From Blastobasis lacticolella (lineage: Eukaryota > Arthropoda > Insecta > Lepidoptera > Blastobasidae): DNA of 64,000 nucleotides. Position 1 is the stretch's first letter, and every line of letters starts with the position of its first letter. A model generated the notes under the pieces. That model made no database searches and was not told the origin of the DNA. It worked only from the letters and a program-made list of their open reading frames with translations. Made by a program: the position numbers and the translations under genes. The stretch is from the NCBI GenBank assembly GCA_905147135.1, contig LR990049.1, forward strand, positions 14,525,428 to 14,589,427. Direction: 5' to 3'. Of the stretch, positions 1 through 64,000 are shown piece after piece.

Positions 1-2172
<2,172 letters not shown>

Positions 2173-5100
2173 ATGTCCGACATCAACAGTTTATTCGATT
2201 GTTTTGAAGATACAGCACAAAATGAAGCCTCTGTGCAATTCCCCAATGTTAAAAATAATCTAGTACAGACTCAGTAAGTTTTATTACATTTCTAACCTAT
2301 TCAAAATATATGCATGCCTTACACCTTGTTTAATTTATGAACAGTATAAAGTCCCTATAAATATATACATAATGAAGATACAATAGAAGTGGCACTGGTC
2401 TAGTGGCAGCTTACGTGCGAGGTTGATAACTAAGGTTAAGCAATGCTCGCAATCGCCGGGAACAGGATGGGTGCAAATACTATTTATTTTTTACTAATAG
2501 GTATATGTTTTATTTTGTTTTCTTTCTTATCAGGGAAGTAACTGATGTCTCACCATCCACTAGTAACAAGCGCTCTCATGAAGATGAGAATACAGAGTCT
2601 GCTACCAAGAAAGCTAAGAATGATGAAGATGATTCGGATTTAATTGGTGATTTGAAGTAAGTTCTAACAAACTATTTGGTTTTTAGAAAAAATAAACAAA
2701 TTTCGCACATGGCTATTTGTATTTGTGATTGCATGTTTGCTATATATTTGCCAAATATTCAATGTACAGGCAAACAGGCGATACAACATCCGTCTACACA
2801 TGGAGGCAAATACCGAGATTTGTTGTTGGCTATAATTGCCAAATAGGTAAATATGGCAATAATTTTGAAAAATATACTCTCTACACATAAAAGTTAATTG
2901 TCAAATATACAAATACATATAGCCATGTGTGGAGTACAAACTATATAATTACAATAATATGACAATAGACTACAAAAAGCCAATAAAAGTTACTTGTTGA
3001 AAAGTAAGGTGTCAAAAGCGACAACAGATTAATCATCATCCTTGTGGTCAATCCTGGCTTCTGGGTAATTCCATATGTAACCTCTAAAATGGTTGAAAAG
3101 TATTGACAAATACAATATAATCCAATACAACGTACCCAGTGTTTATATCCTGTTTGCTAAGAACCTATTTCAAGCGATTATCAATTACCAAAATTGTTGG
3201 GGCGCCATCTAGTGAGTGGTTAGGAATGCTTTAGATACCTATTGGAAAACTGCTCATTATACCTTTGATAATAAATATGCACATATGGGGGTTATGGGGT
3301 CCAACCACCATCTCATGGGCCCAAGCTAACTTCACCTACCCGCGGTCCCCCTGCTGATAGACGGATGAGGCTCTGGCGTACTGGCTTCCCCCTAACGGGT
3401 TGTACGGGGCGGATGGTAGTCCGCAAAAATAAATAGAAAGGTCGGCTATTGGAAACGAACACCGTGCTAGGGCGTCGCCGCAAACGACGCGCAGGCATAT
3501 CGCCCTACACCTGCGATAAGTGGGCTAGGGCTACCCTGTCACGCGCGGGCAGGGTTAAAGAAGTTAGCGCCAAGCAGTAGGAACCCTAAACGTTGGTTCT
3601 CTGACCGGCCGGTCTCGAGAGCTGGCCGACTTGTTGCACAGGCGCCGCGTTCAGGTGGCATTCCTGCAGGAGACGAGGTGGCGTGGCTCCAAGTCTAGGG
3701 AAATCGGGCAGGGATACAAGTTGTTGTACACCGGATCCGCAGAAGGGAGGAATGGGGTCGCTATTGTGGTGGGCGACGAGTTCCGGAACGGCATTCTGGA
3801 GGTGAGCAGGGTGAGCGATCGACTCATGGTGATCAAGGCGCAAATTGAGGGTATAACAACCAACCTCATTAGCGCCTATGCTCCCCAGTCCGGCTGCGCC
3901 GACACCGAAAAGACTGCCTTCTGGAACAGGTTCGAAAATACCCTGCTACGTATACCATCCTCCGAACAGATTGTGGTTGGTGCAGACCTCAACGGTCATG
4001 TGGGCCAGAGAAGCGAGGAGTTCGGTCGGGTGCACGGTGGCTTTGGCTACGGCCAGCGAAACAGTGAGGGAGAAGATATTCTCCGAACCTCACTGGCCGC
4101 TGACTTGGCTGTAGTCAACACTTTTTTCCAGAAAATACCAGAGCACCTCATCTCCTATAAAAGTGGCCCGCACCAATCACAGATCGATTATCTGCTGATC
4201 CGAAGACGTGACATCGGCTACGTATCCCAGTGCAAGATCATCCAGGGAGAATGCCTCACTACACAGCACCGAATCCTTGTCATGGACGTCTGAGAAATTA
4301 GTACACGGCCTACGGCAGAACGCTGCGTACCGTCTATTAAGTTGTGGACTCTGAGCAGCAAGAATCAGGAGTTCATGGAGGCAGCCGAAGGCCTCGATTG
4401 GAGCGCAAAGGGCGAAACCTTCAATGAGCTCTGGTGTCATTAACAGAAATCCATCCTCAAACTCGGACAAACAGTACTCGGCACGTCGAAGGGCAGCCGA
4501 CGAATTGACAAGGGATACGGGATGGTGGAATAGTGAGGTGCAGGAAGTAGTTAGAGACAAAAAGGCATGTTTCAAGAAATGGCAGTACAGTAATTTACCA
4601 TCGGATAAGGAAGTGTACTTGGCAGCAAAGCGGCGATCAAAAATGGCGGTCGCAAAAGCGCGGTCGGCCCAGCTGGCTCCGCTCTACGATGCGTTGGATT
4701 CTGTGGAGGGACACAAGCTCGTCTACAAGCTGGCAAAATCGCGGAGTCGAGCCAGTCTGGATGTGGCAAAGTCTGTCGCCATAAAAGGTACGGACGGTGT
4801 TTCGCTCACAAGCGTGAACTCTATTAAAGACCGGTCGTGCTGTCTTTTCAAGGAACTGTCTAACGCGATCAACAACTACGTGCGACCACCACAGCTTCCT
4901 GCAAACCTTTGCATGATAAGCCCGATTACCCCTGATGAGGTGGAGAGGTCTCTGGTACGTATAAAGAACGAAGACGCTATTGGCCATGACGGAATACCCA
5001 TAGAAACTGGAAAACAACCCGGGGACCCGGGGCGTACTCATGCTTACTGAGCTTTTCAACAGGATTATAGCTACGGGGCTTTATACCTGACGTGTGGCGC

Positions 5101-8100
5101 GTAAATATAATCACGCCAATCTACATATACCGAAAAGGTTTTAGTACCATAGACCACATACATACGCTGCGGCAGGTTGTACAGAAGACCGAAGAGTATA
5201 ACCGGCCATTATGCTTGGCGTTTGTGGACTATGAGAAAGCCTTCGATTCGATCGAAACTTGGGCGGTGCTCCAGTCTCTACAGCGGTGCCAAATTGACTA
5301 TCGATATATCGAAGCACTGAAGTGTTTGTACGAAAACGCCACTATGTCAGTTCGTCTCCAGGACAAGACCACAGAACCTATTCAGCTGCAGCGAGGTGTT
5401 AGACAAGGTGATGTCATATCACCGAAGTTGTTCACCGCTGCACTGGAGGATATCTTTAGGCTTCTGGACTGGGACGGACTTGGCATCAATATTAACGGCG
5501 AGTACCTCACGCACCTCAGATTTGCTGACGATATCGTAGTCATGGCTGAAACCCTGGAAGACTTGGGCAAAATGCTCGATGACCTCTGTAGTGCCTCTCA
5601 ACAAGTAGGTCTTAAAATGAACATGGACAAGACGAAAATTATGTCGAATGTCCATGTTGTGCCTACTCCAGTGACAGTTGGAGGCACTCCACTTGAAGTT
5701 GTTGACGACTATACATACCTAGGACAAATAGTCCGGCTAGGTAGGTCCAATTTCGAGAAAGAGGTCAATCGACGAATCCAACTCGGTTGGGCAGCGTTCG
5801 GGAAGCTACGCCACATATTTTCGTCCCAATTACCGCAGTGTCTCAAGACGAAGGTCTTTGACCAATGTGTGTTGCCAGTGATGACTTACGGATCTGAAAC
5901 GTGGCCACTCACTATGGGCCTTATAAGAAAGCTCACTGTTGCCCAAAGGGCAATGGAAAGAGCTATGCTCGGAGTTTCTTTGCGCGATCGAGTCAGAAAT
6001 GAGGAGATCCGCAAGCGAACCAAGGTCACCGACATAGCTCTAAGGATTGCCAGACTGAAGTGGCAGTGGGCAGGGCACATAGCTCGAAGAACAGATGGCC
6101 GATGGGGCAGTAAAGTTCTCGAGTGGCGACCACGTACCGGTAGACGCAGCGTTGGTAGGCCTCCTACAAGGTGGACCGACGACCTGGTAAGGATCGCAGG
6201 TACCAGCTGGATGCGGAAAGCACAGGACCGGTCTTTGTGGAGATCTCTGGGGGAGGCCTATGCCCAGCAGTGGGCGTCTTCTGGCTGATATGATGATGAT
6301 GATGATGATGAATCTACATATAAAGGAAAAGGCAGTGTGCAAGAGTGCGGCAGTTATCGAGGTATCAAACTTATGAGCCACACAATAAAGCTATTCGAAC
6401 GGATTATTGACCAGAGACTTCGCCAGGAATGCGCCTTGTCGGAATGCCAATACGGCTTCAGGCCGGGCTGCAGCACCATGGATCCAGTCTTTGCTCTCAG
6501 GGTCCTCCAGGAGTCCCATTGCAGTAGGAATCAACCGTTGCATTACGCATTTCTTAACCTGCAGAGGGCTTTCGACAGTGTCCCCCGGGAGATAATTTGG
6601 TGGGCTCTGAGAGCAAAGTCTGTGCCCGAGGCGTACATTTGTATTATACAGGACATGTATGCCAATACTGGAGCTGTAGTCAAAACCATCGTAGGTCATA
6701 CTAATCCCTTCCCGATTACTGTAGGTGGTCACCAGGGTTCTGTGCCGAGTCTTTACTTGTTTTGCATTGTGCTCGATGCCCTCGCAGCGGAATTTCAGGA
6801 CATGCCTCCCTGGCTTATGAAGTATGCTGACGACATTGTACTGATGAGCAAGCTTAGGCAGGACCTTGAGACCAGGGTAAACACGTGGAAGGATGTGCTA
6901 GAAAACGGTGGTTTGAAACTGAACGTCGCCAAATTAGAGTATATCTGCAGCTGCAGCGCGGATCCCGACACCATATAGGTAACGAAACTGTCAATAGACC
7001 AGATAAATCCAAATACCTCGGATCCGTGATGCACGAGTCTGGCGATATCGGCCCCGGTGTCAAGTCCCGCATCTCTGCAGCCTGGGCTAAATGGCGGGTC
7101 ATCTGTGACCCTAAAATCCCTGTCGAGCTCAAAGGACTTATATAAAAGAATATAATTAGACCTGTGATGCTCTATGGCTGCGAGACATGGCCAGCGCTGA
7201 CGAAACACGTTCGCGAAATTCACGCCAACGAAATGAAAATGCTGCGCTGGATGTGCGGAGTTACACGGCCCGATCGAGTACGTAATGAATACATCTGTGG
7301 CAGTCTTGGCGTGAGGGATATCGCGGACAAGATCGAGGAGGCTCGCCTGCGCTGGTTTGGTCACGTGTTGCGTAAGCCTCAGGGATACGTGGGAAATAGG
7401 TGCCTGAATCTGCCGGTATCAGGAAAGAGGCCCCGTGGGCGACCCAAGAAGCGATGGATTGACATCGCTGAGTCGGATGCGAGAACCAACGACTTACGAC
7501 GCGAGGATGCCGAATACCGGGCGAAGTGGAGAAGAATGGGTAGGAAAGCGGACCCTGGCTGGGGCCGGGATAAGCGCTAGGACGATGATGATGATGATGA
7601 ATAAATATACACATAAAAAGCCGTTAAATATGGTTTATTTAATAAAATGTAAAGTGACGGACGCTATATACAAACGGAAATCTTGTTGGAGAGTTTATTT
7701 AAACTTCAGAAATCTTTCTCGGTGCATGCTTTATAATTGTAATTTCTATTTGTAGTTGAAGTACATGAGTTGGGGGATTATGGGGTCCCAAGTCAACCTC
7801 ACCTGCACGTGGTCCCCCTGCTGGCAGACAGACGAGGCTCTGGCGAACCCGCTTTTCCCAGACGGGTTGTGCGTGTCGGATGAGGGTCGACACACGTAAA
7901 AGGCAAAAGCCCACACAAATATAGAAGGTCAACAACAGATACCCGACACAGATAGGGCGTCGCCGCGAAACGACGCGCAGAGGGATCGCCTCTGTGTTAA
8001 ATGGGTTAGGGCTACCGGGCCAAGGGCGGACCCGGTTAAAGACGTTAGCCCAAAGAAAAGTCCGCTTTGCCAGTTGGAACCTTGGCACGCTGACCGGGCG

Positions 8101-11100
8101 TGCTCGTGAGCTGGCTAACGTACTTGCCAGGCGCAAGGTGGCAGTGGCGTTTCTGCATGAGACCAGGTGGAAAGGCAACAGGTTCCGTAACATCAGGAAC
8201 GGCTACAAGCTAATATACGCTGGCTCTCCGAGTGGGGATAACGGGGTGGGGGTAGTGCTCTCTGAGAAGTTTCGGGACTGCGTCTTGGACGTGAAGCGTG
8301 TAAGCGACCGCATCATGGTTGTGGGGGTGCTTATCGAAGGGGTCGTGACCAATTTGGTAAGCGCCTACGCTCCGCCCGCGCGGGCGTCGCCGCAACCACA
8401 GGTCGGTTGCGCAACCGACCTGTGGTTGCGGCGACGCGGACAAGGCGTTATTCTGGGAGCAAATTGTAGAAGTAATACGTAACGTTCCGTTGTCGCAGGG
8501 TATTGTTCTGGGTGGCGATCTGAACGGTCATGTGGGTGAGAAGTGTGAGGAGTTTGGCCTTGTTCATAGCGGTTTTAGCTCTGGGAGTCGTGGGAAGAAA
8601 TACTCCAGACGTGCAGGGCTCTGGCATCTGGCCGTTGTGAACACTTTTTTCCAAAAGAAATCTTAACCTACAAGAGTGGGAGAAGCGCCACCCAGATCAA
8701 TTACTTTATTTATTAATTATTGTTTTTCTTATTTCTTGCTATATATAATTTTTTGTGTGTGCAATAAAGAGTTTTTACTTACTTACTTACTTTTACTTTC
8801 TCACTCGGAGAGACAATATTGGCAAAGTGGCCACCTGTAAAGTCATACCCGGAGAGAGTCTAACTGCGTAACAACGGTACTTGTGATGGACCTGCTCGTA
8901 ATGCCCCGAGGCAAATACCGGGAGCAGTGCCGACGCCAAACCCGGTGGTGGCTGCTTGAAGGAACCAAGTCCCATGAGATCGCCGCTGCTGTCAACGACC
9001 TTTTTGTTGCGACAGACGGTGAATCCGTCCAACAACTCTGGGACAGAACTCAGGCAGCTATCTCACTGACGGCGAGGACGGTGCTGGGGGTGTCAACGGG
9101 CGGACGCTGGCTTGACAAGGAGACCTGGTGGTGGAACGACACTGTCCAGAGGGAGATTAGGGTGAAGAAAGCCCTCTTAAAAAAGTGGCAAGCGTCCAGA
9201 TCTCCTGAAGACCACGCCGCATACAGGAATGCCAAACGTGCCACCAAACGAGCGTAGCCAGAGCCAGACAAGACCACTTACGTTCTTTGTACGATAAGTT
9301 GGAATCGTCTGAGGGGCAGAAACTCATATACAAGTTGGCACGATTGAGAGTCAAAGCGGCACAGGATATTTCCATATGTCGCTGTGTAAATGACCCTCAA
9401 GGTAACCTGTTACACGACGACCGTGCGGTAAAGGAGAGATGGCGCTAGTATTTCCACGAGTTACTAAATAAGCAGCTTAAAGAGGTGCATCCACCGGACC
9501 TCCCTCCGAATCAAGGACTCGTGTCACCCTGAGGAACGCCTACGGAACGCCTGAGGAAGTCGAGGCGGCCCTTCGCCGCATGAAGAATCGGAAAGCCGTT
9601 GGAACCGATGGAGTCCCTATTGAGGCGTGGAAATCGATGGGCTTTCGTGGTGTGAGCATCCTTACCAACCTTTGTAACCGCATTCTCCTCACCGGGAAGA
9701 TACCCGACCAATGGAGGCTGAGTATTATTACTCCAGTCTATAAGGGCTAGGACTCGGTGCGGGAGTGCACCAACTACCGCGGCATTAAGGTGATGTCTCA
9801 CACCATGAAGCTCTTCGAACGCATTGTGGACTCTCGGATCCGACGGGAGTGTACAATCTCGGTGTGTCAGTATGGGTTTCGCCCGGGTTGTGGGACCATG
9901 GACCCCGTATTTGCCCTAAGAACTCTAATGGAGGGATATAGATCAAGGAAAACGCCCCTGTATTTCCTGTTTCTGGACATGCAGAAGGCCTTTGACTGTG
10001 TCCCTCGTGAGATAATCTGGTGGGCGTTGCGGTCCAAGTCAGTACTTGAAGCCTATATTGACATTATCCTCATTACCTCCGTGGCTACTCATGTATGTTG
10101 ACGATATCGCGTTGACAGACTCTGACAAGGGGCGATTTGTCCAACGGGTGGAAAAGTAGAAGGAGTCGCTTGAGAACGGCGGTCTGAAGATAATTATACC
10201 ATTTGGACCACAGCCGCGGACAGACGTGTCGTCTGAATCATCCGTATCAATTATTATTTAATAACAATAAAAGTGTAGAATCTGTGTCAACCTGTGTCAG
10301 CACGTTACAGACAGTGAATAAGTATAGTGCAGTTAATGTGTGTAGACTATGCAAAAGACAAACATATGCAATTAAATAAAAATGGATAGTCCATTTGCTA
10401 ATAGAAATATGAGAATTTTACGTAGTCCTCCTCCGGAACGACATCATGTAGAGTCAGCCCCAGCGCCTTCGGAGCCCCCTGCCGCGAGTTCTACCCCGGC
10501 CCGCGAAGTTGTCTCGACTGCTGAGATATCCGGCTGGCTTTCATCCATTGAACAATGCCTTAACGAGATATGTGTAATATCGAGTGAAGGTAAGTTGAAC
10601 TCGGAGCAAAAACTAAAAATCAGCAGCATTAGTAGAAATATTATGGGTGGAGTGTCCCAGCTGGCAGTTCAGTACCAATCGATCAAGCAGAAACATATGT
10701 CAGGACTTTCATTGATTAAAAATCTGAGTAGGCAAGAACTTACAAATGATTTAATATCAGACCTCAAACAAAGCTTTATGTCAGCCCAAAAATCACCATC
10801 GAATCCCTCCTTTGCCGACATAGTGAGAACTAGTAATAATGCAGCGATACGCCCATCTACTACCAGAAGCATTGCTATATACCCAGCGGACACAAATAAA
10901 ACCAGTGATGAGACCAAAAAGTTAGTACAGGACCTTGTAAAACCTGAAGAACTAAAATTACACGTAAGAGGGCTGAGAAAAACTAAAAACGGGGGTGTAA
11001 TTATTAGCACAGACCGTAAAGAGGACCTTGACAAGCTAAAGAAATCGCAGACTTTGATTTCTTCAGGTCTTAAGCTGGAAGAGACATCCAAAAAACGGCC

Positions 11101-14100
11101 TAGAATAATCGTCCTTAATATTCCTACAAATATGACCGAAAAAGAGGTGGTCCAGTGCATCTTCGAACAGAATATTATGGACAAGCATCCTAGTTTCGAC
11201 AAGGATAAGTTCTACAGCTCAATAAAATTGAGCCATAAATCCGGTAGGAAGGACGCCTCAACGTGTAATTTTATTATAGAACTCACAGGAGAACTTAGAA
11301 GGATGATCATTGAACAAGGACGTGTTTTTATAAACTGGTCATCTTGCCCTGTACGCGACTACACCCTGCTGACTCGGTGTTACAACTGCCATCAGTATGG
11401 TCACTCTGCAAAACACTGCCGAGACACGACCCCCATCTGTGGTCACTGTGGGGATTCAGGACATACAATAAAGGAGTGTCCCAAAACAACTGAACCAGCA
11501 AAGTGCGCCACATGCGCACGGTATAAAAAACCAGCCAGCCATAAAACCGGCGATGTATCGTGCCCCGCTAAGAAGAGCGCTGAGGTAAGGTATGTCAGCT
11601 TCATCGATTATGAGGGCGCCTAGAGCGCCGCACTACTCTACTGCTGTAGCACTAAATTAAAATGGGTAATGCTACAAAAACCATAGTAGACGATATTGAT
11701 TCGGCATTTAAGTACAAATCTGTTCAATGTGACCCGGATAAGTGTTCATCAATGATAAATAAAAGTGAACATAACTTAAATATTTTAGTACAGAATATAC
11801 GAAGTATAAACTGTAACTTCGATGGAATGTTGGCTCTGCATCGTAATATTAATTTAGATGTAGATATTATAGTCCTAACGGAATGCTGGTTATCCTCGGC
11901 TCCCACTATCCCTCAGATAGACAGTTATAACTCCTATGTCAGTGAATCTAGCAACGTACTCCAAAATGACGGTGTAGCACTTTTCATTAAAGCGGACTGT
12001 ACTAATGTTACGGTCGAGGAACCCGACATAGCTGACGCAAATTGCCTAATAGCTAAAATCGGTAATGATATAGTTATTGTGGCTATATATCGCTCACCGT
12101 CATACAGAAATATTGACAACTTCTTACGATCGCTATGTACAATACTATCTACCCTGACGTCATTTAAGAATGTGTTTGTTGTAGGTGACCTAAATATTGA
12201 CATTAAAACTGGAAATCTTGACAGAAATTCGCCTGAGTACCTAACCCAGATGGCATACCATGGCTTTATCCCTGCCCATCTTTATCCTACTAGAGGACCA
12301 AACTGCCTAGACCATGTACTGGCCAGAAGTACCCTTCCATTAAAAAGTTTCATAATAAACAGCACTCTTACAGATCACAGTACAGTGTTACTAAGTGTAC
12401 AAAAAAAGGTCAGTAGGTCTTATGCCGTATCTTTTAGTAGGAAACAAAATAATGCAGCAATTGCAAGTGACCTAGAAAATTTAGACACAACTTGCATTTA
12501 TAGCACGAACGACGCAAACGAAGCAACTCAGTATTTTATTGCGGCATTGCAAAATATTATAGAAAAGAACACGACGACTACTATTTTACCTCAACGCAAG
12601 AAATTAATTAAGCCATGGTTAACCCCTGGCCTGTTAAGATGCATAAGAAATCGTGACAGTCTCCATAAAAAATTAACCAAAGACCCTAACAATCCAATCC
12701 TAAAAACTACCTATCACAGATATAGAAATTTTTGTAACAATTTACTAAAGAAATTAAAAAGACAATACGAGAAATTTCAAATAGAGAATGCAGGTCAAGA
12801 TAAAAAGAGGTTATGGCAGGCAATTAAAAACATAACAAACACGCACACAACTACAACATCGCCGCGAGCACTAATTGCTGACTCCGCTACTGCAAGTCAG
12901 AACATAAACTTAGTTAACAACTTTTTCGCTAGTATCGGGAAGACTCTAGCTGAAAAAATAAAGGTAAATAGCTCGTCCACAACCAGACCGACATGCACTA
13001 CAACCCAAATTCCCAAGTTAAACTCTTTCGTATTAATGGACACCGACGAAAATGAAGTGGAAAGTATCATTATGACCTTAAGAAATGACTGTGCTAGTGG
13101 TATTGACAACATTCCCTGTTCTTTTATTAAACTGCATAAAAAACATCTAATTGCGCCTATGACCTACATATTTAACCTTTGCCTTTCAACCGGTGTTTTC
13201 CCTAAAGTTCTAAAAAAAGCTCTAATTAAGCCCATTCACAAAAAAGGGGACAAGAGCTGTGTCAATAACTACAGACCCATCACCCTACTGCCATCTATAT
13301 CGAAAATACTAGAAAGAATAATCTATAAGAGACTCGTACAATACTTGGAATGTAATCAACTACTAGCACCGTCGCAATATGGATTTCGATCAGGACGTTC
13401 TACTAACGACGCGGTCGACAATCTCACTGATTACCTTGTGAGGCAACTCGACTCCCAAAAGAAGTGTTTAGCTATCTTTTTAGACCTTGCCAAAGCTTTT
13501 GACACGGTAACAATCCCTATTCTTCTCGACAAACTTCAAATCCTGGGAATACGAGGGCTTCCCCATCGCCTGATAAAAGACTATCTCACTGATAGAACTC
13601 AACGTGTTTCTATTGACAATATAATTAGCGAGGAACTCCCCACCGAATACGGTATTCCCCAAGGAAGTATCATGGGTCCGATATTGTTCCTAATTTATGT
13701 TAACGAATTATGCTCACTCCCTCTTACTAATGGTAGAATAATTACATACGCTGACGATACTGCCCTACTTTTTAGCGACAATAGTTGGACCGAAGTTTTC
13801 AGACAAGCGCAAGAGGGTTTCTACTCAGTATCCCGATGGCTCAAGAATAATGCACTTACACTAAATACCGACAAGACCAAGTACATGACTTTCTCTTATA
13901 ATTCCTCTACCCAGCCTCCAGTAAACATGTATAATATTGTTGCTCATTCCTGTCTAACGACCGACCCGCTCAAACAAAATAATACTTGCTCCTGTCCTAA
14001 AATTAGCTCTACCAAGTCAATGACATATCTAGGCGTAATTATTGACCAACATTTAAATTTTAAGTTGCATATTGAAGCCCTTACTACAAGAATGCGTAAA

Positions 14101-17100
14101 CTAATATACGTCTTCAAAAACCTTAGACATGCTGCCAATGAGGCTTTACGAAGATCCGTTTACCTTGCGCTGTGCCAGTCTTTACTTCTATACTGCATTA
14201 CAACATGGGGTGGCACACATAAAACAACTATTATTGACTTGGAAAGAGCACAGAGAGCTATCTTAAAAGTTAGTACCTTCCGACCCTTCCGCTATCCGAC
14301 GACCCAATTGCTACATGAATGTGACGTTCTTTCAGTTCGTCAATTATTCATCTTGCAAACGGTTATAAAAAAACACTCTCTAGTGCCCTTCAATCCCGAA
14401 ACCAGTCATAGACGTGCGGACATGGTGTGCAACTATGAATTATTCCGCACACAGCACTCCCACAGGTTTTTCTGTTTCCTTGGCACTTATCTTTATAACA
14501 AATTAAATCGCAACCTAAGTATCCACCTTATGAATAAATTTAATTGCAAATTAACTATCATGAATTGGTTAAAAGGTAAGTCCTACGAGGAGACAGAGAA
14601 AATTCTGGGAGTCGTTGGTTAACTATAAACATAGTACGTAAGTTTTAGTACTTCTAACTCATCCTACTGTACCCTATTCATACAATTTAACCACTTTATT
14701 GTTACACAAAATACATGTAAGAATTAACCTATATATTAAGACCTACTAACCTGGATGCCTAAGATACAAGTAAATCATTTACTTAGTTTAGGTGTCCAAA
14801 CTATCAATAACTAGAATTAAGTACCTATTATTATTTGTGCAAGAGTTGCAAATATGTAGCCTTTATTTTATTTGTACCCATTTACTATAAGTAGGTATGT
14901 TGTAATTTTTAACCACCTTGTAATTTTAGATTAATTTTATTTGAATAAATAAATTTATTATTATTATAAATGCGGCGAAGACAGAGTACATGGCCTGCAA
15001 CAGTACAGACCCCCTACCCGTTCGCATAGGTGAAGAGGAGGTAAAACGAACGGATCGGGCCAGATACCTGGGGTCGGTACTAAGCGCAACTGGTGACATT
15101 GACAGCTACGTTAAAGCCCGAATATCCGCTAGTGGTCGAGCTACGTAAAAAAAAACCGCAAATCGATGTACAGGATAGCCGTTTGGTACACGGGTACTTT
15201 AGGTTAAAACGATCATTTTGACCGGTAGTTCCTAAAAATATCCCTAGGGGGGGGCCAGTAATATTGACATTAATTTTTAATATGGGAATCGAAATTTTTT
15301 TTTTCGGAATCCTATCGTGTTTGGTATCAAATGAAAGGGCATCATAAGCCGGTTCTAAAAATATACTACACCAATAACTTTCAGCCACCTGTTTTCTTAA
15401 AATCCAAGAAATATTTTCAAAACATACCAAGTTTGGACTCCTCCAGGTAGGAGACGGATTAGTAAATTTTTATAAAATATACGCCAAATGACTCTTAATA
15501 TGCCCATATCCAAAGACAAAAAGGCGATTTAAAAAATATTTTAATTTACTAATTTTAAAATATTTTTTTCTTTATTAAAAAGTTGAGATTTAGTATTTTT
15601 TGAATCATATCGAACTGTACTGCACTTTACTATTGTTAATCTATGTTAAATTGATATTAATACGCTTCACCCCCCCCCCCCCCCTTCTCCTCCTGCACCT
15701 GAGAGGATTTTCCTGCACCTGAGAGGAAATCAAATTCGCTTAGGTGCAGAGTGAGGAGTGCGGAGGGAGAGAGGAAAGGGGGAGGGGGAGATAGAAACCG
15801 TAAGAACATTATTTTACATAGATAATAGCATAAAACACAATAATAATAGTACAGTACAGTAGAGTTCGATAAGTTTAAAAAAATACTAAATCTCAACTTT
15901 TTAATAAAGAAAAAAAATATTTTAAAATTAGTAAATTAAAATATTTTTTAAATCGCCTTTTTGTCGTTGGATATGGGTATATTTAGAGACATTTGGCGTA
16001 TGTTATACAAAAATTTACTAATCCGTCTCCTACCTGGAGGAGTCCAAACTTGGTATGTTTTGAAAATATTTCGTGGATTTTTAGAAAACAGGTGGCCGAA
16101 TGGTATTGGTGTAGTATATTTTTAGAACCGGCTCATGATGCCCTTTCATTTGATACCAAACACGATAGGAATCTGAGAAAAAAAAATTCAAATCCCATAT
16201 AAAAAATTAATATCGATATTACTGCTCCCCCCCTGGGAATATTTTTAGGAACTACCGGTCAAAATGATTGTTTAAACCTAAAGTACTCGTATACCAAACG
16301 GCTATCCTGTACATCGATTTGCGGTTTTTTGCCAATATTTGCTGTGTACACCGTCCACTACGCGGCTTGGGCCAAATGGCGGGAGGTGACTGCTGTCATT
16401 TGTGACCCCAAGATGCCGATGAAGCTGAAGGGACAGGTTTACAAAACTATTATTAGACTTGTTCTCTTATACGGCAGCGAGACTTGACCTCTACTAGAGC
16501 GACACAAGCACGAGTTGCGAGTGACGGAAATGAAGATGCTGCGGTGGATGTGTAGGGTTTCCCGGAAAGATCGCGTGCGGAACGCCCACATCCGCGGTAG
16601 CCTTCATGTCCGTGACATCGCGGACAAGCTACAAGTGTGCCGCCTTCGATGTCACGGTCACGTCTTGCGCAGACCGGCAAATTATGTGGGGAACAGAAGT
16701 CTGGCCATGCCACCCCCGCCAGGTACGGGATGGAGAGGCCGGCCCAAAAAGCAATGGCTGGAAGTCGTCAAGAGTGACATGCGTGCCAACAGACTTACCA
16801 TAAAGAATGCCGAAGACCAAGCAAAGTGGGCTAAGAAAAGCAGGAAGGCGGACCCCGGGCCCCCACGTGTTGCGCGGGAGTGCAACCGGGATTTAACGAC
16901 GAGATGATGATGATGAGTTGAAGTACATGAAGCAAATGATTGGGATGTGTTAAAATGGAAAGCCTTATACTCCTAGAAGAAAAATAATTTGTGACCAATA
17001 CTAAAGACCAAAACTTGACAAACTGTACCGTCACTTTGGATCACAATATACTGTGTGTTTTAAATGGAACAATACAAACTAATATTACAGCACATAAGAT

Positions 17101-20100
17101 AGGAAGTTAGGAACAGTTTTAAAGATATTAAAATGAACTGACAAATTCCAAAATGCTATTTTTGAATTATCTCTATATAAATGTTAAAAACTAACACATG
17201 AAACTTCATCAACTGGAAACAAAAAATATTGCTACAAAAGGAAAAAAAAAGAAATTCAAAATCACTTAATTTTTAAAAATTAAGTCTTAAGATGCTTCAA
17301 ATATATCTATTCGTTTAGGAAACTCGTAGTTTCAAATAATCCACTTCTCTTTCTGCTTTCTTTTTCTTTCTGCTGCTGTTTTAGCCGTCTACAAAAAACA
17401 AATGATACAATGCCTGACTGTGTCTACGTATTTCGTGACCGACTCTATAGTATGGCAGACACTACAAAAATGTTTCAAGCTGTCAAAATAGGATTTTTAT
17501 TTCATCATATTATTCTTATCAACATCTCTAATTAACCTAATGGTTACATAAATTTTAAACTATTTATTGGTATGTCGTTACTTAACGTAGGTGTATTTAG
17601 CAAATCATTACAATAATTCTAAATACTTACTGTGAAAATGTTATCAAAACTCCATTATAAAATGCACCTGATACCCACGATGCCAGCATAAAATAACAGT
17701 ATTGCCTAAAATCGAAATATTAAACTTTGTTGCCAGTGTGACAACATAAAATACTAAAGTGTTACCATCAAACTATACTATTTATACAACAAAATAAATA
17801 TTTATATTTTCTCATTTATCGTAGACTTTTACGTGGAATTACCCTTCTGTCTGTCAGGGTCTTCTTTCCTCTTCCTTTTCCACTTTGCCTGGTCTTCAGC
17901 ATTGTCGTATAGGCTATTTGCTCTCATATCTATTTTAGTGATGTCAATCCATCGCTTCTTGGATCTCCCAATATAGTAATATACCTTGTATAAGTGAAAT
18001 GGTCTAATTTTTAAGGGTTCTGAGTACCGAGTTTTATCCCCAATGCTGCCATGTACTTTTCATGGACAGGACTTTTTTTTGAGTTATGTGCATAGTTGTA
18101 CACCAACCGATGCCCTTACAATGAGGGAAACATTGCGATGACACCTGCAGATTAAGTTTACTGAATGTGTAACTGTGATCAAATCTGGCCTAGGTTACGT
18201 AGGTTAGATGGCAGTTGCTCAACTGCCAAATCCTGGATAGATCATGGGACCTCGCGCACGAGAGCACAACAAGATACACAATTACACATTACATACAATT
18301 ACATGTCAGTACACAACTGACACCAAGATTATGATATGATAATGCTGCGCAATGTCGGGCATCAACAGTTTATTGAATTGCTTTGAAGATACAGTACAAA
18401 ATGAAGTTTCTGTGCAATTCCCCATTGTAAAAATGATCTGTGGTGTCTTGTAAATGGCTGATAGTTAAGCTATTGTAATTAACTTATTGTCGTAAGCTGT
18501 GAGACATCCAAATAAAATAAGTTTTTAATTAATAATATAAATTACAATTTGACAATGTAAATTATCTACCAATGACACCTATTATTAAATTAATTAAACT
18601 AATAATATTAATAGTATGAGTGACTAGATTTTATCTTTTTCAGGTTAACATATTTCTTAACTTTTAGTTGGAATCTGTTGGTTTAATGTGAAGTAAATGT
18701 AAATGTCCAAACAAATTTAAAGTGTTACTACTTTTAATTTAACAATGTAATATACCTACTAATATGAGTTGAACTTTCTTCTTTCCACATTCCAATGACT
18801 GGCAGCCTGATTAAATTCATTTGTTTTGAACCAATCAAAATCTATCTCTTACTCAGAGAGTTGAGTTAAATAAGGGTGTATGCTTAATACTTTTAACATT
18901 AATGTGTCTTCTCGTGATTTGCAGCCTAGACGTCCTAAATTCCCGTATAGTAATCCACACATTAGAGACACACGAAGGCTGTACTCATGAGGTGGCTGTA
19001 CCCCCAAATCAAGAATTTGCACCACTTGTTCCGATCTCCACTGAGCCAGCAAAGCAGTACAGTTTCATATTGGATCCCTTTCAGAAAGAAGCTATATTGT
19101 GTATTGATAATTTGCAATCTGTACTTGTCTCTGCACACACATCTGCAGGCAAAACAGTGGTTGCTGAGTAAGTTATGATGTTGTTTTAGATATTAATTTG
19201 ACATTTTGTGTTGTGCATTCATGATAGAACTCCATTATATTATATATTAAAACACTTATACACTAGTTCCTTTAAATATATTATATTTACGAATACATTT
19301 TAAAATGTAAATATTGCCAGAAGCTAATATCTGAAACCGGTCGCAATTAAAAGTTTGAAAATATATTCTATTTAGTGGAACTAGTGTATAAATGTGTTTT
19401 AATCTATAATATTAATAATTTATATAATAATATTTTATGGGTATGACTCTGTCTAAGTGAGAATCGGTCTTACTTCTTCAGTCATCAATCAAAAATGCAA
19501 TTTTATGTGTGTCATGCATGCACTGAATTAATTAATTATTTCGTGAACCATTGCAGAAGTGTATGTTCTAATTAATATCATTCCCATTTTCAAGGTATGC
19601 CATTGCATTGTCACTCAAAAACAAGCAGAGGGTGATATACACCACCCCCATAAAAGCTTTGTCCAATCAGAAATACAGAGAGTTCTCCGAGGAGTTCCAT
19701 GATGTGGGTCTCATTACAGGAGACGTCACTATCAACCCTTCAGCATCTTGTCTTATCATGACCACTGAGGTAAGCGCTCACTAAACACTTGCAAGGATAT
19801 TTGAATTGAATTTATATATGGTGGTATCACTAAATAGCCATATTTTTAATTTGATGTTACAGATTTTGAGAAATATGTTGTATAGGGGCTCAGAAATAAT
19901 GAGAGAAGTTGGCTGGGTCGTGTTTGATGAAATCCACTACATGAGAGACAAAGAAAGAGGGGTTGTATGGGAGGGTACGTATTTCGAAACAGTACGTTTT
20001 TAAAACATAACATATTGTGCCAGTCAGTTATTTTGTACGTCTAGCACGAGTTGCTCTCGCGCACAATAAGCGAGAAAAGGCGCAACAAAAATACTCTTTC

Positions 20101-23100
20101 ATCTTAGTATTGAGAGAAGGAAACAAACGCTCTCTCGCGGCGCGAGCTGTGTCGCGGGCACACTTGTGATAGCCGTGCTAGTCATGGCAGCGAATGAAAA
20201 CTGAGAATCATGACTTGAAATTGACCAGCTTTGTAAGTCTATCAACCAAATCAAAACCAACATTTTCTTTACAGAGACCCTGATACTGTTGCCCGACAAT
20301 GTCCATTACGTGTTCCTATCGGCCACGATACCCAACGCGCGGCAGTTCGCCGAGTGGGTGTGCCGGTTGCACTCGCAGCCGTGCCATGTGGTGTACACGG
20401 AGTACAGGCCAACGCCACTGCAACACTACATCTTCCCAGCTGGGGGCGATGGCATACACTTGGTCGTCGATGAGAGGGTATGACTGTTTGTGTTCGTTTT
20501 GTTGGGTTAAGTTGAGAATACATCAGGTGGCTCGTTTTCCTGTTTCTCTTTCTGTATCCTACTGTCTGTCATAAAAAATCTAGGAATATGTAAAGTAGTT
20601 GTTTCTACCTTCACATTATTTATTAATCTTTCTGTCAACTGTGAGTAGGACTCGTGGCTCCCCTCAGGTTTTGTACCCCATTCAGTCATTTATAGCTACG
20701 GAACCTTAAAAACGAAATTATTGTATTATTGCTGTACAATGTTCCTACAAAAACTGAGCAAGCACTACGTTGAGCGCCTGGTGCGCCTTTTTGGAACATA
20801 TTTTTGTATTGTTATAAGTTCGCTAGCGTTCGACTGGTTAATAATCGAACATTTCCCGTACATCCAGGGCCAATTCAAAGAGGATAACTTCAACACCGCG
20901 ATGGCAGTCCTAAGCAACGCCGGCGACGCAGGCAAGGGCGACCAGCGCGGACGCCGGGGCGGCCCTCGCAACAACAACCAAAATCAGACGAATATATTCA
21001 ATATAGTCAAGATGATAATGGAGAGAAACTTTGCGCCAGTTATCATATTCAGCTTCAGTAAGAAAGATTGCGAGGTGTATGCTATGCAGATGGCCAAGCT
21101 GGACTTCAATACTAGTAAGAATGTTGTTATTAGCGCCAGTTTTCCCGTTGTCCTCTTTAGCCATATTGCCATTGATTCCGATTGAATTTAAATCCGAACT
21201 CATTGAGGGTTTTCACTATTCCAGATGGCGATAGTGGGGCGTAAGGTCTGTTGCCAAAATACTGTCGTGTTATTGGACAGAAACAACGGCGAAAAAATGA
21301 CGAATCCACACCAGCCAATGACAGGGCTTTATTTTGACAGTAGACCTTACGTCACAGTAACGCCATCTCGTGGATTTTAGAATCTCGAAAATCCGCATTT
21401 GCATCTTATGACTGAAAATCGTATAGCAAAATAAAATCATGCTTGTTTTATCTCGTTTTGCTGCTAAGCATCATTGCTTGCATTGTGGTATTTCGGTATG
21501 AAGGAGGCATACCATCCTAGTCGTCGCATGACTCACCTGCGCTGTTTTAATTTTTATTTGCATGTAACCTCTAGTGAATGAACCGTAGATGTTGTAAAAT
21601 GTTCACATGGAAATGGTCCACGGCCGGCCAAGGCACGAGAACGCCTATTAACATTTCACGATTTCTTGCAGTTGAAGAGAAAAAGTTAGTGGACGAAGTG
21701 TTCACGAACGCAATGGACGTCCTGTCCGAGGAGGACCGCAAACTGCCTCAGGTGGAGAATGTCATACCGTTGTTGCGACGCGGTATCGGCATCCATCACG
21801 GAGGTTTGTTGCCCATATTGAAGGAGACTATTGAGATTTTGTTCGGCCTGGGATTGATAAAGGTATTTCAGTTGTTACGTAGCGTTAGGCAGTTGTCTGG
21901 CCCGATATGTGAGAACATTGTTATAGAGTGGTGCTAGTGCCTGTTGGTTGCATGGAATCGTATATTGGTGGTGTCTGGCAGAGTACAATATTGCATGAAC
22001 CCCGTCGACTTGGTTGTTGTACAAGGCGACTAATGTCTGAGAGGCTATATAGATAGGACCTCTATAGGCTTGAAAATGCAAGCCGTGTTCTCTGTTGTGT
22101 AACTTAAATAGCAATCTCTAACCTATGGAGCATTCCACTGATGAGGGAGAGGCTCGACTCCAGCACTGTGCACCTGTACCTATTATTATAATATATCAAA
22201 AATATTGTTGATTACTAGACCTAGAGTATAGGTTTGATCGTTCGTCGCCTCGGTCGGATAACTGCCTTAAATTTACGTAAACTCATTATCGTAATTTTGT
22301 ATAACTTATTTCTTTCCAGGCACTATTCGCGACGGAAACTTTTGCCATGGGATTGAACATGCCTGCGAGGACAGTAGTATTTACAAATTGTCAAAAGTTT
22401 GACGGAAAAGATTTTAGATTTGTTAGTATTTATAATTTATTGTTATTATTGTAATAATTATGTTCAATTGGAGCGGGCTCGTAGACGTTTTAAGCTCATG
22501 TTATTTAATGTGTTTTAGATAACCTCAGGAGAATACATTCAGATGTCTGGCCGTGCCGGCAGAAGAGGTCTTGACGACAAAGGTATTGTGATACTCATGA
22601 TTGACCAAAAAGTGACTCCGGTTATCGTCAAGAGCATGGTACAAGGCAAGGCTGACCCCATCAATTCTGCTTTCCACCTCACTTATAATATGGTTTGTTA
22701 ATTTTTGTTAATATGTACTTTAAACATTATAAATGTCGAAAACAATGTGATATAAAGTTTTTGATTATCAACAGGTATTGAATTTACTACGAGTGGAAGA
22801 GATAAACCCAGAATATATGTTGGAAAGGAGTTTCTTCCAGTTTCAGAATCAGGCAGCCATTCCAGATCTTATTGACAGTAAGTATAGAGTAGAATATTCG
22901 TTCTAGTGAATGAAACTCGGTTGGTTTCTACGGTAGGTCCATGGTGAAAAATTGTGTGTTATACACAAGAGCAAATATTTTAGCTCTTACGCGTGCTTTT
23001 AATAACATTGCCGAAAGATGGGAATTAGAAAAAGGAACTAGTGTAGAGCTCGTCTAATTTAAAATGACGCGCCCCACTATCGCATTAACGCACACAAGCA

Positions 23101-26100
23101 AGTTTACAATATGGACACAATACATATACAAATGCCGTTGTAATTGGTCATTCAGTTGCCGGTAAGATTCAAACGTCGGAGCACGCGCCGTTCATTGGCT
23201 CCCACACAGATGAAGTGTCGTTATTAATATTTGCACTCACACATCGAAATCAACTAACTAAGTAGTGGGGCGCGTCATCTTAGACTAGACGAGCTCTACA
23301 AAAGGTGATTTGTTTCAAAATATCGTGCTTGTAAATCACTCTCTGTGCTCAGTAGGCTATATTAAAATCACTCGCAACGCTCATGATTAAATGCTAGACT
23401 ACTTCGCTAGGTCACGATTTAAACTCGACGCTTGCAGCAAAAAATAAAGCTTTTTTTTATAACAAATAACTATTTCCCCTCCAGAAATGAAAGCCATACA
23501 GAAGGAGTACGACGCGATTACAGTCGAGCAGGAGCACTCCATAGCGTCGTACTGCAGCATCCGCTCGCAGCTGGAGCTGTTGGGCGCGCAGTTCCGCGCC
23601 TTCATCACGCGACCAGAGTACCTCAAGCCGTTCCTGCAGCCTGGGAGACTGGTCAAGGTGCGAGGTTGTCTTGTTTTTATTGAAGGAGGGACTGGCTTTT
23701 ATGCAATTGGAGATTTTCGCACATGTTACCAAGTGTTTCCAAAACACTTGGTAGCTTGGTAGTTATCTTGGTAGCTATCATCATTATCATCACAACCCAT
23801 AATAGTCCACTGCAGGACTTAGGGCCTCTCCCAAAGAGGGGGGGGGGGGGGGGGGGATAGCAGTGTTATAGTTAATATAAAAATACGGAGACAAGATCTG
23901 TTGCCTTGAAAACATTAGTCGCCTTGTAGGACACCCACGAGTGTAAGGTGTTATTCTACTCTGCCGGACACCAATCGGCCTATGTACCTATGACACGCCT
24001 GAATTACATTATGACGGCAGGTGGCTTTTTATTGAAATTTCCGGACTTGAAAAGCAATTAAAAATCGCCTCTATTGGAATGATAGCAGGCTTAAAGATAA
24101 TTTGCATCGAGACACAGACCGTGAAATTACTTTTCTGGGAAATGTGAGGTTAAGTAAACAAATATGACATTTGCAATCTCATATATTTAAGACCGTATAA
24201 TTTAGGGACATACTGCTGTTTAGTGTGGCGATACTGACTCAAAACTAAACTTTTTTGAAATATGATATTGAAGAACCCTTTTCATTTTAGCCAGTTTTCT
24301 CGTGTCTATATTTTAACAATTCAATTCAGGTGAAAAACGAGAAACACGAGTACGACTGGGGTATAATAGTGAACTTCAGGCATCGCACGGAGAAGGGCAA
24401 GAAGGGGCAAGAAGCGAACCCCCTCACAGCGGAGACGGCTATCGTGGTGGACATACTTCTTCACGTGAAGAAAGCTGACGGTGACAACGAGCCTTGCCCG
24501 CCTGGAGAGGTATGTATTGACACTGTAATATACTGAAGACATGTATTAAAATGGGGATAACAGCCCGTCAAAAATCTTCTTTTTTATTTTTTTCGTTTAT
24601 CTTTTTATTCTCCCTATGATTGATTATTTATTAAAATGACAAGAAATACACAGGAAAGCTTAAGAGGTACTACATAATTATTATAAACATCACAACATGC
24701 ACTACTTATCTTTAGAAAGAAATTTGTTCTAGCAGGCCTATAAAATATATATGTTATAGAATGTGAGGGCGCCGTAGGTTACCGTAAAACATAAGACGTT
24801 TAGGAGTAGTCTTCACAATGTTGGTGTGCCCGTGCCCATGGAGGCACACCGAGTGGCGAGCTCCTTGCGATACTGAAGTTTGACTAGCCTCACAAAGTAT
24901 GATACGATCACCCAGTTCCCAGACATTGCGAGCAATGCTTAACCTTGGTTATCGGTCTCGCAAGCCGGCTACCATTAGACCAAGCCTCTGAGTGTCTTTG
25001 AAGGTTGTAACTAATAAACAAATATTCCTCCCTCACAGCCAGGAGACGTGGAAGTGGTTCCCGTTCTTCACACGCTCATCTACCAGATCAGTTCCCTTCG
25101 CGTGTACTATCCGAAGGATCTGCGGCCCGCAGACAACAGGAAGTCGGTGCTGAAAACCATTGGCGAGGTGAAAAAACGGTTCCCTGAAGGGCCGCCACTG
25201 CTGAACCCGATAAAGGACATGAAGATAGAAGAAACCGTCTTTAAGGAGGTGGTCGACAGGATCAAGAAGTTGGAGGAGAGGTGGGTACTTACAGACAAGA
25301 AAAAAAGTTAAGAGAGACGTGAGATATTTAAGGGGTTCCACCATACTATGATGTAACAGCTGAAGTACTCAGTTTGACAGTAATTTGTTGTTGAAAAAGC
25401 GGTAGTTCTTTTTCACTGCTTTCTTGACAGACTAGGTTTACGGACGAAAAGCAAACTAAAGAGAGATTTTCGACCAGGGTGTCTAAGGCCACATTAGCGT
25501 TTCAAATTATGATTCATATTAGAGTGCAACAAACTTATCTGATCCGCTGGCCAATACTGGAACAGAGTAACGGCATTTTGAATTGTCTTGTCAATGTCAA
25601 AACAGCGACGCTGCAGACAAATTAATATGAATCATATTATGAAACGCTAATAACGTGGCCTATTTAGACACCCAGATGGCGCTACTGCGGCGTAAGATCT
25701 GCTGTCACAATATTGCCGCGCTATTGGACAGACAAGACAGGTGTATGTCAGATCCATTCTAGCCAATGACGCGGCTTTATTTTAACGGCAGACATCACGT
25801 CTCAATAGCGCCACCTGGTGGGGCTTTCTGGTAGAAACCCTCATTTCTGTATAGTGCATCACACGGGTGTTCCGTGTTCAGGGGCCTTACGGCCTAACTT
25901 GAATGCTGTCGCTTATGACTCGCAAATGCTTCCGTTAAGAGTTAGGCGGCTTGGCTCCAGTTGGCAATTATGACGTCAACGTTCTTATCATTTTACGATT
26001 GAAGTCTTTGTAGAACGGTTTTTGATGAGACGGTACCGTTCACTATGCGTTGTTTGATCTAAACGAATCGGCCCTTCCACCATAAGCGGATAAGTCTTGC

Positions 26101-28907
26101 TAATAGGGCCCACCCTTCAAACTGTCAAAGTATATCTTCCTTTAGAAATCACCTCCGATTTCAGCGTTACTGCTCCTGCCTGTCATTCTTTATAGCGTAT
26201 CCTACATACAAAACACCATTCCAGATTATACGCCCACGAGTTACACAAAGACAAGAGCCGGGGCGCCCTGACAGCGGCGTACGAACGCAAACAGCAGGTC
26301 CGCGAAGAGCTGCAACTAGCTAAAACTGAACTGAGGAAAGCCAAGAGTATATTGCAAATGGACGAACTTAAGAAGAGAAAACGGGTGCTGAGGAGGATGG
26401 GGTACTGCACGGCCTCGGATGTGATCGAGCTGAAGGGGCGGATAGCGTGCGAACTGAGCAGGTTGGTGCTAAGTAATATTGTTAGAGATTTTCATTGGGT
26501 GTTTTGCTTTGGTGATCTTGTTAAAGAGTATCGTAGATACAGTTGCCGTTATTGTATTGTCATTGGATACTGTGCTGTTCCTTTTTAAAGAGATTTAAAA
26601 ACAGTCGTTGATGTGTTGGTAACGTTCAAATCAGCGTAGAAATGAATATATCTGCATTAACGTGGTCAGGTATAGATAAACAGTTGCGTTGTGGGTGGCC
26701 CGGAGGGAGACATATGTCTAACACTGGTGGTTCTGTACCTGTGAAATGTCGGGTGGCTCCCGACAGGCCGATACTATTCAACCAGTCTCAAAGTCCCCAA
26801 CGTTGATTTTGGTCAACCTCTCTTCGCTAACGTTATTAGGAGGCCCACCCAACGAGGTCGACTGAAGTTCGACTAGCTTCAAAGTACGAAACAATCACCC
26901 ACCCAGTCCCCAGACTCTGCATACCCTACCTGTACCCAGTATTAAATAAATCTTTCCCTCCAGTGCGGACGAGCTGCTTCTAACAGAGCTGATATTCAAC
27001 GGCGTATTCAACGCGCTGTCGGCCGGCCACAGCGCCGCTCTGGTTTCCTGCTTCGTATGCGACGAGAACACAAATCAAGCCTCCAACGCTGGCGAGGAGC
27101 TGCGAGGGGTGCTGAGGCAGCTGCAGGTATCTCCCTCTTCTGTTTTGCCTCTAGGATATAATGGGTGACGTGGAAATATAACTCCAGATAAGGCGAGCTA
27201 CGCGAACGCTCTAGAGCGGGATGGGCGAGACAGAAATGTAGATAGACGCGTATATGTTGCCCAGGCTTAATAGCTACACAACAATAAAAGTTTCATTCAA
27301 ATCCGTCCAGTAGTTCCGGAGATTAGCGTGTACAACGAGACAGACACAAATTGTAAAAATGCTTATTCTATTATTATTTATTTATCGCCCTATATTTTTT
27401 AAAATCTATTCAATGTACTAACAGACACCGTTTTTTACTGTTTTATTATATTTATATAGATATACAAAGTATGGTGCTCAGTGGACAACAAACTTTTAAG
27501 TTCTACAACTAGATTAAATTAATTAAATAGCGCTGACGCGACAGCGCGCCCAGTGTATGTAGGTACCGTGCATGAACATTTACACAAACGTCCAGCGTTG
27601 GCGAGGAGGTAGATCTGCAGATATCTCTTTCGCCTAATGGACAAGATTGTTTTGAACAGAACTGTTTGGGGGAGCATAAGACCTTCAGTAGGGTGGGACT
27701 GAAGCCTGCTCATGATGATGACGTGCTCTTTTTTTTATAATGAAAATGGCAGGATGACAACAAAAAGTACTACTTCAATTTCAATTTATTTCGCATTCCA
27801 TATGTTACAAACCACGAATTGAAAAACTGCGTCTTTTTCGAAATCAGTTAATTAAAATGACACGATGTCCACTAGAAGTACTATACAAAACATTATAGTG
27901 TCTACCTTTTCTATCCAGGAATTTGCCCGTCGCATAGCGAAGGTGTCTACGGACGCCAAAATGGACCTGGATGAGGACGAGTACGTCGGCAAGTTCAAGC
28001 ATACGCTGATGGACGTAGTGCTGGCGTGGTCCAAGGGCGCCGCCTTCCTACAGATTTGCAAGATGACAGATGTATTTGAGGGTGAGTTCAAGCTTATAAC
28101 TTGCATGACATGCATGAGACAGAGCCGAATGTTTCTTTTTTGCCTATTTTTCGACTTCTCTAATACAAGTCGACTGACGACCTGAGAGGATCAGTTGGTT
28201 GACATCCGGTCGTAACAACAGGTCGGTCCGCCAAGCTGAGGTCCCGGGTTCGATTCCCGGCCGGGCAGAAATTGAAATGATGAATTTTCATTTCTGTTAA
28301 GGGTCTGGGTGTTATATGGTTAATAAGCATTCATTTAAAAATGTATAGGTAGTTCATCAGTTCCCTGGCATCCATAACACAAGCTTTGCTTACTTTGGGG
28401 CTAGATGGCGCTGTGTGAATTGTTCATTAAAAAAAGTATTCAATCTGTAAGGACTGAATAGTCTGAATCTGAACTTGATGTAACAAATATTTAGTCTGAA
28501 TTCTTATAATTGATTAATCGTTACATAAGACATTATGAATGTGATGGACAAATTTAGGTTCTAGAAATATTTTATTGAAAACGCACTTGCAAATCAGCCA
28601 AGCCCTTGTTTTTTTAAAGTTACACTAGCCAGGCATAGCTTTCAGCGCTTTCCTAATTGGCTACTGTCTTGCGACAGCTGGTTATGAGATCTATTGGTCG
28701 CACGATCGTTGCCATTAGGACAGCGCCTTATAATTTGTTGTATTTTCAGGGTCGATAATAAGGTGCATGCGGCGACTAGAAGAAGTACTCCGCCAGCTGT
28801 GCCAGGCCGCCAGGAACATCGGCAACACAGACCTAGAGAATAAATTCAGCGAAGCTATAAAACTACTCAAGAGAGATATTGTGTTCGCCGCCAGTTTATA
28901 CATGTAA
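2173..28907 (+). CDS. Mtr4: Mtr4/MTREX exosome RNA helicase, complete, 18 exons
   Basis: Ski2-like DExH RNA helicase of the nuclear exosome (TRAMP, NEXT and PAXT complexes). It unwinds RNA 3' to 5' and feeds it to the exosome. Exons: 2173-2273, 2534-2656, 18925-19167, 19595-19769, 19863-19974, 20275-20477, 20868-21114, 21672-21862, 22320-22421, 22519-22692, 22775-22877, 23485-23657, 24330-24509, 25039-25280, 26225-26461, 26964-27126, 27919-28081, 28750-28907. They sum to 3,090 nt (1,029 aa) with every phase agreeing; human MTR4 is 1,042 aa. Motifs: AHTSAGKT at 145-152, DEIH at 236-239, SAT at 267-269, [10 protein letters not shown] at 507-516. The Arch/KOW insert spans about 590-830 and the DSHCT helical bundle is at the C-terminus (end FAASLYM). 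Exon 9 uses a weaker donor, GTTAGT, and gives DFRF where vertebrates have DFRW. The N-terminus is short and acidic. It is Mtr4 rather than SKI2 because the C-terminal half matches MTR4 throughout. Confidence 0.95.
2393..2490 (+). mobile_element. SINE family B, head fragment
   Basis: tRNA-like head (CACTGGTCTAGTGGCAGC, then GTTAAGCAATGCTCGCAA) in Mtr4 intron 1. The same head and body occur antisense at 24770-24995, and the body alone at 26800-26930. The shared order of head and body supports a dispersed tRNA-derived SINE. Confidence 0.55.
2706..2929. mobile_element. MITE with about 20-bp terminal inverted repeats
   Basis: Left end CACATGGCTATTTGTATTTG; the right end is its reverse complement with one mismatch. 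It is about 224 bp, non-coding, and lies just inside Mtr4 intron 2. Confidence 0.6.
3631..4293 (+). pseudogene. Endonuclease domain of RTE copy 1
   Basis: Exonuclease-endonuclease-phosphatase fold of an RTE retrotransposon, related to proteins labelled craniofacial development protein 2-like. Visible motifs are FLQETRW (catalytic Glu), [26 protein letters not shown] and [11 protein letters not shown]. The N-terminal SWNLGTL segment, intact in copy 2, is out of frame upstream near 3590, so the domain cannot be made from a normal start. Confidence 0.75.
4424..5050 (+). pseudogene. Linker and start of RT, RTE copy 1
   Basis: Continues the RTE polyprotein in another frame: [20 protein letters not shown] linker, then [19 protein letters not shown] and GHDGIPIE, which precede the RT palm. 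The frame breaks near 5040 and again before the insertion of the inner element at 5130. Confidence 0.65.
5130..6310 (+). mobile_element. 5'-truncated RTE element nested in RTE copy 1
   Basis: Flanked by a perfect 12-bp target-site duplication, AATCTACATATA (5118-5129 and 6311-6322). It encodes an open RT and C-terminal region from the insertion point to the TGA at 6286-6288: [36 protein letters not shown] and a Cys/His-poor C-terminal domain. It ends in a GATGATGATGATGATG tail. It lacks the endonuclease and 5' part, as usual for incomplete reverse transcription. It differs in sequence from its host element, so it is another RTE family. The intact 1.15-kb frame suggests a fairly young insertion. 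Confidence 0.85.
6337..7580 (+). pseudogene. RT and C-terminal region, RTE copy 1
   Basis: Resumes the host element after the nested insertion: [68 protein letters not shown] and GGLKLNVAK (6337-6978), then [19 protein letters not shown] and [14 protein letters not shown] (7164-7580) in another frame. The GGxPQGS-type palm motif is altered to GGHQGSVPS. At least one frameshift lies between 6960 and 7164. Confidence 0.75.
7994..8482 (+). pseudogene. Endonuclease N-terminal part, RTE copy 2
   Basis: Contains [50 protein letters not shown] and TNLVSAYAP. After SAYAP the frame runs into a perfect palindrome (8384-8437) that replaces the expected coding sequence, then continues as DADKALFWE in another frame. 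The later endonuclease motif [13 protein letters not shown] is readable near 8510-8545. Confidence 0.65.
8384..8437. repeat. Perfect 54-bp palindrome
   Basis: Two 27-nt arms with no loop (8384-8410 and 8411-8437) centred on TTGC|GCAA. It lies in the endonuclease region of RTE copy 2. Copy 1 has ordinary coding sequence at the same place, so this is an inverted duplication of one short segment. Confidence 0.9.
8708..8793 (+). mobile_element. Short insertion with polyadenylation signal and TTAC tail
   Basis: 86-bp AT-rich insert splitting the INYFLTRRD motif of RTE copy 2. It is flanked by TACTTT on both sides (8702-8707 and 8794-8799). Its 3' end holds CAATAAAGAG followed by TTACTTACTTACTTAC, which looks like the terminal stub of a severely truncated retroelement. 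Confidence 0.5.
8883..9257 (+). pseudogene. Linker region, RTE copy 2
   Basis: Readable as [20 protein letters not shown] and [20 protein letters not shown], equivalent to the linker of copy 1. It ends at a stop at 9255-9257; homologous coding sequence continues in other frames. Confidence 0.55.
9541..10180 (+). pseudogene. Reverse transcriptase region, RTE copy 2
   Basis: [20 protein letters not shown], then [13 protein letters not shown] and IITPVYKG, then a stop, then [20 protein letters not shown] and [20 protein letters not shown]. The segment between IDII and [10 protein letters not shown] is deleted at about 10065-10085, removing part of the palm. The catalytic box reads YVDD. Confidence 0.65.
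10382..11623 (+). CDS. LINE ORF1, gag-like nucleic-acid-binding protein
   Basis: 413 aa; starts [12 protein letters not shown]. The N-terminal third is Ser/Pro-rich, and a middle region (about 225-315) begins [20 protein letters not shown] and resembles the RRM-like fold of such ORF1 proteins. The C-terminus has CCHC knuckles: [14 protein letters not shown] and [14 protein letters not shown] (both CX2CX4HX4C), then a looser CATC...H...C. The product should coat the element RNA. Stop TAG at 11621-11623, with ORF2 starting 38 nt later. Confidence 0.85.
   Translation: MDSPFANRNMRILRSPPPERHHVESAPAPSEPPAASSTPAREVVSTAEISGWLSSIEQCLNEICVISSEGKLNSEQKLKISSISRNIMGGVSQLAVQYQSIKQKHMSGLSLIKNLSRQELTNDLISDLKQSFMSAQKSPSNPSFADIVRTSNNAAIRPSTTRSIAIYPADTNKTSDETKKLVQDLVKPEELKLHVRGLRKTKNGGVIISTDRKEDLDKLKKSQTLISSGLKLEETSKKRPRIIVLNIPTNMTEKEVVQCIFEQNIMDKHPSFDKDKFYSSIKLSHKSGRKDASTCNFIIELTGELRRMIIEQGRVFINWSSCPVRDYTLLTRCYNCHQYGHSAKHCRDTTPICGHCGDSGHTIKECPKTTEPAKCATCARYKKPASHKTGDVSCPAKKSAEVRYVSFIDYEGA
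11662..14622 (+). CDS. LINE ORF2, endonuclease and reverse transcriptase
   Basis: 986 aa with no internal stop. The N-terminal endonuclease has [19 protein letters not shown] (catalytic Glu), [27 protein letters not shown] and [13 protein letters not shown] runs from about residue 500 to 770: [66 protein letters not shown] and YADD at 696-699. A thumb and C-terminal region follow ([22 protein letters not shown]). There is no RNase H. All catalytic residues I can check are present. Confidence 0.88.
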   Translation: MGNATKTIVDDIDSAFKYKSVQCDPDKCSSMINKSEHNLNILVQNIRSINCNFDGMLALHRNINLDVDIIVLTECWLSSAPTIPQIDSYNSYVSESSNVLQNDGVALFIKADCTNVTVEEPDIADANCLIAKIGNDIVIVAIYRSPSYRNIDNFLRSLCTILSTLTSFKNVFVVGDLNIDIKTGNLDRNSPEYLTQMAYHGFIPAHLYPTRGPNCLDHVLARSTLPLKSFIINSTLTDHSTVLLSVQKKVSRSYAVSFSRKQNNAAIASDLENLDTTCIYSTNDANEATQYFIAALQNIIEKNTTTTILPQRKKLIKPWLTPGLLRCIRNRDSLHKKLTKDPNNPILKTTYHRYRNFCNNLLKKLKRQYEKFQIENAGQDKKRLWQAIKNITNTHTTTTSPRALIADSATASQNINLVNNFFASIGKTLAEKIKVNSSSTTRPTCTTTQIPKLNSFVLMDTDENEVESIIMTLRNDCASGIDNIPCSFIKLHKKHLIAPMTYIFNLCLSTGVFPKVLKKALIKPIHKKGDKSCVNNYRPITLLPSISKILERIIYKRLVQYLECNQLLAPSQYGFRSGRSTNDAVDNLTDYLVRQLDSQKKCLAIFLDLAKAFDTVTIPILLDKLQILGIRGLPHRLIKDYLTDRTQRVSIDNIISEELPTEYGIPQGSIMGPILFLIYVNELCSLPLTNGRIITYADDTALLFSDNSWTEVFRQAQEGFYSVSRWLKNNALTLNTDKTKYMTFSYNSSTQPPVNMYNIVAHSCLTTDPLKQNNTCSCPKISSTKSMTYLGVIIDQHLNFKLHIEALTTRMRKLIYVFKNLRHAANEALRRSVYLALCQSLLLYCITTWGGTHKTTIIDLERAQRAILKVSTFRPFRYPTTQLLHECDVLSVRQLFILQTVIKKHSLVPFNPETSHRRADMVCNYELFRTQHSHRFFCFLGTYLYNKLNRNLSIHLMNKFNCKLTIMNWLKGKSYEETEKILGVVG
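15146..16330. mobile_element. Foldback element with about 0.5-kb inverted repeats
   Basis: Arms 15146-15640 and about 15830-16330 are imperfect inverted copies for nearly their whole length. The ends are AAAACCGCAAATCGATGTAC and its complement. The roughly 190-bp centre holds a run of 15 C (15670-15684) and a small direct repeat of CCTGCACCTGAGAGGA. No transposase is visible, so it would be a non-autonomous DNA element. It splits RTE copy 2; CTACG on both sides (15141-15145 and near 16361) may be remnants of the target, but the right boundary is not clean. Confidence 0.75.
16345..16907 (+). pseudogene. C-terminal region of RTE copy 2
   Basis: Follows the foldback element: [10 protein letters not shown] and [20 protein letters not shown], then a stop, then [34 protein letters not shown] and [20 protein letters not shown] to a TGA at 16905-16907. 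It is the counterpart of 7164-7580 in copy 1. Confidence 0.7.
16931..18100 (+). other. Mtr4 intron 2, downstream part
   Basis: AT-rich non-coding sequence after the LINE nest. Apart from the antisense RTE fragment at 17838-17972 I see no gene, RNA or clear repeat. Confidence 0.5.
17838..17972 (-). mobile_element. RTE 3' fragment, antisense
   Basis: Minus-strand translation gives [20 protein letters not shown] and [17 protein letters not shown], the C-terminus of the RTE family seen at 7435-7560. Only the terminal segment survives. Confidence 0.7.
18101..18333 (+). mobile_element. SINE family A copy
   Basis: Shares ordered blocks with copies at 47118-47335, 63139-63378 and (antisense) 48857-49197: AACCGATGCCCTTACA, GAAACATTGCGATGA, GTGATCAAATCTGG, CAAATCCTGGATAGATCATG and a GACACCAAGAT end. 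It stops about 20 bp before the exon-1 copy. Confidence 0.7.
18352..18449 (+). pseudogene. Copy of Mtr4 exon 1 inside intron 2
   Basis: Matches exon 1 (2173-2273) at about 85% over roughly 85 nt, plus about 20 nt upstream of the ATG. It reads [18 protein letters not shown] and [14 protein letters not shown] before a TAA, against [18 protein letters not shown] in the real exon. The original donor is not preserved. A GTAAAT at 18450 would end a 98-nt exon in the same phase as exon 2, hence compatible with exon 3. It is probably a duplicated remnant; use as an alternative first exon is untested. Confidence 0.75.
19238..19412. mobile_element. MITE in Mtr4 intron 3
   Basis: Inverted ends of about 35 bp: TATTAAAACACTTATACACT and AGTTCC on the left, and their complement with few mismatches on the right (19375-19412). 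Non-coding. Confidence 0.65.
21222..21369. mobile_element. MITE family M copy 1 (Mtr4 intron 7)
   Basis: Terminal inverted repeats start with AGATGGCG and contain GGCGTAAGGTCTG. The same element, with ATTGGACAGA and AGCCAATGAC in the middle, recurs at 25673-25818. Confidence 0.65.
21955..22060 (-). repeat. Decayed copy of the AGTCCACTGC repeat
   Basis: Contains degenerate GTGTCTGGCAGAGTACAATA and GTACAAGGCGACTAATG, the complement of blocks in the repeat at 23776-24005. It lies in Mtr4 intron 8. Confidence 0.45.
23043..23299. mobile_element. MITE in Mtr4 intron 11
   Basis: 257 bp with inverted ends of about 35 bp: GTAGAGCTCGTCTAA then AATGACGCGCCCCACT, and the complement at 23265-23299. No ORF. 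Confidence 0.75.
23776..24005 (+). repeat. Dispersed lepidopteran-type repeat (AGTCCACTGCAGGACTTAGG)
   Basis: Holds AGTCCACTGCAGGACTTAGG, CCTCTCCCAAAGAGG, a run of 19 G (23838-23856), and a 3' part with GTCGCCTTGTAGGACACCCA and TATTCTACTCTGCCGGACAC. The same blocks in reverse order and complement are at 38060-38330. I recognise the CCACTGC...CCTCTCCCAA block as abundant in moths and butterflies. Confidence 0.65.
24770..24995 (-). mobile_element. SINE family B, near full length
   Basis: On the minus strand it starts with a tRNA-like head (GGCTTGGTCTAATGGTAGCC, then GGTTAAGCATTGCTCGCAA), continues CTGGGAACTGGGTGATCGTA and ends near ACCAACATTGTGAAGACTAC. It is in Mtr4 intron 13. Confidence 0.6.
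25478..25672. mobile_element. MITE in Mtr4 intron 14
   Basis: 195 bp; inverted ends GGTGTCTAA...GGCCAC, ATTAGCGTTTC and ATGATTCATATTA against their complements at 25622-25672. It directly abuts another MITE at 25673. Confidence 0.75.
25673..25818. mobile_element. MITE family M copy 2
   Basis: Ends CCAGATGGCGCTACTG and its complement; internal GCGTAAGATCTGCTGTCA, TATTGGACAGA and AGCCAATGACGCGGCTTTAT match copy 1 at 21222-21369. Confidence 0.65.
26800..26930 (-). mobile_element. SINE family B, body fragment
   Basis: Matches the body of the copy at 24770-24995: GAAGTTCGACTAGCTTCAAA, GTACGAAACAATCACCCA and CAGTCCCCAGACTCTGCA. It has no tRNA head and is in Mtr4 intron 15. Confidence 0.5.
28165..28445 (+). 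mobile_element. tRNA-derived SINE (Mtr4 intron 17)
   Basis: The tRNA-like head has a B box, GGTTCGATTCC, within TCCCGGGTTCGATTCCCGG, followed by GGCAGAAATTGAAATG. The body runs to CATCCATAACACAAGCTTTG and CTTACTTTGGGGCTAGATGG, a 3' end typical of lepidopteran SINEs. The head does not fold into a full cloverleaf, so it is not a tRNA gene. Confidence 0.7.
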
Positions 28908-31900
28908 ACATGATGTAAGCTGATTTTCTACCTTAGATACCTTACTCAATTACATTTTATCTGTACAAGGCCCTGTTTTCTTTTTAAAAATTAACCCCCT
29001 TGAAGATTTTGTTACTAATTTATTGATTTGGTTCCCTTACTGGCTGTGGAAGAGAAGTAGTATAGTCCTTGTCACAGAAAACTGTAATGAACTGATTATT
29101 TATTGTAGTTAATTTAAGTAGTCGTAGTAGCAGTAAAAGTAGATATTAAAACTCCATTTCACAATGTTATAAGAGAACTTTATTGTTTTAATTACGGTAT
29201 ATCTATAGCATGAACTGGCAAGTAATAACAAAAGAACAGTATTTTACTAGAATTACACTAGAGAACCATGTTCATAGTCGGCCGTGCCAAATACAATACA
29301 ACTATTACCGAATCCCAACTAAGTAAATACAAGTAAAATTAAAATATCAAACGGTGACATCAAAATCTGTTCGTCCAATTGCGATATACTCCCACAAATT
29401 TCGAATTTAAATTTTACATCTAAAAAGCTTTAACAAGGGAATCGAAGGTGATATTCATAAAACCAACACCTTTAAAAGTTTCATAGAAAACATGTACATC
29501 AATAAGTATTATACGATATGGCAAAGTTTGGGCTTCACTGTTTTGTTGAGTTTTGTTTGCCGTAAAATTAAGATGGCGATTAAGGCGCCGATTGCAGTCG
29601 CGATGAATTTCTTTCCACATAAAACCTTCTAATGAACTTACTAACCGACTATGGGGGTTCTTATGGCTTCCAAGGGTCACGCTATAGGGCGATATCCGAT
29701 CGCTTGCCGAAATAACTGATTTGAAATAGACTCGCTCGATTTGACTTGCAAATGAAAGCAAATTATGCAGCACCCCATGCGGTATGGTAATGTGTGAAGC
29801 TATCAAGCGCCCGCAAACGGCCCCCTAACGCCCCGAATACGTACAAAACACAAGTATAACAGTGAAAACATTAAAAAATCACTTATACTATGTATCATTT
29901 GGTGCCTGAATTGATATGTCCGAGAACTAAATACGAAAGAAACGCTAATTCTGTCTAGCTATTACTCTGCGTAACTAAACGAGGTATTTGTTTTGTGTCT
30001 ACAGTTTAAACTAAACCCCGCGAAGTGCAAGTAAAAATATCCGCACGCCGCCAAGGCGTCAGCCTCTGCCTATGCTATGATAAGTATACGCTATTATTAT
30101 CGTTTAATACTTAGACGTTACGGTACACCCCCGCGCCCGACTGCTATGGAAGACTCGACGCTTACTTGAAGCACTTTCAATACATTTCCAGTCGTTCGCC
30201 TCTCGCCGCGTTAAACAAACTACGCCATTAAATCGACTCCTTACTGATATATTTTATACAAAATGTACAATATCTCAAAAGCGCCCGCCAACAACTCGTT
30301 TCAATACTGAATATGTGGTACGTTAAGTGGTTACATGATTATGCGCGGCCGGTGCTCGGAGCGAGCACCGCTATGCCACATTGATGACAGTAATCTCGAC
30401 TACTGCGGATATGGACCGGTGCTGACGATATGAAATGTGCGTATTGCCTCCCCTTGCCCTTCCATACCTTACTTTAACAACACTCACGTATACGCCTCTA
30501 GGAGAACTAGCAAAAAATATCTCTTAAAATATTGTCCGTTCCGTAATACCTGTACTCTTCTGTACCTCTATACCTAATATCTGATAAGATGCGACGTTAC
30601 ACTTACACGAATACATATTGCTATTGGAGACACCGAGAGATTACTGTGATCAATTACGATACAAAAACGCTGGTTTGTTATTGTCCCGCCTCCGCCTCCG
30701 CTTCGCTGGGCTGTGGTTTGGCACTCATTTTAATAGGTATCTCTTGACTCCGCTGTTTGTACTATTTCAGTAGTGGCAATTTATACGTGACAAATAAAAG
30801 GGACAATAACAAGCGGTTTCTGTTACATTAGGACTATTCGATATGATATAAAAATCCTATTTTAGGTATGCAAGTAGGGTATATGGATCTGAAGTTTATC
30901 ACTATGTAACATTCACATTTAGGGTTAAGTACAAACGAGATATTAATTTATAATGCTTATTAGTTCCTTACAGCGCGAAAATTCCAAACTTACGTATGAT
31001 AGGATGTATCGAGGCCTATAAACGCCGAATATTGATTTAAAAATAACTTAGAATAGTGCTAAATCACTGTCTCGGTTAATAGTAATGTGTCCTTGTAAAA
31101 TGTCAGCAGAAGTCGAATTCGAACGATTTAAACATTAGCAACACACTGTCCTTAAATCGTAATAGGCCATTTAAGTTAGTAAAATATGTACAATAAAAAT
31201 AGGAAACTGTTTACAGTTTCACATATACAACGTTATTCGAAGATTAGGCGAGAAAATCTAACAACTAGACAAATGACAAAGGCGTTGGCGCGGGATCGAG
31301 GGTGCGCGGGCGGCGCGCTCGCTTCACAACGTCTATACAGCCACGCCTGGCAATCCCCATAACAACATGGCGCCCACCGCCCATACCCACCGCAGCGCAC
31401 TTCAGGAAGACTTATTGAGTCACGTCGACCTCTTTCCGGACAAATGGTTGATATCGATGTCCTCGAAGCCACCCCAACGCGACGACAATCTTTTACATAT
31501 TATTATGACACAGGCACACACAAATTCAGCAAAGGAAACGGCTACAAACAAAAACATTTCATATTTACATCAACTATGCAACTATTCAATATGTTTTGCG
31601 ATAAATTGAATGACAGATATATCAAGAAACAAATCGAGTTAGGTTCAACGTAGGTAAATTTTTCTAAAACAGTTAAAACGATAATTATTATTTTACATTT
31701 ATCTTTCAATATCTATTAACATTAGCTATAATTTATAAGATCTCCGAGTTTTTGATAATCTTCAATTTAAATTTAACAAGATATTTGTTACCTACCTATT
31801 TACTGTATGCAACTGCATTATAGTTACAATATGAAAATGATCGCCTTAACAGAGATGGGGAAGTATTCTTTTTATTGTTATCAATATTATCTAAGTCGAA

Positions 31901-32233
31901 TAGATAATCCTGTCTCAAAACAAGATCAGAGTTCATTTGGTCGGACCAAAACGTCAGTCGTTAAAAATTGATCAAAACTTTAACTTCATCGAGGCGTGGT
32001 CGCCGTCGCTCACGATACATTCCTCGAAGGCGGGAGTGGCCTCCTGCTCGATCCACAGTCCACAGTCCACACAGCACATACAAACGGTTCCTCAGACACA
32101 CACATTGACTGGAACACTGGCGAACGTTTGTACGGAGTCGTCTCGAGGGGAGGGCTCGTGGAAGGCTCCGTAGGCGACGTTCGGAGGCCTTAGCCTCGGT
32201 GGCAGGGGAGGCTTAGGGGCGGTCTTGTGCGAG
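28908..32233. other. Tail-to-tail interval with both 3' UTRs
   Basis: Downstream of the Mtr4 stop, the nearest plus-strand poly(A) signal is ATTAAA at 29145-29150, giving a 3' UTR of about 250 nt. On the minus strand, AATAAA occurs at 29179-29184 and again near 31869-31874. Either could end the alpha-2/delta mRNA, so its 3' UTR may be about 0.4 kb or about 3 kb. The block 29200-32200 shows no transposon, RNA gene or credible ORF, which fits a long 3' UTR but does not prove it. Confidence 0.45.
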
Positions 32234-32335
32234 TCACGTGGCGACAGACGCCAACCACTGCAGCAATAGCGCGGCCGCCAGCGCCGCCGCCGGCCGCGCG
32301 GTGCAGCCGCGACCGCATGACAGGATCTCAATCTC
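32234..32335 (-). CDS. Alpha-2/delta last exon, hydrophobic C-terminal tail
   Basis: Acceptor CCCCATCAG, phase 0, 33 codons then TGA (32234-32236). It reads EIEILSCGRGCTARP, followed by an Ala/Leu-rich stretch AAALAAALLLQWLASVAT. Family members end in the same way (Cys-Gly-Gly then a hydrophobic segment), which is processed as a GPI anchor signal or a membrane segment. It is joined to the exon ending at 33929 across the minisatellite intron. Confidence 0.85.
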   Translation of the reverse strand, partial: EIEILSCGRGCTARPAAALAAALLLQWLASVAT

Positions 32336-35300
32336 CTGATGGGGAAGAATATCGGGAATGTTAGCGTCTCACTTACATGTAATAAAAAACATTTATTACA
32401 CTAAATCATATGGCACAGCAGATACACTAATATAAAGAAAAGGAAATAATCATAAACTACAATGACAGCAGGAACGACGATATAGTATAAGGCAGACGCC
32501 GAAACTGACCGCTCGGTTGATAACGATGAAAGACGTTATAGTAGTGTCTCGGCGGTGGCGCCACAAAGCCAAAATGAAGCCTACTGATCTCTTATTTAAC
32601 TTAACTACTTTTGACGCTAACTGCCGGTGTGTCAGCTTGCCATCTACAGCCCCTCACCTCCGGATGGTATGGCGGCGTTGCCACAAAGCCAAAATGAAGC
32701 CTACTGATCTCTTATTTAGCTTAACTACTTTTGACGCTAACTGCCGGTGTGTCAGCTTGCCATCTACAGCCCCTCACCTCCGGATGGTACGATACGCAGT
32801 GTTTCGGGCGGCGGCGTCAGAAAGCCAAAATGAAGCCTACTGATTTCTTATTTCGCTTAGATACTTTTGACGCTAACTGCCGGTGTGTCACATTTGCCAT
32901 CTACAGTCGCTCACCTCCGGATAGTACGACACACAGTGTCCGCGGTCGCTCACCTCTGAATGGTAGGACACGCTGCGTCTGGGGTCGCTCACCTCCGGAC
33001 GGTACGACACGCTGCGTCTGTAGTCACTCACCTCCGGATGGTACGACACACATTGTCTGGGGTCGCTTACCTCCGGATGGTACGACACGCTGCGTCTGTA
33101 GTCACTCACCTCCGGATGGTAGGACACGCATTGTCCGGGGTCGCTTACCTCCGGATGGTACGACACGCTGCGTCTGTAGTAACTCACGTCCGGATGGTAG
33201 GACACGCATTGTCCGGGGTCGCTTACCTCCGGATGGTACGACACGCTGCGTCTATAGTCACTCACCTCCGGATGGTACGACACGCTGCGTCTGTAGTCAC
33301 TCACCTCCGGATGGTACGACACGCTGCGTCTGTAGTAACTCACGTCCGGATGGTAGGACACGCATTGTCCGGGGTCGCTTACCTCCGGATGGTACGACAC
33401 GCTGCGTCTATAGTCACTCACCTCCGGATGGTACGACACGCTGCGTCGGTAGTCACTCACCTCCGGATGGTACGACACGCTGCGTCTGTAGTCACTCACC
33501 TCCGGATGGTACGACACGCTGCGTCTGTAGTCACTCACCTCCGGATGGTACGACACGCTGCGTCTGTAGTCACTCACCTCCGGATGGTACGACACGCTGC
33601 GTCTGTAGTCACTCACCTCCGGATGGTACGACACGCTGCGTCTGTAGTCACTCACCTCCGGATGGTACGACACGCTGCGTCTGTAGTCACTCACCTCCGG
33701 ATGGTACGACACGCTGCGTCTGGAGTCACTCACCTCCGGATGGTACGACACGCTGCGTCTGTAGTCACTCACCTCCGGATGGTACGACACGCTGCGTCTG
33801 TAGTCACTCACCTCCGGATGGTACGACACGCTGCGTCTGTAGTCACTCACCTCCGGATGGTACGACACGCTGCGTCTGGGGTCCCTCACCTCCGGATGGT
33901 ACGTCATGCTGCGTCTGTAGTCACTCACCTCCGGATGGTAGGACACGCAGTGCCTCGGGCGGCGGCGGTGCGCGAGGCCGGCGCGGCGGCACGCGGCCCG
34001 CGGCGGCGCCTCCCGCGGCCGCACGTCCAGCCGCTTGGCGCCGCACGGGCACAGCGTGTCCACCACCAGCAGGATCAGGTTGCTGTGCGGGATCTTCTGC
34101 ACGCTGAACGGTCTGCGGGAGGGTGGTTGTTAGTGTCGAAGGTGGTGGATGATCATATAGGCTGTGAGGGTGCCAAAGGTCATTGAGCAAGTACAAGAAA
34201 AATTCCACTTTGTAGCGATAGAGTTTTAGGAGACCCATAAAAGTAGAAGTAATAAAAGCCTCGGGCACAGCTTGTCCACCACCAGCAGGATCAGGTTGCT
34301 GTGCGGGATCTTTTGCACGCTAAACGGTCGAGGGGTGGCAGGGGGTTTATCAAATTATCGTCTCTGTTGTAGGACGTCCACTGCGAAACATTGGCGTTCT
34401 CCCCACGCCTTACAAACTGATCGGCTATGTGCCTCTTGCATCCATCGGGCCATTCCATACGACATAATTTTACGTACAGTCTGACTAGATTAACAAACAA
34501 ATTGTCTCCTGTGGACGGGCGACAACCTGATTGAATCGGATTGTGTCGTATGGATGGGCCATGAGGTACTGATTAGATTACGCTCACTTAAAAGTCTGTC
34601 TGGCGGTGGCGTGGGGGCCGGGTCGCTTTTTTCCCTCAAATATGGTTGAATTGGACGATGGCTGGGCCCTGCATTATACTCGTGAACGGGTGCTGCCTTG
34701 GTGGACTGGCTTACTCTTGCTGTAGTTTTAGGTGGTTTTTCTTAATTTTACTAGACATATTTATATAATATATTGAGCGCGGTCCGGCTTTGCCTGGCAT
34801 TTTCGGGCACGGTCCGGTCGTGACTGGGGTGGGATGGGTTTGCTACTGCCATGAGGCGGCCAGCGTGTCACTGTGTGCTTCCTTCCTACTTTCAAACCCC
34901 CCTCCTTTTTGACGATTGAAAGAGATATTTAATGTCTTAATAAAAAAAAAATTGCAAGTAAATAGTGAGGTGTGGACGGACAATCAGATTGTGTCGTATG
35001 GAAGGGCCCAAAGAAACCATGTTGTACCTTGCAGCTTTGATTTCAGGTACATTACGTACATACGAGGGTGTGGGTTAGTGGTCAAAATATTGTATTTGAA
35101 GGTTAAGATGTGGCCTGACAAAAATACATTGAGAGCTGCAATATATTATGTAATATACTTTTTGTAACAATCTTGTGTACAATAAATGGTTAAATAAATA
35201 ATAATAAATAAATAAAATCCTACTACCGTGACACAGTTTGACCATGGGTTGTCTCGCTGTGGCTGTCTGTGGTGCATGACAATTTTACAAAGTATCATCA

Positions 35301-38300
35301 AATAAATCATTTACCTTTCACACCCAGAATTGTGACAATTGGTCAGCTTTCCTTTCAACGGCTGGGCAGCGTTCAATCTCGTCGACTGTAATGTGAACAG
35401 CTCAGCTGTTGTGTCGCATGGCCTCACTGCCGCGGACCGGACTGCCTCGCGCGGCGGCTCTCGCGGGGGCCCCGCGGGCGCCGGCTCGGGGCCCATATTG
35501 TGGCCCTTGTCCTCCGGGGCCCCCTGGCCGTCTAAGATAATCTCGTATGTGCCCCCTCTGTCTCTATCGAGGTCGTCGTTCGCGGCGTTGTCAGTTTCGT
35601 AGTCCTCGTAATCGGCTAATGGGATACAAGAGTTTAGATTTTATTTAGATAATAATTAAGATAAGATAAAATTTTTTTCATTATAAAAGCTTAGCCTAGG
35701 GTCATAAGTATCTTAATAATAAACAAAACAGAATATTTAAGTAGTAGTAAAAATTATTAGCACACTGTAAAATTAGAGAACTGATAATTGATTTTATTAC
35801 AAAATACACGAAAATGGTCATACCCAAACTAAATAAAATAATCTTAGGTAGATATTATTTTTAAATTGTATAATTGGTTGTATAATAATGGTTATTTTTT
35901 TAAGTGTTTCCTTACCGATTTCCTCTTCAGCAATGGGATGTGGTCGCGCACGTACCGTTTCCCAAAGTGGAAACCATACAGCTATCAAATTAATGAGATA
36001 TCCGCCGAGCCATGATAGCGGTTTTATAGGCTGGAAGAACAAGTATTTCAATAAAAGAATTGCTTCTTGTATTTCAATAAAAACTAAATATTATATGGAA
36101 TAGGACCTTACCGCTAATTTATTGCCGTCGCCACTGAAAGGGTTCCTGGAGTCAGGGCATCTGCCCTGGTGGTCGTGAACCGTTATCTTCTTGTAGATTC
36201 TGTCCTGCACCAGGGAATCCATAATAGTGCCATCCACCTGACCGAAGAATCTGCCGGTTTGCGATATGTCTTCCGATAAAATTATAAAGCCGTTGTCGTC
36301 TAGGATATAGCAGTCCAATTCTTCGCCCGCACACGTCTTGCATACGTTGGCTGCTGTGCACTGTGAAACAAAACGAGAGCATTATTCATTTTGGTAATAT
36401 CAAAGTATTGTTTTAATCTTCATAGAGAAATAACTAATTCAGTTTCAATCTTTAGATAAAGCACCAAGAAATCGGATCAGGATAACTGTCTGTTCTGTAA
36501 GCTACTTCTGACACCTGAGTAGTATAAAAAAGAGCAACTCACCGTTGAAGTGACGTTCAGGAAATGTTTCACCAGCGAATCTAGCTGGAAGTGCAACCCC
36601 ACGACTGCCGCCGGCGCCCGGTGTCCTCTCGACTCCACGAAGACTGCGTGCGTGGCCAGCACCAGCGGCGGTCTCCCGCTGAGGTCCTCGGCTTCAGAAA
36701 CGTCCTTGAACGGCACTGAGAAGACGAAGCTCTCTGGCTCTATGGAGTGATGCTCCACGGCGCGCCGGTACCATTCAGAGTCGAAGGCGCGCGCGTATCG
36801 TTCGCTGAAGTGCCTGTAGATTGAGATAAACAGATTGGAATTCTGGTGTCGAGTTTGTAATTAACTAATAAGCTATTGCAGAGGTAATCAGGGTTGTTAT
36901 TCGAAAGGGATGGTAAAGATTTTATACGAACTCAATCCGGAATTCCTGGCACTTACAGTTGTGTGTTAATTTTATTTTTAATCGGAGCGGAGTGCGGATT
37001 TGAGAAGGCGAACACGGTGCGATGTGGATTGACAGCTTTTTAGAGAGAATGGTTGCTTACGTAACTACTTGTATACACAAACTGCCACCCTTGTGAATAA
37101 TTTGAATATATATTTTTAATCAATAGATATGCGAGGAATTTCATAAGGTACCAACGCACATTTATACTCTGCGTATTGTAAAACTAGTAACAGATGTTCG
37201 GTTTTGGCTGGAGCCGACCAACCGTCAGTTGCAGTTGAGATTAATCCTTACCATGTACAAAATCAAGTCGCTTTTAGATTATTTCCGATGCGCGGGCGAG
37301 CGAGTTGACCATGGCCGGACGTCCTACCACGTCCCCCGCACTCAAAAGCGACTTTATTTTATTACTGCGTAATGATTAGTATCAACTGCAACTGACGGTT
37401 ACTAGCTGAACCTTACACCGGCTGCTGTAGCTGATCAAAAGGCGGTGGTGATTGTGTCTCCACCGCCTTTTCACCGAGAGTTTCTTTTCTGTATGTTATG
37501 GCTGTAAGTGAACTTACTGTTCAGGGCTATCTGAAGTCCTGGTGCTGTTGGTGTTCTCAGTCCACTTGAGGAGGCCGCTCCGGGTGGCGATGAAGGACAG
37601 CGTAACCACGAACTTGTGGAACCGGCCTTGCCTGCAAAGAGCGGGTGGGAAGTGAGACTTTGGTTTACGTTGGTGCTTACAGGGAATACCACACCAGATC
37701 TCTGTAGCGATAATAATTATATGATCTGTCCAGACTGACTTGTCTTATTTGGTGAACAAACAATACCCAAAACTACAACTTGCCGTATGAATCACGCTAA
37801 GTACGAGTACATTGTATGTGAATTTTAACGAATACTGCTGCAAATTATCCACTTAAATACATTATTCCATAACCAAATAAGGCAATTCAGTCTGGACAGA
37901 TTTTACAGTGATTGCAGTCGAGTCATTATTTGGCTTTACAAGGGCTTTGTTGTGTGTTGTCTTTCGGTGGTCTCTTGCATGTTTCTTGTATTTGTTGCAG
38001 TTTTTACTGATGAAGAAGAAATGATAGATTTCTTGTTTCTCGTAAGTTCGACTGATTCAATTCATATAGTCTTTGGCGGTGTGGTGTCCGGCGGAGTAGA
38101 ATAGCACTAACTCCTTGCACTCGTGGATGTCGTACAAGACAAATAATGTTTTCGAGGCATAAGATTTAGAGTCTCTTGAAAAGATTGGAAATGGGCAGGA
38201 GCGTCATCTATTGTTATATTTATATTGCTGCGATCGCCAAGCGTGGAGATCATGGCAATAACCTCCCTTTTCGATGGAGAGGCTGTAAGTCCTGCAGTGG

Positions 38301-41300
38301 ACTGTTATGGGCTGTGATGATGAGTCTTTAAACAATCTCTGGTACTAATGGGTGGATGGGAGTCGACCACGCTACATCCGCACATAAAGCGGACATACTA
38401 ACCACTTTAAGGCTTAAAATTGGATGTTACTCGTATCCGTTATTCTACTTATAACGGCACGTAGCTTAGCCTAGGCATATAATCTATAACACAAAATCAG
38501 TGACAACAAAACACCATTAATGCCTATTTTCCATATTAAAACAATCAATAAAGAGTCTTTCTCACTGATTTTTTGCGGTATTTCTCTTGCTCTTAAGCTA
38601 AATATGCATACAGGTTGGCATCAAATTCGTGATACAAAAGGGTATTGTAGGCATGTGCTCATGATAACACATCTTTTACTATGAGAACAATTCTGTAATT
38701 GCGAAAAAAAATGTTGTTTTTATACAAAATTGTTTCTCTGACAAGAGTTTATACTCTTAATTATATGATGATGATACAAAATTAAAAACGAATTCTGCCA
38801 AAATTTATAAAACAGCTGATTTCTTTTTGCGAGCTGATTTCTTTTTGCGATTTCAGAGTTGGTTCCATAGTAAAAGTTTGTTATCACGAGCACATGCATA
38901 CAGTACCCCTTGGAATCACGAATTTGAAGTCAGCCTGTATAAAGAACAATACCAACTATAAGCACTAAATATGGAAAATAGATGTTGATGGATATAAACG
39001 ATATAACTAAATCCAATGCGCTGGCTAAAACAAAACTCCTCATTTTCTGGCAGCTAAAATGGAAATTATTTACCACGCCATACCTTAGTCCTGGGCAGCA
39101 TTTTATAATTACGGGTAGACTCTTAATACCTAATGTGAATGAACAATATGTGGAAAGAACGATATTTTACAATAGTGGGTAATGTAAACATTATGCTCTA
39201 ACTAAAGTATAAATTTAATAGAGCGAAGATAGACAATAGGGATGATGACTGATATTTTTTTACTTGATTGATATCTTTAAAGCTAAGCACGTTATGAAGG
39301 TTTCAAATTCCATATTTGCCAAATGTGGTCACGGTTATCTATCGCTCTTTAAAATACACGTAGCTTAACTCTGTTTTGAGAGAAAGAGGCAGACAATAAT
39401 TTGTCCTAAGCCCCAGGGATACGTGGGAAACGTGTCTAAACCTGTCGGTGTCAGGAAATATGCCCATTGGGAGGCTCAGGCGTCAGGCCTACGACGTGAG
39501 GATGCTGAAGACGTGGCGAAGTGGAGGAAGAATAGCAGGAAAACGGATCCTGGGACAATGTGGGATGGACGCTAAGATGATGATGACCTATAAGTTCTAA
39601 GTTTTAACCCGATTTTAAATAAGTTTTCAGTTTTTGTTATAGTTTGTAAAACTAAGGCTCAACCTTCAAGGTACACTTTATATTTTTTTCATAAATTTTA
39701 ATATGACGTATTCGGTAGCAGTCATCATCCCTTTTGAGAATACCCTGCTCTCAAAACTATGAGCATAAACTGTTAAGTTGATTCGACCACCGTAGCGATG
39801 AGAACCTACAACTTATTTTCCCATGAACTTGTTTAAATATAAGATGTCTCAAACTAAGCTCAGATATGTTTACTTAGCAAGTCTACAACAGTAGAACGTT
39901 GAAATTATCTCTATTTTACCTTGTCAGTAGTGCCATTAATGTTGCTATCGGGCTATTCGTGTGACAAACACATATAAATTAGTTATCAACCGAAAATAAC
40001 ATAAAAGTGCGACATAAAGAACGTGTTAACATTTATATGCTACATGCAAAAGCTGGGACATTAGAACGTCTGGAGTGCAGTTGCAAATATTTTACGAAGG
40101 GTAGTTCGATATTCTTTGTTGAAATATTTAAAGTTGTGTTATTGCATCTCCCCTATTTTATTAGAGAGTTTACTGGTTAAACTCTTGTATTCTGGTTCGG
40201 TATATTAAAGTTTATTTATTTCATATAGCTAGAGGGTGCAATAGATTCATGCTGAAATAAGAATATGCACTTACTGGTTGTGATGGCTCGCGTGTCCAGT
40301 GTGAGCGTCCAGTTCTTTTATTACCATTGCGTCCCTAATGAGAGACTGTACGAGGTTCTTGTCGCCTGAAATGTAGGGAAGTGTGCGCATGAGACGTGGT
40401 TTCCAAGTATAAGATTATGTTGGTCCTTATAATAAAAATATTAGGAAAACTTTAAGATTTGTCTAATGGCATACCTACGTACGTAACGATAAAAAAATTC
40501 TGAAAGAGGGTTTCAAAATTAATAATAAGTAGTTTCCTTCCATTGACTCCACTACACAGATTATAGCAGATCTGGGCTGCCTGTTGCGTCTCTGTTTTGG
40601 TACCTAACATTGTAGTCTGTTTATTTTTGTAATGTATTTATTATAATAATTATTAGTAAATTAAGTGTACATTTAAGAATTAGTATTTGCCCCTGGTGTT
40701 GCTGGTGTCTATAGGCGGCGGTGACCACTTTCTATCAGGTGGCCCGCTAGCCTGTTTGTCTGTAGTACAACATAAAATAACTAAGTAACAATTTGAGATA
40801 GGATGTTAAAGTAACAGTGGGCCCTGAAGACGATTTTGAATGGCAGCGGCGTGGTCCCGCCACTAATTCGCTATAGCAAGATCCGCCCAACACTCACAGT
40901 AATAAGAGTCCCGCTCCTGTTTCTTGTGCGCGTTGTGCAGCACCAGCGCCCGCGGCCGCAACGACATCCACTTCCAGCCGGGGCGGCCGGCGCGGGTGAG
41001 GAAGTGCTTCAGTTGCTCCTCGGGCGTGTTGAACGACTGGTCGGACGTGGACGCGTATTCGCAGTATACCCTGGGGAAATGGAATAACAATAAAAATTTA
41101 AAAATGCCATAAGGCTTGTGGATACACCTCGTTCGCACACTTGTCGCGGAGACTTGGACACTCGAAGCCTCCGACAGGCAGAGTTGACGCCTTTGAAATG
41201 TGGTGTGGCGCCGCATGCTGAGGATACCTTGGACAGCTTACCGCACAAATATCTCGATTCTTAAGCAACTTAAAATAGAAAATGTTCAGCGACTGTCTGC

Positions 41301-44300
41301 AACCTGCTTTCAACGTAAAGTGCGGTATGTTGGCACGAAGAGTAGGGATAACCTGGAACGTCTGATGTTGATAGGAAAAGTGGAGAGAAAGACACCGAGA
41401 GGCCGCAGCCAAAGCGATGGTCAGATCTCCGAAGAGTTGGAAATACCGGTCAGCGCCGCACTACACCAAGCGACGGAACGCAGCCGATGGAGGCAGTTAA
41501 TTGATGTGGCACTCGATAGCATCTGCCTACCCTTTGGGATATGGCTTGAGTGTGTATGTAGGTATGTAAAAAGTATTTATTGAATTAGGAATACGATAAT
41601 TAATCGGTTTTCTAACGTCAAAAAATGGAGACGGTTAGGGATCTTGTTCAGGGGCCCTATTTTTGAACCGCTCGCTTTCACCTACCTGTGTCTTTCACAT
41701 TTTCTTCGGTAAGTTGCTAAAGACACAAAAGACAGGCAATAGAAGGCGAGCGCTCGCGTGGATGCGAGCGGTCCAAAAATAGGACCCCTGGTAAACGACG
41801 ACGCTCACAGGTTTTAGTTCTTACCAGTCAGGATGTATCTTCCAGTTCTCCCCTTTGAAAAACTCCGTGACTGAAAACGTAAAAGAATATTTTAGTTTCT
41901 TAAAGAATTTAACTTATTACAGGTTTATTTGGTTGTCATGTATGTTGGTAGTTGGCACTGACCATTGATTGCGCTGTGCTTGACTTCTTGCTCCGCTTGT
42001 AACTCATACATGCCATAGCCATCCGGTAGCACCACGGCGAGAGAATAGGGGGTGCCTTCGACTGGGGTGAAAAAGTATCTGGAAACGAAATAAAATTATT
42101 GCTAATTATCTATATACAAAATAGTCTATCTGGATTGACTATTACAAGAGTACTCATGGTTTGTTGAGTCTTTGTAAAGCTTTGTTCGAATATCGCACAT
42201 AACTACACCTAAATATAATGGTGCCCAAGGAAAAAATAGAACTATGAACTTTGTTGCATTGTATTAGCAGCTAGTGTCGGCCGAAACTAATGCGACACGT
42301 AGCGTCTAAAAGTCGGAAGTCGGCCAGGAAGTTCAATGGCAAATAATTTCTTTTTTATTTGTTACCTTTGCCGCCTGGTGGAGACACGCCTCATGTTGTC
42401 GTATTGCACTTTGACAGCTATCTCTGTTTCGCCTTCTCTCTGTTCTATCATGTCGTGTCGCATCTGAGAAGAAATATTTCATTTATAGTAGGTAAATGTT
42501 TTATATTGCGGGCACAAACATTTTTACATTGCACGCATATTTGAATTGGTATGAGGAAGTCGCCCAATATCTCTGTCCTAAGGCATTGCTAGACATTGGT
42601 CGTCCGCAATGAGCGACATTGAGCCTTGTCCTCAGCTTGTCGCATCCAGCTGCCGCTGGACGTCGTCCTACACTACTCTACGCTTGCCGAGTTCCGGTTT
42701 CCATAAAAAAAAGAGATTTTTACAGATGTGGTCAGCTCAACGCCATTTCAACGTGCTAATCGCAGAAAAGGCTGTTCCTAGACAGGCATTCTCCATCTTC
42801 GGCCGCCTTACTACCAGATGAGACGGCGGTCAAATGTTTGTCTGGCCTAATTAAAAAAATATAATCTCTTTTTTTCTGTTTCTAAAGGCTTATATGTTAA
42901 TACTCACATCATACAGCAACGAGGTAAGGTTCACTCTGGAGTTCTCGTCGGAATCCACCAGTAGCTCTACGTCAGTCATGTCCACGCTCGAGTACAGCGG
43001 CCGTAACGTTTCGGTGTACTAAACGAGGGAAAGTAATTTTTGTTATGGTAGTGTTATGGTTTTTGTTATGGTACGTGCGTATTTCTAAATTAAATAATTT
43101 AAAAATTTCCTCGACTTTTAAACTTTTCATATTGTCATAATTATGTTGAGAATTGGAATATGTCGCTTTTTGTCTTCCGCCCATACTTACTTCCTCATTC
43201 GTGTGCTGGAAAAAAGATAAGTTATTGTTTATTGCCTATTTATTTTAGCCATTATTTTATAAATTTGATTGTTCTATTGAAATATCTTCACACTACAACT
43301 ACAACAAGTTTATATTTCACAAGAAACTTTTATCAGTGTCAATTTATTTATTTATTTATTCATAATTTCACAATCTCTTTTACTAATGCTTTAACTTACC
43401 AGAGGCCTTAAATCAGGGTGATATAAAACATGCCCGTTGTTATCCACCATAAATGAGTAACCGTTTACCCCGAGCTGAAATAGAAAAGACTTCGTTGTTG
43501 AAACTGCCCAAGGGTGAATGCGAAATGGAAGGTTACACAGGGACGGATTCAGTAATTTAGTTTAGCGACCCATGTGAAAATGTGGCGTCTATTTTTCACA
43601 GAATTTGAAATTTTTTAAATTTATTTTATTACCTTGTAAGGTGGCACGAGCTTCTTTATCTGTTCGACAGGTACATCCGTTCCCACAATGCCCAGCAAGT
43701 TGGCTGCTCTATGCTGAAATTTTATTATTTATATGATTATGCGGGTATTCGTGGATATTATATGTCATTTATAGGAATTTTGTCACTTACAGTGTGGTTT
43801 CTCCTGTCGAAAATCGGTACGGTGACGGACGTCATCAGTTGTCCCATGCCATCATCGGCAAAGCTGTTACTCTGTAAAATTTCGTGTACGTGTTATTAGA
43901 TTATATTAAATATCAAATAATGAGGTTTTTACTAGTTTTAGACCGAGCCTTTGCTGGCCTAGAATGGAGTGAAAGTTCCTGCTCCATGTCTTGAACAATA
44001 TCCGTGACAAAACGCACGTGATGCTTCGTTTTGACGTGAACAAACAAGCAATCTTTATTTTACTTTTATTAGTAAGGATTTCCAACTTACTCTACCGCCG
44101 ACGTAGACGGGGCTCCAGTGCACAGGATGAATTGTTTGGTACATAACCAAGGGTCGGGCTAGCACCTCGATTAAGTGTAGCACCTTCGACCTGATCTCCG
44201 AATGTTCGTTTATTGTCACATAAAATCCTGAAACCGATAAAGCATTGGAGATTTGTCCTATCGAGTGACAAAACAAAATCTAGAGATTAAAAGATTTCTG

Positions 44301-47300
44301 AACATTAGTGTGGTTGAATAGACATTGACTGCTAGGATAATGGTGATGGTATAGTACCTTTGTTCGTGCAAGCCATGTCCTTCATGTTATGTCCCGATGT
44401 CGCGTCGCCTCCGACTCTGTAAGTGAACATGCGCACGGGCATGTGTGGCCAGTTCCAGGTTTTGAATACACCCTTCACGCCGCCGGCGCCTCCGCCAGCT
44501 CCTACCACGGCAATAGCTTGGTTGCATTGGCATCCTTGGCCGGTACGATTGTACTGAAAATACATAGAATAGTTACTATAATTTTGGTTTAATCTTCACA
44601 AACTCAGGCGTCTACATTTGTGACAAAATTTTTGCCATGTAATGGACCTACAGGTAGAAAATAGTTACCCTATGAAGAATTTCAAAGGCATTATGTAGCG
44701 CTCCTGTCAAATTTGCGGTTCCACCAGTTGCTTCAGCTTCCCATAACGCTGTCTTCAGTTCCCGTATCGTTTCAGGAACAGCCTGTTAAGATTGGAAATT
44801 AAATGTAAATGCTAACATCGTTATCTCATTCATTTCTATTCTAGCCTAGTAATTTTTTACAATGATGGTGGCAAACAAGTGTACGGCTTGCCTGATGGTC
44901 GATAGTTACCATAGCCAATGGATGTTTACAATACCAAGGGTATCACCAGCGAGGTTATAATGAGGGGCGCTTTCCCACCGTCCTTGATACGGCCCTGTCC
45001 TCCTTTAGTACTATAACTAAACAACTCTCTGTCTGCAGTTGAATGCAGTTCGTGCATAGTTGACGGGCGTGGTGTGGCCGCATAATAGCGAAGTTTAGCC
45101 AGGCGGTCGGCGCGAGGCCGTGCTAGGCACTGCTTTTCAGCCTCAGGTCAAGGATGTGGGTTTGCAAATCTCACCAGCGTTGCATATTAAGCAGAGATGT
45201 TCTAATAGCCTTGGTTCGAATTGGGTTATATAAGCCTGCAATCGTGGCTTGTTGATACGATTACTTTATAACGGTTTGTAACGAAATTCGTTCGTTAGTT
45301 ACTCCTATTTATAATGCTTTTCCCCGCGGCTTTTTTGCAGAAAATGCTATGAAAAGTAGCCTATATAAAGATAAAATTTTATTTATGATGTGTGCCAGGC
45401 AATGTCCAGGGGCCTTCAGCCTCGGGTCAATGATTGAGGTTCGCAGATCTCACAATTGCATATTAAATGGGAACACGATGTTCTATTCTATCGGCCTTGG
45501 TTTGAATTGGGTTATCTGACTTGGTAGTGAGATGGTGAACTGCCTGCACTACAGTGGCGCATCCAGGAATTAGGTTTTGAGCGGGCTTAACCATGACCGT
45601 ATCGGGCCAGTTGTGAATAGCCCAAGGGCGAAATAAATGTATAAGAACATGGTTAGGTTAGCCTATAACATTTAATTTTGCTCTGAGAAATAATTACATT
45701 TCCATGCCGAAAATCAAAATATATGAATGTGGAAGAGGCAAAAGAGGCGTGTCAGGATCGTAGCTTGTGGCACTCGATTGTCTCTGCCTACCCCTAAGGG
45801 ATACGGGCGTGAGTGTGTACGTATGTAAAGTGTGTTCCAATAGAAACTCAATTGTGAAGAAAAAAGAAAACACAACTGACGCTCCCTCCTCTTAGGGATC
45901 TGTAAGACCGAAAGCGGTCACGCGATCGAACGTTCAGTTATTCGTTGTAATTGATTAAAACGGTCAGAACGCCTGCTGTGTTGGTATGTCTATGACGTAA
46001 TACAAGACAACGAACGCAGGACGCGAACGCGGAACGCCCGAACGCGAGATTTCTGCATCCTCACGGTCGTTATTATCGTTGACGCGCTCAACTGTTTTGC
46101 CACTTACTATTGAAACACTTACAAGTACTTAGGTATGAAAGCGATTGCGCAGCGGGCGCTAAAAACTAAAACAATTTCTCCTCGTGTCTGTCAAAAGTTG
46201 TGATGTACCCTTTCACTTTTGCCTGTGTTGAGTGAAGGTGTTCAGGTAAGCGGAGCCTTGTCGCGGCCGTCACTACACCGCGGGGCTGAAGAACCTTGAA
46301 AGTTCGACATGAAAGTACATTGTTCGGAAGCCGACGCGACGTGCAATTTTACTTTGGCATCTTCAGATAATGTTACTGTGTTACGAAACTTTTGGCGCTC
46401 CACAATTTACCAACAATAGTGGTAGCATAGGTAGCACATAAAACTACAGAGTATATTTTCTCAATAGGGCCGCGCATGTATATTATTTACAGATAAAATT
46501 ACCCAACAATTAGTAAGAAAGCTTTTCTTGTTAATAACTTTTAAGAAAATCTGCATTAAAGAGCCTCGGCTTTCGCGCAGAAAATCCAAGTATTTAATTA
46601 CCTTTAAATCTCAAAGCAATATTAATTACAGCAAGATGAAAGTCTGGTTAAACCTACGCAATTACGTTGGCTCCTAGCGCCCGTGGCTTTTCCTTTAACA
46701 ATTATGTTAAAAAGGGACGATCGCATCGCATCTACCTACATAGATGTTGAATTTCACTCGAATTACCCACGCACCTGTATTGGATCCGTTTACCGCGTTC
46801 CGTTATAATTCACGGAATTCCGCAATCGATACACACAAGTATTAAACGTTAGATCATTAAGCGGGAGTCGTTAATGTGAATAAACATGAGAATATGCCTA
46901 TTAAACTTTATGTGTGTAACAACTCTTAAATATACAAGCTTTCGGGTGGGGTGGGTGTTTGCCGTGGGCGATTGCCGCGCCGCGTGTAAGCGGGGTGCCG
47001 CGGTGGATATATGTTTTACCTAGATCACGTTTGGGGAAGTTAAGTGTAACTGGATTTTTGTAGGGCTCTCTTTTGATAACGATACACACGTTACGTTTAT
47101 CATTCATCAAGAACTAGTAACAGTCCGGTACGGCGAGGGAAACATCGTGATGAAACTTGCAGATTCAGGCGAGATTCATGATTACACATTCAGTAATCAT
47201 GATCCAATCTGGTCAGGTTGGCAGCAGGGTCACGGAGATCAGATGGCAGTCGCTCCACTGTAGTTACCTGATCTGCCAAATCCTGGATCATGGTCAAGGC

Positions 47301-50300
47301 CAGGACCAGGCCTTCATGCGCGAGAGGAAAAGTAGGAAATCACCGTATACCATGTACAGGCTGTACTAATATTTGACGAAGTGTTTTCGGTATAAAATAC
47401 CGAGTCGCCACTCGTTTACTGACAAGTCAATTTGGAAAAAAAAATTGTATTGTGCGTTACTGCGCCTTCAAAAGGACCTAATTGTAAAATTTTGATTTTA
47501 CGAGCAGACATGAACCCAAGAAGAGCAATTAAATGTTGAGTGTGCGTTATCTCGCTAAAGGAGGGCCGCGAAGGCGCACCGGCGGCGCCCGGCTCGCGAG
47601 TCTGCGGTATCAATAGCCGGGGGCGCAGGCCTGCGATAGCGGTCGCACCCTCGCCCCACCTGTCACGGGCCGCACTCGCTTCTTTGTCGCCGCGATCCTA
47701 TCTCGAAACTTCGCCAGACTCACCAACAGACGGTACAACTCCTGTAGGCACACTACGTAAGTATGTATAGGCACGTATCTCGATCGTAGCTGCGAAGATT
47801 TTAAACACGCGCTGGGAAATGTAAAGGAGGCTTATCAGCCGTGCCTTCGTGAAAGACCTACGAATATTTGTCACCGGTCCATGATCGAGTTGTGTTCTAT
47901 TTTTCTATAGAGACTCCCCATAATTTAGAATAGTAATAAAAAAAGTTGGGACCGTGCCAAATGATACGATTATATAGGTCATATGCGAATTGGTCATAAT
48001 ATAAATGTATGAGGGTTTACGTAATATAAGATATGAAGTCCACTTTAAAATATTATATTTTTATGCGCGATAAATAACCAGGAGAGGGAAACTCCGGGAA
48101 GCGCTGAGGAACATTGCAAGTTGGAACTTTCCACTTAGCCCCGTTTACTGTGCCGTCCATTAAGGTGCGTGAGTAAACTGAAAAATTGATGAATGTCTTC
48201 ATCGTGTATTTTGATCGTGACTCGGGTAGAGTGCCTTTACATAATGTATAAAGGTGTACACAAAGTCTTTAATGTTTCTCTCCCTTTAGTGGGCCTGACA
48301 GATTCAAAGGTCATATCGTATTATAACCGCGTTTTATCAAAGGGAAAGTGAGTCTCTTTATGCCTCAGTGGGTTATGGGTGAGCGCTGGCAGAGAAATTA
48401 AGGCCTCGGACGTTATTCGTTTTTGTGATAATTACTTAGACGTCGTGTTTTGACAGGTGTAGCATGTTATGGTGAATGGAGGGCGAGGGCGGGAAGGCCC
48501 CGGGGGTGGTCGGCTTCCCGGGCCGTTTTGTAAATTAGGCTGATGCCGCGTCACTCTATCTGTGAATGGTCCGCTAATGGAGGCGGGCATTAGCCAGCTA
48601 GTTGGAATCCATTAGGTGCGTGCGTCCGCCGCGGCCCGCCAGATGCGTATCGGCTAATGCGGAGCGGCGCGCGCGCACGCAATATCTGCATTTGCCCACT
48701 AATTTACAAATACTGATTGCTCGATAACGAACCTATCGATCGACTGCCCGTGACGTTTATGTTGACTTTATTTATCGATTATATTCGTTCACAATATTGT
48801 ATATGTACGCAGTGCATTAAATTAGCATATAACATGCGACTATAAAAATAATAATTATGGCGTTAATGTCCCGGTTGTACTCTCGTGCACGAGGGCCGGG
48901 CCCGCCTTTACCATGATCCTGGATTTTTCAGATCAGAAAATTACAGTATGGTGACTGCTGTCTGAACTCCGTGACCCTGCCACCAGTCGAACCTGACCAG
49001 ATTGGATAATGTTTACATATTCAGTTGCCTGAATGTGCAGGTTTCATCACGATGGTTACCCTTACGGTAAGCGTATGGGTTAGCATTCAACTAATGTACA
49101 TAACTTAGAAAAGAGTCATTGCTACATGGCTGCAGTGGGATTCGAACCCAGTACCTTTCGCTTATGAGTCAGATACCACTCGGCCAACGACGCTCCCTAT
49201 GCTCCAATTTTTCTGCACCTTTATTTATCATTTATCACAATATTGTATATCTAAGCAGTGCATTAAATTAGTAGGTATATATATCATGAGACTATAAAAT
49301 GTTGTAGCAGAAACACATTAAGATTATTAATAGAACCGAAGTGAGGTGCAGGGATTATGACGTTTTTAATCAGTGCCTCGTAAATGCGGGCGGAGGGCGG
49401 GCGCAGCTAGAGCCGCGTTATTCAAACCCAGGCGCGTGAAGTTACATCATGTTTTAATCAGGATTGACATTAAACAATTTGTAGCGCCCACCTGCTTCCG
49501 GGAGGCTCGTTTTCATTAAACTTATGTCACCTAATTGCTTTCTATAGTTGTTTGCCGAACACGTAGCTGACATAAATGTGTTGTTACATGAATTTAGCCG
49601 TGAATTATTGGCCCCTGTTTAGTAATTACGCGCCTGAACACACAGCTCACTGCGCACCACTGTTCTGTGCGTAATTTAATAAGCCAATAACAACGTCTTG
49701 TTAGTATTGGTGGAATTTGTGTGGGATGAGTAAATGGTTATGGAAGTGTCATCGTTATCCTATTCGCCAAAATGTTGACGCACAAGTTTTCTCTTGGCCA
49801 CAGGGATACATCCTTAAAATTGATTCAGAAAAGTGATCAAGTGTCAGGCCAGATTCTTCACGATGTTTTCCTTCACCGTTAAACCATGTGGTGTGTGTAG
49901 GTACAGTCAGCATCAGAAGTAGCTAAGTAACTAGACTGTCATGATCAGACCAAACAGAGTAAAATAAAGCTTTACATAAACATGATACAGTTCTAATTAG
50001 AATAACATTTGTCGGACTTTACGTCTTAAATATAAGGTCTAAAGTTACCTTAATGGTTCAGATCGTTCTGATCTGTTATTTCGCTTAGCTTCTTTTGATG
50101 CTGGCTATGAATAAGTAAGAAAGCCCCAACACTGAACATTTGGCTGTCATATATTTTTATACTAAAGATCGAGAGAGGCAACGAGCAAACGGACTTCGTC
50201 TTTACTTAGTGATGAACACTTATAGGTGGTCCGTAAAAGTACTTGACTCTTAAAATTTAGTATCGTGACTCCACTCACCTGCGCTAAAATCTTCGTGTAA

Positions 50301-53300
50301 CACTGATGTATTTCGGACACGGTATCACTGTAGCGGTAGACGTTGACAAAGTCGTTAGGGCCGAGGGTGTCCAGGATACCAGACACAGTGGCCTTTGCTA
50401 GGCGCCAGTACGACGAGCCAAGGTCATCCGAATCGTCGAGCAGGATCACCAAGTCTTTCGGCGAGGTGGCCGCTTCCACGAACCAGTTGGACGAGCGAAA
50501 GTCATAGAAGTCCCGTGCGTGGTGCGAGTAGCCGTCTTCTGGTGGCCAGGACATGGCTGCAGATAGAATAATGTGTTAGTGCATTTTTTCCTTCTGGTGC
50601 TGGAAATTACTTAAAAGAAATTGGTTTCGTACTTATACAGTAAATTATTACGTGTTTTATTGGAATAAAAACCTTCGAACATGAGTTAGGTAAGACAATA
50701 GGTATATTAATATCCTATCGATCAAAGTCGGCGTGACTAATATCTAATGAAGACTCCAACTTGTGGCTTGTACATTTTGAAAATAGTGTTTAATTGGAGA
50801 GCATCCCTGGCCTGGTGCTAAAGCATTCCAAGGTGCGAAAGTGCTCAGACCACATATTTATTGTTTGTGATGTATTATTATTCATTTATAAAATGTCACT
50901 GCGGTGACGTTCGTGGGGAGCCGGGGAGCATAAAGCTGATAAGAGTGGAAGGCCTATGGCTATATCCAGCGGTGGACGTCCTGTTACCCAGACGATGGAA
51001 TGTCTCGAGGTTGGTCTGCTTCGCAATTTGTCTGTATTCCACAACTCGTCTGGGGTGATGGTGAGTCCTCACCGGGGTAGCGTCGCATGAAGCCCGTGGA
51101 TGACGCGAAGTACTGCCAGGAAAGCGTGGGGTCGATCTCGTAGTTGTTCACGAAGAGCGGGTCCAGGTGCTCCGACCACGCGATCTGGTTCTGCACCTCA
51201 CCGTCTGGGAAAGATAAAGATATTGTTAATGATTAGATAATCCCAAGAGAGAGAAAAAATCGACCCTTAGTGCGCCACCTCACTAAGGGTCGATTTTGAG
51301 TAAAGCGATTTGTAGGACAGATGCGGTATTTTGTTTCCAAATAATATTCAAACGAGTTGAAATGGTAGGCAAAACTGATTTATTCTAATATTTACACGCA
51401 ACTTACACGCGCGCATAGCGATCTCGAGCGAATAAAGCAGCGTGAAGGATCCTCGGGCAAAGCATTTTAATGCAGATTGTTATCCAACTAAACTGTACTG
51501 GGCACAAAATAAAAACTGCTCCGATATGAATTATGTATGAGGCAATTTGTTAGGTGGTCCGAACAGATTCCTCGACACGGTTGGCACTGTGTGCCACAAT
51601 TAGGGAAATTTCCTTTAACTACCCATTAAAAGAAGCGTAATTGGCAAACTTGGTTCATTGGGCAGCCGTGATTGCTTTCTCGTGGGCCAGCGGCCGGAAA
51701 AATTAATGGTTCGCCGCTGCTATGGTTTGTCAAGGGAACGCCCCCCGCGCCCCGCCCGCACCCACCTTGCTCTCACGCTCCATTTGTGCCTAGGCGCCTG
51801 ATGTTTTATTAAGCTTTATCGGGCCTTCTACTTTTTGCTTTCGATATTTTCCGCCATGAAAGGATGTAGTGTGGAAAAGACGAGAGAGGTGTGTCAGGAT
51901 CGTAGCTTGTGGCATTCGATAGTCTAGGGGCAGTACTATCCCATAGGGGTAGTACTACCTACCCCTATGGGAAACGGGCGTGAGTGTTTATATAAGCATG
52001 TATATTTTCCTTCCCTCCCCGAGATCAATATCTCATACAATACAACCATGCTAGACGCGGTAAGCCCAGATTATGGCTTGGATATTAAATACTCGCGATC
52101 AAGTTTAATTTAAAGGAACAACATGTGGGCGTACGATCGATTTATTACCCGATGAATAAATAATTTTACTACTACAAAAAGGTGTTCCACGAAAATCCGT
52201 GGCGATTGTGACTAATAATTCCCCTTCAGGTGATGTGTAACCATTTCCGCGAAACCATGAGTAGTTTCCGCTCCGAAAGATTTTTGTCCTAACAAATCAT
52301 CCTGAACTGACGCTCGCATGAGTTGGAAACTAATAGGCAGAATACGTCAATTTGTCCATAAATCATGCGGCGAGGGGTGTGGGGGAGGGGGCGGTCCCTC
52401 CAGCTTGTGTCAACAATATATTAGGTGTCATTATTTAAGGATGGCAGACAAGGCCCGTGGCAGTTCTCGGCTTTGGGATTACACACTGACAGCGGATGTA
52501 CCGCTCACAAGGCTCACGTACTCGCTGTACTGTATATTTATATGCATAATAGAGCGAAATTTAGCTAACAATAATAAATTAGGTACATATTTGTTTTTAA
52601 TATTAACTTGTCTCCTGTCTAATGTAGCTTTAGATTAGTGTACAATATTGTTAACAAAGCTGCCCGTGCGTTAAGTGAATTCGTAGCGCTCGTAGACCTT
52701 CGTAGACATTCGTAGCGTCGTAGCACAGTACAATATTTTCTCATACTAAATCGTAATTGGAATTATTCTATTCAAAACGGAAAACCTATCAGGATTATGA
52801 GTATGTAACGAACTACTCAACAAAGAAGTTTCTTTTAAAGTAGTTTAAGATAGTCAGTTATATTATTAATTTACTATTTTAAAGCCCCACTATTAAAAGT
52901 GTAAATAAATGTGTGTTTGCAAACCAGACAAGAGCAAATAAAACTGAAAACAAATTACTCGAAGGCTGCTGATACCATTAGGACTTAAGTTGGAATCTAT
53001 ATGTTTCCTACGAACCATGACCGTGTGTGCAAGTAAAATTGCCGCGTGGCGTGGATTTCATAGTTAACTACATTTTGCTGTGTCTTAACTCCGTTACGGT
53101 GGTTACGGCAGCTCAATCTTACTACAAGTCAATTCACACTACGAGTTCGATACGCGTACGATTATATGGTATGTAATATACGGTACGGAGCTTTGTATGG
53201 CAGCGACTCTCGAGCGATACCCAAGTCGCATGCTAAAAGCCTGCGAATTGCCAACCTACCGTGCAATACGCGTTACATACTTATTACCTTGATAGCTGAA

Positions 53301-54053
53301 GCTTTTACAGTACGGTAGTCTGACCGGACGCTTCGGACCTCTATTGGCATAAAATGTGGCCACGACCGCTCTGAGGACCTAAAAGACTCGCTTCATTGTT
53401 GCAGCTGGATGACAAACAGTGCAACCACCCCTGAGCACAGAAAATTAAAGCTATCTCTGAATGAATTTTGCTTACCTTCGGCACTGATGTAGGGCGGCAT
53501 CAGCACCGCGCTGTAGCTCGCGTTGACCGCGATGTGGTAGAAGTGTTGGCTAGGCGGGAGCAGCAGCCGGCGCGCTCTCGCTGCCAGCGTGCCGTCGACA
53601 GCGTGCACGTTCAGCCAGCGTGCGTCGTAGTAGGACCTTTTCTTACCTCTTTTTTTTGGTATATAGACATTCTTTTATGGACGCCTCAGTACTGATGTTG
53701 ACACAGAATTGCGGCCACGACCGCTCTGGGGACCTAGAAGACTCGCTTCATTGTTGTAGCTGGATGACAAGCAGTACAACCACCCCTTAGCACAGAACAT
53801 TAAGGCTAACCGTCAAAGTATTTTGTTCACCTTCGGCACTGATATACGGCGGCATTAGCACCGCGCTGTAGCTCGCGTTCACCGCGATGTGGTCGAAGTG
53901 TCGGCTGGGCGCGAGCAGCAGCCGGCGTGCTCTCGCTGCCAGCGTGCCGTCGTCAGCGTGCACGTTCAGCCAGCGTGCGTCGTAGTAGGACCCTGGGGTG
54001 CCGTCCCCGCCGCTTGAGGAGAGCGCCGCAGCCTCGGCAGAGTCCATTATGCG
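32234..54053 (-). CDS. CACNA2D3-like: Voltage-gated calcium channel alpha-2/delta subunit, 3' part (23 exons)
   Basis: Extracellular auxiliary subunit that carries Cav channels to the membrane and organises synapses. Exons 5' to 3': 54053-53831, 51204-51073, 50556-50279, 44782-44669, 44553-44358, 44227-44091, 43871-43791, 43713-43633, 43474-43400, 43205-43191, 43018-42908, 42463-42366, 42078-41963, 41870-41825, 41070-40898, 40365-40275, 37631-37518, 36813-36543, 36360-36112, 36030-35916, 35615-35315, 34112-33929, 32335-32234. The total is 3,303 nt, all phases consistent, 1,100 aa, N-terminus missing. Order: VWA-N (SWQYFASSTGFMRRYP), VWA with degenerate MIDAS, dCache (LGVNGYSFMVDNNGHVLYHP), second Cache (CYILDDNGFIILSEDISQTG), delta region (PFSVQKIPHSNL), RRRPRHCVSYHPE and a hydrophobic tail. 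The end resembles human alpha-2/delta-3. Whether it is straightjacket or the CG4587-type paralogue is unresolved. Confidence 0.92.
32546..32902. repeat. Three 120-136-bp tandem copies flanking the minisatellite
   Basis: Copies begin with ACAAAGCCAAAATGAAGCCT at 32564 and 32684 and AGAAAGCCAAAATGAAGCCT at 32820. Each ends with CACCTCCGGATGGTA, the complement of the alpha-2/delta exon end and donor. On the minus strand each thus carries CCGGAG|GTGAGG or a close variant. They are in the last intron. Confidence 0.8.
32903..33957 (-). repeat. 39-bp minisatellite, about 27 units, carrying a 5' splice site per unit
   Basis: The unit on the minus strand is TACCATCCGGAG|GTGAGTGA followed by CTACAGACGCAGCGTGTCG. 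About 27 copies are present with few substitutions. Because 39 = 3 x 13 and the minus frame has no stop until 32885-32887, the array continues the reading frame of the penultimate alpha-2/delta exon as a 13-residue repeat, VSDYRRSVSYHPE. Donor variants are GTGAGT, GTGAGC, GTGAGG and GTAAGC, all close to consensus. Three units have GAC in place of GAG, or another change, before the donor. Confidence 0.92.
33929..34112 (-). CDS. Alpha-2/delta penultimate exon ending in the minisatellite
   Basis: Begins after CTCCCGCAG and reads PFSVQKIPHSNLILLVVDTL, CPCGAKRLDV, a Pro/Ala/Arg-rich linker and RRRPRHCVSYHPE. The ending aligns with RRRPESCHGFHPE of human alpha-2/delta-3, which supports 33929 as the ancestral boundary. 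The donor GAG|GTGAGT is the first, most upstream copy of the 39-bp unit. Confidence 0.85.
34262..34333 (-). pseudogene. Partial copy of the penultimate alpha-2/delta exon
   Basis: The minus strand reads PFSVQKIPHSNLILLVVDKL then CPR before homology ends, so it copies the first 65-70 nt of the exon at 34112. The AG of the acceptor is gone (CCCCTCG instead of CCCGCAG). It lies 150 bp upstream of the real exon, in the same intron. Confidence 0.85.
34334..35314 (-). other. Alpha-2/delta intron between 35315 and 34112
   Basis: Non-coding. TGTCGTATGGAAGGGCC and close variants appear at about 34540 and 34990, and inverted near 34450. An A-rich AATAAATAATAATAAATAAA stretch at about 35190-35215 looks like the tail of a truncated retroelement. 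Nothing else is recognised. Confidence 0.4.
37220..37400. mobile_element. MITE in alpha-2/delta intron
   Basis: Inverted ends AACCGTCAGTTGCAGTTGA and complement, with an inner inverted pair around AAGTCGCTTTTA and AAAAGCGACTT. 181 bp, no ORF. Confidence 0.7.
37724..37901. mobile_element. MITE with about 32-bp inverted ends
   Basis: Left ATCTGTCCAGACTGACTTGT then CTTATTTGGT; the right end (37869-37901) is its complement with few changes. 178 bp, between exons 37518 and 40365. Confidence 0.7.
38060..38330 (-). repeat. Dispersed AGTCCACTGC repeat, antisense
   Basis: Carries the complement of the blocks at 23776-24005: GTGTCCGGCGGAGTAGAATA, CACTCGTGGATGTCGTACAA, AGGCTGTAAGTCCTGCAGTG and GACTGTTATGGGCTGTGATG. 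Confidence 0.6.
38610..38939. mobile_element. MITE with about 85-bp inverted repeats
   Basis: The left arm has ACAGGTTGGCATCAAATTCG, GGGTATTGTAGGCATGTGCT and CATGATAACA; the right arm (38855-38939) is the imperfect complement. A small tandem GAGCTGATTTCTTTTTGC lies in the middle. Confidence 0.7.
39395..39590 (+). mobile_element. RTE 3' fragment
   Basis: AAGCCCCAGGGATACGTGGG, GTGTCAGGAAATATGCCCAT, GACGTGAGGATGCTGAAGAC and GATGATGATG match the last 200 bp of RTE copy 1 (7375-7599) with deletions. It is in the alpha-2/delta intron downstream of the 40275 exon. Confidence 0.7.
40680..40790 (+). repeat. Lepidopteran-type dispersed repeat
   Basis: GTCTATAGGCGGCGGTGACC, ACTTTCTATCAGGTGGCCCG and CTAGCCTGTTTGTCTGTA correspond to a block common in moth introns, where it reads roughly TAGGCGACGGTAACCACTTA and CATCAGGTGGGCC. 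A related antisense piece is at 44862-45010. Confidence 0.5.
41200..41590 (+). mobile_element. Non-LTR retrotransposon 3' fragment
   Basis: Translates as WRRMLRIPWTAYRTNISILK, LIGKVERKTPRGRS and LHQATERSRWRQLI, the C-terminus of an RT-encoding LINE often labelled endonuclease-reverse transcriptase. It is followed by the tail GCACTCGATAGCATCTGCCT. Short copies of the same tail occur at 45755-45830 and 51880-51990. Confidence 0.7.
41649..41790. mobile_element. MITE, 142 bp
   Basis: Inverted ends CAGGGGCCCTATTTTTGAAC then CGCTCGC, and complement at 41764-41790. It lies 35 bp from the 46-nt exon 41825-41870. Confidence 0.75.
43191..43205 (-). CDS. 15-nt microexon of the alpha-2/delta gene
   Basis: CTTTTTTCCAG|CACACGAATGAGGAA|GTAAGTATGG encodes HTNEE in phase 0, between LGVNGYSFMVDNNGHVLYHP plus DLRPL (43400-43474) and YTETLRPLYSSVDM (42908-43018). 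Vertebrate alpha-2/delta-3 has a few extra residues at this point (LLYEEGKKRRKPNYSSVD). Both splice sites are strong, and skipping keeps the frame. Confidence 0.75.
44358..44553 (-). CDS. Alpha-2/delta exon with degenerate second metal-site motif
   Basis: Encodes YNRTGQGCQCNQAIAVVGAG then GGAGGVKGVFKTWNWPHMP. In human alpha-2/delta-3 the aligned stretch is QAIMLITDGAV; here the Thr-Asp of the metal-ion loop is Gly-Ala (Ala codon at 44497-44499). Confidence 0.85.
44862..45010 (-). repeat. Lepidopteran-type dispersed repeat, antisense
   Basis: GGTGGCAAACAAGTGTACGG, CTTGCCTGATGGTCGATAGT and TACCATAGCCAATGGATG are recognisable variants of a block abundant in moth introns; compare 40680-40790. 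Confidence 0.5.
45118..45520. repeat. Two related direct repeats of about 120 bp
   Basis: Copies at 45118-45236 and 45390-45520 share GTGCTAGGCA/GTGCCAGGCA, TTCAGCCTCAGGTCAA/TTCAGCCTCGGGTCAA, GCATATTAA, GATGTTCTA and GCCTTGGTT(C/T)GAATTGGG in the same order. Confidence 0.65.
45755..45830 (+). mobile_element. LINE tail fragment
   Basis: GTCAGGATCGTAGCTTGTGG, CACTCGATTGTCTCTGCCTA and GGGATACGGGCGTGAGTGTG match the tail after the ORF at 41200-41583. Confidence 0.55.
47118..47335 (+). mobile_element. SINE family A copy
   Basis: GGGAAACATCGTGATGAAAC, TTGCAGATTCAGGC, GATCCAATCTGGTCAGGTTG, GGGTCACGGAGATCAGATGG and CCAAATCCTGGATCATGGTC match the family body. The 5' head is missing or degraded. Confidence 0.7.
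48857..49197 (-). mobile_element. SINE family A, full length with tRNA-like head
   Basis: The minus strand starts GGGAGCGTCGTTGGCCGAGT then GGTATCTGACTCATAAGCG and a T-arm-like TGGGTTCGAATCCCA. It continues into the body GATGAAACCTGCACATTCAG, GGTCACGGAGTTCAGACAGC and GGACATTAACGCCAT. The anticodon stem does not pair, so it is a SINE head and not a functional tRNA. Confidence 0.75.
50279..50556 (-). CDS. Alpha-2/delta VWA-domain exon with altered MIDAS
   Basis: Encodes MSWPPEDGYSHHARDFYDF, then SNWFVEAATSPKDLVILL and DDSDDLGSSYWRLAKATV, GILDTLGPNDFVNVYRYSD. The family MIDAS motif is D-x-S-G-S; here it is D-D-S-D-D (50423-50437). The YDxRRRPW stretch of vertebrate alpha-2/delta-1 is YDFRSSNW. 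Confidence 0.88.
51256..51297. repeat. Perfect hairpin, 17-bp stem and 8-nt loop
   Basis: AAAATCGACCCTTAGTG (51256-51272), loop CGCCACCT, then the exact complement (51281-51297). It lies about 50 bp upstream of the 51204 acceptor on the minus-strand transcript, so it would form in the pre-mRNA near a splice site. It may be a very short foldback element. Confidence 0.8.
51880..51990 (+). mobile_element. LINE tail fragment
   Basis: GTGTCAGGATCGTAGCTTGT, GGCATTCGATAGTCT and GGAAACGGGCGTGAGTGTTT match the tails at 41515-41580 and 45755-45830. It contains a local inverted duplication of GGGGCAGTACTA/TAGTACTACC. Confidence 0.5.
53358..53637 (-). pseudogene. Duplicated 3' half of an alpha-2/delta exon plus its donor
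   Basis: A 280-bp copy of 53713-53992, exactly 355 bp away. It covers exon sequence from SYYDARWLNVHA to MPPYISAEG and about 120 bp of intron. The frame is open and differs at a few residues (PPSQHFYHIAV against APSRHFDHIAV). The donor is strong, GAAG|GTAAGC, whereas the main copy has the weaker GAAG|GTGAAC. The copy starts inside the exon, with purine-rich sequence and no polypyrimidine tract before it, so it lacks an obvious acceptor. Confidence 0.8.
53831..54053 (-). CDS. Most upstream confidently recognised alpha-2/delta exon
   Basis: Acceptor TCCCCAG, phase 0: RIMDSAEAAALSSSGGDGTP, GSYYDARWLNVHADDGTLAA and HIAVNASYSAVLMPPYISAE. It aligns with the FNAVLINE...LAPNDHF...VQVPT region just before the VWA-N domain. 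The Asn of NAS is a likely glycosylation site. The donor GTGAAC is poor at +5. Confidence 0.8.
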
Positions 54054-54183
54054 CTGGGGACAAGTTGGAGGTGGTTAAAGATTGGTATGTGGTTGTGACA
54101 CAACGATATTTATTGTCATTGCTACGTCTGCTGGAAGTATACGAGGACCTTACCGCTATGTTCGCCACGAGGGACTTTGTTTT

Positions 54184-54310
54184 TTAGGGTTCCGTACCTC
54201 AAAAGAAAGGACGAAGGACCTTATAGGATCACTTTGTTGTCCGTCCGTCTGCTAAACCCTTTTTCTTAGGAACGCGTAGAGGTATAAAACTGAAATTAAT
54301 ATTCTCAGGT
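54184..54310 (+). repeat. Dispersed GGGTTCCGTACC repeat
   Basis: AGGGTTCCGTACCTCAAAAG, CCTTATAGGATCACTTTGTT and GTCCGTCCGTCTGC, then CTTAGGAACGCGTAGAGGTA. This block is very abundant in lepidopteran genomes as I know them. Confidence 0.6.
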
Positions 54311-57300
54311 TTGCAATCCCTTGGAGCAGTGAAAGAATTTAACTTTTAAGTCAACACAATAAAAAATAGGTCGTTTATGCTCCGTTAATGCCGGATACGT
54401 TACGCTCGCAAGCGAATCAAAACCTATAGGGTACTTCTCGCTGACCTAGAATCATGAAATTAGCCAAAATAAAGTGCCATTTAGCACAAGTAAAAGAAAA
54501 TCCCGGAAACCGTAAATTTGTAGTTACGTAACAAAAAAATTTTCATTAAACTTATTAAGTTAGGAAAGGAGTTGGGTACATTTGTAACTTTGTAATGTGT
54601 TTATAATATCAAAAAGCTCTCTTTTAAACGTAGCTCGACACGTCTTGTCCGGTTTTTTAATTAATTCTAAATTGGAGAACGGCAACATTATTAAATGCAA
54701 CGTACCGTAAACTATATTTAGTTCAAACGAAATGTTCCACGTATCATATCCAATTTACTGCGCTACAGCTTTGGACGTCGGTACATTTACTAAGCAGCTT
54801 ACGCGCTACACGCTACGAGATTCATGTTTTTAATTATGGTGGATGATCCTCATAATGAAGGAAGCCGTAGTACCCTAACATTACAGTTCTAGTAGATTCC
54901 AATTTTGCGTCGAGGATTCGCGTGGTTGTGATTACTTTTTATTGGGCCGTAACATTTGCAGGCTAAGTTCAATTTTGCCCACAAAGATAGAAGCGGTTGT
55001 GGTTCCCTTCCCGGCAGGTAGCGGGTAGGCCTTGGCCGGCCGCTCGCTCCGGTTTAATATTATGTTTCCGCAGTTCTGCGGCGCGACCTTTGCGGTTCTA
55101 TTTGATTAAATGGCAATAGCTGTGCCTTATAAATCTTTCATTTCGCCCTATCGGATAGAGTTGGAGTACGATTATTATGTCCAACACGAACCTTTGCGTT
55201 GGACGTTGAAATTAAAAATTTAATTACCTTAGGAAATCAACGTGTTTTACGCCATAAAATAATATGGAGGTGTATTAAAAAAATAAGTGATATATTAGAG
55301 ATATCGGCCGCAGTAATACGTGTCTAGATAGGCATCGCGCGCGCACTCCGCTGCGGGCGCGCCGCTCCGCCCAGAACTGAAAGGGTGCCGCACAAAGAGT
55401 GGCTACAATAAAGGCTCAGACAATCGTCGGCAATTAGCCAGAGTAGAATTCGGCTGATCGATAGCTGCTTTTGTCCTTCCCGGCATTAGCGGCGGCTGAA
55501 AAATGACAAATAATCACGGCGAGCCTTCCGAATGGCGACAGGGGCTTGTAAGTCTGCCAGACACTTTGTTTGTTCGCCAAACTGTTTGAGTAACCGCCTT
55601 GATATTATCCGCACGCCCCGCCAGCTCACACGGGCTAAATCAACCGCATACATGCATGCACAACGAATTATAATACTGAGCTGGAAACTAATCATCGGTG
55701 TCACGGTACAAGCGACGACGTAACCTAGCGCGCCTAATTGTAGCGCTACGTTTGTTCTATTGAATTATTCACCTCCACAATAGGTAATTGCTGGGGTTAG
55801 GTGATTTACGGTATCGTGTAATGGAACTTTTGTTCTTTACTTGTTCAGTGTCAGTTGTAGTTTTTATTTAAAATTTTAGTTACCGACTGTTGTTGATGGA
55901 TGTTCCTAACCGGCGCGGCGCGTGTGAGTACCATTCATATATTTCAAGACTATACATTGTTACACGTGACCTCCATCGAGGTCACAGTCTTTTTCTTTTA
56001 GATAACAAAAAAATACATAAAGTAAAGACCGTCCGCCAGTAACGACGAGAGTCCACGCGACGACACCAATAAAACCCTTACTCATTCATCACGCGCGTTA
56101 TCGCACATACACAAGCTAATAACAGATTACCGGTAACCCTATTAAATTAAATTAGCAATACCTTTCATTCCGTGCCCGCTGGGCCATTAGGGCAGTCTCC
56201 CGTGATACGGTGGGAGATAAGCGGCGCTCGGGGCTCGGGGCTCGGGTCACGGCGACATTTGGCAACCTCCGACCCGCGGAGCCCTAGCGGCGGAGGCGCG
56301 GCCGGTGGCGTGCGCCTAACGACCCCGATTTGATCGCCGCCGCGCCGCGCGCCGCCCCGCGGCTCCTAGACGCGTTCGCCTCCGGGTTTCGCTATTTACG
56401 ATTACCTCGCCCGTCGTCATTCGATTGCGAAGTTTCATTTTCTTTTTTTTGTCTTTGTCAAAAGAGATGATTTTAGACACGGCTCTTTTCTAAACCACCT
56501 AAGGAAGCAAACCGCCGGCTGGTACCTAAGCAGATTCCGTACTTTATGGACGTTTGCAATACCAGGGATAGTTTCCTCGTGTGTTTTGGATAAACATTCG
56601 CACCGTAGAACCAACATGGCTCACAAAGAGGCCGTGGGAACAGTATATAAATGAGAGTTTTTAGTTGGAAGACGGACTAGCCGTCGCGGGAACAAGCCCG
56701 CGAAGAGGGGGCGAAGTAATTAAAACTTGCACCCCCGCCGCCCCCGGCAGTACACCGCAATGCTTGCCGGACGCTGCTTTAAACTCTCTCACTACCTAAT
56801 TCTTTCGCTAAATAAGCTTGTCTTGTGCGCCTCATTTGTTTACTTGAATACTATTTTGTTTTCGTTTCAATTTTATGCGATGCGGTGTTGTTTTTGTTTG
56901 AAAATACGACGTTTATGTACAGTAAAAGAGCAGCAGTGCATTACTACTGCACGAAACAATTCCTGCTGAACTACAGCAACATACAGGGTATAAGGTATTT
57001 GGTGCAACTTTAATCTAAATGAGTTGCTAAGAGAAGGGGAATTAGCTTTCCCTTAGGCCCAAATAACTCATCTTTGACGCCAAGGGTACTTTTATATATA
57101 ATAAATAAAAATTTAATCTATGCTATATAAACTTTTTGACAACTGCACAGTAGTGCAGACGAATATGTAAAATAAATTATCGTCAATATTTACTGGTTTC
57201 CATCAGGTGTGAAAACCGCACGTTTGCTTAATAATATTAGTAGTGCTAATTGTTTATATGTAAGATTGTTTCTAAACAAACATATAATATTGGCCCGTTT

Positions 57301-57332
57301 TCCTCTTCTCGTCATTTGAGTCCTGCTGGTAT

Positions 57333-57611
57333 GGTAAGCGAAAATGCGACTGAAGATGGAGCTGCCTCTTACCTATCAACCTTTCATTTTCTCTATCCGT
57401 AAAAGGATACCGTTCGAAGAACACATTCCCCTCTAAGCTGACTAAATACTTGAGATATTTCGTCATCTAACCCCTGCCGGTAAGCGAAGATGCAACTGAA
57501 GATGGAGTTTTCTCTTACTTGTCAACCGTTCATACACTCTATTCGTAAAAGGATACCGATCGAAGAACACAGTCCCCTCTTAGCTGACTAAAATACTAGA
57601 GATATTCACAC
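57333..57611. repeat. Tandem duplication, 146-bp period
   Basis: Two copies starting at 57333 and 57479 (GGTAAGCGAAAATGCGACTG and GGTAAGCGAAGATGCAACTG), sharing TAAAAGGATACCG(T/A)TCGAAG and TAGCTGACTAAA. They differ at about 12% of positions and are non-coding. Confidence 0.8.
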
Positions 57612-60600
57612 AGTCTTTGTTGCGTCTGTGTCGCCGTTTGGTACCGTAAGTGAAGCATTGAGATCGCGATGAAAAGCCGCTTGGAACAATGGTGCGCGGC
57701 GGCTCTCCTCGCAAATACGGCGCTCGTGGGCTCGTTTATTTCGTTTCGCTACAGTTTCATTAAGTGCGAAATGTCGCGGTCGTTTTTTCTTGGCGACGCC
57801 CGCGGCCCGGCAATCCCTCGATTTTTCAACTTTATTGTTGGGCTAAGTTCTGGGCTCTGTGCGCCGCACCGGCGGGAGTCCTGTTCGCCACTTATTATGA
57901 CGCTGCTGCCGACTGTAGGTGTCTTTAGTTTAGGGAAATAGCTTTGGCGTTTATTTTTGTAATTTAAAATTAAATATCACTGTGCAGTAGAGTACTTACC
58001 GTACCGTATTCCATACTGTACCGTATTATCCATATCGTCTATTAACATGTATGTATTATTCACAAAGTTACGTTTCATATAATAATGCTGAAGCGCAGAT
58101 ATTTTGTTCCTCATTTCATGTAACGTAGATAAACGGGAAATCAGATTTTCCTAATAACGCCCCGGGCTTTGTCATGTGTAGATAGGTAAGGTTGGGACGC
58201 AAGCATAAACCGTATTGGGAATAAGGATAGTGGGGTGAAGTGATATCGCCGAGCGAGTTTGTCGAGTAAATGGGTCACCGTGAACGATGCCTTCGCCCTG
58301 ACTCATCCCGTGGCTTGGACGTGAAAAACTCACGCTGTCTTTATCACCTGCCATACTGCGTGAGTAGGACCGACATTCACGACGTTTTAAGGTGGATTCG
58401 GGAGCTTTTTCCTCATATAATAGTACCGGTAAAGACCGGCGCTGCGTGGGAATAAACGGGAAGATAAACGGCGCAGATAAACTCGACTGTATTCGCCATG
58501 ATTCCGACTCGTTGGCGCTCAATGTGACGCGAAATGCCAAATGAGTAGCTTCGTTATGTTATAACAGCACTCGAAAACGTGGGCGTCTTTCCTCCCCACT
58601 GATGAAAAGGAAGAAAAATTGCGTAATCTAACATCCAAATAAGCTGTTATACGTTTGTATACTAGCAATGCAAACGTAGCAAACGAGCAGACAGTCCACC
58701 TGTTTTGCTGTTGGGTTTATTTATTTGGGATTACTTCTTCTGTAGGTATTTAACATACACTGTCTCTTGTACCTCGTGTAATTTCGCTATGTCAATATTA
58801 CGACGTAGACGTAGCAAGACAGTTACATGGGTGCATTGCTGAGGGCCGAGTAAAGGAGCAGGTAATACAGAACCATTTGAACTTGTATATCGTATCAAGA
58901 TGAAAATTATACGCAAAGCTCGACTGTAGTGCCTACATATTGCAATTTAAAATCTGTTTACTGGCACCTAAATAATTCAATCTTGAAAGGACATGACCCT
59001 GCGTGGGAAAGGGGCGAGTGGGGCGGGCTGGGCTTCATGAATAGGCGAGTAGACAAGTAGCGTAGATTAGTCAGCGCCGCGCCGCAATATCCTTGCTGGA
59101 GCGTACGCCGTTTCGACTCTCACTTGTACACTTTTCAAACCGCATTATAAGGTCACAAGCGACAGAATTGACACGCTAGCGGACAGACAGACGTCAGATG
59201 AAAGAGGACTTTGTTTTGATCCTCAGTGAGTGTGTTTTCTTTCGATACCATGCAAAAATACATAGATGTGTAGGTATATATTTCATGTATATATTGTATT
59301 TCTAGTAGGAGTAGGCAGAGACTATACGTTTTGTTCCACTTGCAAAACAGACGAACATTTATGAAAAGGTTGATGAATGTGAAAAAAGCGAAAGAGCTTT
59401 ATCAGGACTCAGGACCAAAGACATTATAGAACGGTTTTCTTGCGAGGTTTCTGAATAGACCGGACAAGTATCGTAGTTAGTTAGTACCTCGCTACAATGC
59501 CGGTTCGTTCTGCAGCTTGGCGTTCCTCGCAAAATATGGCCAACGCCGCTTCTACTCTCATTTACGGCACTAGAAAGTAAGTTTGGCGATGCCAACACTT
59601 ATTTGGTCAGATGAAAGACGCCATGCAAAGAGGGTGTCTTAACATCGACATTGTGTATACTACTCAGTTATAAGTAAACGAGTAGACTTGGCAAGAGGTA
59701 ACTGTCACACATGACATCTATGATTCATACACTTTGGTTTTATAATAAAATCCGCAGTGCGTTGACGCTGTGAGAACTAAGATGATACGAGTGCGCTTCT
59801 TGACTGTAATTCTGCTGGCTACCGTATCCTTTAAACCAGATCACGATAAACACTGACAAAAAATAGTCACGCAACTGATGTAACGACGACTGAAATGTAC
59901 CTACTTATGATAATATACATAACAACCGTTTAATCCCATGAACGCAATAAATACTTTCAGTTTGACTTTGACCCGGTGCGTTGTAAACGTTCCCTCCAAT
60001 TTTTGTTCACAAATCTCCGTCTAACTTGTTAATTGAGTAACAAGGTACGCGTACAAATTTTATTATTGTATTAGCTGTGTCACAAGTAATTCCGTGCGTT
60101 ATTATTTCCTATTACAAGCTCGTGTGACGTGTTAACAGTGGGGTCGCACGCGATCCGCCCGGCCGTTGACACAATGCAATATGTCCGCTGCGGTCTACTA
60201 TCCCCTACCTACCCTCACGTATAACTGCTACAACCTGTCATACATAGTTTGTTAAGCTTATTACACTGGCACACACACTAACAATATGTTATGTTGAGAA
60301 TATGTGCAGATATCACTTGTAATAATAAATGAGGTGTACATTTTGGTACATTTAATAAATTAATGTTGAGCAGTTATGGAAGTAATTTATTATTAAGCAT
60401 AAGAAGCTCAAGTCCATCTACTGTGAAGAAAATCCTTCCGTCGTTGGTTTTTACCGTCATGGGGGCCCCGTGTAAACTGTTCAACCAGTCTCCGGGTACC
60501 TCGCTTCGCCAGCAAAAAAAAACTCGATACTAAATTAGAAATATCTAATCCCGAAATAAAGTTTAAAATAAATCTATTGCTTAGAATACTCTGCCTTATT

Positions 60601-62931
60601 GATACGAGTCCTAATAAATGTTTAAATATGGGAACAAGTATTCTAAATAGCATTTTGCATAACCTCCGTACGCTGCGTGGTCGTACCTAGTAATACCAAT
60701 TTGTAAACTAGAATCTATTTGATCCCGTTCAATGCGCAATAGCAGCTGCAACCGAGCAAACTACAATCTTAATCCAATCACATCAGCAAATACTGACCCC
60801 GCACAGCTTCGTTGTGAAATGCTGAATCTACGCTTATAAATTTACATTATTAAAATTTATTTAATTTACATGTTACAATTAACGTAACAGAGTTACTTTC
60901 GCATTTATGATATGGTTTGGTTTGGATATCGGATACAGGCATTTTAATGTGATGAAAAGACAAATTAACATTCGTTACATTCCAATGATATTTTCATTCC
61001 CTTAATAATTTTCATGTACGTTTTCATTTTTCGCGTTTACATTGTGAGGAATTTCTGTTAAAACAGCATACCTCGTAGGTATTAGCAGGTAGTAAGTCCT
61101 CTTCTTCATCTTGCTTAGCATTATTTCTTACCCACAACGGACGGAAATGAACTGAGGCGACTGCCTTTAGCTTGTTGTTTGTGCATTTGCGTGTTTGTGT
61201 ATGTATGGGAAGGCGGGGTTTCAAATGATGGGGTAAGTTGTTCCGATGCATATAGCTTGGCTATGCCTATGTCTGTTACAATTTTTTCGAAACTACTGGG
61301 CCAATTTCATTGTGGTTTTCGCATATCACAATGTAGCAATTCAAAGCAGGTTCTCAGACATGTTTTATATCAGTAGACCTCCAGGAGGCGCTGCAGCATC
61401 CTGATAAGTGCAAATGCCGATTTGTATAGTTTTAAGTTACTACTAAACCGATTCCGATGCGGTATTTTTGCATTCAAAGCTTGCAATTACGATGATTGTA
61501 GTTAGTTGTAAAAGTAGTGATTTTTTTTATATTGGTTGAATTAACGTTAACATTCTCGACTTTTGCACTATGCATCCATTTCTATACATCAGTAACCACA
61601 TACAGGTCTATAAGATGATCATGATCTGGCCACAAAAATACCATAGGTCCCGAACAAGGGAGGAGGCGTCGCTGTACCGCCAGTGTTGTTCCGATACATG
61701 TCCGCACTTAAAACGGTATAATAACATGATTACGCCAATATAACATTTATTAAGCTGGACGAGGGTTGTGCAAACGAGTTTAATATCGAGACAGGGTCGG
61801 TGGCCTCTGCCGGTTTCGCTACCTATAGTGCTTCACAGTGGTTTATTTAGGTATAGGCTCACAAGACACATGCGTGTGCATTGCAGAATTTGTATGTAGG
61901 CATTATGATGAAAATAAAGTTAACTTCTTTATTTCTTTATACATTTTACCGTATTACCTATATTATTTCAACAATAACATAAATTTGAATAAAATCACAC
62001 AACATCCACCGGTTTGATGCTTGTTCGCTGATTTTTGATTTGAAATCGGGTACTTATATATACCTAACGAAATAATTATTTATTTTTGTAAGTATGCCTG
62101 TGTCCGTAGAGGTCGGGAACTCTGTGTGGTTGTGTCATGCATTATCATCCTCTATGTCGAGGGTTTACGTAAGACCCCTCGCACCTTTAAAACGGTGCTC
62201 TTCATTTTCTGATTTTCAATATATTCCAATACACACAAAAGTATAAAGTATTGCAACAAATATTATGAGAATCATTTAATTCTACTTGAACAAAAAATAT
62301 TTGGGGTAATTGAAAATGTATGCGGTGACTAGTTTAGGTCTATTATTAAGCTGGAATAAGGTGTACATACGCGTGTAGAGTTAAATGGTTCCAACGCTGC
62401 TATTATAAAGCTATTATTTCACGAATATAACTCTGTAATTATGCTATTTTTATCAATGCCGTCGAGTAACTAGTTTTAGTAGTATGTATCGTCGTCGCTA
62501 AAAATACTGCTAATGGTGGAAAACAGTCCATCATTTTAACGATCCATAAAATGATTTAAAAAAAGAATAGTGGATTTAAAACACAAACGTACTTCTGCTA
62601 TGATGCGGGGTACGACGAAATTATTTTTTATATGAGTTTGAATGAGGACACACGTAAGTGAAGCAGATAGCAGATATAACTCATATTTTAAGGAGAATAT
62701 TTTGGCAAAGAACAAGTGAATCTAGAACTCAGTCTTACGTTTACAGCATTATGCACAACAACACAAAGTCACTCGTACATTTGCATCCGTGTGTGCTCTG
62801 CACTTTGGGAGAATTCTGAGTCTACTACTAAATCTGAGTGGACGGACAAACAAACAGTGCGATGTCCAGAGATCACCCCGCCCGCCCCCCGCGGCCCGCT
62901 CAATGACGTCATTAAACTTTAATGCACTTAC

Positions 62932-62949
62932 CTCGTCGTGCTTCGAATG
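62932..62949 (-). CDS. Candidate 18-nt alpha-2/delta microexon
   Basis: CTTTTTCCTTAACACTAG|CATTCGAAGCACGACGAG|GTAAGTGC encodes HSKHDE in phase 0, which fits the phase-0 start of the exon at 54053. In human alpha-2/delta proteins HLKHEF lies directly before the region covered by that exon, and HSKHDE resembles it. The acceptor tract and donor are strong. The match is short, so chance is a real alternative. Confidence 0.42.
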
Positions 62950-64000
62950 CTAGTGTTAAGGAAAAAGCTTATGGGAAGTCATAGTTTTGTATTGACATTT
63001 AAAATTGCCCGAGGTCGTTTAGTCATTTAATTATTATCGTGTTCATCAAAGAGCGTCTAAGTTTAGGGGTGCGCCTCGTACCCCGACGTAGATACCGAGT
63101 ATGAACCCCAGTGTGTCTCTTTTCTTTTATATACGTTAGTTGAACACTAACCGATGCTTTTACATTGAAGTAAAACATCGTGATGAAATCTGTACATTCA
63201 GACGACTAAATGTGTAACCATGATCACATCTAGTGTGGTTCCCTTGACAGGATCACGGGGGTCAAATAGCAGTCGCTTCACCGTAATTACCTGATATGCC
63301 GAATCCTGGATCATGGTCGAGACGGACCCCGGGCCCTCGCGCGAGAGATCACAACGGGGACATTAACGCCAAGATAACGCATTTTGAAATTGTAGTTATT
63401 TGTTAGTTTATGTACATATTTTCAATTTCATGTAACAATACATTCAATTATTGCCGAGTCATCCCTTTGCTTTTGAATATACACTCGCAAAACAATAATC
63501 GAATGAAAACCAAACGGGAACCGTAACGTCGGTCGGCGAATAAATACAAAATGCGTAATTTATGAAACGAAATAAACGTTGAGAGCGCAAAGTCCGTTTT
63601 ATCTCCAGTTATTGTACCTCATATTCGAGTGAGCCCGGATACAACGACGCTATGAACCGGAATGAACAATAGCAACCGCGCGAAACCTCAGCATATTGAT
63701 CAAAGGGATCGCCGGAGCCGCGGCTCCCAGCCAATACCTACCATTTATAAAATGGGTGTGTATAAAATTCTCGTTTAGTACATTGCGTGTTACCTAAGAG
63801 TCCTATTACTGCAGGCGTTGGGACGCGGCTTTGGAATATTGAGTAAGTGGCCTACGGCGTGTCGCTGTCCCACTCGGGCGCGGGCGCTCTCGCGGGTGGG
63901 AAAGGGATGCCGGCAGCGTCTCAAGACTGCGAATCAATAAAGTCCACTCGTATAAAGTCGGGTACTGCAGTGGATATGGGTCACGGTGCACTCCGCGCGC
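62950..64000 (-). other. Upstream end of window, probably alpha-2/delta intron
   Basis: Contains the SINE A copy at 63139-63378. I found no further exon with plausible splice sites and alpha-2/delta similarity. The signal peptide and N-terminal exons must lie beyond the window. Confidence 0.4.
63139..63378 (+). mobile_element. SINE family A copy
   Basis: AACACTAACCGATGCTTTTA, AACATCGTGATGAAATCTGT, GTAACCATGATCACATCTAG, GAATCCTGGATCATGGTCGA and GGGACATTAACGCCAAGATA, the family body without its tRNA head. Confidence 0.7.

What the first reader, a model, noticed from the sequence alone, without database searches (positions are those of the whole stretch)
32903..33957. A minisatellite that multiplies an in-frame 5' splice site at the end of an alpha-2/delta calcium-channel exon
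Seen directly: the penultimate exon ends YHPE|GTGAGT at 33929, and this junction is part of a 39-bp unit repeated about 27 times into the intron. Nearly every unit keeps a consensus donor (GTGAGT, GTGAGC, GTGAGG or GTAAGC) preceded by CCGGAG. The unit is 13 codons and the gene's frame stays open until a TGA at 32885-32887; every donor falls in the same phase as the last exon at 32335. Inference: choice among donors would yield proteins with 0 to about 26 copies of VSDYRRSVSYHPE just before the Cys and the hydrophobic anchor segment, with no frameshift. Repeat-number variation between individuals could tune splicing or C-terminal length. Conservation of donor and frame across units could also simply reflect recent expansion.
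Basis: partly seen in the sequence, partly recalled or inferred. Interest (0 to 1): 0.87.

Follow-up and report, generated by a model that had tools for sequence, protein, structure and literature searches.

The report
Minisatellite copying an exon's splice donor
In a moth calcium-channel helper gene, a short stretch of DNA that includes the end-of-exon splice signal has been copied about 27 times in a row, which could let cells make slightly longer versions of the protein, although no RNA evidence yet shows that they do.

Summary
A 39-bp unit spans the end of the penultimate exon of a stolid-type alpha2delta calcium-channel gene and repeats into the intron. It gives 27 donors in one register (last exonic bases 33929 to 32915). 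25 of 27 pair with U1 at -9.6 to -10.3 kcal/mol, stronger than 19 of the gene's 20 other modelled donors; 5 of 1,399 background GTs reach that level. All share phase 0 with the last exon, and the frame stays open for 26 units. A unit-core pattern has no match outside this locus in the 577-Mb assembly.

The functional reading is unproven. Unit differences show no significant constraint. The insert would fall inside a Cys-X12-Cys segment kept by 112 of 112 scorable orthologue models. A second moth, Scirpophaga incertulas, appears (indirectly) to carry tandem copies of the same junction at spacings (56, 76 nt) that do not keep frame.

Best reading: a recent, mostly neutral expansion. Splicing mainly uses the first donor, with probable leakage to the next few in 13-residue steps. 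The precedent is human IFI6 (6-16), so this is a new member of a known kind.

The parts
33929..34112 (-). Penultimate exon (184 nt) of the stolid-type alpha2delta gene, ending ...RRRPRHCVSYHPE; donor 1
   Evidence: tblastn with orthologue P0018, splice-consistent model, translation
32915..33928 (-). 26 in-frame 39-bp units (consensus GTGAGTGACTACAGACGCAGCGTGTCGTACCATCCGGAG, VSDYRRSVSYHPE), each ending in a further donor (donors 2-27)
   Evidence: a 27-base unit pattern with up to 3 mismatches matches only at this locus
32888..32890 (-). First in-frame stop (TGA) after the array
32778..32816 (-). Larger-scale second copy of the exon end (35 of 39 nt) with donor GAG|GTGAGG
   Evidence: TRF periods 136 and 120, blastn, U1 energy -10.2
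32560..32789 (-). 120-bp tandem duplication of exon end plus intron start, 1.9 copies; holds the third donor copy, after base 32658
32336..32400 (-). Acceptor region of the shared last intron (GCTAAC, branch-like by eye; pyrimidine tract; ATCAG); AATAAA at 32397-32392
   Evidence: sequence
32234..32335 (-). Last exon: EIEILSCGRG + hydrophobic tail, stop TGA
34262..34329 (-). Partial upstream copy of the start of the penultimate exon (68 bp, 95.6%), without an AG at the acceptor position

Best explanation
A 39-bp segment spanning the exon-intron boundary (about the last 24-30 nt of the exon and the first 9-15 nt of the intron) was tandemly duplicated and then amplified, the central block (units 3-14) recently (inferred from the unit sequences). 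This multiplied a strong phase-0 5' splice site 27-fold (shown). Most transcripts are probably spliced from donor 1, and a minority from the next few donors. Those transcripts would add VSDYRRSMTYHPE, then VRDPRRSVSYHPE and so on, in 13-residue steps inside the Cys-X12-Cys segment before the hydrophobic tail (inferred). The array itself is most likely a neutral by-product of repeat instability at a GC-rich exon that has been partly duplicated in other ways too, tolerated because it does not disrupt use of the first donor (inferred).
For: 27 donors at exact 39-nt spacing. U1 duplex energy is -9.6 to -10.3 kcal/mol for 25 of 27, against a median of -1.4 for 1,399 GTs on the same strand, of which 5 reach -9.6 (one of the 5 is the gene's own donor at 50279); of the 20 other modelled donors one is stronger and 19 lie at -4.5 to -8.9. 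Founder models of intron start plus exon end match the units at up to 34 of 39. The unit order ABCCCDCCCCCCEFGHCFGHICJKLM shows a homogeneous block and a repeated FGH block, as amplification leaves. A 27-base unit pattern with up to 3 mismatches has 27 matches in 577 Mb, all at this locus (26 in the array, 1 in the larger copy at 32778). Of the 120 listed orthologue models 113 join YHPE directly to the last exon; in 112 of those 113 both flanking cysteines are present and in all 112 they stand 12 residues apart; mammalian alpha2delta-1 has CX11C at the aligned place. [quoted passage not shown]
Against: No RNA data, so neither use of donor 1 nor leakage is shown. Competition studies recalled from the literature (not looked up) often favour intron-proximal donors when U1 occupancy is high, which would predict long inserts. 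Orthologue proteins are annotations and cannot show donor choice in this species. The neutral reading rests on a weak test (22 distinct substitutions), in which each measure leaned in the direction of constraint without reaching significance.
Confidence: 0.55

Rival explanations
1. The array is an inert intronic passenger: only the 33929 donor is ever used and no isoform arises.
For: Exact CX12C spacing in 112 of 112 scorable orthologue models and the exon-definition preference for short exons (recalled) both favour donor 1. No significant constraint among units. No annotated protein with the array came up in a region-limited search, but that search was insensitive: it returned only one of the many orthologues that share the exon end.
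Against: 25 of 27 donors have near-identical U1 pairing, so complete silence of donor 2, only 39 nt away, would be surprising. IFI6 uses two downstream units.
Confidence: 0.25
2. Intron-proximal donors dominate: U1 occupies many units and the donors nearest the acceptor win, giving proteins with long repeat tails before the hydrophobic tail.
For: Downstream donors 25-27 remain strong (-9.7), and the frame is open to donor 27.
Against: It would need an exon of up to 1,198 nt between introns of about 1.2 and 1.6 kb (coordinates) and a large insert in a conserved segment.
Confidence: 0.1
3. Selected protein-length or splicing rheostat: unit number and donor choice are used to vary the alpha2delta C-terminal segment.
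For: Unit length is a multiple of three, phase 0, with no stop in 26 units. None of the 22 distinct substitutions hits +1, +2 or +5 of the donor. A second moth appears to have tandem copies of the same junction.
Against: Randomised substitutions avoid those donor bases with P 0.17 and avoid stops with P 0.58 (both together 0.09); synonymous excess P 0.17. One plus-strand frame is also stop-free across the array. The Scirpophaga motif copies are spaced 76 and 56 nt, not frame-keeping.
Confidence: 0.07
4. The array acts as a cluster of U1 sites that represses premature polyadenylation at the intronic AATAAA (32397), or lets a read-through form without the hydrophobic tail end at 32890.
For: One A[AT]TAAA hexamer lies in the intron, about 60 nt upstream of the last exon. 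29 donor-like U1 sites lie upstream of it, two of them weak.
Against: Nothing beyond position; one such hexamer in a 1.6-kb intron is unremarkable; no RNA data.
Confidence: 0.03

Closest known systems
Minisatellite of human IFI6 (6-16, G1P3), Turri et al. 1995
   Same: A minisatellite whose repeat units serve as alternative splice donors; transcript variants of exons two and three use two downstream repeat units as donors, giving three mRNA species (passages of PMC4526556; the original, PMC306954, is not held).
   Different: Unit 39 bp here against 12 bp there (12 bp recalled); donor use is reported there and not shown here; interferon-induced protein against a channel subunit; here the insert would fall in a conserved Cys-X12-Cys segment.
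[quoted passage not shown] PMC4974935, abstract)
   Same: A tandem duplication crosses an intron-exon boundary and multiplies splicing signals.
   Different: There the duplication covered the intron 1 / exon 2 boundary (the acceptor side) and a new intron arose; here the donor side is multiplied 27-fold and no new acceptor is seen.
Lectins with variable tandem repeats in Macrobrachium nipponense (PMC7536079, passages)
   Same: Repeat-number variation plus alternative splicing diversify a protein.
   Different: In the passages seen, repeats and alternative splicing are separate sources of diversity; the repeats are not said to supply the donors.

Membership tests
Donor-multiplying minisatellite (IFI6 type) | Tandem array begins at or spans an exon-intron boundary | tested here: met
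   Orthologue-guided exon end at 33929, array continues to 32915
Donor-multiplying minisatellite (IFI6 type) | Most units carry a 5' splice-site consensus | tested here: met
   27 of 27 have GT; 25 of 27 at -9.6 to -10.3 kcal/mol with U1, 2 of 27 at -5.3
Donor-multiplying minisatellite (IFI6 type) | Units keep reading frame with the downstream exon (feature recalled) | tested here: met
   39 nt, phase 0, open through 26 units
Donor-multiplying minisatellite (IFI6 type) | More than one donor is used in mRNA | not testable with these tools
   No transcript data reachable
Donor-multiplying minisatellite (IFI6 type) | Unit number varies between individuals | not testable with these tools
   One assembly only
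alpha2delta subunit, stolid type | VWA_N and VGCC_alpha2 domains in order | tested here: met
   Exon by exon: VWA_N 63 bits (cut-off 34.7) at 51232-50984; VGCC_alpha2 53.8 bits (cut-off 22) at 36381-36091. Below cut-off in their single exons: VWA 22.6 (23.8), VGCC_alpha2 19.4 at 36860-36477 and 11.8 in the penultimate-exon frame
alpha2delta subunit, stolid type | Closest relatives are lepidopteran alpha-2/delta-3, -4 or stolid models | tested here: met
   Of 60 listed proteins compared, best are Pectinophora P0001 (87.4%) and Hyposmocoma P0003 (86.1%) over about 1,100 aa
alpha2delta subunit, stolid type | GPI anchor at the C terminus | not tested
   Hydrophobic tail present by eye; no anchor predictor at hand

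The most novel reading that the evidence does not exclude
In some moths the donor of the last intron of an alpha2delta gene is repeatedly turned into a minisatellite. Cells then make a ladder of channel-subunit isoforms in 13-residue steps in the conserved Cys-X12-Cys segment next to the anchor, with the length range set by each allele's unit number: a heritable, fast-mutating dial on calcium-channel trafficking.
Probability: 0.06. Interest if true: 0.85.

Novelty: new member of a known kind. Interest (0 to 1): 0.42.

Why it matters
It is a natural 27-way competition between mostly near-identical 5' splice sites in one intron, in frame, so the isoform ladder, if present, directly reports donor-choice rules (exon definition against intron proximity). 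If unit number varies between individuals it is also a natural dose series. The apparent recurrence at the same junction in a second moth suggests that some exon-intron boundaries are prone to such expansions, which can be checked in existing moth genomes and RNA data.

Tried and rejected
Selection on donor or frame: 22 distinct substitutions (against the unit consensus) were randomised over same-base positions; 8 synonymous against 5.7 expected (P 0.17), no stop (P 0.58), no hit on +1, +2, +5 (P 0.17), both of the last two together 0.09. Not significant, so not claimed, but all lean towards constraint.

Unusual RNA structure: the 382-nt fold has z -2.8 against dinucleotide shuffles, 1 of 100 folding as well, but against tandem control arrays with the 30 non-donor bases shuffled, 57 of 150 fold as well and 43 of 150 hide the donor as much. 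Rejected.

Dispersed or mobile origin of the unit: not supported, because the 27 matches of a 27-base unit pattern (up to 3 mismatches) in 577 Mb are all at this locus. Whether the rest of the intron is repeated elsewhere was asked but did not complete.

Same array in a paralogue: a 9.9-kb stretch that seems to hold the end of one alpha2delta paralogue and the start of another (L011) shows one two-copy 24-bp tandem repeat and no array; the paralogue's last exon was not identified, so this control is incomplete.

Annotated proteins carrying the array: a search limited to the junction plus ten unit types returned one protein at E <= 0.001, an ordinary orthologue, P0003. Only the 7,992 candidates sharing most words were scored, and most orthologues with the same exon end were missed, so the negative is weak. 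A search with the end of the Scirpophaga protein (residues 1010-1108) returned only itself among 91 candidates.

Use of AGs inside the unit as acceptors: considered and rejected by inspection; no pyrimidine tract (C+T 0.45 over the array) and the AGs at unit positions 13-14 and 19-20 are out of phase with the donors.

Genome-wide base rate of triple strong donors: asked as one pattern search, never answered. A protein search for paralogous last exons did not complete.

Rfam on the whole window: no match at the gathering thresholds. Pfam on the array frame: PA28_C at 22.5 bits passes its cut-off of 20.9 for the whole protein with no single stretch passing; taken as a repeat artefact.

Full report
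OBSERVATION. Tandem Repeats Finder reports 32905-33948, period 39, 26.8 copies, no indels, score 1633. Read on the minus strand, 27 donors follow each other at exactly 39 nt from 33929 to 32915: 19 GTGAGT, 4 GTAAGC, 3 GTGAGC and 1 GTGAGG; 24 of 27 are preceded by CCGGAG (recount). A 27-base pattern from the unit, with up to 3 mismatches, has 27 matches in the 577-Mb assembly that holds the window: 26 at donors of the array and 1 at the larger copy at 32778; the reversed control pattern has none. Two junction copies, donor 26 and the copy at 32658, fall below that pattern's threshold, so 27 is the count of matches, not of donors.

GENE. A protein search with exon pieces found 551 relatives at E <= 1e-10 among 7,987 scored candidates; 120 are listed, and the 30 best rows are lepidopteran alpha2delta models, some of them isoforms of one species. 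Guided by one of them (P0018, Leguminivora), a 22-exon model gives 1,095 aa with the first part of the gene missing. Borders were searched among AG/GT candidates only, so canonical borders are built in; what the model shows is that such borders exist with an open frame throughout. The closest of 60 proteins compared are Pectinophora (87.4%) and Hyposmocoma (86.1%), so the moth is nearest to gelechioids (family recalled) among the species listed; it is not identified further. Some sources call these models stolid, the name given to Drosophila CG4587 (PMC7426832, passages). The junction is exon 34112-33929, intron 33928-32336, last exon 32335-32234, phase 0.

DONOR STRENGTH. Duplex energy with the U1 5' end (nine bases, recalled) is -10.3 kcal/mol for 17 donors, -10.2 for 1, -9.7 for 3, -9.6 for 4 and -5.3 for 2 (GAC|GTGAGT). 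Of 1,399 GTs on the same strand at 34500-60000, real donors included, 5 reach -9.6, one of them the gene's own donor at 50279. Of the gene's 20 other modelled donors, that one (-11.7) is stronger than the array donors and 19 lie between -4.5 and -8.9. This is a pairing estimate, not a trained splice model.

ORIGIN. Aligning intron-start plus exon-end founders against the units gives the best mean for 15 nt of intron (32.65 of 39); 8, 9, 15 or 17 nt of intron each give a best single unit of 34 of 39. So the unit is a copy of the boundary itself: some 24-30 exonic and 9-15 intronic bases, the exact breakpoint being unclear. Units 3-14 differ from the consensus by at most one base; units 15, 19, 21, 23, 25 and 26 differ by 6-10, and a three-unit block (FGH) recurs. 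On a larger scale the same exon-end/intron-start occurs again at 32778 and 32658 in 120/136-bp duplications, and the start of the same exon is partly copied upstream at 34329-34262. Both ends of this exon have therefore been duplicated in this genome.

PROTEIN CONSEQUENCE. Of the 120 listed orthologues (of 551), 113 join YHPE directly to the last exon. Of the other 7, one (P0072, Tribolium) has a 16-residue insert that reads like a retained short intron, and six are models that end or derail before or at the junction (P0025, P0028, P0029, P0030, P0051, P0067). Of the 113, one (P0096) ends before the second cysteine; the other 112 keep exactly 12 residues between the flanking cysteines. Mammalian alpha2delta-1 aligns there with CX11C. 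Any donor after the first puts 13n residues into this segment. These are annotations and show what annotators modelled, not what the splicing machinery does.

SECOND MOTH. The Scirpophaga incertulas model (P0025) derails after CPCGAKR into an 85-residue tail. In that tail three places can encode YH[PT]E followed by GT, at nt offsets 38, 114 and 170, so spaced 76 and 56 nt and in shifting frames; shuffled tails give 0.064 on average, and 0 of 500 reach three. Six other tails tested have none. A degenerate-codon periodicity test finds top lags of 60 (20.5), 132 (16.1), 56 (13.0) and 76 (12.2); the top score is reached by 0 of 300 shuffles. The 95% point of the shuffle maxima is 13.0 and their maximum 17.5, so only lag 60 exceeds every shuffle, 132 passes the 95% point, 56 equals it and 76 does not reach it. 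Four other moth tails peak at 9.8-10.6. I infer that this species also carries tandem copies of the same boundary, with another period and not frame-keeping. No DNA of that species was reachable, so this is indirect. Whether the two arrays share an origin cannot be told.

IS IT SELECTED? Over 32915-33928 the minus reading frame of the gene and one plus-strand frame have no stop, one further plus-strand frame has a single stop, and the other three have 19-27, so an open frame is weak evidence of coding. Randomising 22 distinct substitutions gives no significant sign of constraint on coding or donor core, though each measure leans that way, and the test is weak. Predicted RNA structure is ordinary for a tandem array.

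MECHANISM. Shown: duplicated boundary, near-equal donor strength for 25 of 27, common phase, open frame, no match of the unit pattern elsewhere in the assembly. Inferred: donor 1 dominates, because flanking introns of about 1.2 and 1.6 kb favour exon definition and a short exon (recalled principle) and because the segment is conserved; leakage to the next donors is likely because they are as strong and only 39 nt away. The nearest precedent, IFI6, uses two downstream repeat units as donors and makes three mRNA species (PMC4526556, passages).

LITERATURE. Ten searches of the held open-access library were used (two of them, 21 and 41, returned nothing). I saw passages of PMC4526556, PMC2572611 (its reference list only), PMC7536079 and PMC7426832, and the abstract of PMC4974935; the rest as listings only. 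None of the listings names a donor array in an alpha2delta gene; this is not proof that none is in print.

CORRECTIONS. The cysteine count was 112 of 113 and is 112 of 112, since the odd one was the Tribolium insert. Three frames had been called open across the array; two are stop-free and a third has one stop. An earlier count said that the last units resemble the exon end best, and entry 2 says 112 of 113; one search does not bear out the first, one search corrects the second.

VERDICT. Observation confirmed; functional reading open and, on balance, less likely than a recent neutral expansion with minor splicing leakage. New member of a known kind, with two points of interest: near-identical competing donors on this scale, and the apparent recurrence at the same junction in another moth.

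Noticed in passing
window 53637-53425 (minus): 90%-identical, 5'-truncated copy of the alpha2delta exon at 54053-53831, lying just downstream of it; possible alternative or dead exon.
   Followed up: partly
window 34329-34262 (minus): 68-bp, 95.6%-identical copy of the start of the penultimate exon, lacking an AG at the acceptor position.
   Followed up: partly
window 32397-32392 (minus): A single AATAAA in the array-bearing intron, about 60 nt before the last exon; a potential intronic polyadenylation site.
   Followed up: no
P0072 (Tribolium castaneum model): A 16-residue insert (VSRSFCLVGVTIVLLQ) at the same junction, which reads like a retained 48-nt in-frame intron.
   Followed up: no
window 3568-14622 (plus): Several long frames that look like non-LTR retrotransposon endonuclease and reverse-transcriptase parts, judged from the translations only.
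   Followed up: no
window 18830-26588 (plus): Frames that look like exons of an Mtr4/SKI2-type RNA helicase gene, judged from the translations only.
   Followed up: no
G000:C10:15136500-15146400 (L011): What seem to be two further alpha2delta-like genes or gene parts about 0.6 Mb away on the same contig: the end of one and the start of another, on the same strand.
   Followed up: partly
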